64,000 nucleotides of DNA. Source: an uncultured Luminiphilus sp. (GTDB lineage Bacteria; Pseudomonadota; Gammaproteobacteria; Pseudomonadales; Halieaceae). Under the pieces are notes generated by a model. That model did no database searches, had not been told where the DNA came from, and saw only the letters and a program-made list of their open reading frames with translations. Below, one piece after another: positions 1 through 64,000 of the stretch (position 1 is the first letter of the stretch; each line of letters opens with the position of its first letter). The stretch is from positions 85,879 through 149,878 of the forward strand of contig CALSVI010000001.1 in assembly GCA_943840615.1 (NCBI GenBank), read 5' to 3'. Position numbers and translations under genes: made by a program.

Positions 1-661
1 TCCTGTGGTGGCGGGCACGGGAGGCAACTCGACCCACGAAGCGATTGAGTTGACTGTCTCGGCAGCCGAGGCGGGTGCTGATTACTCACTTTCTGTGACG
101 CCCTATTACAACAAGCCCACCCAGCAAGGTCTGTTTGAGCATTTTCAGGCGGTCGCCCGATCGGTGAATCTGCCCATCATTCTTTACAACGTGCCGGGCC
201 GCACGGGCTGTGACTTGCTGAATGAGACCGTGGTTAAGCTGAGTCAAATCGACAATATCGTCGCGATCAAAGATGCGACCGGTGACGTTGAGCGCGGTGC
301 TGCGCTGATCGAAGCGGTGCCGGACGGTTTTGCTGTGTTCTCGGGCGATGATGCCACCGCACTGGAGCTGATGCGGCGCGGTGGTCAAGGTAACGTGTCG
401 GTGACTGCAAACATCGCTGCAAAAGACATGGCGGCCATGTGTCATCGGGCGCTGAATCAGGACTGGGAGGCCGCCGCTGAGATCGACGCACGGCTGAGTG
501 AACTGAATGATCTGCTGTTCATTGAAGCGAATCCCATACCGGTGAAGTGGGCGATGGCACAAAGGGGTATGATTGGAGAAGGGATCCGACTGCCGCTGAC
601 GCCGCTTTCGGAGCCCTGTCGGGACAAGGTGGCACAGGCACTGGAGATGTATTTCGCGTGA
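1..661 (+). CDS. dapA: 4-hydroxy-tetrahydrodipicolinate synthase DapA (5'-truncated by window edge)
   Basis: This enzyme condenses pyruvate with aspartate semialdehyde, the first committed step of diaminopimelate and lysine synthesis, in the cytosol. Visible are the YYNKP segment with the catalytic tyrosine, the Schiff-base lysine in AIKDATGD, and the SGDDAT segment of the TIM barrel. The N-terminal quarter lies outside the window. The stop overlaps the GTG start of bamC, a dapA-bamC pairing typical of gammaproteobacteria. The other dap genes here (dapE, dapD, dapC) sit some 30 kb away. Confidence 0.97.
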   Translation, partial: PVVAGTGGNSTHEAIELTVSAAEAGADYSLSVTPYYNKPTQQGLFEHFQAVARSVNLPIILYNVPGRTGCDLLNETVVKLSQIDNIVAIKDATGDVERGAALIEAVPDGFAVFSGDDATALELMRRGGQGNVSVTANIAAKDMAAMCHRALNQDWEAAAEIDARLSELNDLLFIEANPIPVKWAMAQRGMIGEGIRLPLTPLSEPCRDKVAQALEMYFA

Positions 662-1689
662 TTCGTTCGGTTCTCTTTATTGTACTTGCGAGCACCCTAT
701 CGGGATGTAGCTGGATCTTTGGTGAAGATGGGCTCTTTCCTGACAATGCCGGTCGTTATCAGACTGCGCCGGAGCTGTCCCCAATCGATGTGCCGCCGCG
801 TCTATCGACAGAGTCGATACAGCCGGATTATCCGGTGCCTCCGGTGACGGAGAGTGCCCAGTTGGCGACCCAGTTTGAGACGCCTCGCCCAACGCCGCTA
901 ACGGCCAATAATCAGGCGGATTCTGTTCGTATACAGAGCCTTTCCGGTGAGCGATGGGCGCTGGTGAATGTGGCGCCCGGGCAACTGTGGCCGCAGGTCA
1001 GAACTTTCCTGACGACCAGTGGTATTGGGGTGGCGGCGGTCGATGCCGAGGCGGGACTGATCGACACGCAATGGTTCAAACTCGAAGATCAGGAACTCGC
1101 TGTCCGCTTCCAGTTCCGAGTCGACACGGGGGTACAGCGCAATACCGCGGAGTTGCACGTGTTACAGCAGAACCGCGGTGTGGAGGACGTCTCCTGGCCT
1201 CCCGAATCTGATGATCGCGATTTGGAGCGGCAAATGCTCAAGGATGTCGCGCAGTATCTGGCCAACAGTGCGGACTCCACTCCAATATCCATGATGGCCG
1301 ATCGCGCTATGAGCGATTCTGGACGCATTACGCTGGAAGACACCGAGCAGGAAACCCGCATTCGCCTGGAGCTGCGCTTCGATCGCGCTTGGGCATCAGT
1401 GGTCAAAGGTACCGAGGACGCTGACTTTGTCATTGATGATCGTGACCGCAGCGAGGGACTCCTCTATGTCACCTTTGTCGGGCCACAGGAAGAGGAAGAT
1501 AGCGGCTGGTTCGACTGGCTCTGGGGTGGAGAAGAAGAACATCCTCTGGCAGGACACCGGTACCAAATTCACCTCGACCGCGCCAGCGAGGAGCTGACCC
1601 TCATTACCTTGCGAGGCCCTGAAGGGGGTGCAGTGGATCGCCGGGAACAGCAGGCATTGCTCACTGTTTTGCGAGGCAACATCACCTGA
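658..1689 (+). CDS. bamC: Outer-membrane assembly lipoprotein BamC
   Basis: BamC is an accessory lipoprotein of the BAM complex, which inserts beta-barrel proteins into the outer membrane. A GTG at 658 overlaps the dapA stop and gives 343 residues with a short hydrophobic signal and lipobox LSGC (Cys17). This is preferred to the longer upstream ORF, which would lie inside dapA. The disordered, Pro/Glu-rich N-terminal segment followed by two helix-grip-like halves matches the family. Assignment rests on position after dapA plus the lipobox and overall layout. The gene for the barrel subunit bamA is at 47003. Confidence 0.88.
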   Translation: MIRSVLFIVLASTLSGCSWIFGEDGLFPDNAGRYQTAPELSPIDVPPRLSTESIQPDYPVPPVTESAQLATQFETPRPTPLTANNQADSVRIQSLSGERWALVNVAPGQLWPQVRTFLTTSGIGVAAVDAEAGLIDTQWFKLEDQELAVRFQFRVDTGVQRNTAELHVLQQNRGVEDVSWPPESDDRDLERQMLKDVAQYLANSADSTPISMMADRAMSDSGRITLEDTEQETRIRLELRFDRAWASVVKGTEDADFVIDDRDRSEGLLYVTFVGPQEEEDSGWFDWLWGGEEEHPLAGHRYQIHLDRASEELTLITLRGPEGGAVDRREQQALLTVLRGNIT

Positions 1690-2489
1690 TGCGGATCGCG
1701 TCCCTCGGCAGTGGTAGTAAGGGGAACGCGACGCTGGTCGATACGGGAGAGACCCTCATTCTGATTGACTGTGGGCTGCCCCGCCGTGAGGTAGAAGACC
1801 GTCTTCAGGCTCGCGGTGTGAGCGGGCACGACATTGACGCCATTCTGGTGACCCATGAGCACGGTGATCATTGCCGCGGGGTGGTGCCGCTCGCCAAAGC
1901 CCATGATGTCCCCGTCTTTCTCACTGCGGGCACCGCTGCTAGCCGTAAGCTTGAGGGTCTGCACAGCGGTGTGCTGATTCGACCCGGTGATCGATTTGCC
2001 GTCGGTGATGTCGACATCGCTGCCGAGCCCGTACCCCACGATGCCCGGGAGCCGGTGCAGTTTTGTCTCACTCACAATGATCTCAAGTTGGGTGTTCTCA
2101 CCGACCTGGGCAGTATCACGCCGCATGTTGTGCAGGCGTTCTCTGGCTGCGACGCACTGGTGCTTGAGTTCAATCACGACCTGCAGATGCTGGCCGATGG
2201 GCCTTATCCCTACGCTGTGAAGAAAAGGGTGGGTGGCGATTTTGGCCACCTGACCAATGCGCAAGCGCGGCAGTTTCTTGACCACGCGGACACCACCCGG
2301 CTCAAGATGCTGTTCGTGGCCCATATCAGTCAGCAGAACAATGCTTTGGAACTCGCTGATGCTGCACTGTCGGGCTGGTCCGATTTGGCGTCGTGTCAGG
2401 TGATTCACGCAACGCAAGAGACGGGCTTTGATTGGCACACGCTAGTTGCCGTCGAATCGTTGTCTAAAGCGGCTGTGGAAGCGAGGTGA
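1689..2489 (+). CDS. MBL-fold metallo-hydrolase
   Basis: A 266-residue metallo-beta-lactamase-fold protein with the metal-binding motif HEHGDH at residues 56-61 and further His/Asp ligands downstream (VPHDA, LTDLGS, EFNHD). It resembles the YycJ/WalJ branch of single-domain MBL hydrolases, some of which act on nucleic acids or phosphodiesters, but the substrate cannot be read from sequence. The ATG overlaps the bamC TGA, so it is translationally coupled to bamC. The location after bamC recurs in gammaproteobacteria. Confidence 0.85.
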   Translation: MRIASLGSGSKGNATLVDTGETLILIDCGLPRREVEDRLQARGVSGHDIDAILVTHEHGDHCRGVVPLAKAHDVPVFLTAGTAASRKLEGLHSGVLIRPGDRFAVGDVDIAAEPVPHDAREPVQFCLTHNDLKLGVLTDLGSITPHVVQAFSGCDALVLEFNHDLQMLADGPYPYAVKKRVGGDFGHLTNAQARQFLDHADTTRLKMLFVAHISQQNNALELADAALSGWSDLASCQVIHATQETGFDWHTLVAVESLSKAAVEAR

Positions 2490-2492
2490 GCG

Positions 2493-3110
2493 GTGTTAAC
2501 GCTCTTTGATAAAGCGGAATGTCCCTTTTGCTGGAAAGTCCGGCTGGGGCTGGCGGTAAGCGGCTTGGCTTACGAGCGAAAACCTGTGGATACGTCGGAC
2601 AAACCGGCAGACCTCCTGGCATTCAATCCGCTCGGCAAGGTACCGGTACTGGTCACAGAAGAGGGCGTGATCGCAGAGTCTGCCGAGATCCTGAGCTGGT
2701 TAGGTGTCTTTTCGGGGTATGACGAGAAGCAACAAGCATCAATCCAAGCGCTAGAATGGTTCTCAGATAAAACAATCGGCCCCCGGATCCGTGACACTAT
2801 CTTTATGAAGCGTGATTTGCCCGAAGAGCAATGGGACGTCTCAGTGTTGGACGCATGCCAGAAAAATTGGCGTGAAACACTCGAGGAGTTGGAGGTGCGA
2901 TGCATTGCTGACCCCTGGTTTGCCGGCGATCAACCCACTCTTGCCGACTGTGCGCTGATTCCCAGGTTCGCACTGGCCTCGTTCTACGGTTTAACGGGGG
3001 TAGAGGGTTTTCCGCGGCTAAAGCGGTGGTTTGATTATGTGCTTCGCACCACAGAGATGCGTGCATCTACCCCAGAATACATTCTCAGTGAATTGCAACG
3101 CAAAGATTGA
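2493..3110 (+). CDS. Glutathione S-transferase/glutaredoxin-like protein
   Basis: A 205-residue protein starting at GTG 2493, three bases after the MBL gene. The N-terminal thioredoxin-like domain has a CPFC motif at residues 10-13, the cis-proline region GKVPVL and the glutathione-contact ESAEI segment. A helical GST C-domain follows (DQPTLADCAL). The CxxC suggests a glutaredoxin-2-like or omega/stringent-starvation-like redox role rather than classical conjugation. Substrate unknown. Confidence 0.8.
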   Translation: MLTLFDKAECPFCWKVRLGLAVSGLAYERKPVDTSDKPADLLAFNPLGKVPVLVTEEGVIAESAEILSWLGVFSGYDEKQQASIQALEWFSDKTIGPRIRDTIFMKRDLPEEQWDVSVLDACQKNWRETLEELEVRCIADPWFAGDQPTLADCALIPRFALASFYGLTGVEGFPRLKRWFDYVLRTTEMRASTPEYILSELQRKD

Positions 3111-3134
3111 GGCGAAAGAGCGGAGGGAGTCAAA

Positions 3135-3509
3135 ATGAACTCGGAGACGGCGACAGCGCTGGTAGCTGCGGCAATAGAGACGGCGCGGGGCATGGGGCTC
3201 AGTATTTCTGTTGCCATTTATGACGAGGGCGCTTGCATGACGGCGTTTCATAGAATGGATGACGCCATGCTGGGCACCGTTGACGTTGCGTGCCGGAAAG
3301 CCAAAACGTCGGTTTTGTTTCCGCTGACTACCCGCGACTTTGGCGCGCTATGTCGACATGAAAAATTAGATGGCATGCTGGGCACAAATGAGGGACTTAT
3401 TGGCTTTGCAGGTGGGATGCCAGTTCCAGGAGGCGGCGCGATCGGTATTTCAGGCGGCAGTGCTGATGAGGATGAGACGATCGCAGTGGCAGCCACCAAC
3501 ACACTGTGA
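3135..3509 (+). CDS. GlcG/HbpS-family (DUF336) heme-binding-like protein
   Basis: A 124-residue single-domain protein with the family landmarks: an N-terminal helix followed by SISVAIYDEGA, the AxRKAKTS helix, and the glycine-rich GGMPVPGGGAIGISGG loop. Relatives (GlcG, HbpS, PduO C-domain) bind heme or cobalamin or have unknown function and often sit beside aromatic or glycolate catabolic genes. A good ribosome site (GGAGGG) precedes ATG 3135. It converges on the sigma-54 regulator gene. Confidence 0.82.
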   Translation: MNSETATALVAAAIETARGMGLSISVAIYDEGACMTAFHRMDDAMLGTVDVACRKAKTSVLFPLTTRDFGALCRHEKLDGMLGTNEGLIGFAGGMPVPGGGAIGISGGSADEDETIAVAATNTL

Positions 3510-3519
3510 ATTGTTAGGG

Positions 3520-5220
3520 TTAATCGGTGTCGGGTGTTGAGGTCTGATTTTTCTTCAGCCGGTAGGCAAAGGCGGGACGGGTCAGGCCCACCAAGCGCGC
3601 GGCTTTGGAAACCTTACCTCCTGCCTTTTCCATTGCCCGAGTCAGAACAGCCGTTTCAATGTCTTCGATACTGATCTCTTGCTCAATTAAGTGCTCTGCG
3701 ATGTCTGCCAGACCGCTCAATACCGCACGGTCTGCGGTTTTCACCAGTTGCCCATCGCGATCCAGTTCATGCGCATCCACGGTAGTGTCGGCAATAGTGG
3801 GCGACAGCACCATGTCGAGATTGATGGAGGTATTGGGTTCGGTCAGGATGATGGCGCGCTCAATGACGTTTTCAAGTTCCCGAATGTTGCCCGGCCAGTC
3901 GTAGGCGAGCAGCAGATCGCTGCTTTTGTCACTGATACCCGATATCGGTTTGCCGTGTTCACGAGAGTACTTCTTGAGAAAAAAATCCAGAAATAACGGG
4001 ATGTCCTCTCGGCGCTCGCGCAATGACGGGATGCGCACTGGATAGGCAGAGATTCGATAGAAGAGATCAGAGCGGAAACGACCTTCTTTAACCGCCGACG
4101 CGAGATCCTCATTGGTTGCCGCCACGACTCTGACATCGATTTTACGGACCGTGTTATCTCCCAGCCTCTCGAGCTCTTGCTCTTGTAATACTCGCAGCAG
4201 GCTGGCTTGCGCCCTTGCCGAGAGTTCAACCACTTCATCGAGAAAAATAGTGCCGCCGTCGGCACGCTCAAACTTACCCGGCCGTGTCGACGAGGCTCCG
4301 GTAAAGGCTCCCTTGGCAACGCCAAACAGTTCAGATTCGATCAGATCTTGCGGTATGGCGGCGCAGTTGACCGCAACGAACGGCTTTTTGGAGCGGTCGC
4401 TAAAGCGATGCAGTGCCCGCGCCATGACCTCTTTACCCACACCGGTCTCACCCAAAAGCAATACCGAGACTTTGCTGTCGCCAGCCTTGGTGACCATATT
4501 GAGCGCTGTTTTGAAGGGCTTTGAGACGCCTACAATATCAGTCAGCGCTTCTTTCGTTTCCTGATGGAGATCAATCTGGTCGACTTGATCTTTCAATACA
4601 TTCAGCTCGGCGATCACTGAATCAGGCTGGTAGTAAGCGCGCTGTTGTTCGGGGTTTTCGCATTGAGAGACATGCCGGCCCACGGCAAAGCAGTGATCGT
4701 CGCCACAGGAGCCGCATTCCAATTCTTCGAAGTAAATTTCGTAACCCAGAAAATGCGTGGAGTAACCAGTGGCGTAACCAACCAGGGTCCAGCACGCCGG
4801 TTCGCTTAACTCAGGCAGCTCGGCCTGGACGATCCCTACTTCCCAGGAGTTATGCCACTCGACGTCGCACACAAAATCTTCAGGTGTATCGGTGATGGTC
4901 AAGTCACGGAGCTTGGGCAAGACCATTCCACGCAGTGCATGAAGTTGGGGTCCGATGAGGAACCGCTTACTGAGGGGCGTTACGTCATGGCTGTTGCGTG
5001 CGAGTTCGCCGTCGAGCCGACCCAGCTGAAATCCTAATCGTAAGAAAAAAGGTTTGGCTCGCTCGAGTCCGATTGTATCGAATACTTCCCTGCGAAATTT
5101 GCCGAGCGCAGCTTGCGAGAACAACATGATGCGCTGCTCGTTGAGCCAAACCTTTCCCTCAGAAATAGCAAAAGAAAGTTGTGGTGTAACATTTTCGAGC
5201 TGAAGTTCAAGATCAGGCAT
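3520..5220 (-). CDS. dmpR: XylR/DmpR-type sigma-54-dependent activator, probably phenol-responsive
   Basis: A 566-residue enhancer-binding protein with an XylR-type N-terminal sensor plus V4R domain (about 10-180), a linker, an AAA+ domain (about 228-465) and a C-terminal Fis-like helix-turn-helix (about 525-557). Walker A is GETGVGKE (257-264), the sigma-54-contacting GAFTGA is at 304-309 and Walker B FLDE at 326-329. In the sensor, Cys143, Glu166, Cys169, Cys172 and Cys177 match the zinc-site region of DmpR/MopR. His94 (GPQLHAL) and Trp122 lie where phenol-type sensors carry ligand-contacting residues. It is the obvious activator for the two sigma-54 promoters at 14.5-15.0 kb. No clear ribosome site precedes the ATG. 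Confidence 0.92.
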   Translation of the reverse strand: MPDLELQLENVTPQLSFAISEGKVWLNEQRIMLFSQAALGKFRREVFDTIGLERAKPFFLRLGFQLGRLDGELARNSHDVTPLSKRFLIGPQLHALRGMVLPKLRDLTITDTPEDFVCDVEWHNSWEVGIVQAELPELSEPACWTLVGYATGYSTHFLGYEIYFEELECGSCGDDHCFAVGRHVSQCENPEQQRAYYQPDSVIAELNVLKDQVDQIDLHQETKEALTDIVGVSKPFKTALNMVTKAGDSKVSVLLLGETGVGKEVMARALHRFSDRSKKPFVAVNCAAIPQDLIESELFGVAKGAFTGASSTRPGKFERADGGTIFLDEVVELSARAQASLLRVLQEQELERLGDNTVRKIDVRVVAATNEDLASAVKEGRFRSDLFYRISAYPVRIPSLRERREDIPLFLDFFLKKYSREHGKPISGISDKSSDLLLAYDWPGNIRELENVIERAIILTEPNTSINLDMVLSPTIADTTVDAHELDRDGQLVKTADRAVLSGLADIAEHLIEQEISIEDIETAVLTRAMEKAGGKVSKAARLVGLTRPAFAYRLKKNQTSTPDTD

Positions 5221-5345
5221 GCTTTGGCATCACTGCAGATTGACGCAACGGTTGGCGCGATCAGTCTCGCACCCCCTTTTCTTAAGTACCCTAGCCGATA
5301 TGGCCAGCCTAAGCCATCATCCTGGTGGGGGTGGTACGCCGCGCT

Positions 5346-5759
5346 TTATTTACCTGCTTGCCGCGCTGCAACCTCGTCCTCGCGTTTGATGGCTGCAGGG
5401 ATACCAGCGATTCCCCAGTCCTGCGGGGGCACGTGCGTGCAGAAACCTCTGATGAGTTCAGCTGGGATACCTAATTCAGAGGCCAGCAGCGAAGTGAAAT
5501 CATGTAACAGAGCGATTTTTTGCTCTGGAGGGCGACCCGCGAGTAAATAGAATTGAAAAAAAGGCGCCTGCGCGGTCTCAGGGTCAATAGAACCGCCAAT
5601 GGAGCAGAGCGCCCGTGCCGTGTGGTGCATATACACACGGATACGATCCTCGGGACAGGATAAGCGATGGGCAAAGGCCGCAGACGCTTTTTTTAAAAAG
5701 CGGCCGAGGTCGCCTTCTTCATGTTGCGATGTATCGAGATAGACTTGTAAAACGGGCAT
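5346..5759 (-). CDS. Tautomerase-superfamily protein, double-length (fused) type
   Basis: A 137-residue protein beginning Met-Pro, so processing would expose the N-terminal proline used as general base by this superfamily. It is about twice the length of DmpI/XylH 4-oxalocrotonate tautomerase, with two beta-alpha-beta-like halves (VLQVYLDT at the start; FFQFYLLAGR near the middle), as in fused tautomerases such as cis-CaaD. The phenol operon lacks dmpI, so this may supply the missing 2-hydroxymuconate to 2-oxohex-3-enedioate tautomerase step. That role is inference. Confidence 0.72.
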   Translation of the reverse strand: MPVLQVYLDTSQHEEGDLGRFLKKASAAFAHRLSCPEDRIRVYMHHTARALCSIGGSIDPETAQAPFFQFYLLAGRPPEQKIALLHDFTSLLASELGIPAELIRGFCTHVPPQDWGIAGIPAAIKREDEVAARQAGK

Positions 5760-5781
5760 GGCAGTCGTGTCCTGTTGGCTA

Positions 5782-6516
5782 TTAAATTCCGCGACGTCTC
5801 CCTGCGTCGAGGAAGAGAGTGCTACCAGTCATCGCGCTGGCGTGGGGCGACAGGAGTGTCATGACCGCCCATGCGACCGCTGACACGTCGGTGAATTCGC
5901 CGATCGAGGATTCGCTGAGCATCTCGGCCAATACTGTGTCAACGGACTGACCTGCACGCTCGGCTCTCGCGTTGGCGACACGATGCAGACGCTCAGTGTC
6001 AGCGGGCCCTGGTGCAACAAGATGTGCCGTCACCGCTTTTTCACCAAAGGCAATGGAATACTGTTTGATCAAGTTTGCCAAAGCCGCGTTACCGATGCCT
6101 GCCGTTGCGGCATACGCTGTCGGTTCAAAGCCGTAGTGGCCGCCGATTCCGATCAGCCGTGTGCCCTCGACGAAGAAATCCTCACAGGCGCGCACCAGTC
6201 GCATCATGCCACCCACTTTAATATTAGCGGCGTCAATGACGGCTGATATGGGCGCGGTGAGAACGCCTCCCGCGGTGTCGACGCCCGGTCCGTGAATTAC
6301 TGCCCGCACAGGATTTTCCAGCGCGGCGCTAATCGTCGCGATGGAGTCATCACAACTGATGTCACAGGTGAGTAAACGTGCGCCCTCGAGCTCGGGCATC
6401 TGCAGTGCGTCTGCGTTGCGTCCAATCGCCAGCACGTCATAACCCTGTTCGATTGCTGCAAAGCAAATATGTCTGCCGATGTCGCCGGAACCGCCGACGA
6501 TGACTACGGTTTCCAT
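5782..6516 (-). CDS. Short-chain dehydrogenase/reductase-like protein lacking catalytic Ser and Lys
   Basis: A 244-residue Rossmann protein with the nucleotide-binding GGSGDIG at 8-14 and an SDR-like C-terminus (GSTLFLDAG). The tyrosine of the YxxxK motif is Tyr135, but the lysine position reads Ala139 (codon gca), and the strand that usually carries the catalytic serine reads GIGGHYG. It may be a non-classical reductase, a divergent enzyme or a non-catalytic binder. It lies between the tautomerase and a GST on the same strand, within reach of the phenol regulon. Confidence 0.8.
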   Translation of the reverse strand: METVVIVGGSGDIGRHICFAAIEQGYDVLAIGRNADALQMPELEGARLLTCDISCDDSIATISAALENPVRAVIHGPGVDTAGGVLTAPISAVIDAANIKVGGMMRLVRACEDFFVEGTRLIGIGGHYGFEPTAYAATAGIGNAALANLIKQYSIAFGEKAVTAHLVAPGPADTERLHRVANARAERAGQSVDTVLAEMLSESSIGEFTDVSAVAWAVMTLLSPHASAMTGSTLFLDAGRRRGI

Positions 6517-6642
6517 GTGATGACTCCTCGTGCTTGGAAAATCTGTCTATCGCTCCAATGTGAATCTTGAGGCTGACCAGGCTAGGCCAATCCGATAAGG
6601 CATGCCCGTGACCCTATTGTGCGCGAGCTGGCATCTCACGTT

Positions 6643-7437
6643 TTAAACCGTCGCTGATAAATGCTGTGACAGTTTAGGCCATGCCGCCTTGCCGTCGGTT
6701 TGTAGTTTGGCGAGCACATCCGGCGCAAAATCGTTTGAGACTGCCTGCTGGTATGAGTCTCTGGATCGGCATTGTTCATACCACCTATCCACAGCTGGAG
6801 CGTCGGCGAAAAGGTCTGTCCAAGAAAATTGATAGAGGGTTTGAAAGTAGGGGGCCAAACAGGCATCGGCCAGCGTGAAGGCCTTGCCTAATAACCAGGA
6901 AGTGTCCGAGAGGCTCTGCTCCATCTTTTGAATCGTAGAGCGATACGTTGCGACAGCCGACGCCACGTCAGGCGCATCCAAGCCTAGCTCCACCAACCGT
7001 TGCTGCCGTTCTCTGCGCGCCTTTTCGGGGACTTTTGCGATGACGGCTACACGTTCTGCCTCGGTGAGTTCCATGAGTTTGGGGCGCATGACCATTGGCC
7101 ATTGGATGGCGCCGCAAGAGGGATGCAATTGACTGTCGACCCATTTCATCCATAAGCGCATTTGGGCTAGAGCTATAGAACTCTCAGGTCGAAGCGTGGT
7201 GTCGGGGTATTGATCGTCGAGATATTCACAGATAACGCTGGATTCGGTGATCACGGACTGGTCATCAACCAGGGTTGGTACGACGCCTGCCGGATTAAGT
7301 TTGAGGTATTCCGGCTTCAGGTTCTCCTTGCTAGGTAAGTCAACGTGGACCGCTTTCCAGGTCAGGTTTTTCTCTGCCAAGCAGATGCGTACCTTCTGTG
7401 CGCAAGGTGACATGGGATGCGTATATAGCGTGAGCAT
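6643..7437 (-). CDS. Glutathione S-transferase family protein
   Basis: A 264-residue GST with N-terminal thioredoxin fold (LTLYTHPMSPCAQ, active-site SPCA near residues 10-13), GVVPTLVDD with the cis-proline, the ESSVICEYL glutathione contact, and a helical C-domain with FTLADACLAPY. The start at 7437 is preferred over a longer ORF because AAGGAG lies about nine bases upstream and the fold begins right there. GST genes are frequent companions of aromatic and meta-cleavage clusters. The substrate is unknown. The gene lies just past the terminator of the DUF1329 operon. Confidence 0.87.
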   Translation of the reverse strand: MLTLYTHPMSPCAQKVRICLAEKNLTWKAVHVDLPSKENLKPEYLKLNPAGVVPTLVDDQSVITESSVICEYLDDQYPDTTLRPESSIALAQMRLWMKWVDSQLHPSCGAIQWPMVMRPKLMELTEAERVAVIAKVPEKARRERQQRLVELGLDAPDVASAVATYRSTIQKMEQSLSDTSWLLGKAFTLADACLAPYFQTLYQFSWTDLFADAPAVDRWYEQCRSRDSYQQAVSNDFAPDVLAKLQTDGKAAWPKLSQHLSATV

Positions 7438-7495
7438 AGGCGGTGGCTCCTTGACCGGACAGCATGATTTGCTGCTCGTGAGACTTTCTTCAGGC

Positions 7496-7520
7496 AAAAA
7501 ACCCCCCCGAGTACGGGGGG
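7496..7520 (-). terminator. Rho-independent terminator of the YCF48-RND-DUF1302-DUF1329 operon
   Basis: On the minus strand a six-pair all-GC stem (C6 at 7503-7508 with G6 at 7515-7520) is followed by six T residues (7496-7501 read as A on plus). It begins about 16 bases after the DUF1329 stop and separates that operon from the downstream GST gene. Confidence 0.85.
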
Positions 7521-7535
7521 CTGAAGCACACTGTT

Positions 7536-8849
7536 TTATCGTCCTGTTGCGCGCATGTTTTGCGGCGTGAACAGGGACGTGGGGTTCAGACTGGGATCGA
7601 CCTGTCCTTTGAACTGTCCAGTAGTACAGTGTTTCGCTTGCACATCGACCATCGAGAAGGAGTCGTCGATCGAGACACCGCTGCCCTTGTTGGCTTCTAG
7701 GTGATGCTCAGGATCCGCCTGCCCAATGATGAAAGTCTTCCAGAGATTGCCAGCACGGTCATAAATGTTGGTGCGGGGAATCGTGAAGGTCTGGGCGTCG
7801 ATGTAGTGCACACGCTTGCCAATCGGATGGTTGGGATCCACCGGCGTCGATTCGAGGATGTAGGCTTTGCGAAGCTGCCAATCGATGACTGGGAAACACC
7901 CGCCTTGGCCAGCGAAATCCACAAATTTGTAGCCATCTTTTTCAGGATTTTTCACGTCTGCATCGACAAGAGGCAAATCGTTATGGTGGTAGAACGGCAG
8001 TAGGACATCCACGGTGCCACCGTAGGTCCAGCTCTGATCTGACACACGGCCGTTGTAGCCCTCGAAATCCTCGATCATCAAATCAGAGCCAAGGAAAGCA
8101 TCGGTGACCTGACCTGTCGCCAGGCGGCGGACACGCCGTTGAAAGCCTAGGTATAGCCACGCGTTATCGCGCTTTAGGTCGTCCACGTTGCGCTGAATCA
8201 GCAGCTGCGTGTTTTTCACATCGAACGGATCTAGTACCTGAACGTAAATTCCCCTGAACAGATTATCGGGTGGGATGCTGGCGCGGCCCTCAGGGTCGTT
8301 AACGCGGCCTTTGTAGTTTAAGAAATGGAAATTAAACTTCAGCGTTCGCTCGATATTACCCGTGTCGTAATTGCGGTACTTCCAGAAAAACGGGTAAATC
8401 GCGGCGTTGTCACCCCAGTTGTAACCATACTTATAGTTCCAAGCGAGCTTCTCGCCGGCTCTGGGGTCATTTTCGTCAGGGTCGCCAAGGAAGGCTCTGC
8501 CCGCTACCCAGCCGGAAATAGCGCCAACTTCGTCACCCAGCTCGGTGGATCCCAGGTTATCCCGCGTGGCCTGAATGTACTCAGGGTGGAGGTCGAACGA
8601 TGTCGTCTCCATCACACGCATTTCATACATGCCTGACGAAATGTAGTCATACATCGCGGGATCAAGCACGTCCTTGAAATCGCCCGCGGTGCTTGACGTG
8701 ATCGTCATTCCCGCTTCGAGGCCTTCATAACTGGGTACAGCGTCTTTGTATGGAAAGAACGACTGATCTATTTGTGCATCGGCGTCAGCGTAGGTCACGC
8801 CTGACCAGGAACTTATCAATAATGCCCCGGCAATCATTTTCAGTTTCAT
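7536..8849 (-). CDS. DUF1329 family exported protein (copy 1)
   Basis: A 437-residue protein with a signal peptide (hydrophobic 5-16, cleavage near Tyr-Ala-Asp). Family landmarks are DPRAGEKLAWN, DAFLGSDLMIEDF, GGCFPVIDW and the end MRATGR. DUF1329 proteins are secreted, LolA/LolB-like beta-rich proteins of unproven function, nearly always next to a DUF1302 outer-membrane gene, as here. Last gene of the operon, 67 bases after DUF1302, with AGGTGA before the ATG. A paralogue lies at 26324 on the other side of the phenol operon. Confidence 0.9.
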   Translation of the reverse strand: MKLKMIAGALLISSWSGVTYADADAQIDQSFFPYKDAVPSYEGLEAGMTITSSTAGDFKDVLDPAMYDYISSGMYEMRVMETTSFDLHPEYIQATRDNLGSTELGDEVGAISGWVAGRAFLGDPDENDPRAGEKLAWNYKYGYNWGDNAAIYPFFWKYRNYDTGNIERTLKFNFHFLNYKGRVNDPEGRASIPPDNLFRGIYVQVLDPFDVKNTQLLIQRNVDDLKRDNAWLYLGFQRRVRRLATGQVTDAFLGSDLMIEDFEGYNGRVSDQSWTYGGTVDVLLPFYHHNDLPLVDADVKNPEKDGYKFVDFAGQGGCFPVIDWQLRKAYILESTPVDPNHPIGKRVHYIDAQTFTIPRTNIYDRAGNLWKTFIIGQADPEHHLEANKGSGVSIDDSFSMVDVQAKHCTTGQFKGQVDPSLNPTSLFTPQNMRATGR

Positions 8850-8916
8850 CTGTTCACCTTTTTATCAGTTGTGTTCATCTGATGTTCGCGGGCCGCAGTG
8901 ACCCGTGAACTCATGC

Positions 8917-10959
8917 TTAGAAACGATATCGAACGATCAGTTGAAGCTCGTCTTCTTTTGCTGCCATGCCGATCGGTCCGGAACGGAAGCGACCCAGCGG
9001 CTCGAATCCGCCAAGACCCGCAGAGCCTGAAACGGTGCCATTACCGTGCTCGGGCAACGGAGGGATCGATGTCGTGAATGGGCCAAACGGGTTACACAAG
9101 CGACAGTCATCGAAGACCTCGTCTTCACCCCCGGTTTTGATGTTGGCCTTAAAGATCACCTGCCAGTTGTCGCTGATCAGCCAGTCAATAGACGGCTCAG
9201 CCACGAAGGCACCTGCCCTGAAGTCGTAAGCCATGATCAGTTGCGGGCTCAAACGGTCAGCCAGCCACCAACCTTTGATGAGGAAGGTGCCGATGAAGTT
9301 GGTTTCCCAATCTGGCATACCAACCTTGCCCAACGTGGCTTGCTCGATTTCGTGGTCGACCAAATGTTGGCCGAACAGCTGGGCCGACAGCAGGAAAGCC
9401 CGCCGGTTGTTAAGTGGCCGGAAGAAGACGTTTTTGTCTGCACCGATGACGAAACGGAAAACATCACTCTCGGAGTACAACTCCTCGCGCAGGGTGTTTG
9501 CGAACTCCTCGCCTTGCGTATACGCCGCCTCAACTCGGAATACTGTGTCGATGCTTTGAGAGTAGTAATCCACCGAGCCACCGAACATGTTGATCCGAGG
9601 GAAATACACATCAAACGCGATTAAGTGATCCCAGGTCTGCGCAGGGCCACCAACAAACGGGTTGACCACCTCCACGCCGCCAGCGCGGAGAGAGGGCAAC
9701 TGCGATCGATAGGTCATTGCATTGATCGACCAACCCAAGTCGCCATAGACACCCTCAAACTTGATGCCCAACTGCGTGTTGCTTAAAGACCACTCAGGCA
9801 GGTTCACGTTGCGAATACCGATGGTGTTGGGTCCGAAGTTCGTCGCCAAAAGTCCCTTAGAGGGGTCCGCGGGGTCAAATGGCGCAAAGTTCGCCACCGT
9901 GCCGCCGTTATCCCACAGGTTCTTCATGCCACGGAAGAAGCACCCTGCGTCAAGAATGACGTTGGGCGTGCCACATTGCCCCAGATTGTTGGGACGGAAC
10001 TGATCGAAGTTCCATACAATCTGTGCGTTGAGGTCATCGAAAACTCCGGTCGGGCCGAAACGGAAATCCGTGGTCAACATCCACATCGGAATCCGAATAT
10101 CCTCCAGCTCGTCGTAGATGTTATTTCTTGAGAAGTCGACCGGATTAATGATGTCGAGTACGCGGAATAAGTCTGTTCGACCCCAGATTACCTGCTGCTT
10201 ACCAAGGCGAAAGTTGATCTCGTTATCGCCTTGCCCTAACAGCGTTGCATCGACATACAACTCCCGGAGCCAGTCGAGGCGATCGCTATAGATTTCGGGT
10301 GAGGCCAGTTCATTCTCGTCGAAATCCATGTAGTCCTTGATGCAGCCGCGACTGTCGACATCACAAGGCCTGACCGGCACACCAAAGGCGACGCCTGCAC
10401 CATGAGGGCGTAAATGGTCTCCCAGTGTGATCATGCCTTCATTGGGGTTGTTGATGTAACCATCGAGAAAAGTGTTGGCACCCAGCGGTCCGGAGACTGC
10501 TCCCGGTGGCGCGCCCACAATCTCTTCAACGCGCGGTCCCAAAATGTTGATCACAGCGAAATTACCGACGGCGAGGCCGCCTGCTGGGCCAAGACCGGAG
10601 CCGTTCGCCGGGATGGATGTGGGTGCGCCAATGTTGGCCAGACCGTAAGAATTTACGAAGGCCTGACCGCCGGCCTCGTCGCCATAATCTTTGCTGTTGA
10701 GGCGATGGACTTGGTCATAAGACACGCGAAGTACGCCATTCACGCTGACGTTGGAGAAGGGTCCGACATTGCCGATAAACTTCAGGCCCTCGAGCTGCCC
10801 TAGGGTGCGAAACTTCGACAGGCCAATGTCGTCCCGGTAGTGTGTTGCTTGTTCGACGAAGCCAGACCACTCGGTCTCGTCTGCCAAGGCGGTTTGTTGG
10901 TGAGCTCCACTCACAGCCAATGTGGCTGTGAGCGCAAGAGCTGTGCGTTTAATAACCAT
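8917..10959 (-). CDS. DUF1302 family outer-membrane protein
   Basis: A 680-residue protein with an N-terminal signal peptide (cleavage near ALADE) and a C-terminal phenylalanine in LIVRYRF, the usual end of a BAM-inserted beta barrel. Typical segments include LRELYVDATL, RLGKQQVIWGRTD and the central DUF1302 barrel repeats. Members are large outer-membrane proteins of unknown substrate, often paired with DUF1329 and an RND pump in hydrocarbon, steroid or aromatic degraders. GGAGAG precedes the ATG. Confidence 0.9.
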   Translation of the reverse strand: MVIKRTALALTATLAVSGAHQQTALADETEWSGFVEQATHYRDDIGLSKFRTLGQLEGLKFIGNVGPFSNVSVNGVLRVSYDQVHRLNSKDYGDEAGGQAFVNSYGLANIGAPTSIPANGSGLGPAGGLAVGNFAVINILGPRVEEIVGAPPGAVSGPLGANTFLDGYINNPNEGMITLGDHLRPHGAGVAFGVPVRPCDVDSRGCIKDYMDFDENELASPEIYSDRLDWLRELYVDATLLGQGDNEINFRLGKQQVIWGRTDLFRVLDIINPVDFSRNNIYDELEDIRIPMWMLTTDFRFGPTGVFDDLNAQIVWNFDQFRPNNLGQCGTPNVILDAGCFFRGMKNLWDNGGTVANFAPFDPADPSKGLLATNFGPNTIGIRNVNLPEWSLSNTQLGIKFEGVYGDLGWSINAMTYRSQLPSLRAGGVEVVNPFVGGPAQTWDHLIAFDVYFPRINMFGGSVDYYSQSIDTVFRVEAAYTQGEEFANTLREELYSESDVFRFVIGADKNVFFRPLNNRRAFLLSAQLFGQHLVDHEIEQATLGKVGMPDWETNFIGTFLIKGWWLADRLSPQLIMAYDFRAGAFVAEPSIDWLISDNWQVIFKANIKTGGEDEVFDDCRLCNPFGPFTTSIPPLPEHGNGTVSGSAGLGGFEPLGRFRSGPIGMAAKEDELQLIVRYRF

Positions 10960-11033
10960 AAAACTTGCTCTCCGTTTTTATAAAATTAGCAATAGCACAT
11001 TGAAAACCCCGTGCCGCGTTCTTCTTATGTCTC

Positions 11034-11051
11034 CGTGGGGTAAACCCCGCG
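11034..11051 (-). other. Intercistronic hairpin after the RND gene
   Basis: A seven-pair stem (one mismatch) with a TTTA loop on the minus strand lies immediately after the RND stop and before DUF1302. There is no T-tract directly after it, so it is more likely a transcript-stabilising or processing hairpin than a terminator. Confidence 0.45.
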
Positions 11052-11055
11052 GCTC

Positions 11056-13392
11056 CTATTTTTCACTTTCAATAAATGCAGGTTTGGTCACCAGTATCCA
11101 TGCGGGTACCAACACCAGCGCTGCCAGTGCATTGAGTACCACCATGACCGACAGTAACAATGCGGCGTCGGCCTGGAACCGCAGGTCCGATAGGAAAACC
11201 CACATGATAATTCCCGCGATGAGCGTTATGGCCGTGAAGGAAATGGCTAATCCGGTGCTGGCCATCGCGCCGCGCACGGCAGCAAGTAGATCGGCTGAGG
11301 TGGCCCGCTGCTCTCTGATCCGATCCATCATGTAGATTGAATAATCGATACCGACGCCAATCCCGACAGCAATGACGGGCACGGTGTTGATGTTGATGCC
11401 CACACCGGCTAGCCCCATATAGGCGTAGGTGAGTGTCGTGGCAAAAGACATCGCCAAAAACATCATGAAGCCTGCGCTGAGTGAGCTGTAAAAAATCATA
11501 ACCGTGGCGAAGATAAGCGCGAACACGAGGGGCAGTACTAGCTGATTGGTCTGAAATGCCGCTTCATCCATCGCCGCTGTCACGCCAATGGTGCCGCCGG
11601 CCATGCGCACTGTCAGGCCGGGTACGGCACCCTCATTTGCGTCGATCCATTGTCGAGCGGTGTGAATGGCTCGGCGAATGGTCTCTCCCTGATGATCTTT
11701 GTAATAGAAGACAAGGTTCGCCTGCTGCTCGGCCGGATCGATAAATTCCTTCAACGCGCCGGGAATGGGGCTGGATGCCATATAAGCGAACAGTAGCCCA
11801 CCGACGTACATGTCATCCTTGGGGATCTGCTGCCAGCGCGGATCGTTGTTGTGTAATAAGCGATTGACCTGCTTTACAAGATCGGGGATGCCCTTTGCAC
11901 CACCGACTTCGGGATCGAGCAGCATATGCCGTTCAAAGTCAGCCAGTGCAGCGAGCACGTCGGGCCGTTTGATGCCGCCCGGCTCATCTGTTTCTGCGAC
12001 GATGTAAAGTTCTTCAGATCCGGGGAAACGCTCATTGATGATGCGTGATCCCACGTTGTAGTCATGGCTTTGGTAGAGGATGGGTGAGCCGGGCTCGGAT
12101 TCCCCTATGGTGACTTGGGATGCGGCGAGCAAGCCCGCCGCGATGAGGCACGCAGAGGCCAGCAACAACCCGCGCGGGTTGTGTGTCACAAATGCGCCGG
12201 CCCAATCGCCGAAACGAGACAGTGCGCCTTGGCTGGTTTGCTTGGTTTTTTGTGCCGGCAAGATTGATAAGGCGGCAGGCAGTGCAATAAGAACGGTGGG
12301 GATAATGCACAGTGCCCACAAAGAGGCGTAGTGCGCGAGTTTGGTGTTGAGCGGTATGGAACCGACCGCGATCAGCAACAGGCCAATGGCGTCAGATACT
12401 ACGCCCAGTGTGCCCGGTCTGAACAAGCTCTTAAAGGTGCCCGTTGCGGCCTCTGCGGCAATTTTTCCTGTCTCGAGTTCAGCGTAGTAGCGTTTAACGA
12501 TTTGAATGCCATGTGACATGGCTCTCGCAGAGATCAAAAAGGGAATCACCAACCCGAGAGGGTCTAGGTTGTAGCCCAGCATCGCAATGATGCTCAGACC
12601 CCAAATCGAGGAAATCAGCACGCCCATGAGCGGTAACATGACGCCGTACGTGGAACGGAAATGCACCAGCAACAGCGCGATCATGATCAGCGCGGTGAAG
12701 GCGAGTATCTGGAAGATCTGACTCTTGTAATGGTAGGCCCACCCAATGAGCACGGGCTGTCCGGTCGCGTAAATGCTGATACCCGCGGTTTTGAATTCCT
12801 CACGCAAAGCCTGCAGCTCTTCGAAGGTGACCTCGTAATCCAGCGCACCCTCGTTAAGCTGGGCCTTGACCAACGCCATCTTCATGTCGGGTGAGATCAG
12901 TGGTCCGTAAACAATGGGATTGGCAACCACTGACTTTTTGAGCGCGGCGAGCTGGTCCTTGCTAAGAGCCGGGTCCTGCGGCTGGTAATAGGGGTCAGAC
13001 ACGATATTGCCCAGCTCGGTCAGCCACACTTTGCGCGTCGTGCGGTGAGTGAAACTGGTCACCAGATTGTGATTCACACCCGGAAGCTCATCCACGGCTT
13101 GCGTGACTTGATGAATCAATTGCAGGGTATCGTTGGTGAAGATGTCACCCGATTCGACCGAGACGCCCACAATGATGACGTTAGCGCCACCGAATCCGTC
13201 TTTAATCTCATTATGGAGCTGAATATAAGGGTGCGACTGGGGTAGCAGGTCGGCAAAGTCAGAGTACATTCGGACACCGGAGACCTGTGCCAGACAGAAA
13301 ACCGTGATGGCGCCGATGAGGGCTAGATAGGTTTTAGGCCAGGTAAATACCGTGCGCTCTACTACACTGGCAAGTCGCCCACCGACGCTCAT
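11056..13392 (-). CDS. MMPL/RND superfamily transporter
   Basis: A 778-residue inner-membrane protein with the RND/MMPL two-fold plan: one TM segment near residues 19-37, a large periplasmic loop, a block of about five TM segments (about 225-375), another TM near 410, a second loop, and a final TM block (about 620-770). The conserved GIGVGIDYSIYMMDRI carries the proton-relay-type aspartate in the last block. Its class (with HpnN) moves hydrophobic molecules across or out of the inner membrane. Its ATG overlaps the upstream lipoprotein stop (ATGA), indicating coupling. Confidence 0.9.
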   Translation of the reverse strand: MSVGGRLASVVERTVFTWPKTYLALIGAITVFCLAQVSGVRMYSDFADLLPQSHPYIQLHNEIKDGFGGANVIIVGVSVESGDIFTNDTLQLIHQVTQAVDELPGVNHNLVTSFTHRTTRKVWLTELGNIVSDPYYQPQDPALSKDQLAALKKSVVANPIVYGPLISPDMKMALVKAQLNEGALDYEVTFEELQALREEFKTAGISIYATGQPVLIGWAYHYKSQIFQILAFTALIMIALLLVHFRSTYGVMLPLMGVLISSIWGLSIIAMLGYNLDPLGLVIPFLISARAMSHGIQIVKRYYAELETGKIAAEAATGTFKSLFRPGTLGVVSDAIGLLLIAVGSIPLNTKLAHYASLWALCIIPTVLIALPAALSILPAQKTKQTSQGALSRFGDWAGAFVTHNPRGLLLASACLIAAGLLAASQVTIGESEPGSPILYQSHDYNVGSRIINERFPGSEELYIVAETDEPGGIKRPDVLAALADFERHMLLDPEVGGAKGIPDLVKQVNRLLHNNDPRWQQIPKDDMYVGGLLFAYMASSPIPGALKEFIDPAEQQANLVFYYKDHQGETIRRAIHTARQWIDANEGAVPGLTVRMAGGTIGVTAAMDEAAFQTNQLVLPLVFALIFATVMIFYSSLSAGFMMFLAMSFATTLTYAYMGLAGVGININTVPVIAVGIGVGIDYSIYMMDRIREQRATSADLLAAVRGAMASTGLAISFTAITLIAGIIMWVFLSDLRFQADAALLLSVMVVLNALAALVLVPAWILVTKPAFIESEK

Positions 13393-14432
13393 GGTGAATC
13401 CTCAGTGGATTGGTTTGCAGGGTCGCCCAGTTGGGGTGTCTCGGATAGCGGGAGCTGCTGTAGCAAACCCCAGCCACCGGCCACCAATAGACCACCGTTG
13501 AACGCGGTTGCCGCAGCAAAGTGGATGGGCGTCTCCAGAGACGGGTGCGTCACCCATCGCATTTGGCTCGATTCATACACTAAGAGTGTGCCCAGATCTC
13601 CAAAGGCAAAAACCCGGTCGCCGCTTTCGGTGAAGCCATAGATAGACGCTTGGGTTTCAGAGAGCTCTTTCGACCAGCTCTCGCCCCCATCTTTTGTCGC
13701 GTAGATCACACCCAGTACGCCACTTACCCACCCGGTGTTGGCGTCAGTGAAGTAGACATCAAGCGGGTAAAAATCCTCAGCGATAGGTGCCAGGATGTCC
13801 CAGGTCGCACCTGAGTCAGTGGATTTTGCAAACGTACCAAACTCGCCAGCGGCAAAACTGGTGCCCGTCTGTGGCACAAAACTCATCGCCGTCAACGTGA
13901 AATCGTCGTAGAAGCTGTGATCAACCCAGTCAGTGCTGCCCGGGGGACGCGACAGGAGGGTACCGAACGCGCCAGAGGTCCAAAGCGTGCCATCAGAACT
14001 GCAGGCAACGTCTTGTAATTGTTCCTGAGTGTCAACGGCCTCCGCCTGCCAACCGCCCCCTGCTAGTGTCCAAATTTCATTTTCGAAGCTGAGTGCGACG
14101 ATCGAGCCGTCGGGACAATTGGTGCTCGCCAAAAAAGTGGGTTGCGGCAATCCAGATTCTCTCGCGGCCAGCACCTGCCGCCGCCAGGAGAGTGCACCGT
14201 TTTCAGCAGTGCCGAGTAACACAACTCCATTGTCAGCCAACGCGACGATTGAATCCGGGCCTGACGGTGAGACGGCGAGGAACTGGTCGGTTCTGAGCAC
14301 GGGCTGCGCGAGTGTCGCCTCGACACCGTCAAGTCTCAGTTCTGCCTCGCAACCCAGCAAGCAGCCGAGCAGACTCAGTGTCATCAGCGCGGAATGCTGT
14401 GAAATGCGTCTTTCGGGGTGTTGAACCCTCAA
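13389..14432 (-). CDS. YCF48/BNR-repeat lipoprotein
   Basis: A 347-residue protein starting at TTG 14432 with GGGAG seven bases upstream. A signal with lipobox LLGC is followed by a beta-propeller-like series of repeats (for example TSFAAGEFGTFAKS, TGWVSGVLGVIYATKDGG, RVFAFGDLGTLLVY) like photosystem II assembly factor YCF48. It probably sits in the periplasm anchored to a membrane as a partner of the RND pump. First gene of the four-gene operon, 128 bases downstream of a minus-strand sigma-54 promoter. Function unproven. Confidence 0.83.
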   Translation of the reverse strand: MRVQHPERRISQHSALMTLSLLGCLLGCEAELRLDGVEATLAQPVLRTDQFLAVSPSGPDSIVALADNGVVLLGTAENGALSWRRQVLAARESGLPQPTFLASTNCPDGSIVALSFENEIWTLAGGGWQAEAVDTQEQLQDVACSSDGTLWTSGAFGTLLSRPPGSTDWVDHSFYDDFTLTAMSFVPQTGTSFAAGEFGTFAKSTDSGATWDILAPIAEDFYPLDVYFTDANTGWVSGVLGVIYATKDGGESWSKELSETQASIYGFTESGDRVFAFGDLGTLLVYESSQMRWVTHPSLETPIHFAAATAFNGGLLVAGGWGLLQQLPLSETPQLGDPANQSTEDSP

Positions 14433-14558
14433 CGACCGACTCCCTATTACCCTGCGTCGTTCCCTTGTTTATACGTTATGGGTCGACGTCACATTTATCG
14501 TTTTTATGGCCAGAGATGGACCGATGCACCCGTCACTGCCTTTTCTAAGGAGTTTCCT

Positions 14559-14575
14559 TGCAAATATGATGCCAA
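14559..14575 (-). promoter_or_regulatory. Sigma-54 (-24/-12) promoter for YCF48-RND-DUF1302-DUF1329
   Basis: On the minus strand the sequence reads TTGGCATCATATTTGCA, with the -24 GG and -12 GC ten bases apart as sigma-54 requires. It lies 126 bases upstream of the TTG start at 14432. Outside the five-base spacer it is identical to the plus-strand promoter at 15015. Confidence 0.8.
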
Positions 14576-14722
14576 TATTGCTTGGGAAGCCGAAATGCCT
14601 TGCAGTGAGTGCTTTGTTGCTGGTATCGGGACTCCGCGTCACCGCACCGCTGGATGGCGGGAGGTGCTCTGCCTTCCGTTTTTAATTACTACATTAAAAA
14701 TGACGATTCTGCGGCCAGAAAA

Positions 14723-14740
14723 GCCTCCGTTTTGTGAGGC
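14723..14740. repeat. Short inverted repeat in the divergent region
   Basis: GCCTC and GAGGC arms flank an eight-base loop containing CGTTTTG, which resembles one arm of the palindrome at 14879. It lies about 150 bases upstream of the minus-strand promoter, a usual enhancer distance. Function uncertain. Confidence 0.3.
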
Positions 14741-14878
14741 GGGCTGGATTGAAGTCTCATCACCATGGAGGACATGGCTGTTACCAGCGCTAATCAAATA
14801 GGAGGTTACAGTGGCGTCGATGGCGATCGTTGTTCCTATTTGAATCATGAGTTTTACTATTTAGATAAAAAAAGCTCT

Positions 14879-14905
14879 CAAAACCGGCGTTCTGCGGCAG
14901 TTTTG
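14879..14905. promoter_or_regulatory. Imperfect palindrome, candidate upstream activating sequence
   Basis: Arms CAAAACCGGCG and CGGCAGTTTTG (9 of 11 positions complementary, outer six perfect) surround TTCTG. It lies about 110-135 bases upstream of the plus-strand -24 element, the usual distance for XylR/DmpR enhancer sites. It is the best operator candidate here, but I cannot match it to a proven DmpR site from memory. Confidence 0.5.
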
Positions 14906-14952
14906 TCCTATTCGTAAATTTTTGGCAATTTGGTTTGCAACGCATATATCGA

Positions 14953-14969
14953 CCGATTTTGAAAATTGG
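14953..14969. repeat. AT-rich palindrome upstream of the phenol promoter
   Basis: CCGATTTT-G-AAAATTGG forms a 17-base palindrome with 7 of 8 matching positions, about 45-60 bases upstream of the -24 element. It may be a second activator half-site or a bend (IHF-like) site between enhancer and promoter. This is speculative. Confidence 0.3.
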
Positions 14970-15014
14970 CGTGGATAAAGGGACGCAGCACCGAATTTTT
15001 AGTTGTGTCGGGTT

Positions 15015-15031
15015 TTGGCATACCTATTGCA
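15015..15031 (+). promoter_or_regulatory. Sigma-54 (-24/-12) promoter of the phenol catabolic operon
   Basis: TTGGCATACCTATTGCA places GG (15017-15018) and GC (15029-15030) exactly ten bases apart and matches the sigma-54 consensus closely. Transcription would begin near 15042, leaving about 95 bases of leader before dmpK. Activation by the DmpR-like protein at 3520 is expected. Confidence 0.85.
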
Positions 15032-15137
15032 GGCGGTAAATGGAGAGCAATTTCCGTAAAGAGTACTCCGTTGCGGCGACCAGTCCGGTGGAAACCTTGA
15101 CTGCGGTCAGCGAGCGACCCTTCAGGGAGTGATCAGC

Positions 15138-15479
15138 ATGACAGACGACACATCGAAGACTGCCAAGTTAACGTTGGTACCGGGGAATCCGCTCAAGACG
15201 GCAGACCATTTGCCTCGCTACGTCAGAGTCACCGAGCGATTGCCTAACGGCGTGATCGCCTTCGATTTTGCCGTTGGCACTCCCGATATGTTCGTCGAGT
15301 TGATTCTGCCAGAGGACGCGTTTGAGGCTTTTTGCGAGAACAACAGTGCGGTTCATATGACACTGGAGCAAAGCGCTGAAGTCGATCTCGAAATGGAAAA
15401 ATATCGCTACGGCGAAGAGGGTATGGAGTTAAAGCGCGCGGCCGCAAGGATGCGTAGTGGGGAAAACGAACCATCGTGA
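15138..15479 (+). CDS. dmpK: Phenol hydroxylase accessory/assembly subunit (DmpK-like)
   Basis: A 113-residue protein of the phenol hydroxylase P0 family, proposed to help iron loading or assembly of the oxygenase rather than turnover. The family core is the segment from YVRVTERLPNG to FVELILPEDAFEAFC. ATG 15138 is chosen over GTG 15129 because GGGAG lies about eight bases upstream of it. It heads the operon and is followed at once by the oxygenase beta subunit. It is somewhat longer than DmpK. Confidence 0.88.
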   Translation: MTDDTSKTAKLTLVPGNPLKTADHLPRYVRVTERLPNGVIAFDFAVGTPDMFVELILPEDAFEAFCENNSAVHMTLEQSAEVDLEMEKYRYGEEGMELKRAAARMRSGENEPS

Positions 15480-15522
15480 TGGCGCGGGCTCTAGCCTGCA
15501 CCGGTGAATCTGGGACAGTCCA

Positions 15523-16512
15523 ATGACCTTAGAAATAAAAACATCGAATATCAAACCCATCAGAAATACCTATGGGCACATTGCGCGCCGTTTTGGCGAT
15601 AAGCCGGCGTCGCGGTATCAGGAAGCCACCTATGACAATGCGGCGCTGGTTAACTTTCACTATAAGCCATTGTGGGATCCTGACCACGATCTGAACGATC
15701 CGCGCAGAACCGCGATTCACATGGAAGATTGGTACGCGCTGAAGGACCCCAGGCAGTTTTATTACGGCACCTATGTACAAAACAGGGCGCAAATGCAGGA
15801 GAAAGCAGAAGGTAACTTCAGTTTTTTCGAAAAGCGGGACTTGGGAGCGCGGTTGTCAGAAGACGTGTTGAGCAAGTGCGTGCGCTTTCTGCTGCCGTTA
15901 AGACATGTCGAGCAAACGGCGAACCTGAATAACATGCACTGCTCAGCGAGCACGAATTACTGTACCGCGCTCGCGCAAGCCACAAAGTTTGAAGCCATGG
16001 ACCGACTTGGCAACGCACAGTACTTTTCGAGGGTCGGCCTTGCATTGGATGGCAATTCAGGTTCCACGCTGAATGAAGCAAAAGAGTTTTGGATGACGGA
16101 CAGCGCCTGGCAGGGAGTGAGAGCTCTCTGCGAGAAAACGCTAACGGTCAAGGATTGGTATGAGACCTTTTTGGCACAGAATTTGGTCTTCGATTCCCTG
16201 CTCAACGACCTTTACTATCGCCAGATGGATGCATGGTTGAGCGTCAACGGTGGACAGGACCTGCTGATTCTGCTCGATTTCATGTCATCCAGGCTGACTG
16301 ATTCACAGAGATGGGTCGATAGCGTTGTAAAGTTGACTGCGGCAGAGAGCGACGGGAATAAAGAGCTGGTGCAGTCATGGATTTCAGCATGGCGCATCTC
16401 CGCGCAACAAGCCCTTGAACCGCTGGCCTCGGCCATGTTGGGTGAGGAAGCCTTGGCCGACGCGTTCTCTGCATTGGAAACCCGGCTTGGAAAAATCGGA
16501 CTTGGGGGTTAA
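15523..16512 (+). CDS. dmpL: Phenol 2-monooxygenase oxygenase beta subunit (P1, DmpL-like)
   Basis: A 329-residue structural subunit of the diiron oxygenase. It has the same helical ferritin-like fold as the alpha subunit but no diiron ligands. Recognisable segments are RRFGDKPASRYQE, YKPLWDPDHDL and the DPRQFYYGTYVQNRA region. It pairs with DmpN (alpha) and DmpO (gamma) to form the (alpha-beta-gamma)2 hydroxylase of phenol to catechol. Confidence 0.95.
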   Translation: MTLEIKTSNIKPIRNTYGHIARRFGDKPASRYQEATYDNAALVNFHYKPLWDPDHDLNDPRRTAIHMEDWYALKDPRQFYYGTYVQNRAQMQEKAEGNFSFFEKRDLGARLSEDVLSKCVRFLLPLRHVEQTANLNNMHCSASTNYCTALAQATKFEAMDRLGNAQYFSRVGLALDGNSGSTLNEAKEFWMTDSAWQGVRALCEKTLTVKDWYETFLAQNLVFDSLLNDLYYRQMDAWLSVNGGQDLLILLDFMSSRLTDSQRWVDSVVKLTAAESDGNKELVQSWISAWRISAQQALEPLASAMLGEEALADAFSALETRLGKIGLGG

Positions 16513-16520
16513 CGGCGAAG

Positions 16521-16793
16521 ATGGCTAGAGTACAGATCGCGTTTCAGGACAACGACGAGTCTCGTTACATCGTCTCAGCAATTGAAGAGGACAACCCGGA
16601 CTCGACGATTCACTACGAGCCAGCGTTGATTCGCATCGAGAACGAAGGCTCGTTACAGATAAATAAAGCGACAGTAGAAGCCCACATGGGAAGAGAGTGG
16701 GACGTTCAGAGTATCCACGTCAACCTGGTCACCCTGACCGGTAATATTGATGAAGACGACGACTATTTCAAACTGGCTTGGGGCGGCCAATAA
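16521..16793 (+). CDS. dmpM: Phenol hydroxylase regulatory (effector) protein, MmoB/DmpM family
   Basis: A 90-residue cofactor-free effector protein (P2) that binds the oxygenase and couples oxygen activation to substrate. The core reads ALIRIENEGSLQI and DVQSIHVNLVTLTG, matching DmpM. Eight bases separate it from dmpL, and its stop lies 17 bases before the preferred dmpN start. Confidence 0.95.
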   Translation: MARVQIAFQDNDESRYIVSAIEEDNPDSTIHYEPALIRIENEGSLQINKATVEAHMGREWDVQSIHVNLVTLTGNIDEDDDYFKLAWGGQ

Positions 16794-16810
16794 AAATGGA
16801 GGCAACATCA

Positions 16811-18316
16811 ATGCAAGCGAAGAAACTGAATGTCAAAGACAAGTACCGTCTGTTGACCCGGGATCTGGATTGGGAGTTTTCCTACGAGGATAGAAAGGAA
16901 GCTTTCCCATATGAGGAGTTTGAGGGCATCAAAATCACGGACTGGGACAAGTGGGAAGACCCTTTCCGGCTCACTATGGACGCCTATTGGAAGTATCAGG
17001 CAGAGAAAGAAAAGAAACTGTATGCCATCTACGACGCGTTTGCGCAAAACAATGGACACCTGAACGTCAGTGATGCGCGTTACGTCAATGCGCTGAAAGT
17101 TTTCTTGACGGCAGTGAGTCCGGCAGAGTTCGCTTCCTCCAACGGGTTTGCTTGGGCGGGTCGCCATTATGGCGGTGCGGGCGCGCGCGTCGCAGCGCAG
17201 ATGCAGTCAATCGATGAGCTGCGTCACTACCAGACGCAAATTCACGCGATGAGCCACTACAACAAGTATTTCGATGGCTTCGAAGAGTTTCCACACATGC
17301 ATGACCGCGTCTGGTACATGTCCGTGGTGAAGTCTTTCTTTGACGACTGCCGTTCGTCGGGTCCCTTCGAATACATTGTTGCGGTGAGCTTTGCCTTCGA
17401 ATACGTGTTAACAAACCTGCTGTTTGTCCCGTTCATGTCGGGCGCCGCCTACAACGGTGATATGGCGACGGTGACATTTGGCTTCTCGGCGCAGTCTGAT
17501 GAAGCCCGTCACATGACGCTTGGCTTGGAAATTATCAAGTTCCTGCTTGAGCAGCACGAGGACAATGTGCCCATTGTTCAGGAGTGGATTGATAAGTGGT
17601 TGTGGCGTGGTTACCGCATTTTGGCGGTTGTCGCGATGATGATGGATTACATGCTGCCGCAAAAGTTTATGTCTTGGAAGGAAGCTTGGGAGCTGTATTT
17701 CGAGGATGCCGGCGGTGCCCTGTTCAAGGATCTTGAGCGCTACGGTATCAAGATGCCCGATTTCACCGAGACCATTAAGAACGAAAAAGACCACATCAGC
17801 CACCAGGCATGGTGGGTGTTCTATTCCCACGGCCACGCGGCTGCCTTCCACACCTGGACGCCCACGGCAGAAGAGCTGGATTGGTTGAGCGAGAAGTATC
17901 CCGACACCTTTGATCAGTACTATCGGCCTCGTTTAGAGGCGGCAGCTGAGCTTGAGGCAAAAGGGGAGCGTTTCTATACGGCAGGCCTGCCGCAGTTGTG
18001 CCAGACGTGTCAGATTCCCATGTTCTTTACGAACGTCGACGAAGGGAAGCCCACCGAGATTGTTTATCGCGAGTCGACCTATAACGACGAGCGGTTCCAC
18101 TTCTGCTCAAACGAGTGCAAGCACATTTTCGATAGGGAGCCAGAAAAGTATGTTCATGCCTGGTTGCCCGTGCATCAGATCTTCCAGGGCAACTGCGGTG
18201 GTGGCGGTCTTGACGAGGTCATGGAGTATTACCGGATGGGCCTCGGTGAGATGAACCTTGATTACAAGGGATCGCCCGATGAGAAGCGTTGGAAAAAGTG
18301 GAAGGGAGTCGCCTGA
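16811..18316 (+). CDS. dmpN: Phenol 2-monooxygenase oxygenase alpha subunit (P3, DmpN-like)
   Basis: The 501-residue catalytic subunit carries the diiron centre: the two ExxH motifs are in DELRHYQ and SDEARHMT. Long runs match DmpN closely, for example KITDWDKWEDPFRLT and FGFSAQSDEARHM. A C-terminal YHS-like cysteine segment (CQTCQ, CSNECK) is present. It hydroxylates phenol to catechol. ATG 16811 is chosen because GGAGG lies eight bases upstream and the N-terminus then aligns with DmpN. An in-frame ATG at 16796 is the alternative. Confidence 0.97.
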   Translation: MQAKKLNVKDKYRLLTRDLDWEFSYEDRKEAFPYEEFEGIKITDWDKWEDPFRLTMDAYWKYQAEKEKKLYAIYDAFAQNNGHLNVSDARYVNALKVFLTAVSPAEFASSNGFAWAGRHYGGAGARVAAQMQSIDELRHYQTQIHAMSHYNKYFDGFEEFPHMHDRVWYMSVVKSFFDDCRSSGPFEYIVAVSFAFEYVLTNLLFVPFMSGAAYNGDMATVTFGFSAQSDEARHMTLGLEIIKFLLEQHEDNVPIVQEWIDKWLWRGYRILAVVAMMMDYMLPQKFMSWKEAWELYFEDAGGALFKDLERYGIKMPDFTETIKNEKDHISHQAWWVFYSHGHAAAFHTWTPTAEELDWLSEKYPDTFDQYYRPRLEAAAELEAKGERFYTAGLPQLCQTCQIPMFFTNVDEGKPTEIVYRESTYNDERFHFCSNECKHIFDREPEKYVHAWLPVHQIFQGNCGGGGLDEVMEYYRMGLGEMNLDYKGSPDEKRWKKWKGVA

Positions 18317-18329
18317 CATCCCTTTTCCT

Positions 18330-18348
18330 GGGGGGCGGTAGCGCCCCC
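18330..18348 (+). other. GC-rich intercistronic hairpin between dmpN and dmpO
   Basis: GGGGGCG and a complementary CGCCCCC-type arm flank a GTA loop just after the dmpN stop. No T-run follows, so it is more likely an mRNA-stabilising or attenuating element than a terminator. Confidence 0.5.
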
Positions 18349-18379
18349 TCACTAATAATACCAAGTAAGGGGAATTAAC

Positions 18380-18730
18380 TTGCCGGTAAAAGCCATCCGT
18401 CCGGATTATCACGGAGAACATCGAGATGCGCGTGCAAATTTCGGTGGCGCGATTCTGGTGTACATCGATTGGGATTTTCACCGTTGGTTTTGTACGCCAA
18501 AAACTTTCCCGCTGCCCCCTGACATGCCTTTTGGTGCACTCATAGAGGCCGTTATTCCCGAAGGTTTTGGGCAGCACCCACAATTCTCCGAGATCGACTG
18601 GGGTTCTGTCGAATGGACACTGGATCACGAGCCCTTTACTCCGGATATGGGGCGAGGTATCGAGGAGCAGGGCTTTGGGCATAAGTGCATCCTGCGTTTC
18701 TCTACGCCTGGTCTGACCGAAAACATCTAG
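18380..18730 (+). CDS. dmpO: Phenol hydroxylase P4 (gamma) subunit, DmpO-like
   Basis: A 116-residue small subunit of the oxygenase. Characteristic stretches are GAILVYIDWDFH, FCTPKTFPLPPDMPFG and EWTLDHEPFTPD. It begins with TTG, placed by AAGGGG about eight bases upstream and by alignment with DmpO, which starts immediately before this region. It is the only TTG start in the operon. A hairpin precedes it. Confidence 0.93.
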   Translation: MPVKAIRPDYHGEHRDARANFGGAILVYIDWDFHRWFCTPKTFPLPPDMPFGALIEAVIPEGFGQHPQFSEIDWGSVEWTLDHEPFTPDMGRGIEEQGFGHKCILRFSTPGLTENI

Positions 18731-18744
18731 AGTGGAACGCGTCC

Positions 18745-19803
18745 GTGTACGAAGTTACGATTGATACCACAGGCGAAGTGATCGAGGTGGAGGAAGGTCA
18801 AACTATCCTTGCGGCGGCACTCCGTCAGGGTGTCTGGTTGCCTTTTGCCTGTGGCCACGGTACTTGCGCGACGTGTAAGTGTGAGTTGCTGGACGGCTAT
18901 GTAGAGCATGGTGACGCCTCACCGTTTGCGTTGATGGATATGGAGCGCGAGGAGGGGAAATTCCTAGCCTGTTGTGCCACACCCGAATCAGATTTGGTTA
19001 TCGAAGCCAACATCGATGTGGACCCCGATTTTCAGGGAATTCTCGTGGAGGACTACGCCGCCTCCGTTATCGCTATCGAATCTCTGTCGCCCACGATTGT
19101 GGAATTGCGGCTCTCACTCGACCGGCCCATGCCATTTCAGGCGGGACAATACATCAACCTCGAGCTACCGACGGTTGACCGCGCACGGGCGTTCTCGATC
19201 GCCAATCGCCCCGAAGGGGCTAACGAGGTCTCGCTCCACATTCGAAAAGTGCCGGGTGGGAGCGCGACGACCTATGTTCACGAAACGCTGGCAGTCGGCG
19301 ATGCCTTCAATGTCTCGGGTCCCTATGGCCAGTTTTTTGTTCGCACATCTGACACCAAAGACGCTATTTTTATTGCGGGCGGGACAGGCCTGTCCAGCCC
19401 CGAGTCAATGATTCTTGACTTGCTGGCGTCCGATGACACGCGCCAAGTCTATTTATTTCAGGGCGCGAGGAACAAGTCGGAGCTGTATCACCGAGACAAG
19501 TTTGAAGCGCTGGCCGCGCAACATGCCAATTTTCATTATGTACCGGCACTGAATGAGCCTGAGGCGGCGGATGAATGGAAGGGTTTTACCGGGTTTGTTC
19601 ATGAGGCTGCTGAAGCGCATTTCGATGGCAAATTTAGCGGCCATAAAGCCTATCTGTGTGGTCCGCCACTCATGATCGACGCGGCGGTCACCGCCTTGAT
19701 GAAAGGCCGTTTATTTGAGGCGGATATTCACATGGAGAAATTCCTGACTGCTGCAGATGGACAGAGCGAAATCACGCGCAGTGCACTGTTTAAGAAGATA
19801 TGA
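18745..19803 (+). CDS. dmpP: Phenol hydroxylase reductase (P5, DmpP-like)
   Basis: A 352-residue electron-transfer subunit carrying NADH electrons to the diiron site. It has an N-terminal plant-type [2Fe-2S] domain (CGHGTCATC, last cysteine in LACC), an FAD domain with RAFSIANRP, and an NAD domain with GGTGLSSP and YLCGPP. GTG 18745 gives Met-Tyr-Glu-Val, aligning with DmpP. The ORF itself extends upstream into dmpO without a ribosome site. It starts 14 bases after dmpO. Confidence 0.95.
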   Translation: MYEVTIDTTGEVIEVEEGQTILAAALRQGVWLPFACGHGTCATCKCELLDGYVEHGDASPFALMDMEREEGKFLACCATPESDLVIEANIDVDPDFQGILVEDYAASVIAIESLSPTIVELRLSLDRPMPFQAGQYINLELPTVDRARAFSIANRPEGANEVSLHIRKVPGGSATTYVHETLAVGDAFNVSGPYGQFFVRTSDTKDAIFIAGGTGLSSPESMILDLLASDDTRQVYLFQGARNKSELYHRDKFEALAAQHANFHYVPALNEPEAADEWKGFTGFVHEAAEAHFDGKFSGHKAYLCGPPLMIDAAVTALMKGRLFEADIHMEKFLTAADGQSEITRSALFKKI

Positions 19804-19806
19804 GTG

Positions 19807-19824
19807 CTCTGAAGATTTTCAGAG
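19807..19824 (+). other. Perfect hairpin between dmpP and dmpQ
   Basis: CTCTGAA and TTCAGAG form a perfect seven-pair stem with a GATT loop, three bases after the dmpP stop. No T-run follows. It marks the junction between the hydroxylase genes and the meta-cleavage genes. Confidence 0.5.
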
Positions 19825-19881
19825 TGGCAGAGGATATCTGGGTTCACCGCGGTTAAAAGTAGGGGTAAGAGGCAGACAACC

Positions 19882-20202
19882 GTGTATCGGATTGAAGTTG
19901 AGGGGACGGGGGTTGAGTTTGAGTGTGGCCCGGAGCGCAGTTTGCTGGCTGGCATGGAGGCGCAGGCAAAGAAAGCGATTGCAGTAGGGTGCCGGGGTGG
20001 TGGCTGCGGTTTTTGCAAGATCCGTATTCTCGAAGGGGACTACGATACAAAGAAAATGAGTGTGAAGTTTGTGTCGCACTCTGAACGCCTCGACGGCTAT
20101 GCGCTGTCATGCAGGGTTTTTCCCCGCAGCGATATGCGGGTGGTGGCGCTCGAAGATGTCGAGGGAAACAAAATAATAGATACGGGGATAATTAAACTAT
20201 GA
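19882..20202 (+). CDS. dmpQ: Chloroplast-type [2Fe-2S] ferredoxin, DmpQ/XylT-like
   Basis: A 106-residue ferredoxin with the cluster motif CRGGGCGFC and a fourth cysteine in ALSC. In the dmp and TOL systems this protein re-reduces and so reactivates the iron of catechol 2,3-dioxygenase oxidised by substituted catechols. It starts at GTG 19882, and its stop overlaps the dmpB ATG (ATGA), coupling it to the enzyme it would service. Confidence 0.93.
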
Positions 20203-21119
20203 AGAAAGGTGTGATGAGAGCAGGACACGTTCAAATCCGTGTTCTGGACATGGATGAGGCGGTCTCCCATTACAAGCAGCGCATGGGTCTGCTTGAAACT
20301 CATCGAGAGGGTGATCGGGTGTTTTTCAAAGGCTGGACAGAGTGCGAGAAGTACTCGGTCATTCTGCGGGAAGCCGACTCTGCTGGCATGGACTTTATGG
20401 GTTTCAAGGTCGATTCCGACGCGCGACTGGATGAGCTCCACGCAGACCTGATTGAGCATGGTCTTGAGGTAGACGAGCTTCCTGCTGGAGACTTGCCCGA
20501 CTGCGGGCGGCGGATGAGCTTCCTGGCGCCGACAGGACATCGTTTCGAACTTTATGCCGAGAAGGAAGTAACCGGGCGGCACGGCGTTGGCCATCATAAC
20601 CCTGAAGCCTGGCCCGAGGATCTGGTTGGCATGAAAGCGACGCGCTTTGATCATTGCCTATTTCACGGCGAAGATCTCGATGGCGTCTACGATATTTTCG
20701 TCAATGTTCTGGGCTTTTGGTTGACCGAGCAGGCAATGGCGGGTGAAGAGCGCGTAGCACAGTTTTTCACTTGCTCAATGAAGGAACATGAGATTGCCTT
20801 CATCAAGGCCGAGGGCAACACGGGTGCCTTCCATCATGCCTCTTTCCACCTAGAGACCTGGCAGGACGTGCTGCACGCTGCGGACATTATTTCTATGCAC
20901 GATATCTCCCTCGATATCGGGCCAACTCGTCATGGTTTGACGCACGGTGCGACGATTTACTTCTTCGATCCGAGTGGTAACCGGAACGAGACCTTCTGTG
21001 GTGGCGACTACTTCTTCCCCGATCACCCTGTGGTGACTTGGGATGCAGATAAGCTGGGCAAGGCTGTGTTCTACCACTCTCGGGAGCTCAACGAGCGTTT
21101 CCTCACCGTCACGACCTGA
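20199..21119 (+). CDS. dmpB: Catechol 2,3-dioxygenase (extradiol)
   Basis: A 306-residue type I extradiol dioxygenase opening catechol to 2-hydroxymuconic semialdehyde. Two vicinal-oxygen-chelate halves are present. The Fe(II) ligands correspond to His152 (FDHCLFH), His213 (FHHASFH) and Glu264 (NRNETF), and His245 (TRHGLTHG) fits the acid-base residue. It belongs to the XylE/DmpB group by length and sequence. Confidence 0.97.
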
Positions 21120-21129
21120 GGAAATACCC

Positions 21130-22596
21130 ATGTCAGAGCAAGTGGTTCGTCATTTCATCAATGGCGAGTACAGAGAGAGTGCGTCCGGTAAAGCGTTCCC
21201 GGTTCATGCGCCCGAACATGGCGGCGTTGTCGGTGAGGTATTTGAAGCTGGCCGGGAAGAGGTGGACGCTGCGGTCGCCGCAGCAAAAGCGGCTCTTGCG
21301 GGTCCGTGGGGGCAATTTACGGCTCAAGAACGCGCCAAACTACTGCATCGGATTGCGGATCGAATCAATGAGCGGTTCGACGAATTTCTTGAGGCAGAAT
21401 GTTTGGATACTGGCAAGCCGAGATCTTTGGCATCGCATATCGACATTCCTCGAGGCGCGGCGAACTTCAAGATTTTTGCGGATCTGGTTCAAGGCATCCC
21501 TACCGAGAGTTTTCGGCTGGACACCCCTGATGGCGCGGGCGCGGTTAATATCGGTCACCGCTCACCGAAGGGTGTCATCGCTGTCATCAGCCCCTGGAAT
21601 CTTCCGTTGCTACTGATGACCTGGAAGGTCGGGCCCGCTTTGGCATGCGGCAACACGGTGATAGTGAAGCCGTCCGAGGAGACACCGTTGACTACCTCTT
21701 TGCTGGGCGAAGTGATGAATGAGTGTGGCGTCCCAGAGGGTGTCTATAATGTCGTTCACGGCCTTGGTCCCGATTCAGCGGGGGAGTTTCTCACGCGACA
21801 TCCTGATGTTGACGCTATCACCTTTACAGGTGAGACCCGAACAGGCGAGGTGATTTCCCAGGCAGCCGCAAAGGGTTTACGTGACGTCTCGCTCGAATGC
21901 GGCGGCAAGAACGCTGCGATCGTCTTTGATGATTGTGATCTCGACAAGGCGATTGAGGGCACCATGCGGTCAGCGTTCGCCAATTGCGGACAGGTCTGCC
22001 TTGGCACTGAGCGTGTTTATGTGCAACGCGGTATTTATGAAGCCTTCAAAGAGCGCCTCGTTGCGGCGGCGACTGAGCTGAAGCCCGGGCCTTCTCACGA
22101 TCCCGACACGACCTTGGGTCCACTGATTAGCAAAGAACATCAAGAGAAAGTGTTGTCCTACTATCGGCTGGCCGTTGAGGAGGGTGCCACGACGCTGTGT
22201 GGCGGGGGCATTCCCGAAATGCCTGAGGCAATCAGCGGTGGCTATTGGGTGGAGCCTACTATTTGGGAGGGTCTGTCCGACGACGCCCGGGTGATCAGGG
22301 AAGAAATTTTCGGACCCTGTTGTCATTTGAGGCCTTTTGACGATGAAGCGGAAGTGATTGCACTGGCAAACGACAACCCCTATGGCTTAGCCACTGCGGT
22401 ATGGACAGAAAATAGCAGTCGCGCGATTCGGGTCGCCGAGCAGATTGAAGTGGGGATCGCGTGGGTTAATAGCTGGTTTCTGCGCGATCTGCGGACGGCG
22501 TTTGGCGGCGCCAAACAATCGGGAATTGGGCGCGAGGGCGGTGTGCACTCGCTTGAGTTTTATACAGAACTGAAAAACATTTGCGTGAAGCTATGA
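21130..22596 (+). CDS. dmpC: 2-hydroxymuconic semialdehyde dehydrogenase
   Basis: A 488-residue NAD-dependent aldehyde dehydrogenase oxidising the ring-cleavage product to 2-hydroxymuconate, the entry to the oxalocrotonate branch. The ALDH landmarks are PWNLPLL, the catalytic glutamate in LECGGKN and the catalytic cysteine in NCGQVCLGTERV. ATG 21130 follows GAGGAAATACCC, ten bases after dmpB; the ORF upstream of it lies inside dmpB and is ignored. No dmpD hydrolase follows, so this is the sole visible route onward. Confidence 0.95.
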   Translation: MSEQVVRHFINGEYRESASGKAFPVHAPEHGGVVGEVFEAGREEVDAAVAAAKAALAGPWGQFTAQERAKLLHRIADRINERFDEFLEAECLDTGKPRSLASHIDIPRGAANFKIFADLVQGIPTESFRLDTPDGAGAVNIGHRSPKGVIAVISPWNLPLLLMTWKVGPALACGNTVIVKPSEETPLTTSLLGEVMNECGVPEGVYNVVHGLGPDSAGEFLTRHPDVDAITFTGETRTGEVISQAAAKGLRDVSLECGGKNAAIVFDDCDLDKAIEGTMRSAFANCGQVCLGTERVYVQRGIYEAFKERLVAAATELKPGPSHDPDTTLGPLISKEHQEKVLSYYRLAVEEGATTLCGGGIPEMPEAISGGYWVEPTIWEGLSDDARVIREEIFGPCCHLRPFDDEAEVIALANDNPYGLATAVWTENSSRAIRVAEQIEVGIAWVNSWFLRDLRTAFGGAKQSGIGREGGVHSLEFYTELKNICVKL

Positions 22597-22633
22597 GTTA
22601 ACAGGGCTTCAACGCCCCTCTGCGAGGAAGAAA

Positions 22634-23416
22634 ATGGAACAAGCAGCGTTACATAAACTGGGTGATGAGCTTTACGCGGCGATGTGTGAGCGGCGAATGG
22701 TCGCCCCCTTGACTGAGGTTAACCCGCACTTGAGCATCGAGGATGCGTACCAAATCTCTCTGCAGTTTTTAGCCAACCGCGTTAACGCCGGTGAGGGCGT
22801 TATTGGCAAAAAGATTGGCGTAACCAGCAAAGCCGTTATGGATATGCTGGGTGTGGGGCAGCCTGACTTCGGGTTTATGACAGATGCGATGCGCCACGAT
22901 GGCGAGATGGCGATCTCCAGCGCATTGATCCAGCCCCGTGCAGAGGGCGAGATTGCCTTCCTGCTAAAACGTGATTTGCAGGGTCCCGGCGTCACGAACG
23001 CCGACGTGCTCGCCGCGACAGACGCGGTAATGCCATGCTTTGAAGTCGTCGATTCTCGCGTCAAGGACTGGCAGATCAAGATACAGGACACTGTTGCGGA
23101 TAATGCATCCTGTGGCTGGTTCACCGTCAACGAGGCGGCAGCGATCAGCCCAACGGCAATTGACCTTGCCACTTGTGGAATGGTGGTCACTAAAAATGGC
23201 AAGGTGATCTCCACTGGCGCGGGCGCCGCGGCTCTGGGAAGCCCTGTGAACTGCGTGGCATGGCTCGCCAACACGCTGGGTGAGTTCGGGATCACCCTAA
23301 AGCAGGGAGACATCATTCTCTCTGGTAGCTTGGTGCCACTGGAGCCGGTGACAGCCGGTGACGAAATGACGGTAAGAATTGGTGGTATGGGCGACTGTAC
23401 CGTGGCATTTACCTGA
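22634..23416 (+). CDS. dmpE: 2-oxopent-4-enoate hydratase
   Basis: A 260-residue member of the hydratase/decarboxylase (FAH-like) family that hydrates 2-hydroxypenta-2,4-dienoate to 4-hydroxy-2-oxovalerate. Typical segments are IGKKIGVTSKAV, PRAEGEIAF and ASCGWFTV. Length and motif spelling favour DmpE/XylJ over the sister decarboxylase directly downstream. In the dmp system the two proteins form a complex. AGGAAG precedes the ATG. Confidence 0.93.
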   Translation: MEQAALHKLGDELYAAMCERRMVAPLTEVNPHLSIEDAYQISLQFLANRVNAGEGVIGKKIGVTSKAVMDMLGVGQPDFGFMTDAMRHDGEMAISSALIQPRAEGEIAFLLKRDLQGPGVTNADVLAATDAVMPCFEVVDSRVKDWQIKIQDTVADNASCGWFTVNEAAAISPTAIDLATCGMVVTKNGKVISTGAGAAALGSPVNCVAWLANTLGEFGITLKQGDIILSGSLVPLEPVTAGDEMTVRIGGMGDCTVAFT

Positions 23417-23430
23417 GAGGGAGAGAACTC

Positions 23431-24225
23431 ATGGGCTGTAACCTTGATCAGGGCACTATCGAAAAAATCGCCGAGCACTGCGAAAACGCAGAGCTAAATT
23501 GCCAGGAAATCATCAAGCTGACGGATGATTACCCCGATATGAATTTCGCGGATGCGACCGCCGTGCAGTGGCAGATGCGCCGCAACAAGGAAGCGCGCGG
23601 TACGCGCATCGTCGGGATGAAAATGGGGCTCACCTCATGGGCGAAAATGAACCAGATGGGGGTCACTCAGCCCTGTTACGGTTTTTTATGCGATTACTTC
23701 AGTTACGCCGACGGTGCCACGGTTCCTTTTAGCGATTTTATTCACCCAAAAGTAGAAGCTGAAGTTGCCTTTGTGACTAACAAGGATCTGAAAGGCCGGG
23801 GTATTTCGGTTGACGAGGTCATGGCCGCCACCGAGTTTGTGGTGCCGGCACTGGAGATCATTGACTCCCGCTATAAGGACTTCAAATTCGATCTGACCAG
23901 CGTGATGGCAGATAACTCGTCATCAAGGGGCTTTGTGATTGGTAGCAAGGCCGCGGCGCCAGATGCGTGTGACTGGTCAACACTGGGTGTTGTCATGGAA
24001 AAGAACGGCAAATTGGTTGAGTTGGGCGCCGGCGCCGCAGTGCTAGATCACCCTGCCGCTTCCGTTGCGATGCTCGCCGAGATGCTGGCAGATATTGATG
24101 AATTCATTCCTGCAGGCACTTTCGTCATGACTGGCGGCATCACCGCCGCGGTTCTCGCTGAGCCAGGCGACTCATTCAGCGTGCGTTACCAAAATATGGG
24201 CAACGTGACGCTGTCCTTCAGCTAG
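23431..24225 (+). CDS. dmpH: 4-oxalocrotonate (2-oxo-3-hexenedioate) decarboxylase
   Basis: A 264-residue paralogue of the hydratase upstream, with GMKMGLTSWAK, HPKVEAEVAF and the NSSSRGFV segment typical of DmpH/XylI. It decarboxylates the keto form of oxalocrotonate to 2-oxopent-4-enoate. In Pseudomonas dmp/xyl operons it lies after the aldolase; here it sits directly after the hydratase, which fits their complex and co-translation. Confidence 0.92.
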   Translation: MGCNLDQGTIEKIAEHCENAELNCQEIIKLTDDYPDMNFADATAVQWQMRRNKEARGTRIVGMKMGLTSWAKMNQMGVTQPCYGFLCDYFSYADGATVPFSDFIHPKVEAEVAFVTNKDLKGRGISVDEVMAATEFVVPALEIIDSRYKDFKFDLTSVMADNSSSRGFVIGSKAAAPDACDWSTLGVVMEKNGKLVELGAGAAVLDHPAASVAMLAEMLADIDEFIPAGTFVMTGGITAAVLAEPGDSFSVRYQNMGNVTLSFS

Positions 24226-24237
24226 GGGTTGTGAGAT

Positions 24238-25146
24238 ATGGTGGAGAAGCTGCGAGCGTTGATTATCGGGCCCGGGAATATCGGAACCGACCTTTTGATG
24301 AAAGCCCAACGCAGCGACTGGATTGAGCCGGTCTGGATGGTTGGCGTTGAGGAATCAGAGGGAATTAAGCGCGCCCAGGGGATGGGCATGAAAACGTCGG
24401 TTACCGGTATCGATGGCGTTTTGGAACACATCGCGGCAGACGACATCCGCATCGCTTTCGATGCGACGTCCGCTTATGCCCACGCTGAGCATGCACGGAA
24501 ACTGAATGAGCTGGGCGTGATCATGGTTGATTTAACGCCTGCAGCGATAGGCCCGTTCTGTGTCCCACCGGTCAATCTCGCTGAGCACTCTGCTGCCTTG
24601 GCGATGAACGTCAATATGGTGACCTGTGGTGGCCAGGCCACCATCCCGATGGTGCACGCGGTTTCCCGTGTGCAATCAGTGGCCTACGGAGAAATCGTCG
24701 CGACGGTAGGGTCTAAATCGGTTGGCCCTGGTACTCGAAAAAACATCGATGAGTTTACCCGGACGACCTCTGCGGCCGTCTCGCAGATCGGGGGCGCTCG
24801 GGAAGGCAAAGCCATTATTATCATCAATCCTGCTGAGCCGCCGCTCATCATGCGAGACACGATCCATTGCTTGGTTGATGATGAGCCTGATCAGGAGGCC
24901 ATCACACAGTCTGTCCAGGACATGGTGGCCGAAGTCCAGAAATATGTGCCGGGGTACCGTCTGGTGAACGGACCGGTGTTTGACGGAAATCGTGTGTCGA
25001 CCTTTTTGGAGGTCGAAGGATTGGGCGATTTCTTGCCCAAGTACGCGGGTAATCTAGACATCATGACCGCTGCGGGCCTGCGGACTGCCGAAATGCTCTC
25101 CGAGGAAGTCGCCAGCGGCCACTTTGCGCTGCCTGCCCGAACGTAG
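24238..25146 (+). CDS. dmpF: Acetaldehyde dehydrogenase (acylating)
   Basis: A 302-residue enzyme converting acetaldehyde and CoA to acetyl-CoA. The NAD site is GPGNIGTDL (residues 11-19) and the catalytic cysteine is Cys130 in VTCGGQAT. It forms a channelled complex with the aldolase encoded 14 bases downstream, passing toxic acetaldehyde directly. Confidence 0.96.
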
Positions 25147-25160
25147 AGGAAGGTTTAAAT

Positions 25161-26183
25161 ATGAACTTAAACGGTAAGCGGGTCACGCTACACGACATGA
25201 GCTTGCGTGATGGGATGCACGCCAAGCGGCACCAGATTTCAATTGATGAAATGGTCTCAGTGGCCTGCGGTTTGGATGACGCGGGCATGCCGCTGATTGA
25301 GGTGACGCACGGCGATGGATTGGGCGGTGCCTCCGTCAACTACGGGTTCCCCGCGCACAGCGATGAGGAGTACCTCGCAGCCGTGGTACCCAAGATGAAG
25401 CAGGCTCGGATTTCGGTTCTGCATGTGCCGGGTATTGGCACCTTGGACCATATCCGGATGGCCAGCGATTTAGGCGCCTCAACGATTCGCATTGCGACGC
25501 ATTGCACCGAGGCTGATATTTCCGAGCAGCACATTGGGGTGGGCCGAGATCTTGGCATGGACACCGTTGGCTTTCTGATGATGGCGCACATGATCGATGA
25601 GGCTCAGTTTCTGGAGCAGGCGCTGCTCATGGAATCTTACGGCGCTAACTGTATTTACTGTACGGATTCCGCCGGTTATATGTTGCCTGACGAGGTGACA
25701 ACGAAGATTTCGGCTTTGCGACAAGCACTAAAAAGTGACACGCAGATTGGTTTTCACGGTCACCATAACCTTGCAATGGGCGTTGCCAATTCGCTTGCCG
25801 CCATTGAAGCGGGTGCTGATCGAATCGATGGCTCGGTCGCAGGTCTCGGGGCCGGGGCAGGCAATACGCCGTTGGAGGTGTTATCTGCTGTACTTCATCG
25901 CATGGGCGCTGAGGATGGCATTGATCTCTACAAAATCATGGATGTAGCGGAAGACTTGGTTGTTCCCATGATGGACCAGCCAATTCGCGTTGACCGGGAC
26001 TCACTGACTTTGGGTTACGCAGGGGTTTATAGCTCTTTTCTATTGTTTGCCAAGCGCGCAGGTGAGAAGTATGGCGTACCCACCAGAGACTTGCTGGTTG
26101 AACTGGGCCGTCGGGGAACGGTTGGCGGCCAGGAAGACATGATTGAAGACCTCGCACTCACCATGTCCGCTCACAGCGACTAG
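25161..26183 (+). CDS. dmpG: 4-hydroxy-2-oxovalerate aldolase
   Basis: A 340-residue HMG-CoA-lyase-type TIM barrel that splits 4-hydroxy-2-oxovalerate into pyruvate and acetaldehyde. The catalytic Arg/Asp/His cluster is visible in [10 protein letters not shown] and the metal-ligand histidines in GFHGHHN. It is the last recognised pathway gene; the usual dmpI tautomerase does not follow. AGGAAGG precedes the ATG. Confidence 0.96.
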
Positions 26184-26248
26184 GGGCATCGACGTGTTGA
26201 TGATCCTGCACATGCGCCGTATTTGCGCTTGGCTGCCAGCACAGGCTC

Positions 26249-26258
26249 TTTCCGGAAA
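26249..26258. repeat. Perfect 10-base palindrome upstream of DUF1329 copy 2
   Basis: TTTCCGGAAA lies 66 bases before the DUF1329 start, in the 140-base gap after dmpG. A possible -10-like TATAAC follows at 26270. It may be an operator or may be chance. Confidence 0.25.
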
Positions 26259-26323
26259 AGGGTGGAATGTATAACAAGGCGATGGAATACGCTCATCGCG
26301 AAGAATAAAGGAGGAGTAGATAA

Positions 26324-27610
26324 GTGGCGCTGCGATACACACTGCACAGTTTAGTTTTCCTTTGGGGCTTTGTGGTGGCCTGCTCAGCCAGTGCGGCTGA
26401 ATTTGATCCCAGGCCCGGACTACTTGCGCAGCAAGATGAGTGGTTAGGCCGCAGTATCGATGCCAGCAGCTTAGCGCAGTTCGATGCCTATTTGCCTCCG
26501 GCACTGTCTGAAGTCATCGCCAAGGGCGCCACCGAACTCACGACCGGGCCTTTTATCACTGTACCGGTCCATCCTCGTTATGTTGAGGCGACCGATCAAT
26601 TCGGCGGTCAAGCGGAATTAGGCGATGAAGTGGGCGACTTGCTCAACTATCAGCAAGGCCGCCCATTCCCCGGTTTGCCGGAAGCGTCTGATCCACGTGC
26701 TGGCGAGAAGATAGCCTGGAATATGCGCTACGGCTACGGTCCTGACGAGGCGGAAACCGAGTTGATGACCTGGCGCTACAAGAATATGAGAACAAACAAC
26801 GAGGAGCGCAGAATCGAAATGTACGGCGCGATTATGCGCTTTGATCATCGTCATGTGCGTGAGCCTCTTCCTGCGATAGAGCAAAATCGGGCGGAGTTGT
26901 ATTCTGCTTTGTACCTCAAAGTCGATTTTCCGTTCGATATCAAAAACACCCAGTTATTGACGCATACAAAACTGGACGACGGAGAGCCCGAGCAAGCCTG
27001 GATTTATCTGAATACCCAGCGCCGCGTGAAGCGGCTTGGCACGGGCCAGAAGACCGATGCCTTCTTAGGCAGTGACATCATGATTGAGGATTTTCTGGGC
27101 TATAACGGACGTATCCGTGACATGGCCTGGGAGTATGTCGGCAGCACCGAAATTTTTGCGCCAGTGTACGGGTTCGACGATCTCTCTTTGGAGAGCAAGA
27201 TTGATTTGGATGGCCATGAGGTGATTGAGTTCGGGGGTGCTGGAGGCTGCTTTCCGGAAATTACCTGGCAGCCCCGGGTTGTGCATAAAGTGAAGGCCAC
27301 TCCTCTGGCGGAGAGTCACCCGATCGGGCATCGCCTGTTTTATATCGATGCTGCGACGTATGCACCCATGGTCACAGAAATTTTTGATCGTGCCGGCAAG
27401 CTTTGGAAACTTGGTGTGGTCGCGGTAAGTGATTCCTCAAAGCATGGCGAGGAGAATGCGGAGTGGCAGGGACTCATTACGGATGGCGTAACGATGATTG
27501 ACTTGCAAGCGGAGCACTGTACGACGTTGCAGTTCGATACGCGCATTCCTGATCAACTGCTGCGCACGCAATTATTCACTACCCAGCAAATGCGTTCGGC
27601 GGGGCGCTGA
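26324..27610 (+). CDS. DUF1329 family exported protein (copy 2)
   Basis: A 428-residue paralogue of the protein at 7536, sharing DPRAGEKIAWN, DAFLGSDIMIEDF, GGCFPEITW and the end MRSAGR. The signal peptide ends near SASAAEF. GTG 26324 is supported by AAGGAGGAG about seven bases upstream, one of the best ribosome sites in the window. No second DUF1302 or RND gene is beside it, so it may share the first copy's partners. Confidence 0.9.
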   Translation: MALRYTLHSLVFLWGFVVACSASAAEFDPRPGLLAQQDEWLGRSIDASSLAQFDAYLPPALSEVIAKGATELTTGPFITVPVHPRYVEATDQFGGQAELGDEVGDLLNYQQGRPFPGLPEASDPRAGEKIAWNMRYGYGPDEAETELMTWRYKNMRTNNEERRIEMYGAIMRFDHRHVREPLPAIEQNRAELYSALYLKVDFPFDIKNTQLLTHTKLDDGEPEQAWIYLNTQRRVKRLGTGQKTDAFLGSDIMIEDFLGYNGRIRDMAWEYVGSTEIFAPVYGFDDLSLESKIDLDGHEVIEFGGAGGCFPEITWQPRVVHKVKATPLAESHPIGHRLFYIDAATYAPMVTEIFDRAGKLWKLGVVAVSDSSKHGEENAEWQGLITDGVTMIDLQAEHCTTLQFDTRIPDQLLRTQLFTTQQMRSAGR

Positions 27611-27619
27611 GACAAGAAG

Positions 27620-28213
27620 ATGAGAGAACCGATCGACGTTCACGTCTATTTCAACTTTAGAAGCCCCTATTGCTATCTAGTATCAAAGACCATGTGGTCC
27701 ATTTTCGATAATTACCACAGCCGCTTGGTCTGGCACCCGGTGGGAGGGTGGAATTTGCGCTCCAGCCCCGAGCGTGCAAAGAAGAAGCTGCCGATCGCGC
27801 GCCAGGATATGGCGCGCTTTGCTCGTCGGTTAGGTATTCCCGTCAATCCGCCACCCATGGAGACTGAGCCGACACCAGCTGGCGCGGCCTCAATATTGGC
27901 TGAATCAGAGGGGTGCCTGAGAGAGTTTATTGTCGAAACGATGCGAGAGGAATGGGAGTTCGGCAATAACATTGCCGAGGACTCGGCGTTGGCGGCCATT
28001 GCAGTGCGGTGCTCGCTGGACGTAGAGGCCGTGCTGGCGGCGGCCAAAGACCCCACCAATCTCGCGACCCTCGAGCAAAATGTTCAGGAAGCGGAGGACA
28101 AAGGGGTTATTGGTGTCCCAACCTTTGTGATCGACGACGAAATATTCTGGGGTCAGGATCGCGTTGAATTCGTCGAAGAAAGACTCAACGACATGCGCGC
28201 CCGCCGGCTATAG
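27620..28213 (+). CDS. DsbA-family / 2-hydroxychromene-2-carboxylate isomerase-like protein
   Basis: A 197-residue kappa-GST/HCCA-isomerase-type thioredoxin-fold protein: the N-terminus YFNFRSPYCYLV carries the SPY serine site of that group rather than a CxxC, a helical insert follows, then the cis-proline in GVIGVPTFVID and the ending IFWGQDRVEFV. Relatives isomerise a naphthalene catabolite using glutathione. The substrate here is unknown. It follows DUF1329 copy 2 by nine bases and probably shares its transcript. Confidence 0.8.
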   Translation: MREPIDVHVYFNFRSPYCYLVSKTMWSIFDNYHSRLVWHPVGGWNLRSSPERAKKKLPIARQDMARFARRLGIPVNPPPMETEPTPAGAASILAESEGCLREFIVETMREEWEFGNNIAEDSALAAIAVRCSLDVEAVLAAAKDPTNLATLEQNVQEAEDKGVIGVPTFVIDDEIFWGQDRVEFVEERLNDMRARRL

Positions 28214-28257
28214 GCGGGGTGGGGTCCTCCTTACAACATAGGCACCCGCTAGATTAA

Positions 28258-29127
28258 TCACTGATTGCGATCAGTAGGCGGCTCATGTTTCCAGCGCCGG
28301 TTGGACCATAGAAAGCTCTCCGGCTCATCGCGAATCGTTTCTTCCGCAGCCCTGACATAAGCCTCGATAATGGCCTCTTCGGTCAGCTGTCCGGGGGTCT
28401 CGACGATAGGAATCAGGCTCAAATGATAATGGCCGCGTGATTTTCTTTGGCAGCGTGCAAACATCACCGGGAAATCTGTCAACTGCGCAATGGTCGCAGG
28501 GCCGGTGAAGAAAGCCGTCGGCTGATTTAACCAATCTGTCCAGTAAACTTTGTCCCGCTCTCCCGGTGACTGGTCGGCGACCAGCACCAGTGCGCGAAAG
28601 CGCCGACGATGCTTCAGCACATTCCGTGCAACCTTTTCCATAAGAATGGGCTCACCGCCAAATCGACTGCGCACCTCATAGGCAAAGCGGTCAGCGCCGT
28701 CGTTGTGCAATCGGCGATACACCGGATCGATCGGGATATCACCGTGTGCGTTCGCGGCGTGCATCATCCACTCCCAGTTACCGAGATGAATGGTCAGGAC
28801 GATCACGGACCGACTGCGGTGCTCAGTCAGGCGATCGAGCTGATCGAGGCCCTCGACCGTGACTCGGCGTTTGAAATCATCCAGAGTCATCTGTGAAGAA
28901 TGGAGAATCTCCATGGTCACATCGGTGAACTGTTTATAAAAGCGCGAAGCAGTATCCTGCCGCCATGCGGCGTCGCGTTCGGGGAAGGCGTTGCGCAAGT
29001 TGGTGTCGATAACGGCGGCGCGATAGCGAAAAACCCGTTGCAGGAGAAACGCGGCCGCTGTCGACAGGCCGTACTTCACAGGCAGCGGTATGAGTGCGAT
29101 GGCGCGGTAAATCCAGTAAGTCATCAT
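28258..29127 (-). CDS. LpxL/HtrB-type lysophospholipid (lipid A-like) acyltransferase
   Basis: A 289-residue inner-membrane-associated acyltransferase with the HLGNWE catalytic motif (Hx4E form), an N-terminal hydrophobic segment and DQSPGERDK further on. Family members add secondary acyl chains to lipid A; some act in aryl-polyene or other lipid pathways. ATG 29127 overlaps the preceding stop as ATGA, so it is coupled to the upstream LRR lipoprotein. The terminal segment SFLWSNRRWKHEP is typical. Confidence 0.88.
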   Translation of the reverse strand: MMTYWIYRAIALIPLPVKYGLSTAAAFLLQRVFRYRAAVIDTNLRNAFPERDAAWRQDTASRFYKQFTDVTMEILHSSQMTLDDFKRRVTVEGLDQLDRLTEHRSRSVIVLTIHLGNWEWMMHAANAHGDIPIDPVYRRLHNDGADRFAYEVRSRFGGEPILMEKVARNVLKHRRRFRALVLVADQSPGERDKVYWTDWLNQPTAFFTGPATIAQLTDFPVMFARCQRKSRGHYHLSLIPIVETPGQLTEEAIIEAYVRAAEETIRDEPESFLWSNRRWKHEPPTDRNQ

Positions 29128-29645
29128 GTGTCGCAGTGATCGGGCAGAGTCAAATTCAGGGCGCGCGGGATATCGTTTGCCTCCGGGCACTGAAGCCGGG
29201 AATTTCCGGCGAGGTTCAGTTTGCGTAAGCCGGCCATTCGTAACACGGGTATGGGATCCACCACATCGTTTTGATCCAGCAAGAGCTGCTCGAGCTGAGT
29301 GAGCCGCTCAAGCTCCAACAAGTTGCGGATGCGGTTACCGCTTAGCTTCATGGTGCGAATTTGGGTGAACTGTTCGAGTCCGGAGAGTGACTGGATGCCC
29401 GCGTGACTGCAGTTCAATGTGACCAGTTCCTCCGCCCCATTAGCGGCGAGATCAGAGACGGTCTGCTGCAGACAACCTGCCAACGCAGCATCGTCAATAC
29501 CCTCGACCTGAAATGGCGCTGAGGGTTCATAAACCGTCCTATCATTGACGGTGATATCGTATTGACCCAGTTGGCCGCAGCCCGTCAGCAAAACGAGACA
29601 GGTGATCAGCAACGCGCCGGTTAACTCTGTGTGAAATAGGCCCAT
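29124..29645 (-). CDS. Small leucine-rich-repeat lipoprotein
   Basis: The 173-residue product has a signal peptide and lipobox LTGC, then four or five bacterial leucine-rich repeats (ELVTLNCSHAGIQSL, IRTMKLSGNRIRNL, LEQLLLDQNDVVDP, LRKLNLAGN). An in-frame ATG at 29681 would lengthen it but gives a poor signal peptide; ATG 29645 is preferred, without a clear ribosome site. It is probably a periplasmic or outer-membrane binding protein. Function unknown. Confidence 0.7.
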   Translation of the reverse strand: MGLFHTELTGALLITCLVLLTGCGQLGQYDITVNDRTVYEPSAPFQVEGIDDAALAGCLQQTVSDLAANGAEELVTLNCSHAGIQSLSGLEQFTQIRTMKLSGNRIRNLLELERLTQLEQLLLDQNDVVDPIPVLRMAGLRKLNLAGNSRLQCPEANDIPRALNLTLPDHCDT

Positions 29646-29694
29646 ATAATGACTAGCCAAAAAACGAACGCAGTCAATCACGGCCCATCATCCA

Positions 29695-30485
29695 ATGCAA
29701 ACGTCGCCTCCTGACATGCCACACTTCCCCCCGCAACCGGTGACGGTCGTGCCGGTACCGGGAGAGTCGCCCAAACGAGCACAGAGCGTGGCTGCGCAGC
29801 TGATGCTCCCGTGTCGAGACCAGGCCGGATCTGCGGATCTATTGCTAGTGGTGGGTGAAGTGGAGGCCTGGCTGGAGCTAGAGGGGGTCAAGGTCAACGT
29901 TCAGTTTGATTCTGCCGCCATGAGGCACCGACGAAAGGGCGGGCACAATGAGCTACTGGGACGGGCGGTGGGGGTCAAGGCAGATCGTAAACCCAGCATC
30001 TTTGACGCGACCGGGGGCATGGGTCGAGACGCCTTTGTACTGGCGGATCTGGGTTGTGCAGTCACGCTTTGTGAGCGCGTGCCGGTGCTGCTCTGGTTGT
30101 TACAGGAGGCACTCAGTTTGGCGAGCGTGAGCCGCTATGAGCCTGTGCGGGACGCCGCGGGCCGCATGCACATTCGGTCAGGGGATAGCCGGTGCAGACT
30201 GTGGCGACTGGCTCGGTCATTTATCTTGACCCCATGTTCCCGGAGCGAAAGAAGGCGGCAGCCGTGAAAAAAGAGGCGCTCATGCTGCAGTCGCTGACCG
30301 ATGTTCAAGACACGGGCGATACGCTGTGGGCGTGGGCCTGGGCACAACCGGTCGAGCGCATTGTTGTAAAGCGGCCGCTGCGAGCGCCGACGCTGGGCGA
30401 CCAGACGCCCTCACATACGCTGTCAGGTAAAGCGGTTCGTTTCGATGTCTTTGTGCGTCAGATTGAGCAGGGGTCCACCGGGTGA
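29695..30485 (+). pseudogene. rsmJ: RsmJ-like 16S rRNA (guanine1516-N2) methyltransferase, frameshifted
   Basis: The first part (29695 to about 30190) carries the SAM motif IFDATGGMGRDAF and the HRRKGGHNELLGRAVG segment of RsmJ. The rest continues in another frame from about 30189, with VIYLDPMFPERKK and RIVVKRPLRAP. Joining them needs one inserted base near 30189, giving about 263 residues, the normal length. Either a real frameshift or, given the other lesions nearby, a sequencing error. An in-frame ATG at 29716 is an alternative start. Confidence 0.85.
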
Positions 30486-31063
30486 CGGCCAAGTCCATCT
30501 GGCTCGGGGTAGAGTCATTGCCAATCGAGCTAATGGGTTTGGCTGTAAGCCATCCCAACCCCATCTTTTGCGGGTGCTTGTCTGCATGTCAGGAACACTT
30601 GGCCGTCGCCGAGACAGTGCTGGAACAGGCAGGCAGGGACCCGAAAGCGCTGGATTGGCATGAGGTGGCCATAGGCACGACGATCGGTCAGGGCTATCTG
30701 GCGGATCTGTTGCGTCAGTGTGGCCCTATAGAGCAGATTGTTTGGGTGTGGCCGGAGAAGGCGGGTGCACTCGCTAAGGCGTCAGCCACCGTTCCCCTTG
30801 ACGAGGCTTTGATCAGAGCTCGCACGGTGGTAGAGGGCGTCGTGGTGATGGCGAGTGGCGCAGCCGCAGCAGTAGCGTCGGAGCGCGGTATCACGGTGAC
30901 ACTATTATTGCCCGACTCAGTGCCCGCGAATTCACCTCATGAGCAGGGTTTATGGGCGTTTGTCGAGCGCTTCGCCGCGACCGCGAACGCGGCATCGACG
31001 CCGAAGGGAGTCTCTTTTAGGCTGCTGACTCAGTCGGCGTGGCGTCACGCTACTACCCCATAG
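30482..31063 (+). CDS. Uncharacterised protein
   Basis: A 193-residue ORF whose GTG overlaps the rsmJ stop, implying coupling. It has no signal peptide or transmembrane segment; an alanine-rich helical stretch (VVEGVVVMASGAAAAVASE) lies in the middle. The segment IGTTIGQGYLADLL is glycine-rich but does not form a known binding motif. I do not recognise the family. Codon use resembles its neighbours, which supports it being real. Confidence 0.55.
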   Translation: MTAKSIWLGVESLPIELMGLAVSHPNPIFCGCLSACQEHLAVAETVLEQAGRDPKALDWHEVAIGTTIGQGYLADLLRQCGPIEQIVWVWPEKAGALAKASATVPLDEALIRARTVVEGVVVMASGAAAAVASERGITVTLLLPDSVPANSPHEQGLWAFVERFAATANAASTPKGVSFRLLTQSAWRHATTP

Positions 31064-31152
31064 AACTCAGTGTGCTGCGCGGTGTTGTCGACAGCGCGAT
31101 CGCTTCGATAAGGCTTGCGTTTGGCGGCTCGAGCCGAGCTGATATGCCGGTA

Positions 31153-32283
31153 TTAATCGGGGAGTAATCGCTCAAGCATGCCCTGATAGATCTCGGTCAG
31201 GCGCGGTATGTCGGCCGTTTTGACCCGCTCATTGCATTGGTGAATGGTTTCATTAACGTGACCCACCTCCACGACCTGTGCGCCTGTGGGGGCGATGAAT
31301 CTGCCGTCGGACGTACCACCCCCCGTCGAAACCTCCGGTGTCAGTGCGGTAGTCGCGCGAATGCTGTCAGAGACTGCTGTGAGCAGCGCCCCGGGTTCTG
31401 TCAGGAAAGGTTCGCCGCTCAGTGACCAGGTGATGTCATAGTGAAGGTCATGTTGCTTAAAAATCGCCTCGCATCGCTCCTGAATCGACTGAGCGGTGAG
31501 CGCCGTGCTGAAACGCAGATTGAACAGGACCTCGATGCTACCGGGAATGACGTTGGTCACTCCCTGCCCAGCCTGCACCGTTGAAATCTGCAGGGAGGTG
31601 GGGTCAAAGAAGTCGTTCCCTGCGTCCCATGGCTCGCGCGCCAGAGCATCAAGCGCGGGCAGCGCCCGGTGAATCGGATTATCAGCAAGGTGGGGGTAAG
31701 CAATGTGCCCCTGCTTGCCGTGGATGACGAGCGTCGCGTTCAGGGAGCCACGGCGGCCGTTCTTGACCAGATCGCCCAGTTGGCGGGTGCTTGAGGGCTC
31801 GCCGACCACGCACCAGTCGATCTGTTCGCCGCGGGCTGCCAAGGCATCGACTACCTTCACCGTGCCATCTCGTGCGGGACCCTCTTCGTCAGACGTGATC
31901 AAAAAGCCAATTCGCCCGGTGTGTCGAGGATGCTCTGTCACAAATTGCTCGCAGGCCACCACCATAGCCGCCAAACTCGCTTTCATGTCTGCGGTGCCGC
32001 GACCGACAAGATACTCTCCCGACGCTGTCGCAGTGAAGGGGTCTGACTGCCAGTTGCTCAGGTCGCCGGGGGGCACCACGTCGGTATGACCGGCGAAGAC
32101 CAGCAGTGGCCCGTCTTCTCCCCGGGTCGCCCAGAAATTGTCGACGTCGCCAAAGCGCATCGGTTCGATATGGAAGCCGGCTGCCGAGAGGCGTGCCGTC
32201 ATAATAGCCTGACAACCCGCGTCATCCGGTGTGACAGAGGCGCAGCTGATGAGCTGATGTGTCAGCGCCAGCGTGGGATCCAT
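31153..32283 (-). CDS. dapE: Succinyl-diaminopimelate desuccinylase
   Basis: A 376-residue M20 dizinc hydrolase that removes succinate from N-succinyl-LL-diaminopimelate. The metal-site motifs are [22 protein letters not shown] and TSDEEGPA; the dimerisation lid domain starts near [12 protein letters not shown] 32283 lies four bases after the dapD stop; an ATG at 32301 is also possible and would overlap dapD. The succinylase route is completed by dapD and the dapC remnant nearby. Confidence 0.95.
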
Positions 32284-32287
32284 GTCA

Positions 32288-33298
32288 TCAGTTGTTGGCA
32301 TGCAGCATCTCGTTGAGCTCGATGGCACTTTTATTGGTCAAACACTGGACTGCCCCGGTGCTGGAGTGCCGCCGGAATAAAAGATCGGATCTTCCCGCGA
32401 GCGTTCGCGCCGAGACCGTCTCTACCGTCGCACCGCTCTCCTCGAGAACATTGACCTTGGTACCTGCGGTCACAAACAGCCCTGCTTCGATAGTGCAGCG
32501 ATCTCCCAGAGGAATACCCAATCCGGCATTGGCGCCAATCAGACAGTCTTCACCCACTGAGATAATGATGTCGCCGCCCCCTGAGAGCGTGCCCATGGTC
32601 GAACAGCCGCCACCCAGGTCAGAGCCCTTGCCCACCCAGACTCCAGCGGATATCCGGCCCTCGATCATGCCGGGACCTTCGGTGCCCGCATTGAAGTTAA
32701 TAAACCCTTCGTGCATGACGGTGGTGCCCGCTCCGAGATAGGCACCCAGGCGCACCCTTGCTGTGTGCGCGATGCGCACGCCACCGGGGACCACGTAGTT
32801 GGTCATCTTCGGAAATTTATCGACACTGGAGACCTCCAGCACCTCACCGCGCAGTCGCGCGTCAAGTTGACGCTGTGAAAGTTCCCGCAGATCTACCGGT
32901 CCTTGCCCCGTCCAGGCCACGTTGGGCAGTAAGCCAAAGAGGCCCGAGAGATCCGTCGCATGGGGTTTGACGAGTCGGTGAGAGATGAGATGCAGCTTGA
33001 GATAGGCTTCCTCAACCGACGTCGGCGCCGAGTTGTCCGCGAGCGCAGTGGCGACGACTGGCTGGCTCGCATGCGTCAACTGTTGCGCAAGCTGGGCAAG
33101 GGTGTCTTCACCCGCCGCTTTGAGCCCTGATGCCAATTCAGTGAGCTGTGCGTTATCGAGTCTGCCGGTAACGCCTTCCAGTGCAGCCGCTACACCACCA
33201 CTCACTGCAGTGAGTGGTTGGGGGTAGAACGTATCGAGCGGCTCACCCTGTGCATTCTCTGAGACGATGCCAAGACCAAAACCGTGCAGGGAGCCCAT
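32288..33298 (-). CDS. dapD: Tetrahydrodipicolinate N-succinyltransferase
   Basis: The 336-residue longer-type DapD, as in Pseudomonas, with a left-handed beta-helix of hexapeptide repeats in the C-terminal half ([36 protein letters not shown]). It transfers succinyl from succinyl-CoA onto tetrahydrodipicolinate. It lies between the Spx/ArsC-like gene and dapE, the Pseudomonas arrangement. Confidence 0.94.
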
Positions 33299-33310
33299 CA
33301 GATACGTTCC

Positions 33311-33667
33311 TTAAATGCCAAAATAATGTGCGTAGTCGTCGGTGGTAAACCCGACCGAGACGCTGTCCCGCCACTCGAGCACGGGGCGTTTGATCAGTGT
33401 CGGATGGGTAAGCAGGATGTCGACGGCCCCGCTTTGGTCCAACACACTGCGCTCTGCGTCTGACAACTGCTTAAAAGTGGTGCTCCGGCGGTTAACGAGT
33501 CGCTCGTTACCCACGATGTCGAGCCACTTGGACAGGCGTTCGCGGCTGGGTGTTGCCTCTCTGAGATCGACAAAATCGTGGTCCACATGATGGCTATCAA
33601 GCCACTTCCGCGCCTTGCGCACCGTGTCGCAGTTAGGGATGCCATACAGCATGGGCGTTTTCATCAT
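33311..33667 (-). CDS. ArsC/Spx-family thioredoxin-fold protein (YffB-like)
   Basis: The 118-residue product has PMLYGIPNCDTVRKARKWL with a single cysteine, a later conserved arginine (LIKRPVLEW) and the family's HxVDHDFVDLR strand. It resembles YffB, a glutathione-dependent-reductase-like protein of unknown role. The ORF extends upstream to 33733, but homology starts at ATG 33667 or 33664. It precedes dapD by 12 bases. Confidence 0.85.
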   Translation of the reverse strand: MMKTPMLYGIPNCDTVRKARKWLDSHHVDHDFVDLREATPSRERLSKWLDIVGNERLVNRRSTTFKQLSDAERSVLDQSGAVDILLTHPTLIKRPVLEWRDSVSVGFTTDDYAHYFGI

Positions 33668-33791
33668 GTTGACTGTGTCATCACCTGTTAAAGCCTGTGG
33701 AATACAAGGGTGCACCGCGCCTTCATTGTGCACAACGAATGGAGCCGAAGGTTAGCAGAATTGCGTCTCTGGCGTCTCTGCGCCGAGGCGG

Positions 33792-34454
33792 TTAGGCTTT
33801 ATGACAGCGCTTGGGATGCTTGCGTGCAGGGTAACAGGTGCGGCAGATATCACAGACTCGGCCGTCACAGCCGCGAGCCGTGCAGTACTCCCGCCCATAA
33901 AAAATGATTTGCAGATGCAGGGCATTCCAGCGTGTCTCGGGGAAAGCGCGCTTCAGGTCCCGCTCGGTTTCGACCACGTTGCGGCCTCGGGTCAGGCCCC
34001 AGCGCTGGGCCAGTCGATGGATATGGGTATCCACGGGGAAGGTCGGCATGCCAAAAGCTTGAGCCATGACTACGCTTGCGGTCTTGTGGCCCACACCGGG
34101 GAGTTGTTCCAGCGCATCGAGATCAGCAGGCACTTCACCATCGTGTAGATCAAGGAGCATTTCGCTGAGTCGGTGAATCGCTTTGGATTTTTGGGGTGAC
34201 AGGCCACACGGGCGGATGATAGCGCGGATCTCCTCGACCGAGAGTGTGACCATTTGCTCCGGCGAGTCGGCTCTGGCAAACAGGGCAGGCGTCACCTGAT
34301 TCACGCGTTCATCGGTACATTGCGCGCTCAGCAATACCGCGACCAGCAGCGTGTACGGGTCGCGGTGATCGAGCGGCACCAGTGTTTGTGGATAGAGCGC
34401 CTGCAGTCTGTGATCGATGAAGGCGATGCGCTCCGCTTTACTTAAATTCGCCAC
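33792..34454 (-). CDS. nth: Endonuclease III (DNA glycosylase/AP lyase)
   Basis: A 220-residue base-excision repair enzyme with the HhH segment LPGVGHKTASVV containing the catalytic lysine, and the catalytic aspartate in FPVDTHIHRLA. The C-terminus is cysteine-rich and should hold the [4Fe-4S] cluster, but its spacing (CTARGCDGRVCDICRTC) differs from the E. coli C-x6-C-x2-C-x5-C pattern. GTG 34454 is the likely start. It abuts the end of the dapC remnant. Confidence 0.92.
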   Translation of the reverse strand: MANLSKAERIAFIDHRLQALYPQTLVPLDHRDPYTLLVAVLLSAQCTDERVNQVTPALFARADSPEQMVTLSVEEIRAIIRPCGLSPQKSKAIHRLSEMLLDLHDGEVPADLDALEQLPGVGHKTASVVMAQAFGMPTFPVDTHIHRLAQRWGLTRGRNVVETERDLKRAFPETRWNALHLQIIFYGREYCTARGCDGRVCDICRTCYPARKHPKRCHKA

Positions 34455-34464
34455 GGTCGCCCTA

Positions 34465-35656
34465 TTACCAACCTTGCTTAACGGTTTGTGAGATCCGCTC
34501 CGCAGCCTCAACGCACTGTGATAATTCGGCCACTAGTGCCAGCCTGACGCGATGCTCACCCGGGTTGCCCTGCCGCGTATCACGGGCGAGGTAACGACCG
34601 GGCAGGACTTTGACGCCGGCGCGCTGAAAGAGGCTTTGGGTAAAAGACTCGTCGTCGATGGGTGTCTCGGGCCACAAATAAAAACCGGCATCCGGCGTCG
34701 GTGTTGCCATGATCGATGCCAGGATGGGCGTCACCGCTGTCAAATTTTTGCCGATAAAGCGCCCGGTTCTCCAGCACATGCGCTTCGTCTCCCCAAGCCC
34801 ATTCACTGGCCATCTGATGATGGGGCGGCATGGCGCAACCGTGATAGGTGCGATAGCGCCGGAAGCGCTCTATCCAGAGCGGATCTCCAGACACGAATCC
34901 GGATCGTAGCCCCGGCAGATTGGACCGCTTGGAGAGACTGTGAAAACAGAGGCAGTGACGATAGTCGGTGTCACCCATGGCCGCCGCTGCTTCCAGCAGC
35001 CCCGCGGGAGGCGCTGCCTCGTCGGGGTAAATTTCGCTGTAGCACTCGTCGCTGGCGATCACAAAGTCGTGCTCGTGGGCCAGCGCAATGAGCTGCTGCA
35101 GTCACTCGCGAGACATGACCGCACCGGCGGGGTTGCCGGGGGTGCAAATGAAGAGCAGCTGGCAGGCTTGCCACTGATCCGCGCTCACCGACGAGAAATC
35201 GGGAAGAAAGGCCGTGTCTGCCCCGCAATTAATCAAGAGAGGCTCGGTGCCTGCTAGCAGGGCAGCACCCTCATAGATTTGATAGAACGGATTGGGGCAG
35301 ATCACAGCCCCCGGCTGGCCATGGGTCACCACGGTCTGCGCCAGTGCAAACAGTCCCTCTCGCGTGCCGTTGAGGGGCAGCACGTGTCGATCTGCATCGA
35401 GTGACGGTAGGTGGAAGCGCCGCTCTAACCAGCGGGCGATTGCAGCCCGTAATTGGGGTCTTCCCGCGGTGGCGGGGTATTGGGCCACCAGAGCGCTGGT
35501 TTGATTCAGGCATTCGATGACCGCTGCCGGCGGTGGGTGCTGGGGTTCGCCGATGGTCAGAGGAATGATGTTCGTATCTGGCGGGGAGATCCCCGCGAAG
35601 AGGTGCCCCAGCTTTTCAAAAGGGTAGGGGTGGAGCGCCTCTAGCCCAGCGTTCAA
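34465..35656 (-). pseudogene. dapC: N-succinyldiaminopimelate aminotransferase DapC, disrupted
   Basis: A PLP aminotransferase reading frame broken twice. A TGA at 35102-35104 interrupts MSRE-stop-LQQL where tryptophan is expected, and an extra base near 34742 (an AAAAA run) shifts the frame before AVTPIL-like sequence. Repairing both gives about 396 residues starting at TTG 35656, a normal length. The lysine segment FHSLSKRSNLPG is present. It follows glnD with overlap. Real loss could be covered by another aminotransferase such as ArgD; a sequencing error is equally likely. Confidence 0.87.
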
Positions 35657-38345
35657 ATCTGAAGGTCCACCGGGAGGTTTCCTCGCTTTGCACGGCCCCG
35701 AGTTCGGCAACCAGATCCTGCTCTAACTGAGCCAGCAGGGTGTCGTTATGCAGAGGGCCGCCGGCAGCGTCGGCCAGGAAAAAGAGGTCTTCGACCCGTT
35801 CTCCCAGAGTCTGGATTTTGGCGCCCTGAATCGAGACCTCATAGCGCGATAGCACTGACCCCAGCCGTGCGAGCAGACCCGGCCTGTCTGCCGTTGCCAC
35901 TTCGAGGGTCGTCAAGCCCCCGGATTCGTCCTGTGCGAAGCGGACGGTAGTGGGGATCGAGAAAGCCTTGACGGTTCTGGGGGTATGCCGCGACACGGTT
36001 TTCAGCGCAGCTTGACTCAGGTGTTGTCGGATTCTGTCCTCGATTTCACTGAAGGTATCGGGATGCGAATCCAATGACGCCCCATCACTTTTCAGGACAA
36101 AAAAAGTGTCGAGGGTACTGCCGTCGGCATCACTGTAAATTCGGGCGTCATGGATGCTGAGATCGAGGGTGTCCAGGGCGGCACAGATCCGGGCAAACGT
36201 ATTGGGCTCATCCCGCGTGTGCACGAATATCTGCGTAGCGTTGCCTATCGGCGACTCACTCGCTTGTTTTACCAGGACCAGCGCACCCTGCTGCTGATCG
36301 TGATCCGCAATCGCCTCCGTATGCCAGGCAATATCCTCAGCCCGCTCGCGCAGGAAATAGTCTTCACCCCGGGCAGCCCAGAGTTGGGTCAATTCGTCCT
36401 CCAGAAAGCCCCTGTATTCCAGAGATTCTGCTGCAGCACGTTTGGTGGTGCGGATGACCTCATCCCGATTAAGGGGATTCTCGAGGCCGCGGTTCAGGGC
36501 GCGCCGTGTTTCGGTATAGAGCTGGCGCATCAGTGACGATCGCCAGGCATTCCACAGCTCAGGATTGGTGCCTGCGATGTCGGCCACGGTGAGGGTGTAG
36601 AGATAATCGAGTCGCTCTTCGGTCACCACGATTTCTGCGAATCGCTGGATCTCCTCAGGGTCCGAGATATCCCGTCGCTGAGCAATATGACTCATCAGCA
36701 AATGATTCTTTACTAACCAGACAATCAGCGCTGTATCGGGTTTTGACACGCCATGGTCAGCACAAAATTGCTCAGCGTCCACGGCGCCCAGCTCTGAGTG
36801 ATCGCCGCCTCGACCTTTGCCGATATCATGGAATAGGGCGGCGATATAGAGGAGCCTCGGGTCACGCAGGCGGCGCGCAATGCGGGTCGACACCGGAAAG
36901 CGATCGGTATAGTCGGCGCGCATAAAACGCCGGGTATTGGCAATGACCTCAGTGGTGTGTGCATCCACCGTATAGGCGTGAAACAGATCAAATTGCATCT
37001 GACCGATGATGCTGCCAAATGCCGGCAGGTAGCGGCCCAGCACGCCGTGACGCGACATTCGTCTGAGCTGCTTCGTCATGTTGTGGGGTACCCCGATCAC
37101 CTGCATAAACAGATCGCGATTGACCTGTGATGCGCGAAACGACTCGTCAATCAGGGGCGCATCCCGCCGCAGCAGCCGCTGGGTATTGGGCTCAATTCGG
37201 TCAACCAGTGAGTCGTTACCAATCAGCACAAACAGCCGCAATAAATTGCTGGGGTTGTCACGAAAAACCGCATCATGCCTTGCGCGAATGCGGCCATCGC
37301 TGACCTCGAAGTCATCGTCGATCACGCGGATCGCTGATTCAGGGGCATCGGAGAGTCGATGCTCAAACACTTCTATCAACAGCTCATTCAGTTGGCTCAG
37401 GGTCAGCATCCAACGGTAGTAGACCTGCATAAACTGCTCGACAGCCAGCGTATCGCCGTCGGACATGTCCCACGCCGCAGCCAGTTTTTTCTGATGGTCG
37501 AACAGCAGTCGATCATCGGCGCGACCCGTCATGGTGTGCAACGCAAACCGAACCTGACTCAGAAATTCCTGCCCATTGCGCAATTGGTCGCGCTCTGCGT
37601 CACTCAAAAAGTCAGGCTCATCGATTTCGCTGAGCCCGGCGCCAAAGCACCGCAGCGTGATCCACTCAATGACCTGAAGATCCCGGAGGCCTCCGGGCGA
37701 GCTTTTAATATTAGGTTCTAGGGCATACTCGGTGTTGCTGTATCGATCGTGGCGATTCTGCTGTTCCCCGAGTTTGCCGCGGATAAAGGCGTTGGGGGCC
37801 CACATGCGAGACGGCGCTGTTAACGTTTCCAGCGCGCCTTTCAGTGTGGGGTCGCCCTCAAGATGGCGCGACTCCATCATGGTGGTGACGACGGTGAGAT
37901 CTTCTTCGGCCAGCGCCTCACATTCCGCCAGTGTCCGGACACTGTGGCCAATTTGCAGACCGGTATCCCATAGGCTGGTAACAAAACGCTCCAGTTTGGC
38001 AGCGGTATCGGCGCTGGGCGGCGCACGTGTGAGCAACAGCACATCGATATCCGAGTGCGGAAAGAGCTCCCCCCTACCGTAGCCCCCGACAGCAATCAGC
38101 GCGGTATCAGTGTCTATGCCCACGTATTCCGACCACAGTTGCGTCAATACCGCGTCGACAGCGTCACTGGTCTGTCTCAATAAAGGCGTGATGGCCTTAC
38201 TCGGATGAAAGTTGGCGGCTAGCGAATCCTTTGCCGCTTGCAGGAAGTTTCGTGCTGCCAGAGCAGGATTGACCTCATCGGTCAAAAAATCACCAAACTC
38301 TGGTAGAGGAGTATTGCCCAATCCTTCAGAAGGGGAGGGTTTCAT
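35616..38345 (-). CDS. glnD: Bifunctional uridylyltransferase/uridylyl-removing enzyme GlnD
   Basis: A 909-residue sensor of glutamine that uridylylates and deuridylylates PII proteins. The nucleotidyltransferase motif is GGYGRGELFPHSDID, the HD-domain motif is ALFHDIGKGRGGDH, and two C-terminal ACT domains follow (FARICAALD; RPGLLARLGS). ATG 38345 gives the expected N-terminus and overlaps the end of map by 20 bases; the upstream part of the ORF lies inside map. The arrangement map-glnD-dapC matches Pseudomonas. Confidence 0.96.
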   Translation of the reverse strand: MKPSPSEGLGNTPLPEFGDFLTDEVNPALAARNFLQAAKDSLAANFHPSKAITPLLRQTSDAVDAVLTQLWSEYVGIDTDTALIAVGGYGRGELFPHSDIDVLLLTRAPPSADTAAKLERFVTSLWDTGLQIGHSVRTLAECEALAEEDLTVVTTMMESRHLEGDPTLKGALETLTAPSRMWAPNAFIRGKLGEQQNRHDRYSNTEYALEPNIKSSPGGLRDLQVIEWITLRCFGAGLSEIDEPDFLSDAERDQLRNGQEFLSQVRFALHTMTGRADDRLLFDHQKKLAAAWDMSDGDTLAVEQFMQVYYRWMLTLSQLNELLIEVFEHRLSDAPESAIRVIDDDFEVSDGRIRARHDAVFRDNPSNLLRLFVLIGNDSLVDRIEPNTQRLLRRDAPLIDESFRASQVNRDLFMQVIGVPHNMTKQLRRMSRHGVLGRYLPAFGSIIGQMQFDLFHAYTVDAHTTEVIANTRRFMRADYTDRFPVSTRIARRLRDPRLLYIAALFHDIGKGRGGDHSELGAVDAEQFCADHGVSKPDTALIVWLVKNHLLMSHIAQRRDISDPEEIQRFAEIVVTEERLDYLYTLTVADIAGTNPELWNAWRSSLMRQLYTETRRALNRGLENPLNRDEVIRTTKRAAAESLEYRGFLEDELTQLWAARGEDYFLRERAEDIAWHTEAIADHDQQQGALVLVKQASESPIGNATQIFVHTRDEPNTFARICAALDTLDLSIHDARIYSDADGSTLDTFFVLKSDGASLDSHPDTFSEIEDRIRQHLSQAALKTVSRHTPRTVKAFSIPTTVRFAQDESGGLTTLEVATADRPGLLARLGSVLSRYEVSIQGAKIQTLGERVEDLFFLADAAGGPLHNDTLLAQLEQDLVAELGAVQSEETSRWTFRFERWARGAPPLPF

Positions 38346-39109
38346 CCCGCCTCCGTGTGAGCACCTCACATCCCGATTCGGTGACAACGATGGTGTGCTC
38401 CCATTGTGCAGAAAGTCGGCCGTCGCGGGTGGTGACCGTCCAGCCATCGCGCGTATTGAGCTTGGTGTAGCGTTTGCCAGCATTGATCATGGGTTCCACG
38501 GTGAACGTCATCCCTGGCTCCAGCCGCAGGCCGGTACCAGGCTTACCGTAGTGGAGAATCTGGGGTTCTTCATGAAAAACCTGGCCAATACCGTGCCCGC
38601 AGTATTCGCGCACCACTGAGTAGTAATTGGCTTCGGCATGCTGTTGGATAACATGTCCGAGATCACCCAGTGCTGCGCCGGGTTTCACCAGCGCCAGAGC
38701 CTGATAAAGACACTCCTGAGTGACCCGCATCAGGCGTTCAGCGTGGGGCGCTACATCCCCAACTCCGACCATGATGCTGGTGTCGCCGTGCCAACCGTCT
38801 TTGATCACGGTGACGTCGATGTTGATGATATCGCCGTTACGCAGTTTCTTCGTGTCTGACGGAATGCCGTGGCAAATGACCTCATTAACGGAGGTGCAGA
38901 TAGACTTGGGGAACCCTTTGTAATTCAGCGGTGCGGGGATCGCTTTCTGAACGTTGACGATGTAATCGTGGCAAATACGGTCAATTTCGCCGGTCGTCAT
39001 GCCCGCCTCCACCTGAGGGGCAATCATCTCGAGCACTTCTGCCGCCAAACGGCCAGCTTCGCGCATTTCAGCAATTTCAGTGTCGAGTCTTGGGCTTTAC
39101 GGTGCTCAT
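38326..39109 (-). CDS. map: Methionine aminopeptidase, type I (possible frameshift near the start)
   Basis: A cobalt/iron-type aminopeptidase removing initiator methionine. The metal-ligand segments are INIDVTVIKDGWHGD, EYCGHGIG, FHEEPQ, FTVEPM and SAQWEHT. The open frame begins only at MREAGRL (ATG 39066), about 13 residues later than usual. Removing one base near 39087 joins it to ATG 39109 (MSTVKPK), giving 260 residues, close to E. coli Map. No start codon lies between in the open frame. It is transcribed divergently from rpsB. Confidence 0.9.
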
Positions 39110-39183
39110 GGAGTGCGCCCTGTGGCGTCAGTTTTCGGGAGGGCGAGAGTGTAACCGACTCTGGGGCCCAATGGGGGTGCGCT

Positions 39184-39211
39184 TTTACTGCCGGCGGTGC
39201 TGTGGTATAAA
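39184..39211 (+). promoter_or_regulatory. Sigma-70 promoter of rpsB-tsf
   Basis: TTTACT and TATAAA hexamers are separated by 16 bases in the map-rpsB divergent gap. Transcription would start near 39218, leaving about 130 bases of leader. Confidence 0.6.
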
Positions 39212-39217
39212 GCGCGC

Positions 39218-39346
39218 CGCTGGAAGTTTCTGGCACAGCCAATTGTGGCAAATAGCACGTCCCATCGCAGTTGCGGACCCGGGTGCCGGTTTCCGGTTGG
39301 AGTCGCAGGAAGGGACGGAAGGTTAACCCAAACAGAGAGTTTGACT
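39218..39346 (+). promoter_or_regulatory. Candidate S2-binding leader of rpsB
   Basis: The long rpsB leader contains self-complementary stretches (ACCCGGGTGCCGG; TTTCCGG...) and a purine-rich segment GGAAGGGACGGAAGGTTAACCC close to the start. In gammaproteobacteria the rpsB leader mediates autoregulation by S2. Assignment is by position; structure was not computed. Confidence 0.35.
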
Positions 39347-40302
39347 ATGACGCAGGTAAGCATGCGCGACTTGCTGCAAGCAGGTGCGCACTTCGGACAC
39401 CAGACCCGTTTCTGGAACCCCAAAATGGACCAATACATTTTTGGGGCCCGCAACAAAATCCACATTATCAATCTTGAGCACACCGTGCCCGCTTTTAACG
39501 ACGCCTTGACCACGGTGCAGCGCCTGGCAGAGAAGAAAAATCAGGTGATGTTCGTCGGTACCAAGCGCGCGGCCGGCAAGATCATTGAGGAACATGCCCG
39601 ACGTTGCGGCATGCCCTTCGTGAGCCACCGCTGGCTGGGTGGCATGCTTACTAACTACAAAACGATCCGCTCATCGATCAAGCGATTGCGCGAGCTTGAA
39701 GAGCAAGAGAGCAATGGCACCTTTGCCAAGCTGACCAAAAAAGAGGCCTTGATGCGGTCTCGCATGAAAGAAAAGCTTGAGCGCTCTATCGGCGGTATCA
39801 AGGAAATGTCGGGTTTGCCCGACGTGTTGTTCGTGGTGGATGTAGATCACGAGCGCATTGCCGTCACCGAAGCGAATAAGCTTGGGTATTCCCGTGATTG
39901 GCATTGTCGACACCAATAGCGATCCCGATGGCGTGGATTATCGTGATTCCCGGTAATGACGATGCCATCCGCGCCGTTAAGCTTTACGTCACGGCCGTGG
40001 CTGATGCGGTTCTGGCAGGAAAGGCTCAGGCTGGTGAGGTGGTGTCGGCGGATGAGTTTGTCGAAGTCACAGAACCTGAGGCAGAGTCAGCTCCCGCAGT
40101 CGAGGCTGGTGAAGCACCTGCAGAAGAGGCCGGCGAGGCAGTAGCGCCGGAGGCCGAGGCTGCAGTACCGGCCGCAGCGGCCGAGGTGGCGCCCGAGACT
40201 CAAGAGGCCGATTCTGGTGCGAGTGCAGACTCAGGTGCTGCCGAAAGCGCTGCTGAAGAGGCTGAAAATTCGGCTGAAGAGGCTGAAACCCCGGCTTCCT
40301 GA
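39347..40302 (+). CDS. rpsB: 30S ribosomal protein S2, interrupted by two frameshifts, with an acidic tail
   Basis: S2 is essential for 30S function. The first frame runs from ATG 39347 ([13 protein letters not shown]) to about 39886. An extra G in CTTGGGTATT and an extra C near 39938 (TTATCGTGATT) break the frame; deleting both restores [17 protein letters not shown] and [17 protein letters not shown]. The repaired protein would be 317 residues, with a roughly 80-residue Ala/Glu-rich C-terminal tail beyond the normal S2 end. Two lesions in an essential gene point to sequence error. Confidence 0.92.
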
Positions 40303-40338
40303 GGTTCGACGAGGCGACAATGCCCGTTGCGTGATCAC

Positions 40339-40354
40339 GGGGCCTTCAGGCCCC
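40339..40354 (+). terminator. Hairpin between rpsB and tsf, possible attenuator
   Basis: A perfect GGGGCC/GGCCCC stem with a TTCA loop lies 36 bases after the rpsB stop, followed by TATTATTAAC rather than a clean T-run. It may partially terminate or stabilise the rpsB message. Confidence 0.5.
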
Positions 40355-40403
40355 TATTATTAACTGTTTAGCCGCCGGTGAGGCGGTTTCATGAGGTGAA
40401 AGC

Positions 40404-41261
40404 ATGTCTGCTGCATTGGTGAAAGAACTGCGCGAGAGGACTGGCTTGGGTCTGCTTGAATGCAAGAAAGCGCTGGCCGAGGCAGGAGGGGATGTCGACG
40501 CGGCGATCGAGGCTTTACGCAAGTCCAGTGGGATGAAGGCAGCAAAAAAAGCGGGCAGGACGGCGGCCGATGGTGTGGTTGCTATTCAGACGGCCGCCGA
40601 TGGTAGCTTCGGGGCCATGATCGAAATTAATAGCGAGACGGATTTTGTCGCTCGCGACGAGAACTTTCTCACTTTCGTTCACAGCGTATTGGCTAAGGCA
40701 TTTGAGCAGCGCATCAGTGATGTAACGTCGCTCGCAGAGGGTGAGATCGAGGAGGCGCGTCAGGCGCTGGTTCAAAAAATCGGCGAAAATATTAGCGTTC
40801 GCCGGGTGGCGACCCATGAAGCCGACGCCGGCGTGATCGGCGGGTATGTCCACGGTAATAATCGCATCGCGGTTCTGGTTTCGCTAAAGGCTGGTTCCGA
40901 GGAACTTGCACGGGACGTTGCGATGCACGTGGCGGCGGTGAATCCTCAGGTGGTCTCGCCAGATCATATGCCCCAGGAACTGGTGGCCAAAGAGCGAGAA
41001 ATATATGCCGCTCAGGCTCAAGATTCGGGCAAGCCGCCCGAAATCGTCGAGAAAATGATCGATGGCAGAATTCGCAAGTTTCTGTCAGAGAATAGTTTGA
41101 CTGAGCAGGCGTTCGTTAAAGATCCCGACCTCACAGTGGGCAAGCTCGTGGCGCAAGCGGGGGCGGAAATCCTCGGTTTTACGCGCTTTGAGGTGGGTGA
41201 AGGCATCGAAGTGGAGAAAGTCGATTTCGCCACAGAAGTGGCAGCGCAGCTCGGCGGCTGA
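40404..41261 (+). CDS. tsf: Elongation factor Ts
   Basis: A 285-residue nucleotide exchange factor for EF-Tu. The N-terminal UBA-like domain reads [20 protein letters not shown], the core contains [14 protein letters not shown], and [15 protein letters not shown] follows. GAGGTG precedes the ATG. It follows rpsB as in most bacteria. Confidence 0.97.
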
Positions 41262-41401
41262 TTGCGCGACTCACCCTGAACCACTCTGGGGGTCCAAACA
41301 GCGTCGCGATGACAAGAATCACCAAGGTTTCCGTGTGAACTGTGGTCTCGGAGTCCGGTAGCATGACGGGACAAGCGGTGATCAGGTGGAGAGAGGCGTA
41401 G

Positions 41402-42121
41402 ATGGCGGCAGACAAGGTTTATAAGCGCATACTGCTCAAGTTGAGCGGTGAAGCGCTGACCGGTCAGGAAGCCTACGGTATTGACCCCAAAGTACTCGAT
41501 CAGCTGGCGCTCGAAATTGGGCAACTGGTTGGTATCGGCGTGCAGGTGGGACTGGTAGTCGGTGGCGGCAACCTATTTCGAGGGGCGGCACTGAGCGCGG
41601 CGGGCCTAGATCGCGTCACTGGCGACCATATGGGGATGTTAGCGACGGTGATGAACGCCTTGGCACTCCGTGATGCACTGGAACGTTCCAATATTGCCAC
41701 CCAGGCGATGTCTTCCATTCCGATGAGCGGGGTGGTGGAGCACTACGACCGCCGCAAGGCGATCCGGGCCCTGTCCAACGGCGACGTGGTTATTTTCGCG
41801 GCAGGCACCGGCAATCCGTTTTTTACCACTGACTCCTCGGCCTGCCTGCGCGGTATCGAGGTCAAGGCTGATGTGGTGTTAAAAGCCACGAAGGTCGATG
41901 GTGTCTACAGCGCTGATCCGGTGACGCACCCGGACGCCGTGAAATACGACGTCCTCAACTACGACGAAGTACTGGACAAAAAACTCGGGGTGATGGATTT
42001 GACGGCGATTTGTCTGGTCCGGGACCATGGTATGCCCGTTAGGGTATTTAACATGGCGCAGCGGGGTGCGCTCCTCAACATCGTTCGGGGCGGGGATGAG
42101 GGCACCCTGATTCAGGCCTGA
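41402..42121 (+). CDS. pyrH: Uridylate kinase
   Basis: A 239-residue amino-acid-kinase-fold UMP kinase with [20 protein letters not shown] and the late [12 protein letters not shown] segment. It makes UDP for nucleotide and envelope precursor synthesis. GGAGAGAGGCGT precedes ATG 41402. The 140-base gap to tsf holds no other gene and may contain its promoter. Confidence 0.97.
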
Positions 42122-42158
42122 TCAGGATGAATGAGAAGACAAAGTAGGATCAGCGACA

Positions 42159-42716
42159 ATGATTGATGACATCAAACAGGATACCGAAGATCGCATGGGT
42201 AAAGCCCTCGATGCGCTCTCTCATAACTTCAATAAAATCCGCACCGGTCGCGCGCATCCCAGTTTACTGGACAGTATTCGGCTCGATTATTACGGCGCGG
42301 AAACCCCGCTGAATCAGTTGGCGAACATCAATATCGAAGATGCCCGGACCCTCAGCGTTGTGGCGTTCGATAGAGCGATTACGCCAGATATTGAGCGTGC
42401 CATTATGAAATCTGATTTGGGTTTGAATCCCGCAACCGCGGGCGATGTGATGCGAATTCCCATGCCGGTACTCACGGAGGAGACCCGTAAGGGGTATATC
42501 AAGCAAGCCCGCGGTGAGGCCGAATCGGCTCGCGTGTCGGTGCGCAGTGCCAGACGTGACGGGCTGGGATTACTGAAAGAATTGCTGAAGGAGAAGGAAA
42601 TCTCCGAGGACGAAGAGCGGCGCGGTCATGATGTCATCCAGAAACTGACCGATGACCATGTGGCCAGAGTAGAGGTTGCTCTGGGTCAGAAAGAAGCCGA
42701 TCTGATGGCGATCTGA
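42159..42716 (+). CDS. frr: Ribosome recycling factor
   Basis: The 185-residue two-domain factor that, with EF-G, splits post-termination ribosomes. It has [19 protein letters not shown], the [14 protein letters not shown] domain II start, and the long closing helix. It sits between pyrH and uppS, the usual order. Confidence 0.97.
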
Positions 42717-42735
42717 GACTCGAGAGGAATTACCC

Positions 42736-43476
42736 TTGCAAGCGTCCGAGATCCAACTCCGCAGCGTTCCCCGTCACCTCGCTATTATCATGGACGGTAA
42801 TAACCGGTGGGCGCGTCGCGAGGGCTATCCGGGTGTTGCAGGGCATCGGGCGGGCGCCGAAGTCGTGCGTGAGATCGTCTCTGCCTGCGAAGCGCGTGGA
42901 GTTCGCTATCTGACTTTGTTCGCGTTCTCGAGCGAGAACTGGGGTAGACCAAGGGCTGAAGTGCGGGCTTTGCTGGCGCTGCTCTCGCGCTATCTGCGCA
43001 ATGAAGTGGCCAAACTGAAATCAGATGGTGTTCGTCTGCGCGTGATCGGTCGCAGGGATCGTTTTAGTCCGCATTTGCAGCGCCTCATCGCTAGGGCTGA
43101 AACCGCTACCGAGGCAGGCGAGCGTGCAACCCTCACCCTCGCGCTCGACTATGGTGGACGCTGGGATGTCGCGCAGGTCACCCGGTCCATTGCCCTCGAT
43201 GTTGCAGCCGGTATGATTCAGCCCGACGATATCAGTGAAGAGTCGATTTCTGCGAGACTCGCCACGGCGGATCTTCCAGATCCTGATCTGTGTATCCGCA
43301 CGGCAGGCGAGACCCGGATCTCTAACTTTCTGCTGTGGCAGTTCGCCTATGCCGAGTTCTGGTTTACCGAGGTGCTGTGGCCAGATTTTGATGAGACGGT
43401 GTTGGATCTCGCTCTGGCTGACTATGCGGTGCGTGAGCGGCGCTTTGGTATGCGCCCCTTGTTGCATCGTTATTAA
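42736..43476 (+). CDS. uppS: Undecaprenyl diphosphate synthase
   Basis: A 246-residue cis-prenyltransferase making the C55 lipid carrier for peptidoglycan and O-antigen. It has IIMDGNNRWARREG with the catalytic aspartate, FAFSSENWGRP and the final RTAGETRISNFLLWQ-type motif. It starts at TTG 42736 with AGAGGA upstream; no ATG fits the conserved N-terminus. Confidence 0.95.
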   Translation: MQASEIQLRSVPRHLAIIMDGNNRWARREGYPGVAGHRAGAEVVREIVSACEARGVRYLTLFAFSSENWGRPRAEVRALLALLSRYLRNEVAKLKSDGVRLRVIGRRDRFSPHLQRLIARAETATEAGERATLTLALDYGGRWDVAQVTRSIALDVAAGMIQPDDISEESISARLATADLPDPDLCIRTAGETRISNFLLWQFAYAEFWFTEVLWPDFDETVLDLALADYAVRERRFGMRPLLHRY

Positions 43477-43497
43477 CGGTTGTAAGGAGGCAGGCGC

Positions 43498-44334
43498 ATG
43501 CTTCGGCAGAGGGTGATCACAGCGCTGATTCTCGCGGGTGCCTTCATCGCTATCCTGGCTCTCGCGCCGTTTCCGGTTCAATCCTTATTGTTTGCCTTAA
43601 TAGCATCTGCCGGCGCCTGGGAATGGGCTGCATTGGTGGGTGCGCGCTCAGTCATGCTGCGACTGGTTTACGCTTCGCTGATACCGCTTCTTTGCGTCGC
43701 ACTGTGGATTGGTATTGATCTAGGTGGCACACAATCTGCGGCAGCGGCACAGCCGTGGTTGGCAGCAGCAGCGCTGCTCTGGTCGGCAATGTTGCTGGGG
43801 CTGAAGTACTACCCCGCGGGCGGTTGGTTGTGGGGCCAAGCTTGGATCCGCGCCATAATGGGGTGGTTCATGCTCACCGCTACCTGGTTGGCGGTATCAG
43901 TTTGCCTGATACTGACAAATGGTCCAATTGTATTGTTTGTGTTGATCCTGACGGTTGCGGTCGCCGATATCGGTGCTTATTTCGCAGGACGACGTTTTGG
44001 TCAACACGCGCTGGCGGCCGCCATCAGTCCCGCCAAGACCTGGGAGGGATTTTGGGGCGGTATGCTGGGCGTGGCTGCCCTCGCACTATTCATTTCGCAA
44101 AACCTTCCTCTTTCACAGCTGCATCTTGGCTGGGGATCCCTGCTGGTGTTAGGCCTGGCCACAGCCGGTGCTTCCGTTGTGGGTGATCTCACAGTGAGCT
44201 TGCTCAAACGCGAAGTCGGGTTGAAAGATTCGGGATCTCTGCTGCCCGGACACGGCGGATTATTGGATCGTCTGGACAGTATCTGTGGGGCTGCGCCCGT
44301 CTTTGCGCTGGGTCTCCTGCTGGTGGGGTACTGA
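43498..44334 (+). CDS. cdsA: Phosphatidate cytidylyltransferase
   Basis: A 278-residue multi-pass inner-membrane enzyme making CDP-diacylglycerol. Several TM segments are visible and the signature S-x-KR-x3-KD appears as VSLLKREVGLKDSG...GHGGLLDRLDS. GTAAGGAGG precedes the ATG. It ends three bases before dxr. Confidence 0.96.
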   Translation: MLRQRVITALILAGAFIAILALAPFPVQSLLFALIASAGAWEWAALVGARSVMLRLVYASLIPLLCVALWIGIDLGGTQSAAAAQPWLAAAALLWSAMLLGLKYYPAGGWLWGQAWIRAIMGWFMLTATWLAVSVCLILTNGPIVLFVLILTVAVADIGAYFAGRRFGQHALAAAISPAKTWEGFWGGMLGVAALALFISQNLPLSQLHLGWGSLLVLGLATAGASVVGDLTVSLLKREVGLKDSGSLLPGHGGLLDRLDSICGAAPVFALGLLLVGY

Positions 44335-44337
44335 TTG

Positions 44338-45525
44338 ATGCGTCGGGTGGCGGTCTTGGGGGCCACAGGGTCAATCGGCCGGTCGACGCTCGATGTGATT
44401 CAGCGCCACCCCAACCGGTATCGGGCGACAGTCATGGCGGCTAACCGGTCCGTCGATGACATGGAAGCGCTCTGTCGGACACATCGTCCTCTACATGCCG
44501 TGATGGGTGACCCGCAGGCAGCGTCCGTTTTGGCGGAGCGGCTGACCGATGTGCCATCAGTGGCGGTCTCCTCGGGAGCCGAGATACTGGATGACCTGGT
44601 GGCAGACGCTGCCGTTGATACAGTGGTGGCCGGCATTGTCGGCTTCGCAGGACTTCGTCCCACGCTGAGTGCGGCTCGAGCCGGAAAAATTATTCTACTC
44701 GCCAATAAAGAGGCGCTGGTCAGTGCCGGCGGGCTGTTTATGGAGGCCGTGCGGGCGGGCGGGGCAACTCTGCTACCCGTGGACAGCGAGCACAATGCAA
44801 TGCATCAGTGCCTCCCGGTCGATCTCGAGGGTCGACCCAACATGAGCGATGTCGAAAAAATCATACTGACTGCCTCCGGCGGTCCTTTCCGAGGCCGGTC
44901 TCGGGCCTCGCTCGATGCGGTCACACCTGAAGAAGCCTGTGCACACCCCAATTGGTCTATGGGGCAAAAAATATCGGTGGACTCTGCGACTTTGGCGAAC
45001 AAAGGGTTGGAGCTGGCGGAAGCCTGCTGGCTATTTGACCGCAAGCCCGAGCAGATTGAGATTGTGGTGCACCCACAGAGCATTGTGCACTCCATGATTC
45101 GATATCGCGATGGCTCCACGCTAGCGCAGCTCGGTCAACCTGATATGCGAACGCCCATCGCCTATTGTCTCGCTTGGCCCGAGCGTGTTGACGCGGGGGT
45201 CGCTCCACTCGATATCGTGGCCGCGGCGCGGCTGGATTTCGAAGCGCCCGATCTGGAGGCATTTCCCTGTCTCGCGCTGGCACAGTGGGCGATTACCCAA
45301 CCGGGCGGCATGTGTGTTTACAGTGCCGCCAATGAAGTCGCGGTAGCGGCATTTCTGGCGGGTGATATGCGCTTTACGGACATCGACAAGGTGATTGCCG
45401 GCACGCTCCAAGGAGTCGATTTAGCGGAACCTGAGAGTCTCGATGCGGTCCAAGCGCTTGATCAGACAGCGCGTGACGTCGCGGCCACACAGATTGCGGG
45501 TTTGGTTGCCCGCTCCGAAGCATAG
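44338..45525 (+). CDS. dxr: 1-deoxy-D-xylulose 5-phosphate reductoisomerase
   Basis: A 395-residue NADPH enzyme of the MEP isoprenoid pathway. NADPH binding is in VLGATGSIGRS; metal and substrate residues lie in LLANKEALVSAG, VDSEHNA, ASGGPFR and SATLANKGLE. ATG 44338 is preferred over the preceding in-frame TTG. It feeds isoprenoid units to UppS in the same operon. Confidence 0.96.
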   Translation: MRRVAVLGATGSIGRSTLDVIQRHPNRYRATVMAANRSVDDMEALCRTHRPLHAVMGDPQAASVLAERLTDVPSVAVSSGAEILDDLVADAAVDTVVAGIVGFAGLRPTLSAARAGKIILLANKEALVSAGGLFMEAVRAGGATLLPVDSEHNAMHQCLPVDLEGRPNMSDVEKIILTASGGPFRGRSRASLDAVTPEEACAHPNWSMGQKISVDSATLANKGLELAEACWLFDRKPEQIEIVVHPQSIVHSMIRYRDGSTLAQLGQPDMRTPIAYCLAWPERVDAGVAPLDIVAAARLDFEAPDLEAFPCLALAQWAITQPGGMCVYSAANEVAVAAFLAGDMRFTDIDKVIAGTLQGVDLAEPESLDAVQALDQTARDVAATQIAGLVARSEA

Positions 45526-45533
45526 GACATTCA

Positions 45534-46889
45534 ATGCTGGATACGTTGCAAACTATTGTTGTTGCCCTGGTGACCTTCACCATTGTGGTGGCAATACATG
45601 AGTATGGACACTTCTGGATGGCCCGTCGGGCAGGCGTCAAAGTGCTGCGGTTTTCGATTGGCTTTGGGCGACCCTTAGTGCGTTGGCAGGGAAGCGACGA
45701 GACCGAATATGTGATCGCGGCAATTCCTCTGGGGGGCTACGTCCGTATGGCGGATGAGCGAGATGCGGAGATCGCCTCTGAGGACTTGCCGAGGGCGTTT
45801 AACCGTCAGGGGGTGAGCAAGCGGATTGCGATTGCCGCAGCCGGGCCAATGGCTAATTTTCTGCTGGCCATTTTGGTGCTGTGGGGCCTTTTTCTGCGTG
45901 GTGAAGTGGGTGTGGTGCCAGAGATTGATGTTGTGGTCCCGGGATCTCTCGCCGAGCAGGCGAGGCTCGAGTCAGGGCAAGAGATTCTGGCTATCGATGA
46001 TCGCGCGACGCCTACAGTGGCGGCGGTTAATTTTGCGTTGCTCGAGCGTCTTGGTGATTCAGGCACGTTGAAGGTCGCGGCACGCGGTTCAGATTCTGAT
46101 GTCGTCGTTGAATCGACCGTCCCTATCTATCAATGGTTGAAAGGACAGGAAGAGCCCAATCTATTGGCCGCTCTGGGGGTCACCATCCAAACACCGCCAG
46201 TACTGCCAATCGTTGGAGGATTGAGCGAGGGAGGCGCGGCGATGCGGGCGGGATTCCAGGCAGGCGACCTGATTCTTGCGGCGAATGGCGAAGCGGTGCC
46301 TTTGTGGATGGATTGGGTGACCTACGTCCGCGCCCGACCCGAACAAACAATGGAGGTGCTGATTGAGCGCAATAACGTCCGCCAGTCGCTGAGCGTCAGG
46401 CCCTCGGGTATCGTCTCGGAGGGTGAGCGGATCGGTTCGGTGGGTATGTCTGTGGAGTTGCCAGTGATACCCGAAGCCCAACAACGGCGATTTGATCGCG
46501 GGCCAATCGAGGCGCTGGGCGCCTCGGTGAGTCGAACCATTGACTTGGTCGGATTCACGTTTAAGTCTATTGGCAGAATGTTACAGGGGTTAATTTCCCC
46601 CAGTAATTTGTCCGGTCCGATCACCATTGCACAGGTTGCTGCGTCGACTGCGGAAGCGGGCTGGGTGGCATGGCTGGGCTTTCTGGCTTTGCTCAGTGTC
46701 TCGCTTGGGGCGCTCAATCTGCTGCCGATTCCCGTCCTCGATGGCGGTCACCTGGTGTTTTATGGATTTGAGGCCGTTCTGGGTAAACCCTTACCGGAGC
46801 GGGTACAAATGGCGGGTTACCAGGTGGGCATGGTTTTGGTGCTGAGCATCATGGTGTTTGCACTGTATAATGATGTCTCAAAATTCTGA
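45534..46889 (+). CDS. rseP: Site-2 protease RseP
   Basis: A 451-residue intramembrane zinc protease. HEYGH at residues 22-26 holds the catalytic site, the third zinc ligand is in PIPVLDGGHL, and two PDZ domains lie between. It cleaves the anti-sigma factor RseA in the sigma-E envelope stress response, fitting its place before bamA. Confidence 0.96.
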   Translation: MLDTLQTIVVALVTFTIVVAIHEYGHFWMARRAGVKVLRFSIGFGRPLVRWQGSDETEYVIAAIPLGGYVRMADERDAEIASEDLPRAFNRQGVSKRIAIAAAGPMANFLLAILVLWGLFLRGEVGVVPEIDVVVPGSLAEQARLESGQEILAIDDRATPTVAAVNFALLERLGDSGTLKVAARGSDSDVVVESTVPIYQWLKGQEEPNLLAALGVTIQTPPVLPIVGGLSEGGAAMRAGFQAGDLILAANGEAVPLWMDWVTYVRARPEQTMEVLIERNNVRQSLSVRPSGIVSEGERIGSVGMSVELPVIPEAQQRRFDRGPIEALGASVSRTIDLVGFTFKSIGRMLQGLISPSNLSGPITIAQVAASTAEAGWVAWLGFLALLSVSLGALNLLPIPVLDGGHLVFYGFEAVLGKPLPERVQMAGYQVGMVLVLSIMVFALYNDVSKF

Positions 46890-47002
46890 CTACGCTGGAT
46901 GATGGGCTGTCACACTCCCGCTAAAGGGCCACAGTGGTTCTCTACTTCCTCTGATGGCGATACTGGCGGGGCCCGGCGACCCTATTGCGACGAAAAGGCA
47001 CT

Positions 47003-49630
47003 ATGCGGTTAACACACTTTAACAGCCAGCGAGGCACTCGCCTCGGGGCCCTCGTCATGCTGCTGGCCTGTCTGGGTCAGTGGTCGCCGACGGTCGCACA
47101 GACCGAACCTTTTGTGATTCAGGATATTCGCGTGGAGGGCTTGCAGCGCATCTCTCCCGGCAGCGTGTTTGCAGCGCTTCCGGTAGGGGTGGGCGATACG
47201 CTCGATACTTATGCCTCACGCGCTGCGGCCAAGAGCCTCTTTGCATCGGGCAACTTTGACGATATCTCGATAGCCCGCGATGGCGGTGTGCTGGTTGTTG
47301 TGGTGGCCGAGCGGCCCAGCATCAGCGAAATCACGATTGACGGTAACAAGGCGATTGAAACCGAAGCATTGCTGGATGGGTTAAAGGGTGCTGGCTTATC
47401 GGTAGGGCAAGTATTCCAGCGCTCGACCCTGGAGGGGATGCAGCTCGAATTACAGCGCCAGTACGTGCTTCAAGGGCGCTACGACGCCACGATTGACTCC
47501 GAAGTAATCGCTGAGCCGCGCAACCGAGTGTCGATTGCCATCGAGGTGAATGAGGGAACTGTCGCCACGATTCAGCACATCAATGTGGTGGGTAACTCCA
47601 TATTTTCTGATGACGATCTGATCGATCTTTTTGAGCTCAAGACGGGAGGGTGGTTCTCGTTCTTCACCAGCGATAACAAGTACTCCAAAGAAAAGCTGAC
47701 ATCAGACCTGGAAACCCTGTCTTCTTATTACCTAGATCGCGGTTATCTGTTATTTACGATTGATTCCACTCAGGTGGCGGTCTCTCCCAACAAGGAGGAG
47801 GTCTACATCACCGCCAACGTCACTGAAGGGCAGAAGTTCACTGTCAGCGAGGTCGGTTTGAGCGGTGACCTGGTGCTGCCCGAGGAGGATCTGAGTCGCT
47901 TTCTCATTGTTCAGCCAGAGCAAGTGTATTCCCAGCAGTTGGTCACGGCGACCGAAGACTACCTGACACGGCGCTTGGGCAATGAGGGCTACAACTTTGC
48001 CACCGTCACGGGCATGCCAGAGATCGATGAAGATAACAGCACCGTGGTGATGAAGTTCTTCATTGATCCCGGCAAGCGAACCTATGTTCGCCGAATCAAT
48101 TTTGCGGGCAACATGACCACTATGGACGACGTGCTGCGCCGGGAAATGCGGCAGATGGAGTCGGCCCCCGCCTCCTCAGCAGCCATTGAACAGTCTCGTA
48201 TTCGCCTTGAGCGCCTCGGCTTTTTCAAGACTGCGGCAGTGGAAACCACTGAGGTCCCCGGCTCCGATGATCTAATCGACGTAGATTTCAGCGTCGAAGA
48301 GCAATCATTCGGCTCGATCGGTGGCAGCCTGGGTTATGCGCAGGATGCGGGCCTGATCCTCGGTCTCAACCTGCAGCAGAATAATTTTCTTGGCACGGGT
48401 CGCAGGGTGGGTGTCTCACTCAACTCTTCCCGTTATCAGGACGTCATCAGTTTCAACTACACCAATCCGTATTTCACTGAAGACGGCGTCAGCCGGGGCT
48501 TCGGAATTTTTTACCGTAAAACAGACCTGTCAAAAATTAATGTGGCAAGTTACACCACGGACACCTGGGGCGGCAGCATGAATTTCGGTTACCCCATCAG
48601 TGAGACCCAGCGACTCGGGTTTTCGCTTGGCGTGACGGATACCAAAATCACGTCAGGGCAATACGCAGTGCAGGAAATTGCCGCCAGCCCCCGATTGGCG
48701 CCCGATATTGAATATTGGTACTACTCGACGTTACAGCAGGACGGTACTTACGCTGCAGCTGAGGTGCTCGAGCCCATCGACACTATCCCGTTATCGGCGC
48801 TGTCGCCTCCCGAAAACGAAGGCTTCCTGGATCTAAATGGTGACCGATATCTCAATTGGAGCCTCACCGGCAGCTGGCTGCAATCCACACTGAACCGTGG
48901 ACAGCTGGCGACGCGCGGTGCGTCTCAGTCGCTGTCACTTGAGGTGGCGGTGCCGTTATCTGATCTGGAGTTTTATAAGCTGAACTATCGTGGCGAGGTG
49001 TATTTCCCGTTATTCGGCGACTTTACCCTGCACCTGCGTGGCGAAGTAGGGTACGGCGACGGCTACGGTGATACCACCGAATTGCCCTTTTATGAGCACT
49101 TCTTTGCCGGTGGATTTGGCTCTGTGAGGGGCTACGAATCGAATACGCTCGGCCCTCGCTCGACGCCTCCAGTCGTTTACAGCGCGAATACCGCGGTAAC
49201 CGCCATTGACGAAAATGGGCTCCCCACGCAGTTCGGGGGGGCTGATGGTCGCGGTTATGGCTACACGGTGGACCCAACCAGCGGGAAAATTCCGGTTCAG
49301 CAGTTCTATAACGAACCTGATCCTTTTGGCGGTAATGTACTGATTGAAGGGAGTGCAGAGGTGCTGTTCCCCATGCCCTTTATTAAAGATAGAAGCTCGC
49401 TACGATCCGCCTTATTTATCGATGTGGGTAATGTTTTCAATACAAATTGCCGTGAAAATCAGGTGAATTGTTTTGGTATCGACGCAGGGGAATTACGTTA
49501 CTCTGTCGGCATCGGCGTGACATGGCTATCGGGTTTCGGGCCGCTGACTTTCAGTCTGGCCAAGCCCCTGAATGCCAGTCCAATTGATGAAAGGGAAGTC
49601 TTCCAGTTCACGCTGGGAAGGGGCTTCTGA
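47003..49630 (+). CDS. bamA: Outer-membrane protein assembly factor BamA
   Basis: An 875-residue Omp85 protein with a signal peptide (cleavage near TVAQTE), five POTRA domains (first beginning FVIQDIRVEGLQRI) and a C-terminal barrel ending in phenylalanine (QFTLGRGF). The barrel's VRGYE loop-6 motif appears in FGSVRGYESN. It inserts outer-membrane barrels such as the DUF1302 protein here. ATG 47003 follows AAAAGGCACT; the ORF upstream is not supported. Confidence 0.97.
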   Translation: MRLTHFNSQRGTRLGALVMLLACLGQWSPTVAQTEPFVIQDIRVEGLQRISPGSVFAALPVGVGDTLDTYASRAAAKSLFASGNFDDISIARDGGVLVVVVAERPSISEITIDGNKAIETEALLDGLKGAGLSVGQVFQRSTLEGMQLELQRQYVLQGRYDATIDSEVIAEPRNRVSIAIEVNEGTVATIQHINVVGNSIFSDDDLIDLFELKTGGWFSFFTSDNKYSKEKLTSDLETLSSYYLDRGYLLFTIDSTQVAVSPNKEEVYITANVTEGQKFTVSEVGLSGDLVLPEEDLSRFLIVQPEQVYSQQLVTATEDYLTRRLGNEGYNFATVTGMPEIDEDNSTVVMKFFIDPGKRTYVRRINFAGNMTTMDDVLRREMRQMESAPASSAAIEQSRIRLERLGFFKTAAVETTEVPGSDDLIDVDFSVEEQSFGSIGGSLGYAQDAGLILGLNLQQNNFLGTGRRVGVSLNSSRYQDVISFNYTNPYFTEDGVSRGFGIFYRKTDLSKINVASYTTDTWGGSMNFGYPISETQRLGFSLGVTDTKITSGQYAVQEIAASPRLAPDIEYWYYSTLQQDGTYAAAEVLEPIDTIPLSALSPPENEGFLDLNGDRYLNWSLTGSWLQSTLNRGQLATRGASQSLSLEVAVPLSDLEFYKLNYRGEVYFPLFGDFTLHLRGEVGYGDGYGDTTELPFYEHFFAGGFGSVRGYESNTLGPRSTPPVVYSANTAVTAIDENGLPTQFGGADGRGYGYTVDPTSGKIPVQQFYNEPDPFGGNVLIEGSAEVLFPMPFIKDRSSLRSALFIDVGNVFNTNCRENQVNCFGIDAGELRYSVGIGVTWLSGFGPLTFSLAKPLNASPIDEREVFQFTLGRGF

Positions 49631-49655
49631 CATGACAAAAAATGGAGATTGTTCA

Positions 49656-50171
49656 ATGAACGCACGTGTGTGGCTGGCAGGCCTACTGATGGTCGTTTTG
49701 CCGTCAATTGCTTCGGCGCAGGGCCGAATCGCTGTAGTGAATCTCGAGCAGGCGATTCTGCAAACTGATGTGGCGCAGCAGCGGCTTCAGGAGTTTGAGG
49801 AAAACGAGGACTTCGCCTCTGACAAGTCGCAGTTTGACGGGTTGCGTGCCGAGCTGGATCAGCTGGTCAAGGATTTTCAGCGCGATCAGGCAGCGATGAG
49901 TGAAGAAGATCAGGTTGCAGCGCGCCAGAAGATGGCCAGCAAACAGTCGGATCTTGAATACGTTGCGAAGAAATTACAGACACTCCAGACGCAAAATGCG
50001 CAGCGCGTCATGCAGGAGCTGGCACCACAGGCGCAAGAAGTACTGCGCGAGATCATCGAAACCGAGCAGATTGGCCTTTTGCTGCAGCAGCAGGCGGTCA
50101 TTCACGCCGATCTGGGCTACAACATTACGGCGAAAGTATCGGACAAGATGAATCAATTAGGCACGGAGTAA
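49656..50171 (+). CDS. skp: Periplasmic chaperone Skp/OmpH
   Basis: A 171-residue periplasmic trimeric chaperone escorting unfolded outer-membrane proteins. A signal peptide ends at ASAQG, followed by IAVVNLEQAIL and a long coiled-coil (about residues 45-110). ATG 49656 has GGAGA seven bases upstream and gives the better signal peptide; ATG 49632 is the alternative. Confidence 0.94.
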   Translation: MNARVWLAGLLMVVLPSIASAQGRIAVVNLEQAILQTDVAQQRLQEFEENEDFASDKSQFDGLRAELDQLVKDFQRDQAAMSEEDQVAARQKMASKQSDLEYVAKKLQTLQTQNAQRVMQELAPQAQEVLREIIETEQIGLLLQQQAVIHADLGYNITAKVSDKMNQLGTE

Positions 50172-50176
50172 GCACT

Positions 50177-51214
50177 ATGCCGTCCCTCGGGGAGCTCGCG
50201 ACCTTACTGGAGCTTGAGCTTCGCGGGGACGCGGCGCGCCCGATCCAGCGGTTGGCGACTTTGGATGCCGCCACCGCTGATGACCTCAGCTTCGTTTCCG
50301 AAAAAAAACATCTGAGCAAACTTTCCGATACTCGGGCGGGAGCAGTGATTTTGCACCCGGAATGGACAGACCATTGGTCGGGCTGCGCTTTGCTGAGCAA
50401 TACGCCTTACGTTGCTTTTGCGCGAGCAACCCGGATCTTTGACAACCACCCTCAGGCCAGTGAAAGGGTTCATGAGGCGGCTGTTGTGTCGGATGATGCC
50501 CGGTTGGGTAAGCAAGTGACGATTGATGCCGGCGCCTGTGTCGAGGCTGATGTGGCACTGGGCGATCGGGTCTGGATTGGTGCTGGGGCCTATGTCGGAC
50601 AAGGGGCTCAGATTGGCGCCGATACGGTTATCAAGCCCGGTGCGGTGATTTGCCATGCGGTCCAAATTGGCGAGCGGTGCACGATTCACCCGAATAGCAC
50701 GATTGGAGCAGATGGCTTTGGTTTTGCGCCCACTGCGGACGGATGGGTAAAGATTGAGCAACTCGCCACGGTCATCATCGGCAATGATGTGGAGATTGGC
50801 TCCAATTCGACTATCGACCGTGGCGCGCTGGAAGATACCGTCGTCGAGGATGGTGCGATTATCGACAACCTAGTGCAAGTAGGGCACGGGGCGCGGGTTG
50901 GCAGCCAGACTGCGATTGCGGCTCAGGCGGGTATTTCTGGCAGTACCCAAATAGGTGCTCGTTGCGTGATTGCCGGGCAAGCGGGCATGGCGGGGCATCT
51001 TACTGTTGCCGATGACGTGCATATTGGAGGGCAGGGCAGGGTCGCCAGCTCGGTCACTGAGCCAGGGCACTATTCTTCCGGCACGCCTATTCAACCTCTG
51101 CGGGCTTGGCTCAGGAGTGCCTCTCGCTTCACCCAGCTGGATCAAATGGCACGTCGTATTGCCCAGTTGGAAAAGGCTGCCGGTCTTGAGCAGAAAGAGG
51201 ATAACAACGCGTGA
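50177..51214 (+). CDS. lpxD: UDP-3-O-acylglucosamine N-acyltransferase
   Basis: A 345-residue lipid A enzyme with an N-terminal uridine-binding domain and a beta-helix of hexapeptide repeats (for example [20 protein letters not shown]). Catalytic histidine is in [13 protein letters not shown]. Its stop overlaps the fabZ GTG. Confidence 0.96.
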
Positions 51215-51645
51215 CACTCGACATTGAAGAAATTCGTAACCGACTTCCTCACCGGTACCCTTTTTTACTCGTTGACCGGGTGGTCTCGGTGATACCTGGA
51301 GAGCGCATTGAGGCCTATAAAAACCTGAGTATTAATGAGCCTTTTTTTGATGGGCACTTCCCCGGTATGCCGGTTTTTCCGGGTGTACTCCTGCTTGAGG
51401 CCATGGCTCAGGCGGCCGGCATTCTCGGCTTTGTGACGATGGATACGACGCCGGCCGATGGAGCGATATATTATTTTGTCGGTGCCGATGGCTTACGCTT
51501 CAAACGGCCTTGCGTCCCGGGTGACCGCGTCATGCTGTATGCCAATATCGTGAGCGAGCGGCGGGGCGTATGGAAGTTCGAGGTGGAGTCGCGGGTTGAT
51601 GATGAGCTTGCGGCCTCGGGCACTATTTTGTGCGCCAATCGTTGA
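51211..51645 (+). CDS. fabZ: 3-hydroxyacyl-ACP dehydratase FabZ
   Basis: A 144-residue hot-dog-fold dehydratase of fatty acid synthesis. It has [11 protein letters not shown] and the catalytic-histidine segment [16 protein letters not shown]. It starts at GTG 51211 overlapping the lpxD stop. Co-location with lpx genes balances fatty acid and lipid A supply. Confidence 0.96.
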
Positions 51646-51648
51646 TCC

Positions 51649-52419
51649 GTGATCCACGAGTCCGCCATTATCGACCCGACCGCGCGTCTCCATGAGTCAG
51701 TGGTGGTGGGGCCCTGGACGACCGTAGGGCCGGGCGTTGACATTGGTGAAGGGACAAAAATCGAATCCCATGTGGTGATCAAGGGGCCGACACGTATCGG
51801 CGCTCGAAACCACATTTATCAGTTTTCCACGATCGGTGAGGCGACGCCGGATCTGAAATATCGCGATGAGCCGACGGAGCTCCATATCGGCGACGATAAC
51901 GTCATTCGAGAGAACGTGACCATTCACCGGGGAACGGTGCAGGATCGATCACTCACCGAGGTTGGCCATCGTAATCTCATCATGGCGTACGCCCATATTG
52001 GGCACGACAGTGTTGTTGGCAACGACACCATTTTGGTCAACAACACCGCTCTCGCAGGTCATGTCGAGGTGGGCGATTGGGCCATCCTCTCCGGGTACAC
52101 GCTCGTGCATCAGTTTTGTAAAATTGGCACCCACAGTTTTAGCGGTATGGGTACGTCGATTGGTAAGGATGTCCCTGCGTTTATCACGGTGGCAGGGAGT
52201 CCCGCTGAGGCCAAAACGATTAATGCGGAGGGATTACGGCGGCGTGGGTTCGACAGCGCGGAAATCTCCGAGCTACGCCGCGCTTTCAAGATTCTTTATC
52301 GACAGGGGCTGACGCTTGATGCTGCTCTGGAGCGACTCCAGAGTATGGTGGAAGAAACCCCCAGCGTTCAGACGTTGATCGACTCACTCGGGCAATCTCA
52401 GCGGGGCATCGTTCGTTAG
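51649..52419 (+). CDS. lpxA: UDP-N-acetylglucosamine acyltransferase
   Basis: A 256-residue first enzyme of lipid A synthesis with hexapeptide-repeat helix and MAYAHIGHDSVVGN, which includes the catalytic histidine. It starts at GTG 51649. The stop overlaps the lpxB GTG. Confidence 0.96.
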   Translation: MIHESAIIDPTARLHESVVVGPWTTVGPGVDIGEGTKIESHVVIKGPTRIGARNHIYQFSTIGEATPDLKYRDEPTELHIGDDNVIRENVTIHRGTVQDRSLTEVGHRNLIMAYAHIGHDSVVGNDTILVNNTALAGHVEVGDWAILSGYTLVHQFCKIGTHSFSGMGTSIGKDVPAFITVAGSPAEAKTINAEGLRRRGFDSAEISELRRAFKILYRQGLTLDAALERLQSMVEETPSVQTLIDSLGQSQRGIVR

Positions 52420-53555
52420 TGGCAGCGGAGAGGCTGCGTCTGGGAATATGTGCGGGTGAACCCTCCGGCGACATTCTGGCGGGCTCTGTTGTAAGGGCGT
52501 GGCGGGATCGTGGTGCCGCACTCGATATCACCGGCATTGGCGGGGACCAAACAGAGGCGCTCGGCCTTGAGTCAATCTGCCCCATGGAGCGCTTATCGGT
52601 GATGGGCTTGGTCGAGCCCCTCAGGCGCTTGCCTGAGTTGCTGGGCATAAGGCGCCAGTTAATCATGGAGCAGCTTTCCGCTCCGCCGCAGTTGTTCATG
52701 GGAATCGACAGTCCGGACTTTAATCTACCGGTAGAGCGTCGATTGCGCGCTCAGGGCATTCCTACCGCACATCTCGTGAGTCCTTCTGTCTGGGCGTGGC
52801 GGCAGGGCCGTATCCGCGGCATCGGCAAATCGGTCGACAAGATGCTGTGTTTGCTGCCCTTCGAAGTCGATATATATCAGCAAGCCGGCATTGATGCGGT
52901 CTGCGTCGGTCATCCGCTGGTTGATGATCTGCAACAGCTCCCCGTGGCGGATAGTCTCCGGCGTGAGCTGGGGTTATCCGGTGAACAGACGTTGCTTGCA
53001 GTGCTCCCGGGTAGTCGGGAGGCAGAGATACGCCACCTCATGCCGGTATTTGTGGCGGCGATGTCACAACTCCAAGATCGTCATTCGGACCTGCACTTTG
53101 TGATGCCAGCGGCCAATCCTAGTCGTTATCGGCAGATTCAGTCGTACCTCGAGCGCACCGATCTGCCTGTTAGCCTGATTCAAGGTCAGGGGCGAGAGGT
53201 GATGCATCTCAGTGACGCCATCCTCATTGCCTCGGGCACCGCTACTTTAGAAGCCATGCTGTTGCGCAAGCCGATGGTCATCGGCTATCGCATGGCGGCA
53301 CTGTCCTGGGCGGTCCTGTCGCGGATGGTGAAATCTTCATATGTGGGTCTGCCCAATATTCTTGCGGGTCACGAAGTCGCTCCGGAGCTTTTACAGGATG
53401 AGGCAACGCCCTCGCGTCTTGCCGATGCCGTATCGCAGATGCTGGAGGGCGGTGGTGACTCGCAGGTCGCTCGATATAACGAATTGGCGGGTCTGATCGG
53501 CGGTAATTTCGCAAACCGAAGCATCGACGCCCTCATGCCCCTAATAAAGCGTTAA
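52419..53555 (+). CDS. lpxB: Lipid A disaccharide synthase
   Basis: A 378-residue glycosyltransferase with [22 protein letters not shown] and the [12 protein letters not shown]-sugar segment. It starts at GTG 52419, overlapping lpxA, and its TAA overlaps the rnhB ATG. Confidence 0.96.
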
Positions 53556-54163
53556 TGAAGTCGGCAGACTTATTTCAGGACGCTGCGGGTCATCTCGTTG
53601 CGGGGGTCGACGAAGTCGGCAGGGGGCCTCTGGCGGGCGATGTGGTGGCTGCGGCGGTCATACTGAAGGACCCGCCGCCCGAGGGGGTAACAGACTCCAA
53701 AGCCTTATCAGCGAGTCGTCGGGAAACGCTGGCCGAAACGATTCGCTCGGAGGCGCTCTGTTGGGCATTGGGCCGGGCGACAGTGGCAGAAATCGATGAA
53801 TTGAACATTCTGCAGGCATCACTTCTGGCGATGCGCCGGGCCGTAGAGGGTCTTACCTTACGTCCCTCCTTGGTTTTGGTCGACGGTAATCGACTGCCAC
53901 GTTGGTCCTTTGAAGCACGTGCCATTGTGAAAGGCGATCAGACCGAACCGGCTATCGGTGCGGCATCCATTCTCGCTAAGGTCCAGCGCGATGGGGAGAT
54001 GCTGGCCCTGCATGAGCATTACCCCGGGTATGGCTTTGATCGCCATAAGGGATATCCGACCAAGGCACATATAACGGCACTGGAGACCCTTGGCGTCTCA
54101 CCCGTCCATCGACGGAGCTTTGGTCCCGTGAAACGCTTGCTGGCAGACCCCGAGGTGGGATAG
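53555..54163 (+). CDS. rnhB: Ribonuclease HII
   Basis: A 202-residue nuclease removing ribonucleotides from DNA. It has [12 protein letters not shown] (two metal-binding acidic residues), VDGNRLP and [13 protein letters not shown]. Coupled to lpxB by a TAATG overlap. Confidence 0.96.
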
Positions 54164-54172
54164 CGTTCCGAC

Positions 54173-57100
54173 ATGACCTCGTTTGTTCACCTCCGACTCC
54201 ACACTGAATACTCATTAATCGATGGGTTGCTTCGTATTAGACCCTCCTTGAATCGCGTAGCAGAGCTCGGCATGCCGGCTGTGGCGATTACCGATCACCA
54301 CAATTTTTTCGGGCTCGTGAAGGCTTACAAGGCAGCGGCAGATCTCGGTATCAAGCTGATCGTGGGTGCGGATCTTCATGTTCTGGACCCTCTGGATGAA
54401 GATCGACACCACGAATTGTGCCTGCTGGCCCAAAACGAAACGGGCTATCGAAACCTCATGCTGTTGCTGTCGCGCTCATACCAGCAGGGTCAATATCTGG
54501 GTCGACCCAGAGTGCAGCAAGCATGGATCAGCGAGTACGCAGAGGGTGTGATTGCCCTGTCTGGCGGGCGTCAGGGAGATATTGGACAGGCGCTTTTAAA
54601 TGGCCGCGACGCCGACGCGCAAACCGCCTTGAAAAAATGGCAGGCGTGTTTCCCCGATCGCTTCTACCTTGAACTGCAGCGCACCGGTCGCGCGGGTGAG
54701 GAGGATTATTTGCATGCGGCGGTTGCGCTAGCCAGCGAGCATGCTTGTCCCGTGGTCGCGACAAACGATGTCAGGTTCCTTGCTCCAGACGAGTTCGAGG
54801 CGCACGAGGCGCGGGTGTGCATCGGCGATGGCAGAACTCTCGACGATCCTCGACGGTTGCGGGCCTATTCAGACCAGCAGTATCTCCGCTCTGCAAAAGA
54901 GATGGCCGAACTATTTTCGGACATCCCGGAAGCGCTAGAGAATTCGGTGGAAATCGCTCGCCGTTGCTCGGTTACCCTGACCTTGGGGCAGCCTTTTCTT
55001 CCCAATTATCCGGTGCCGCCCGCCGAGACAATTGAGGCGTATCTGAGTCGCCTCTCCTTCGAGGGGCTCCAAAAGCGTTTCCCGCAGTGGGGGGAGGAGC
55101 GGCTTGGACCTTATCGGGAGCGGCTCGAGTTCGAGCTCAATACTATTAATCAGATGGGCTTCCCGGGTTACTTTCTTGTCGTCATGGACTTCATCCGATG
55201 GGCCAAGGAGCAAGATATTCCTGTGGGCCCCGGACGGGGTTCGGGCGCAGGGTCATTGGTGGCGTATGCGCTGGGCATTACGGACCTCGATCCTATCGAA
55301 TATGACCTGCTGTTCGAGCGATTTCTGAATCCCGAGCGCGTCTCGATGCCCGATTTTGACGTCGACTTTTGTATGGAGCGCCGCGATGAAGTGATCGAGT
55401 ATGTGGCACAGACATATGGTCGGCAGGCCGTGTCCCAGATCATCACATTTGGCACGATGGCGGCTAAAGCGGTAGTGCGCGACGTGGCTCGAGTGCAGGG
55501 TAAGCCCTACGGACTGGCCGATCGCATGTCCAAGCTCATTCCGTTTGAAGTCGGCATGACGCTGTCGAAAGCGCTGGAGCAAGAAGAGCAACTGGTGCAG
55601 CTGCTCGAGGAGGACGGTTCGGCGCAGGAAATTTGGGATATGGCGGTGCAGTTGGAGGGCGTAACGCGCAATGCGGGCAAGCATGCCGGTGGCGTGGTCA
55701 TTGCGCCCAGTGAACTGACCGACTTTTCGCCTATTTACTGCGATGAAGACGGTGGCGGCGTGGTCACCCAGTACGACAAGAATGATGTTGAAGAGGCCGG
55801 GCTGGTCAAGTTCGATTTTCTGGGGTTGAGGACGCTGACAATTATTCAGTGGGCCATTCAAATGATCGATGCGCGCGCTGAATCACCGCTAGATATCGAC
55901 CATATCCCCCTCGACGATCCTGAGGTGTTCCGGCTGCTGCAAGGGGGCGACACGACGGCTGTCTTCCAGCTCGAAAGTCGCGGCATGAAAGAGCTGATAA
56001 AGAATTTGCGGCCTGACTGTTTTGAAGACATCGTGGCGCTGGTGGCTTTGTTTCGACCCGGGCCCCTTCAGTCTGGGATGGTCGAGAATTTCATTAGCCG
56101 CAAGCACGGCCGTGAGCCGATGGCCTATCCCGATGCCCAGTATCAGCATGAGCTGCTAAAGCCGATCCTCGAACCCACATACGGGATCATTCTGTATCAG
56201 GAGCAGGTGATGCAGATTGCGCAGGTATTGGCGGGGTATACCCTCGGCGGTGCGGACCTGTTGCGTCGTGCCATGGGTAAAAAGAAACCCGAAGAGATGG
56301 CGAAGCAGCGTAGCGTTTTCGAAGCGGGCGCAGCGGAGCAAGGTATCGACCCGACGTTGGCGATAAAGATTTTCGATCTGGTAGAAAAATTTGCGGGTTA
56401 CGGCTTTAACAAATCCCACTCGGCGGCCTACGCATTGGTGTCCTACCAAACGGCCTGGCTAAAAACCCATCATGCCGGAGAATTCATGGCCGCTGTCATG
56501 AGTTCTGAAATCGATAACACGGATAAACTGCTGACGTTTCGCGATGAAGCGAAGCGAATGGGTCTTACGGTTCAGCCACCCTCTATTCAGGCGGGGCAGT
56601 ATGCGTTTTCAGTCGACGATGAAGGCCAGATACGTTACGGGCTGGGCGCGATCAAAGGCTTGGGAGAGGGCCCGATCAGTAATGTGCTCAGCGCGAGAGA
56701 GGATAGCCCGTTTACCAGTCTGTTCGATCTTTGCGCGCGCACGGACCCCCGTAAAGTGAACCGCCGCGCGCTGGAGGCATTGATCAAAAGTGGTGCACTC
56801 GATGAGCTCGGGGTGGAGCGCTGGGTGCTGCTTGCGGCACTCGATGACGCGATTAAAGGCGCCGAACAGGTTGCTAGCAACACTGCGGCGGGCATTGATG
56901 ATTTGTTTGGCGAGGTCATTACCGCCAGCGATGCCTCGGATGATCTTTATCAGGAGCATCGGGGCGCGCGGGCCTGGTCTTTGACAGAGCTGTTGAATGC
57001 AGAAAAAGAGAGCCTGGGTAGTTTCCTGAGTGGCCATCCCATGGAAGCTTATGAGGCAGAGGTCAGAAAGTTTGCCCCGCGCCGGATTCGCGAGTTGCAG

Positions 57101-57616
57101 GCCACGAATCAGGCGGTAGTCGCGGGTTTGATTCTGGATATTCGCACCATAAAAACCCAGCGTGGTCCTATGGCCGTGCTGACGCTCGACGACGGTTCGG
57201 GCCAGATAGAGGCTACCGTGTATAACGATGTATTCACCGAACACAGAGACCTGCTGCAGAAAGATCGTATTGTGCTCCTCGATGGCAGGCTGCAGGTGGA
57301 TGATTTTAATGGTGGGCTCGCCATGAGGACCAAGACCGTCCGCTCTTTGGAGCAGGCCAGAAAGGCCAGGGTCTCCCAGTTGCGTCTCCGGGTCGCCAGC
57401 CACCGGGTGGATGAACGTTTCAATACCTTGCTTGCCAATACACTGCGAACAGCGGTGGGTGGACAGTGTCCGGTGGTGATGGAGTACGTCCAGCCCAAGG
57501 GTTCCGTTGCGGTCCGACTCGGTGGCGCCTGGCAGGTGCACCCCAGCGATGCCTTGCTGGATGAGCTGCGTATCGCTGTCGGCAACGATGCCGTGGACTG
57601 GGTTTATGAAACCTAG
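54173..57616 (+). CDS. dnaE: DNA polymerase III alpha subunit
   Basis: A 1147-residue replicative polymerase: N-terminal PHP domain (VHLRLHTEYSLIDGLL), polymerase core with the catalytic aspartates in PDFDVDF, helix-hairpin-helix region, and OB domain near the end. Slightly shorter than the E. coli protein (1160). In many relatives accA follows; here a Nudix gene overlaps its end. Confidence 0.97.
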   Translation: MTSFVHLRLHTEYSLIDGLLRIRPSLNRVAELGMPAVAITDHHNFFGLVKAYKAAADLGIKLIVGADLHVLDPLDEDRHHELCLLAQNETGYRNLMLLLSRSYQQGQYLGRPRVQQAWISEYAEGVIALSGGRQGDIGQALLNGRDADAQTALKKWQACFPDRFYLELQRTGRAGEEDYLHAAVALASEHACPVVATNDVRFLAPDEFEAHEARVCIGDGRTLDDPRRLRAYSDQQYLRSAKEMAELFSDIPEALENSVEIARRCSVTLTLGQPFLPNYPVPPAETIEAYLSRLSFEGLQKRFPQWGEERLGPYRERLEFELNTINQMGFPGYFLVVMDFIRWAKEQDIPVGPGRGSGAGSLVAYALGITDLDPIEYDLLFERFLNPERVSMPDFDVDFCMERRDEVIEYVAQTYGRQAVSQIITFGTMAAKAVVRDVARVQGKPYGLADRMSKLIPFEVGMTLSKALEQEEQLVQLLEEDGSAQEIWDMAVQLEGVTRNAGKHAGGVVIAPSELTDFSPIYCDEDGGGVVTQYDKNDVEEAGLVKFDFLGLRTLTIIQWAIQMIDARAESPLDIDHIPLDDPEVFRLLQGGDTTAVFQLESRGMKELIKNLRPDCFEDIVALVALFRPGPLQSGMVENFISRKHGREPMAYPDAQYQHELLKPILEPTYGIILYQEQVMQIAQVLAGYTLGGADLLRRAMGKKKPEEMAKQRSVFEAGAAEQGIDPTLAIKIFDLVEKFAGYGFNKSHSAAYALVSYQTAWLKTHHAGEFMAAVMSSEIDNTDKLLTFRDEAKRMGLTVQPPSIQAGQYAFSVDDEGQIRYGLGAIKGLGEGPISNVLSAREDSPFTSLFDLCARTDPRKVNRRALEALIKSGALDELGVERWVLLAALDDAIKGAEQVASNTAAGIDDLFGEVITASDASDDLYQEHRGARAWSLTELLNAEKESLGSFLSGHPMEAYEAEVRKFAPRRIRELQATNQAVVAGLILDIRTIKTQRGPMAVLTLDDGSGQIEATVYNDVFTEHRDLLQKDRIVLLDGRLQVDDFNGGLAMRTKTVRSLEQARKARVSQLRLRVASHRVDERFNTLLANTLRTAVGGQCPVVMEYVQPKGSVAVRLGGAWQVHPSDALLDELRIAVGNDAVDWVYET

Positions 57617-58076
57617 TGCTGTATTCGCGATATTGATTTGGCTAACCGCCTGTGGCCAGACACCCCCTCCCTGCTCAGACAAGGGCCCTGTGACATCAGC
57701 GCCGAGCGCGGGATGCCTAGTTTGGGGCCCGCGTGGCGCATTATTGGTCAGGGGTTGGTCCAGCGGATGGGCGTTACCCGGGGGGAGCGTTGCCGACACC
57801 GAATCTGCCCGCTGTGGCGCGGAACGTGAGATCTTCGAGGAGACAGGGATCACGGCTACGGCGGGTGATTTGGCAAAGGTTTTTGACAACGGCTTTCATC
57901 TCTACTGGTGCGACGTGCCCGCGTCAGCACAACCGAAAATCCATCGGCCTTTGGAGGTCAGGGAGGTCGCCTGGTGGCAGCCCGAAGCCGTGTCAGCGCA
58001 AGCATGGCGATATCCGGATCAGGGTGCGATGATTCGTGACCTTGTCACAGCGCGCAGACTGCCTGCGACCCACTAG
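57606..58076 (+). CDS. Nudix hydrolase with a lipoprotein-type signal
   Basis: A 156-residue protein whose ATG 57606 overlaps the dnaE stop by 11 bases. An N-terminal signal with lipobox LTAC (Cys16) is followed by a complete Nudix box G-x5-E-x7-RE-x2-EE-x-G (GGSVADTE...REIFEETG). Nudix enzymes are normally cytosolic, so a lipid-anchored periplasmic form is unusual; the lipobox could be fortuitous. No ribosome site stands out; coupling to dnaE is possible. Confidence 0.75.
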   Translation: MKPSAVFAILIWLTACGQTPPPCSDKGPVTSAPSAGCLVWGPRGALLVRGWSSGWALPGGSVADTESARCGAEREIFEETGITATAGDLAKVFDNGFHLYWCDVPASAQPKIHRPLEVREVAWWQPEAVSAQAWRYPDQGAMIRDLVTARRLPATH

Positions 58077-58123
58077 CTTTCCAGCCTTTGCCGAACTCTC
58101 ACTCCACGTTAACGAGCCTAACT

Positions 58124-58420
58124 ATGAGCCAAGAACAGATTGAAGCCGCGGTCTTTCGCCGCCTGTTGTCCCATCTAGATGGCCGCAAGGACGTCCAAAA
58201 CATCGATTTGATGACGCTGGCCGGCTTTTGCCGGAACTGCCTGTCCAAATGGTATGCCGAGGAAGCCGCCCAGCAGGGGTTGACCCTCGACAAGGAGGCG
58301 GCGCGTGAAATCGTCTACGGTATGCCTTATGCCGAATGGAAAGCGCACTATCAAACCGAGGCCACGCCCGAGCAGACCGCTGCTTTTGCGGCACAACAGA
58401 ATCCGTCAGGCGGGGAGTGA
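58124..58420 (+). CDS. DUF1244 family protein
   Basis: A 98-residue protein with the family's FRRLLSHL, VQNIDLMTLAGFCRNCLSKWY and YGMPYAEWKAHYQ motifs. The CRNC pair is conserved. Function unknown. Its end overlaps by 15 bases the convergent isochorismatase-family gene. Confidence 0.85.
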   Translation: MSQEQIEAAVFRRLLSHLDGRKDVQNIDLMTLAGFCRNCLSKWYAEEAAQQGLTLDKEAAREIVYGMPYAEWKAHYQTEATPEQTAAFAAQQNPSGGE

Positions 58421-59008
58421 GAGCAGCACATCCTCGAGTGACACGACGTCAGCGTACTTCGCATTGAGGTCATAGAGATTGGCCTCGTGGGCCTGGCTAT
58501 CGCGGTCGCCACAGGCTTCTCGTGGAACCAATACCCGATAATTATTTTGTAAACCGTCTACCGCAGTTGCGCGCACACACCCGCTGGTCGTCAGTCCCGT
58601 TACGACAACCGAGTCTACGTCTCGCGCTTGAAGCCAATCATCCAGGGTCGTGCCGTGGAAGCTGCTCGCGTGACGCTTCTCAAGTTGGAGGTCAGTCGCT
58701 GCGACGGGGAGGCGTGGATCGAACTGGACCCACTCGGACTCGGGAGTGAGGAGATTCAGGGCCGGGATGCGGGCACGGAAGACCGAGGCCTGCTCCTCAT
58801 GGTGATAGATAACGGTGGTGAGCACGACAGGGCAGTTTGCCCTGTGAAAAGCATTCATGAGCTGGATATTGGCCGCCACCACTGAATCCGCCTCTGAGCC
58901 CAGCGGGCAGGCGGGATCAGTGAAGCCCACCACCACATCGACCACAATCAGAGCAGGCCTCTCGCCCATTCCACCATCGGTTCTTTCGAGCGCTTTTCGT
59001 TGCGACAT
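58406..59008 (-). CDS. Isochorismatase-family cysteine hydrolase
   Basis: A 200-residue hydrolase with the family triad: Asp in LIVVDVVVGF, Lys in LEKRHASSF and Cys in GLTTSGCVRAT. Closest in style to N-carbamoylsarcosine amidase-like members, which hydrolyse amides or ureido groups; substrate unknown. ATG 59008 with AGGAAG upstream is preferred over a start at 59101. Confidence 0.87.
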   Translation of the reverse strand: MSQRKALERTDGGMGERPALIVVDVVVGFTDPACPLGSEADSVVAANIQLMNAFHRANCPVVLTTVIYHHEEQASVFRARIPALNLLTPESEWVQFDPRLPVAATDLQLEKRHASSFHGTTLDDWLQARDVDSVVVTGLTTSGCVRATAVDGLQNNYRVLVPREACGDRDSQAHEANLYDLNAKYADVVSLEDVLLSLPA

Positions 59009-59108
59009 GACAGGCTTCCTGCGGGTTAGGTTACTATCCGCATCATGAGTGATCTCATCCCGCAGTGCCAGACACCCTGCCTGCTTTGCGTCAGGGTGCA
59101 ATATCGTT

Positions 59109-61817
59109 ATGGATAATGCGCAGCCTCTGCCAGTCGATGTCAGTGCACTGCTCGACGCAGACTGGCCGGAATGGCGCTCTGCGCTTGAGGATATCCGCCG
59201 GGAATACGGTGATGAAGGTGTCCGGGCGCTGCTCAGAAGACTTCAGGAATACAGCATTGATCAAGGCGTCACCCTGTCGGATGCACTGCTCAATACCCCC
59301 TATACCAATACGCTTTCGCCTGATGAACAGCCGCCGTACCCCGGCGATCTGGAGCTGGAAAAGCGTATCGAAAATATTATCCGTTGGAACGCCGCGGCCA
59401 TGATATTGCGCGCACAGGATGAAGGCTCGGGCTTGGGAGGGCATATTGCGACCTATGCCTCAGCTGCTACCGCAATGGAGACCGCGTTTCACCATATTTT
59501 TAGCGCCGAGGGTCGCGGTGATCTAGTGCTGCCTCAGCCCCATGCCGCACCGGGTATCTATGCCCGGGCTTTTCTGGAGGGCCGACTTAGCGAGCAGCAG
59601 CTGCGCAACTTCCGCCGGGAGCTGGGAGAGGGAGGAGGTTTGCCTTCATATCCTCACCCGCGCTCGATGCCCGAATTCTGGCAGGTGCCCAACGCCTCGA
59701 TGGGCCTGTCGGTACCCATGTCGATCTATATCGCCCGTTTTGCAAAATATCTGCAGCACCGGGGACTCATGGCCCCCGACGACGCGCGCATCTGGTGCTT
59801 TATTGGCGACGGTGAAGCGGATGAGCCTGAGGTGCTGGGCACGATCAATATTGCGGCGCGTGAGCGGCTCGATAACCTGGTGATCGTTGTTAACTGCAAC
59901 TTACAACGATTAGATGGCCCTGTTCGCGGTAACGGCAAGATCATTCAAGAGCTGGAACGGGCTTTTCGCGGTGCGGATTGGCAGGTGCTAAAGGTGATAT
60001 GGGGTAGCGGCTGGGATGTTTTGCTTGCGGCGGATCACGAGGGCGTTTTGCGGCATCGTATGGAGGAGTGCCTCGATGGCGATTACCAGCGCTATTCTAT
60101 TTTGCCCGGAGACGAGCAGCGCGAGCATTGGGTCCATGGCGACCCCCGTTTAGAGCAGCTCATGAATACCCTCACTGACGCAGAGGTGGCGCAGATCAAG
60201 CGTGGCGGCCAAGATCCGAAGAAGCTTTATGCGGCCTATCGCCGGGCCTGTGAAAGCGAGGATCGGCCCACGGTTATCCTCGTGAAGACGGTAAAAGGCG
60301 ACGGCATGGGTTCGGCGCTTCAGGGTCGCAACACGGCGCACCAGAAAAAAGACCTGTCTACCGAGGAGCGGATCGCCTGCGCCCGTGGCTGGGGCATCCC
60401 CCTCGACGATCAGGCCATTGCCCGGGCCGAGTTTTATCGGCCAGCCGAAGACAGCGAAGAAATGAGCTATTTGCGCACTCGCAGGGAAGCATTGGGCGGC
60501 TATCTGCCCAAGCGTGAGGTGCCACCCTCAAGTCTGAGCCCACCGGATGCAGACATTTTCGATAGCTTCAACGCGGGCAGCGAATCGCGCACCCTGTCGA
60601 CCACCACTGCGATGGTGCGGTTGTTAACCAAGCTCCTGAGAGATAAGGCAGTGGGGCAGTACATTGTTCCGATTGTGCCAGATGAGGCGCGCACTTTTGG
60701 TATGGACGCACTGTTTAAAGTGGCCGGCATTTATTCTCCTGATGGCCAGCGTTATACCCCGGTCGATGCCGAGGCACTAAACAGCTATCGCGAGGCGATC
60801 GACGGCCAGATTCTTCAGGAGGGAATCTGTGAAGCGGGCGCGATTGCTTCTTTCATTGCTGCCGGCACGGCCTACGCCACCTTTGCGGTGCCGACCATTC
60901 CCTTCTACATTTTTTATTCTATGTTCGGCTTTCAGCGCGTCGGCGATATGATCTGGGCCTCTGCCGACATGATGGCGAGAGGCTTTCTACTCGGTGGTAC
61001 GGCGGGTCGCACCACACTCAACGGAGAGGGCCTTCAGCATCAGGACGGGCATTCCCCCGTTCTTGCCAGCACAGTGCCCTCGGTACGGACTTACGATCCC
61101 GCATTTTCCTGGGAGCTCGCGATTCTCGTGCGCTACGGCATCCAGCGCATGTTTATCGAAGATCACGATGAGCTTTTTTATCTCATGATGTACAACGAGG
61201 CGGTACCCATGCCGCCGCGTCCGGCGCATGCCGATCTTGATGAAGGTGTGATTCGCGGCGGCTATTTGCTGGAGCCCGCCTCTGGCAAGGGTCGACGTGT
61301 CAATTTGCTGGGGTCAGGAACCATACTCTTTGAAGTCATGGAGGCCGCGTCGCGTCTTCGGGCAGACGGCTACGCCGTTGCGGTCTACAGCATTACCAGC
61401 TACGTCGAGCTGGCTCGAGACGCCGAGCGCGCGGAGCAATCGACCCTTGCTGGGCACGTCGAAGCAGCGTGGCTGACCGAGCTCTTTTCGGAATCGGGCG
61501 TACCGACTGTCGCCGCTACCGATTATGTTCGCGCCTTACCCCGTATGATCGCTAGCTGGTTGCCCGGTCCGTTTGTGGCGTTGGGTACGGATGGTTTCGG
61601 GATGAGCGAGCGGCGCGAGGATTTGCGGGCGCACTTTAAGGTGGATGCCGAATCGATTGCCGAAGCAGCCAGAAAATTGGCTGCTCGTCTGACCACCTCA
61701 CCACGCCTGCAGTGGTGGTGTGCGTTCAGTAACGCTAAACTCTGCGCCCCGATCGGCAGGTTGCCAAGGGATCTCACACGGAATCCCGCAAGGAGAGAGA
61801 AATGTCAGAGAAGGTGA
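59109..61817 (+). CDS. Pyruvate dehydrogenase E1-like protein, homodimeric type (AceE family)
   Basis: A 902-residue ThDP enzyme of the AceE type with GLGGHIATYASAA, the ThDP motif GDGEADEPEVLG...NCNLQRLDG, and NGEGLQHQDGHS. No aceF (E2) or lpd (E3) is adjacent, so it may be the main E1 at a remote locus or a 2-oxo-acid E1 like MdeB (2-ketobutyrate). The C-terminal 40 residues look atypical and its end overlaps the next start by 16 bases. It could share a transcript with the HMG-CoA lyase downstream. Confidence 0.85.
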   Translation: MDNAQPLPVDVSALLDADWPEWRSALEDIRREYGDEGVRALLRRLQEYSIDQGVTLSDALLNTPYTNTLSPDEQPPYPGDLELEKRIENIIRWNAAAMILRAQDEGSGLGGHIATYASAATAMETAFHHIFSAEGRGDLVLPQPHAAPGIYARAFLEGRLSEQQLRNFRRELGEGGGLPSYPHPRSMPEFWQVPNASMGLSVPMSIYIARFAKYLQHRGLMAPDDARIWCFIGDGEADEPEVLGTINIAARERLDNLVIVVNCNLQRLDGPVRGNGKIIQELERAFRGADWQVLKVIWGSGWDVLLAADHEGVLRHRMEECLDGDYQRYSILPGDEQREHWVHGDPRLEQLMNTLTDAEVAQIKRGGQDPKKLYAAYRRACESEDRPTVILVKTVKGDGMGSALQGRNTAHQKKDLSTEERIACARGWGIPLDDQAIARAEFYRPAEDSEEMSYLRTRREALGGYLPKREVPPSSLSPPDADIFDSFNAGSESRTLSTTTAMVRLLTKLLRDKAVGQYIVPIVPDEARTFGMDALFKVAGIYSPDGQRYTPVDAEALNSYREAIDGQILQEGICEAGAIASFIAAGTAYATFAVPTIPFYIFYSMFGFQRVGDMIWASADMMARGFLLGGTAGRTTLNGEGLQHQDGHSPVLASTVPSVRTYDPAFSWELAILVRYGIQRMFIEDHDELFYLMMYNEAVPMPPRPAHADLDEGVIRGGYLLEPASGKGRRVNLLGSGTILFEVMEAASRLRADGYAVAVYSITSYVELARDAERAEQSTLAGHVEAAWLTELFSESGVPTVAATDYVRALPRMIASWLPGPFVALGTDGFGMSERREDLRAHFKVDAESIAEAARKLAARLTTSPRLQWWCAFSNAKLCAPIGRLPRDLTRNPARREKCQRR

Positions 61818-62698
61818 TCATCAAAGAGGTTGCGGCACGCGACGGCTTGCAGGCGCAGCCCCAACATTTGACCGTTGAACAACGCATCGCCCTTTTAGCG
61901 GCGCTCGCTGACGCGGGTGTGCCCGAACTGGAAATCGGATCTTTTGTTTCTCCTAAGGCCGTGCCGCAAATGGCGGGCACAGACGAGATTGCCGCTAATT
62001 TGCCCGTCGCTGACCTCGCTTACAGTGCACTGGTGCCCAATATGAAAGGCTATGAGCTTGCAGTCCGGGCCGGTATTCGGAGCCACGCGATCGCCTTGGC
62101 CGCCACTGAAGAAATGAATCAGAACAACATCCGCAAAAGCCTGGAAGACACCTTTGTGATGGGGGAGGAAATTCTGGACCGGGCCGCTACAGAGGGCGTC
62201 GCGATTCACGCGTATCTGGCGGTGGCTTTCGAATGTCCCTATGAGGGTGCGGTGTCTGAGGCGCTCGTACTCGACCAGGTGGCGCGATTGATGGCGCACA
62301 AACCCGCACGCCTTGTGATTGCCGATACGATCGGCGCGGCTAATCCGGCCGCGGTGCAATCAATGATGCAAAAGCTGGTAGACCGGTATGGCCCCGAGTT
62401 GCTTGGCTGTCATTTTCATGACACCCGAGCCATGGGTCTGGCCAATGTCTATGCGGCCTTATTAGCGGGGGTTCGTCAGTTTGATGCCTCCGCGGGTGGT
62501 CTGGGAGGCTGTCCCTTTGCGCCGGGGGCAAAGGGCAATGTCGCCACGGAAGACGTGGCAATGCTGTGCGAATCAATTGGTTACACAACCGACCTCAATA
62601 TGCCGAAGCTGCTCGACGCGGTGGCGTTACTCAGCGAGATGATCGGTGCGCCTCAGGGTGGCAGGGCCCACACCTGGCTATCCAAGCAATGCGCTTGA
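61802..62698 (+). CDS. mvaB: Hydroxymethylglutaryl-CoA lyase
   Basis: A 298-residue TIM-barrel enzyme splitting HMG-CoA into acetoacetate and acetyl-CoA, the last step of leucine degradation. Landmarks are EVAARDGLQAQ, GCHFHDTRAMGLAN and GGLGGCPFAPGAKGN with the catalytic cysteine. AAGGAGAG precedes the ATG. The acyl-CoA dehydrogenase at the window edge could belong to the same pathway. Confidence 0.93.
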   Translation: MSEKVIIKEVAARDGLQAQPQHLTVEQRIALLAALADAGVPELEIGSFVSPKAVPQMAGTDEIAANLPVADLAYSALVPNMKGYELAVRAGIRSHAIALAATEEMNQNNIRKSLEDTFVMGEEILDRAATEGVAIHAYLAVAFECPYEGAVSEALVLDQVARLMAHKPARLVIADTIGAANPAAVQSMMQKLVDRYGPELLGCHFHDTRAMGLANVYAALLAGVRQFDASAGGLGGCPFAPGAKGNVATEDVAMLCESIGYTTDLNMPKLLDAVALLSEMIGAPQGGRAHTWLSKQCA

Positions 62699-62707
62699 GG
62701 TAACAGT

Positions 62708-63376
62708 GTGAGAGTGTCTGAGGCGATTGTCGGACGGCAGAGTATTCGTGCTTTCCTGTCTGACAGCCCGGTCAGCGACGAGCAGATTGAAGCGCTTCTG
62801 ACCATTGCGGGTCGCGCGCCGTCGGGATCGAATATTCAGCCCTGGCATGTCTACATTGTTCGTGGTGGTCGCAAGGACCGCATTACCGAAGCGTGTTCCA
62901 AGCGCTACCTGGCCGGTGATGAGGGCGCTTACGAGTATCACTATTACCCCCGCGAATGGCGTGAGCCCTATATTGGTCGGCGGCGACAGACGGGCTTTGG
63001 CTTATACGGACTGCTGGGAATAGAGCGGCAAGACGCTCAGGCGGTCAAAAACTACCGCGTGCAAAATTATCAGTTCTTTGGCGCCCCCGTGGCGCTGTTT
63101 TTTACCATTGATCGCGACATGGAGCAGGGGAGCTGGGTCGACTACGGGATGTTTTTGCAATCCTTTATGTTGGCGGCCCGAGAATTGGGCATGGAAACCT
63201 GCGCACAGGCGGCGTTTTGCCCTTACCACGACAGTGTCATGCCTATTCTGGAGGCGCCGGCTGAGCAGATGTTGGTGTGCGGCCTGTCTTTGGGCTACGC
63301 GGATCCCGACGCTCTCGTCAACACTTACCGCACCGAGCGGCTCGATGCCCGCGAGTTCATGACGGTGCTCGACTGA
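62708..63376 (+). CDS. Nitroreductase family protein
   Basis: A 222-residue FMN-dependent oxidoreductase with the N-terminal GRQSIRAF arginine-serine motif, APSGSNIQPWHVY and the late helix ELGMETCAQA. Substrate unknown; relatives reduce nitroaromatics, quinones or enones. It begins at GTG 62708, nine bases after mvaB. Confidence 0.87.
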   Translation: MRVSEAIVGRQSIRAFLSDSPVSDEQIEALLTIAGRAPSGSNIQPWHVYIVRGGRKDRITEACSKRYLAGDEGAYEYHYYPREWREPYIGRRRQTGFGLYGLLGIERQDAQAVKNYRVQNYQFFGAPVALFFTIDRDMEQGSWVDYGMFLQSFMLAARELGMETCAQAAFCPYHDSVMPILEAPAEQMLVCGLSLGYADPDALVNTYRTERLDAREFMTVLD

Positions 63377-63393
63377 TCAGCGCAGGTCTTGGC

Positions 63394-64000
63394 TTAGCTC
63401 GCTCTGGCTACCATTTGCTTGGCGATGATCATGCGCTGTATCTCATTGGTGCCCTCGCCAATACACAGTAAGGGTGCGTCGCGATAGAAGCGCTCGATTT
63501 CATATTCTGGTGAATAGCTATAGCCGCCGAATACTCTCATCGCGTCCAGACTGTTCTGTACGGCGGCCTCGGAGGCAAAAAACTTGGCCTGTCCGGCCTC
63601 TAAATCACACCGCTCTTGATGATCATATTTTGCAGCAGCCTGGCTCACCAACAGCTCAGCGGCGGCGGCGCGGGTCGACATTTCAGCGAGTTTCAGCTGG
63701 ATGGCTTGATGTTCGGCAATCGCCTTACCAAAGGTTTTACGCTCCATAGCATAGTGAAGTGCCATCTTGGTCGCACCTTTAGCCATGCCAGCACCGCGCG
63801 CAGCGATATTGATCCGTCCCAGCTCCAAGCCGCCGGCCACTTGCTGAAACCCCCTGCCTTCCTCGCCGCCCACCAGGTTGTCTGCCGATACGCGAAAATC
63901 TTCAAAAATCAGCTCTGCGCTGTCAATGGAACGGTATCCCAGCTTTTTTAGTTTTTTACCCACGCTAAAGCCATCGCCTTTTTCGCACACAAACAGGCTC
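63394..64000 (-). CDS. Acyl-CoA dehydrogenase, C-terminal part (cut by window edge)
   Basis: The visible 200-odd residues are the C-terminal half of an acyl-CoA dehydrogenase: ERKTFGKAIAEHQAIQLKLAEM, FGGYSYSPEYEIERFYRDA and the FAD/substrate-loop ending IGEGTNEIQRMIIAKQ. The start lies beyond 64000. The base glutamate appears at the GEGTNE position, as in short-chain enzymes. It faces the mvaB-nitroreductase genes convergently. Confidence 0.95.
   Translation of the reverse strand, partial: SLFVCEKGDGFSVGKKLKKLGYRSIDSAELIFEDFRVSADNLVGGEEGRGFQQVAGGLELGRINIAARGAGMAKGATKMALHYAMERKTFGKAIAEHQAIQLKLAEMSTRAAAAELLVSQAAAKYDHQERCDLEAGQAKFFASEAAVQNSLDAMRVFGGYSYSPEYEIERFYRDAPLLCIGEGTNEIQRMIIAKQMVARAS

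Follow-up and report, generated by a model that had tools for sequence, protein, structure and literature searches.

An AmeABCD-type envelope operon beside phenol-degradation genes in an uncultured Luminiphilus, and its possible role as an RND-LolA shuttle

The passage or clearance of hydrophobic pollutants at the Gram-negative envelope is poorly understood. The locus described here, from an uncultured Luminiphilus sp., raises the question of what a four-gene envelope operon does next to the genes of phenol breakdown. The window, the whole 64,000-nucleotide stretch of DNA that was analysed, places the operon between a DmpR/MobR-like activator gene, behind which lie tautomerase, SDR and GST genes, and a divergent phenol/meta-cleavage operon (Table 1). 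A preliminary description saw in the four genes one trans-envelope machine of unknown function, likely co-regulated with phenol degradation.

Table 1. Features of the phenol island and its envelope operon, in window positions
Feature	Positions	Strand	Evidence
DmpR/MobR-like sigma-54 activator (XylR_N, V4R, AAA+, Fis)	3520..5220	-	MobR profile 3.7e-174, under the cut-off
Intrinsic terminator of the four-gene operon	7500..7522	-	GC hairpin and T-run 3' of DUF1329; -16.4 kcal/mol, z -2.2
DUF1329 exported protein, predicted LolA fold (AmeB-type carrier)	7536..8849	-	DUF1329 3.3e-65
DUF1302 outer-membrane beta-barrel (AmeA-type)	8917..10959	-	PF06980 6.6e-43; barrel model
MMPL/RND inner-membrane transporter (AmeD-type)	11056..13392	-	PF03176 8.8e-23
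YCF48-like beta-propeller lipoprotein (AmeC-type), first gene	13389..14432	-	PF14870 (PSII_BNR/YCF48) 5.4e-12; TTG start
Sigma-54 -24/-12 promoter-like site TTGGCATCATATTTGCA, upstream of the four-gene operon	14559..14575	-	pattern match; aligns with the sites of L004 and L007
Candidate activator site TTAATGTAGTAATTAA, weak	14682..14697	-	10/16 to DmpR-type palindrome, shuffle mean 8.9
Candidate activator site, dmpK side, weak	14854..14869	.	alignment with relatives
Sigma-54 -24/-12 promoter-like site of the divergent phenol operon, pointing into dmpK	15015..15031	+	pattern match
Phenol hydroxylase dmpKLMNOP, ferredoxin, catechol 2,3-dioxygenase, meta-cleavage genes to dmpG	15129..26183	+	
Second DUF1329 (LolA-like) gene, closing the meta-cleavage operon	26324..27610	+	42.6% identity to the first
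DSBA-like gene (thioredoxin fold), directly after the second DUF1329	27620..28213	+	

Gene layout, predicted products and published relatives

Positions 7536-14432 of the minus strand hold four intact ORFs, transcribed in the order YCF48-like lipoprotein, MMPL/RND, DUF1302 and DUF1329, and profile matches to PSII_BNR/YCF48, MMPL, DUF1302 and DUF1329 agree with the positions and families first described. The reading as a tight operon with one terminator holds as well: an ATGA overlap joins the YCF48 and MMPL ORFs, the following gaps are 96 bp (MMPL-DUF1302) and 67 bp (DUF1302-DUF1329), and a hairpin with a T-run lies after DUF1329. An attenuator in the 96-nt gap was rejected, as this segment folds no better than its shuffles (z -0.7).

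All four products look like envelope proteins. The YCF48 protein, predicted to be a lipoprotein propeller, carries a lipobox (LLGC), a feature shared by 70 of 78 homologues, and matches Ycf48 among PDB entries (5ojr, 3.4e-16); the RND protein has many hydrophobic segments; the DUF1329 model predicts a LolA-like fold and the DUF1302 model a barrel like those of OprD and AlgE. The best barrel matches include a BenF-like porin and an OpdK structure that contains vanillate, and the modelled barrel is as close to OprD/Occ uptake channels as to the exporter AlgE. For a FadL-type barrel, no match was found among the 50 listed. A TolC-type or HAE1 tripartite pump of the AcrAB-TolC type was also rejected: the operon has no membrane-fusion or TolC-type product, and the products other than the RND protein match only YCF48, DUF1302 and DUF1329. 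Parts, gene order and predicted folds thus support the view of one trans-envelope machine, of which we infer the complex itself.

Across the 80 related loci introduced below, DUF1302 identity to the window runs from 39 to 80%, and that of its RND partner from 60 to 75%. Partial copies and L080 (515 aa) left aside, the DUF1302 proteins fall into two length classes, of about 532-612 aa (Marinobacterium/Neptuniibacter types) and about 623-731 aa (window/Marinobacter types).

The RND protein has Ser293-His294 in TM4 and Asp683-Tyr684 in TM10, as placed by TM columns and an MmpL3 alignment, and its PDB matches include the trehalose monomycolate exporter MmpL3 and the hopanoid transporter HpnN. The TM4 position was compared in 43 RND sequences longer than 700 aa, with duplicates removed and without the RND genes of L117 and L118, which the profile does not recognise. 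Ser-His is present in 31 of the 34 RND proteins that have a cassette gene at most 3 kb away vs one of the nine (L122) that have none. The three linked proteins lacking it are those of L097 and L103, whose DUF1302-like neighbours are weak, and one from L124, its second RND protein, which lies beside another cassette. Among the unlinked proteins, eight lack Ser-His; this column holds Asp in six of them and Tyr or Gln in two. Thus, in the window, the TM10 Asp-Tyr is kept, whereas TM4 Ser-His replaces the Asp usual in cassette-free relatives.

This kind of operon is already published, as the AmeABCD-type tetrapartite RND system. AmeABCD of Castellaniella defragrans brings together the same four kinds of part (DUF1302, DUF1329, COG4447/YCF48 and an RND protein, there of the HAE3 family) in one cassette of a hydrophobe-degradation island, and its order, DUF1302-DUF1329-YCF48-RND, is a circular permutation of the window's YCF48-RND-DUF1302-DUF1329 (PMC6394551). 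The likeness is one of part families; AmeABCD is linked to monoterpenes, whereas the window's operon sits next to phenol genes, behind a sigma-54 promoter-like site. The ameABCD deletion gave poorer growth on, and poorer tolerance to, unfunctionalised monoterpenes, with Nile Red slightly up in uncoupled cells, and the Ame RND lineage is described as distinct within HAE3 (PMC6394551). The window's RND protein matches TIGR00921 (HAE3) over its full length at 122 bits (2.1e-35), the cut-off being 351.9 bits.

A 2019 comparative study of Betaproteobacteria predicted the same four genes in the AphR, AphS and AphT phenol regulons, and suggested that they are involved in aromatic toxicity and solvent stress (PMC6449761). 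There they appear as COG4447, COG1033, PF07044 and DUF1302 in Burkholderia sp. 383, Dechloromonas aromatica and Methylibium, with distant homologues in Azoarcus. These operons differ in lineage from the window's, and AphS and AphT are of other regulator families, whereas AphR falls into the window's DmpR-like group (PMC6449761). With a deletion phenotype and a regulon prediction in print, the wording "function unknown" was an overstatement. To the published kind, the present analysis adds the conservation of order, the proximity of phenol genes and the counts of sigma-54 and DmpR-type sites across relatives.

Several other systems share some of the parts. In P. putida, use of Tween 20 depends on PP_0765 (DUF1302) and PP_0766 (DUF1329), which have a common fitness phenotype and predicted contacts with the periplasmic PP_2018 and the transporter PP_2019; by gene number, however, these form two loci, the substrate is Tween 20, and the consulted portion of the paper draws no phenol link and leaves the family of PP_2018 unnamed (PMC10866462). 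A highly expressed nanopod cluster of the benzene-degrading ORM2a has porin-like, DUF1329, YCF48 and MMPL proteins, but belongs to an anaerobic member of the Desulfobacterota and includes stress-type proteins (PMC13101534). ApeLMN of the aryl polyene clusters combines a LolA-like carrier with an RND protein in a proposed hydrophobe route from inner to outer membrane; unlike the window's operon, it has a LolB-like partner and is biosynthetic rather than catabolic, and the gene list consulted names neither DUF1302 nor YCF48 (PMC8253772). DUF1302 and DUF1329 genes are also found in a phenol-hydroxylase cluster of Zoogloea (PMC7012976), their products are in the protein list of Delftia nanopod vesicles (PMC3110197), and of five gel bands numbered in a later study, one is a DUF1302 protein (PMC3958437). 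AupAB was set aside as an uptake comparator, being a FadL-type system (PMC5989066).

Linkage to phenol genes

The RND protein served as query in a single search of named genome contigs, and the linkage was followed in the best 80 of the 141 relatives found. The four-gene order is kept in 75 of the 80 loci. Within at most 10 kb, phenol-hydroxylase genes are found at 54 loci, phenol-hydroxylase or meta-cleavage genes at 61 and a DmpR-like gene at 57; 52 of the latter genes have at least 45% identity, and the other five fall below this value and may be other sigma-54 activators. Where at least 9 kb is available on both sides, phenol or meta genes are present in 48 of 58 loci. The nearest recognised upstream gene is DmpR-like at 41 of the 80 loci, a divergent dmpK at 6, dmpP at 4, dmpB at 4 and dmpE at 3, with other genes or none at the rest. 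The phenol linkage persists across different gene arrangements.

Of 58 close relatives, two have an RND match of at least 69% in their genomes, and exactly these two have DmpO; one of them is the window's own. Within the genus, DmpO and a close RND match occur in the window's own genome only; their absence from the other 36 of 37 genomes, many of them incomplete, suggests horizontal gain of the island (3520-28213). Close RND relatives are found in Marinobacter, Halopseudomonas, Pseudomonas, Marinobacterium and Neptuniibacter. Among 72,556 plasmids, a single one has an RND match; it is conjugative, belongs to the IncP group and comes from a P. veronii of aniline-polluted water. The match (65.5%, 85% of the protein, in two pieces and unannotated there) lies beside YCF48, a sigma-54 activator and a dmp operon, in a stretch that stops at the record end.

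In a class-wide sample of 274 genomes, the window's included, the RND clade at 50% or more is present in 5. On the same contig, 4 of these carry DmpO as well; DmpO is found in 3 of the other 269, with at most three candidates scored per genome and one extra sub-threshold match scored as absent. An MMPL/RND match of the broad family (E <= 1e-60) is present in 43 of the 274 genomes, 38 without DmpO and 5 with it. The phenol link is therefore a property of the close RND clade, with DmpO in 4 of 5, and not of the whole family, with 5 of 43. The preliminary description had held that a cluster mostly without catabolic neighbours would speak against its reading. In the orthologous clade, the cluster has such neighbours at most of the 80 loci; in the broad family, where phenol genes alone were counted and other catabolic neighbours viewed at a few loci, most genomes lack DmpO.

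In the island itself, the most distinctive local feature is the second DUF1329 copy, absent from the preliminary description, which links the carrier to catabolism and has no DUF1302 partner of its own. Such a copy is found in 7 of 14 relatives' genomes searched (from the 80 loci), at 49-65% identity to the window's second copy, in all seven with a DSBA-like gene adjacent and with dmpG (5) or a dmpE-type gene (2) in the flank; in the remaining 7, no second DUF1329 above 45% identity was found. In the consulted portions of the related literature, no mention was found of a second DUF1329 in a meta-cleavage operon. A tandem DUF1329 directly behind the module occurs in two gammaproteobacteria, one of them Pseudomonas chengduensis (L062:15809-17179 and L069:15808-17178). 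The tautomerase-like (5346-5759) and SDR (5782-6516) pair also lies upstream of the module in L016, L017, L019, L029 and L038. A 260-aa ORF (22634-23416, +) lies between dmpC and the next hydratase-type gene; the ORF overlapping it (22672-23478, -) has no Pfam match and is probably a shadow.

Promoter-like and activator sites

A scan of the 64 kb for -24/-12 sites with at most one mismatch gave two, both in one divergent intergenic region and each facing its own operon. Since 1.76 are expected by chance in the window, the evidence lies in their placement and orientation, not in their count. A slightly different pattern adds a third site at 38463 (+), remote from both operons. Genome-wide, the exact pattern occurs 59 times and a reversed-pattern control 21 times, which makes any single site weak evidence. 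The strong evidence comes from the relatives, as follows. A -24/-12 site lies upstream of YCF48 in 58 of 77 loci (ORFs of at least 200 aa with 700 bp upstream; another count gives 58 of 79) vs 10 of 806 unrelated ORFs (Fisher 2.5e-63, uncorrected for the relatedness of the loci), with loci that have merely a degenerate -12 (TTTGG in L003, L006 and L009) scored as lacking it. At the start of the phenol operon, a site is present upstream of the dmpL ORF in 40 of 48 loci. Forty of the 58 YCF48 sites are 64-75 bases from the start codon; three (L041, L047 and L068) fall inside the called ORF, and therefore the called start codons are probably too far upstream. No -24/-12 site was found in 11 scanned loci with a lower-identity RND protein (L116, L117, L119-L123 and L128-L131), nor before YCF48 or MMPL in four class-sample members of the clade at 50% or more (L124-L127). 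In L125 and L126, YCF48 is downstream of dmpE or catechol-dioxygenase genes and, being behind them on the same strand, may use their promoter.

A DmpR-type palindrome (at least 12/16) is present in the 260 bases before the site in 55 of the 58 loci vs 1.2 in shuffles, and paired palindromes 28-33 bp apart in 46 of 58 vs 0.05; these nulls are single-base shuffles, and every test counts the related loci as independent. An activator-site spacing of about three helical turns has been described for the DmpR regulator group (PMC6449761). In the window, no consensus DmpR site was found at up to 3 mismatches, and we therefore rely on the relatives: TTAATGTAGTAATTAA aligns with the better palindromes of the near relatives L003, L004, L006 and L009. 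The genome has rpoN, and a XylR_N-type activator is encoded near the operon. Phenol-type control of the four genes is thus well supported by comparison, although the window's own activator site is weak, and the sigma-54 sites and linkage of the relatives likewise support the proposed co-regulation with the phenol genes.

Direction and cargo

We propose, with confidence a little above even, that the operon encodes an AmeABCD-type, DmpR-controlled, proton-driven RND-LolA shuttle for hydrophobic aromatics, probably outward and protective during phenol degradation. The parts, their order, the promoter-like site and the cross-species phenol linkage are established from sequence. The neighbouring DmpR-like activator likely switches the operon on via the predicted sigma-54 promoter. 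The RND protein would draw hydrophobic aromatics out of the inner membrane using the proton gradient, coupled perhaps through Asp683 with the TM4 Ser-His pair. The predicted LolA-like DUF1329 protein would take the cargo from the RND protein and pass it to the predicted DUF1302 outer-membrane barrel, with the YCF48 propeller as a putative coupling factor between pump and carrier. Outward direction and an aromatic substrate would make protection of the cell during phenol breakdown the probable role.

Phenol diffuses through membranes, and efflux alone could for this reason be futile. Also against the proposed reading are the window's weak activator site, a barrel as similar to uptake channels as to an exporter, the 38 of 43 broad-family genomes without phenol hydroxylase and the missing -24/-12 site of L124-L127. 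The alternative is uptake, in which DUF1302 would admit hydrophobic or alkylated phenols, DUF1329 ferry them across the periplasm and the RND protein deliver them to the inner membrane or cytoplasm for the hydroxylase; we consider it possible, though rather unlikely. The barrel matches to the BenF-like porin and OpdK fit it, as does the tie of both the module and the second carrier to catabolic operons. Against it, RND proteins of known direction mostly export, and phenol itself should need no importer. An MMPL-LolA protein and a porin of Thalassolituus increase on the n-C28 alkane (PMC6304351), consistent with uptake, and the Tween 20 requirement for PP_0765 and PP_0766, with PP_2018 and PP_2019 correlated, counts against a pure-efflux reading (PMC10866462). 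With limonene as its only source of carbon, the ameABCD mutant grows poorly, an outcome also compatible with a loss of uptake; its slightly higher dye accumulation argues against import (PMC6394551).

It is tempting to go further, into territory that we regard as improbable, and to see in the YCF48-associated RND proteins a distinct class, with no first-half membrane Asp but a TM4 Ser-His and TM10 Asp-Tyr, working together with a soluble carrier of LolA type and a barrel resembling OprD and AlgE as a periplasm-shuttling conveyor and not a continuous duct. The phenol clade would then be a DmpR-controlled importer whose RND protein runs inward to feed catabolism, with a second LolA-like carrier supplied by the meta-cleavage operon.

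Envelope remodelling, in which a lipid of the membrane or a similar molecule would be moved from one membrane to the other so that the outer one stiffens under phenol, appears very unlikely to us: the lipid-moving MmpL3 and HpnN among the PDB matches, the predicted LolA fold of DUF1329 and the lipid handled by the proposed aryl polyene RND-LolA route (PMC8253772) are in its favour, but the operon has no lipid-synthesis gene and its linkage to phenol catabolism is repeated. That a general envelope cassette was merely co-transferred beside dmp genes we can hardly credit, since, for all the sporadic island (one of 37 genus genomes, many incomplete) and a broad family common without phenol genes, the linkage recurs in differing arrangements and the sigma-54 promoter and DmpR-type sites are found in most loci, with none in the 11 lower-identity RND loci.

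For RND proteins of this lineage, TM4 Ser-His provides a simple marker and a residue to mutate for the question of proton coupling. Close RND relatives are widespread, one of them on a conjugative plasmid with dmp genes. Since most close relatives carry a promoter that should respond to phenols, the direction and substrate of the shuttle proposed here are testable in tractable strains.
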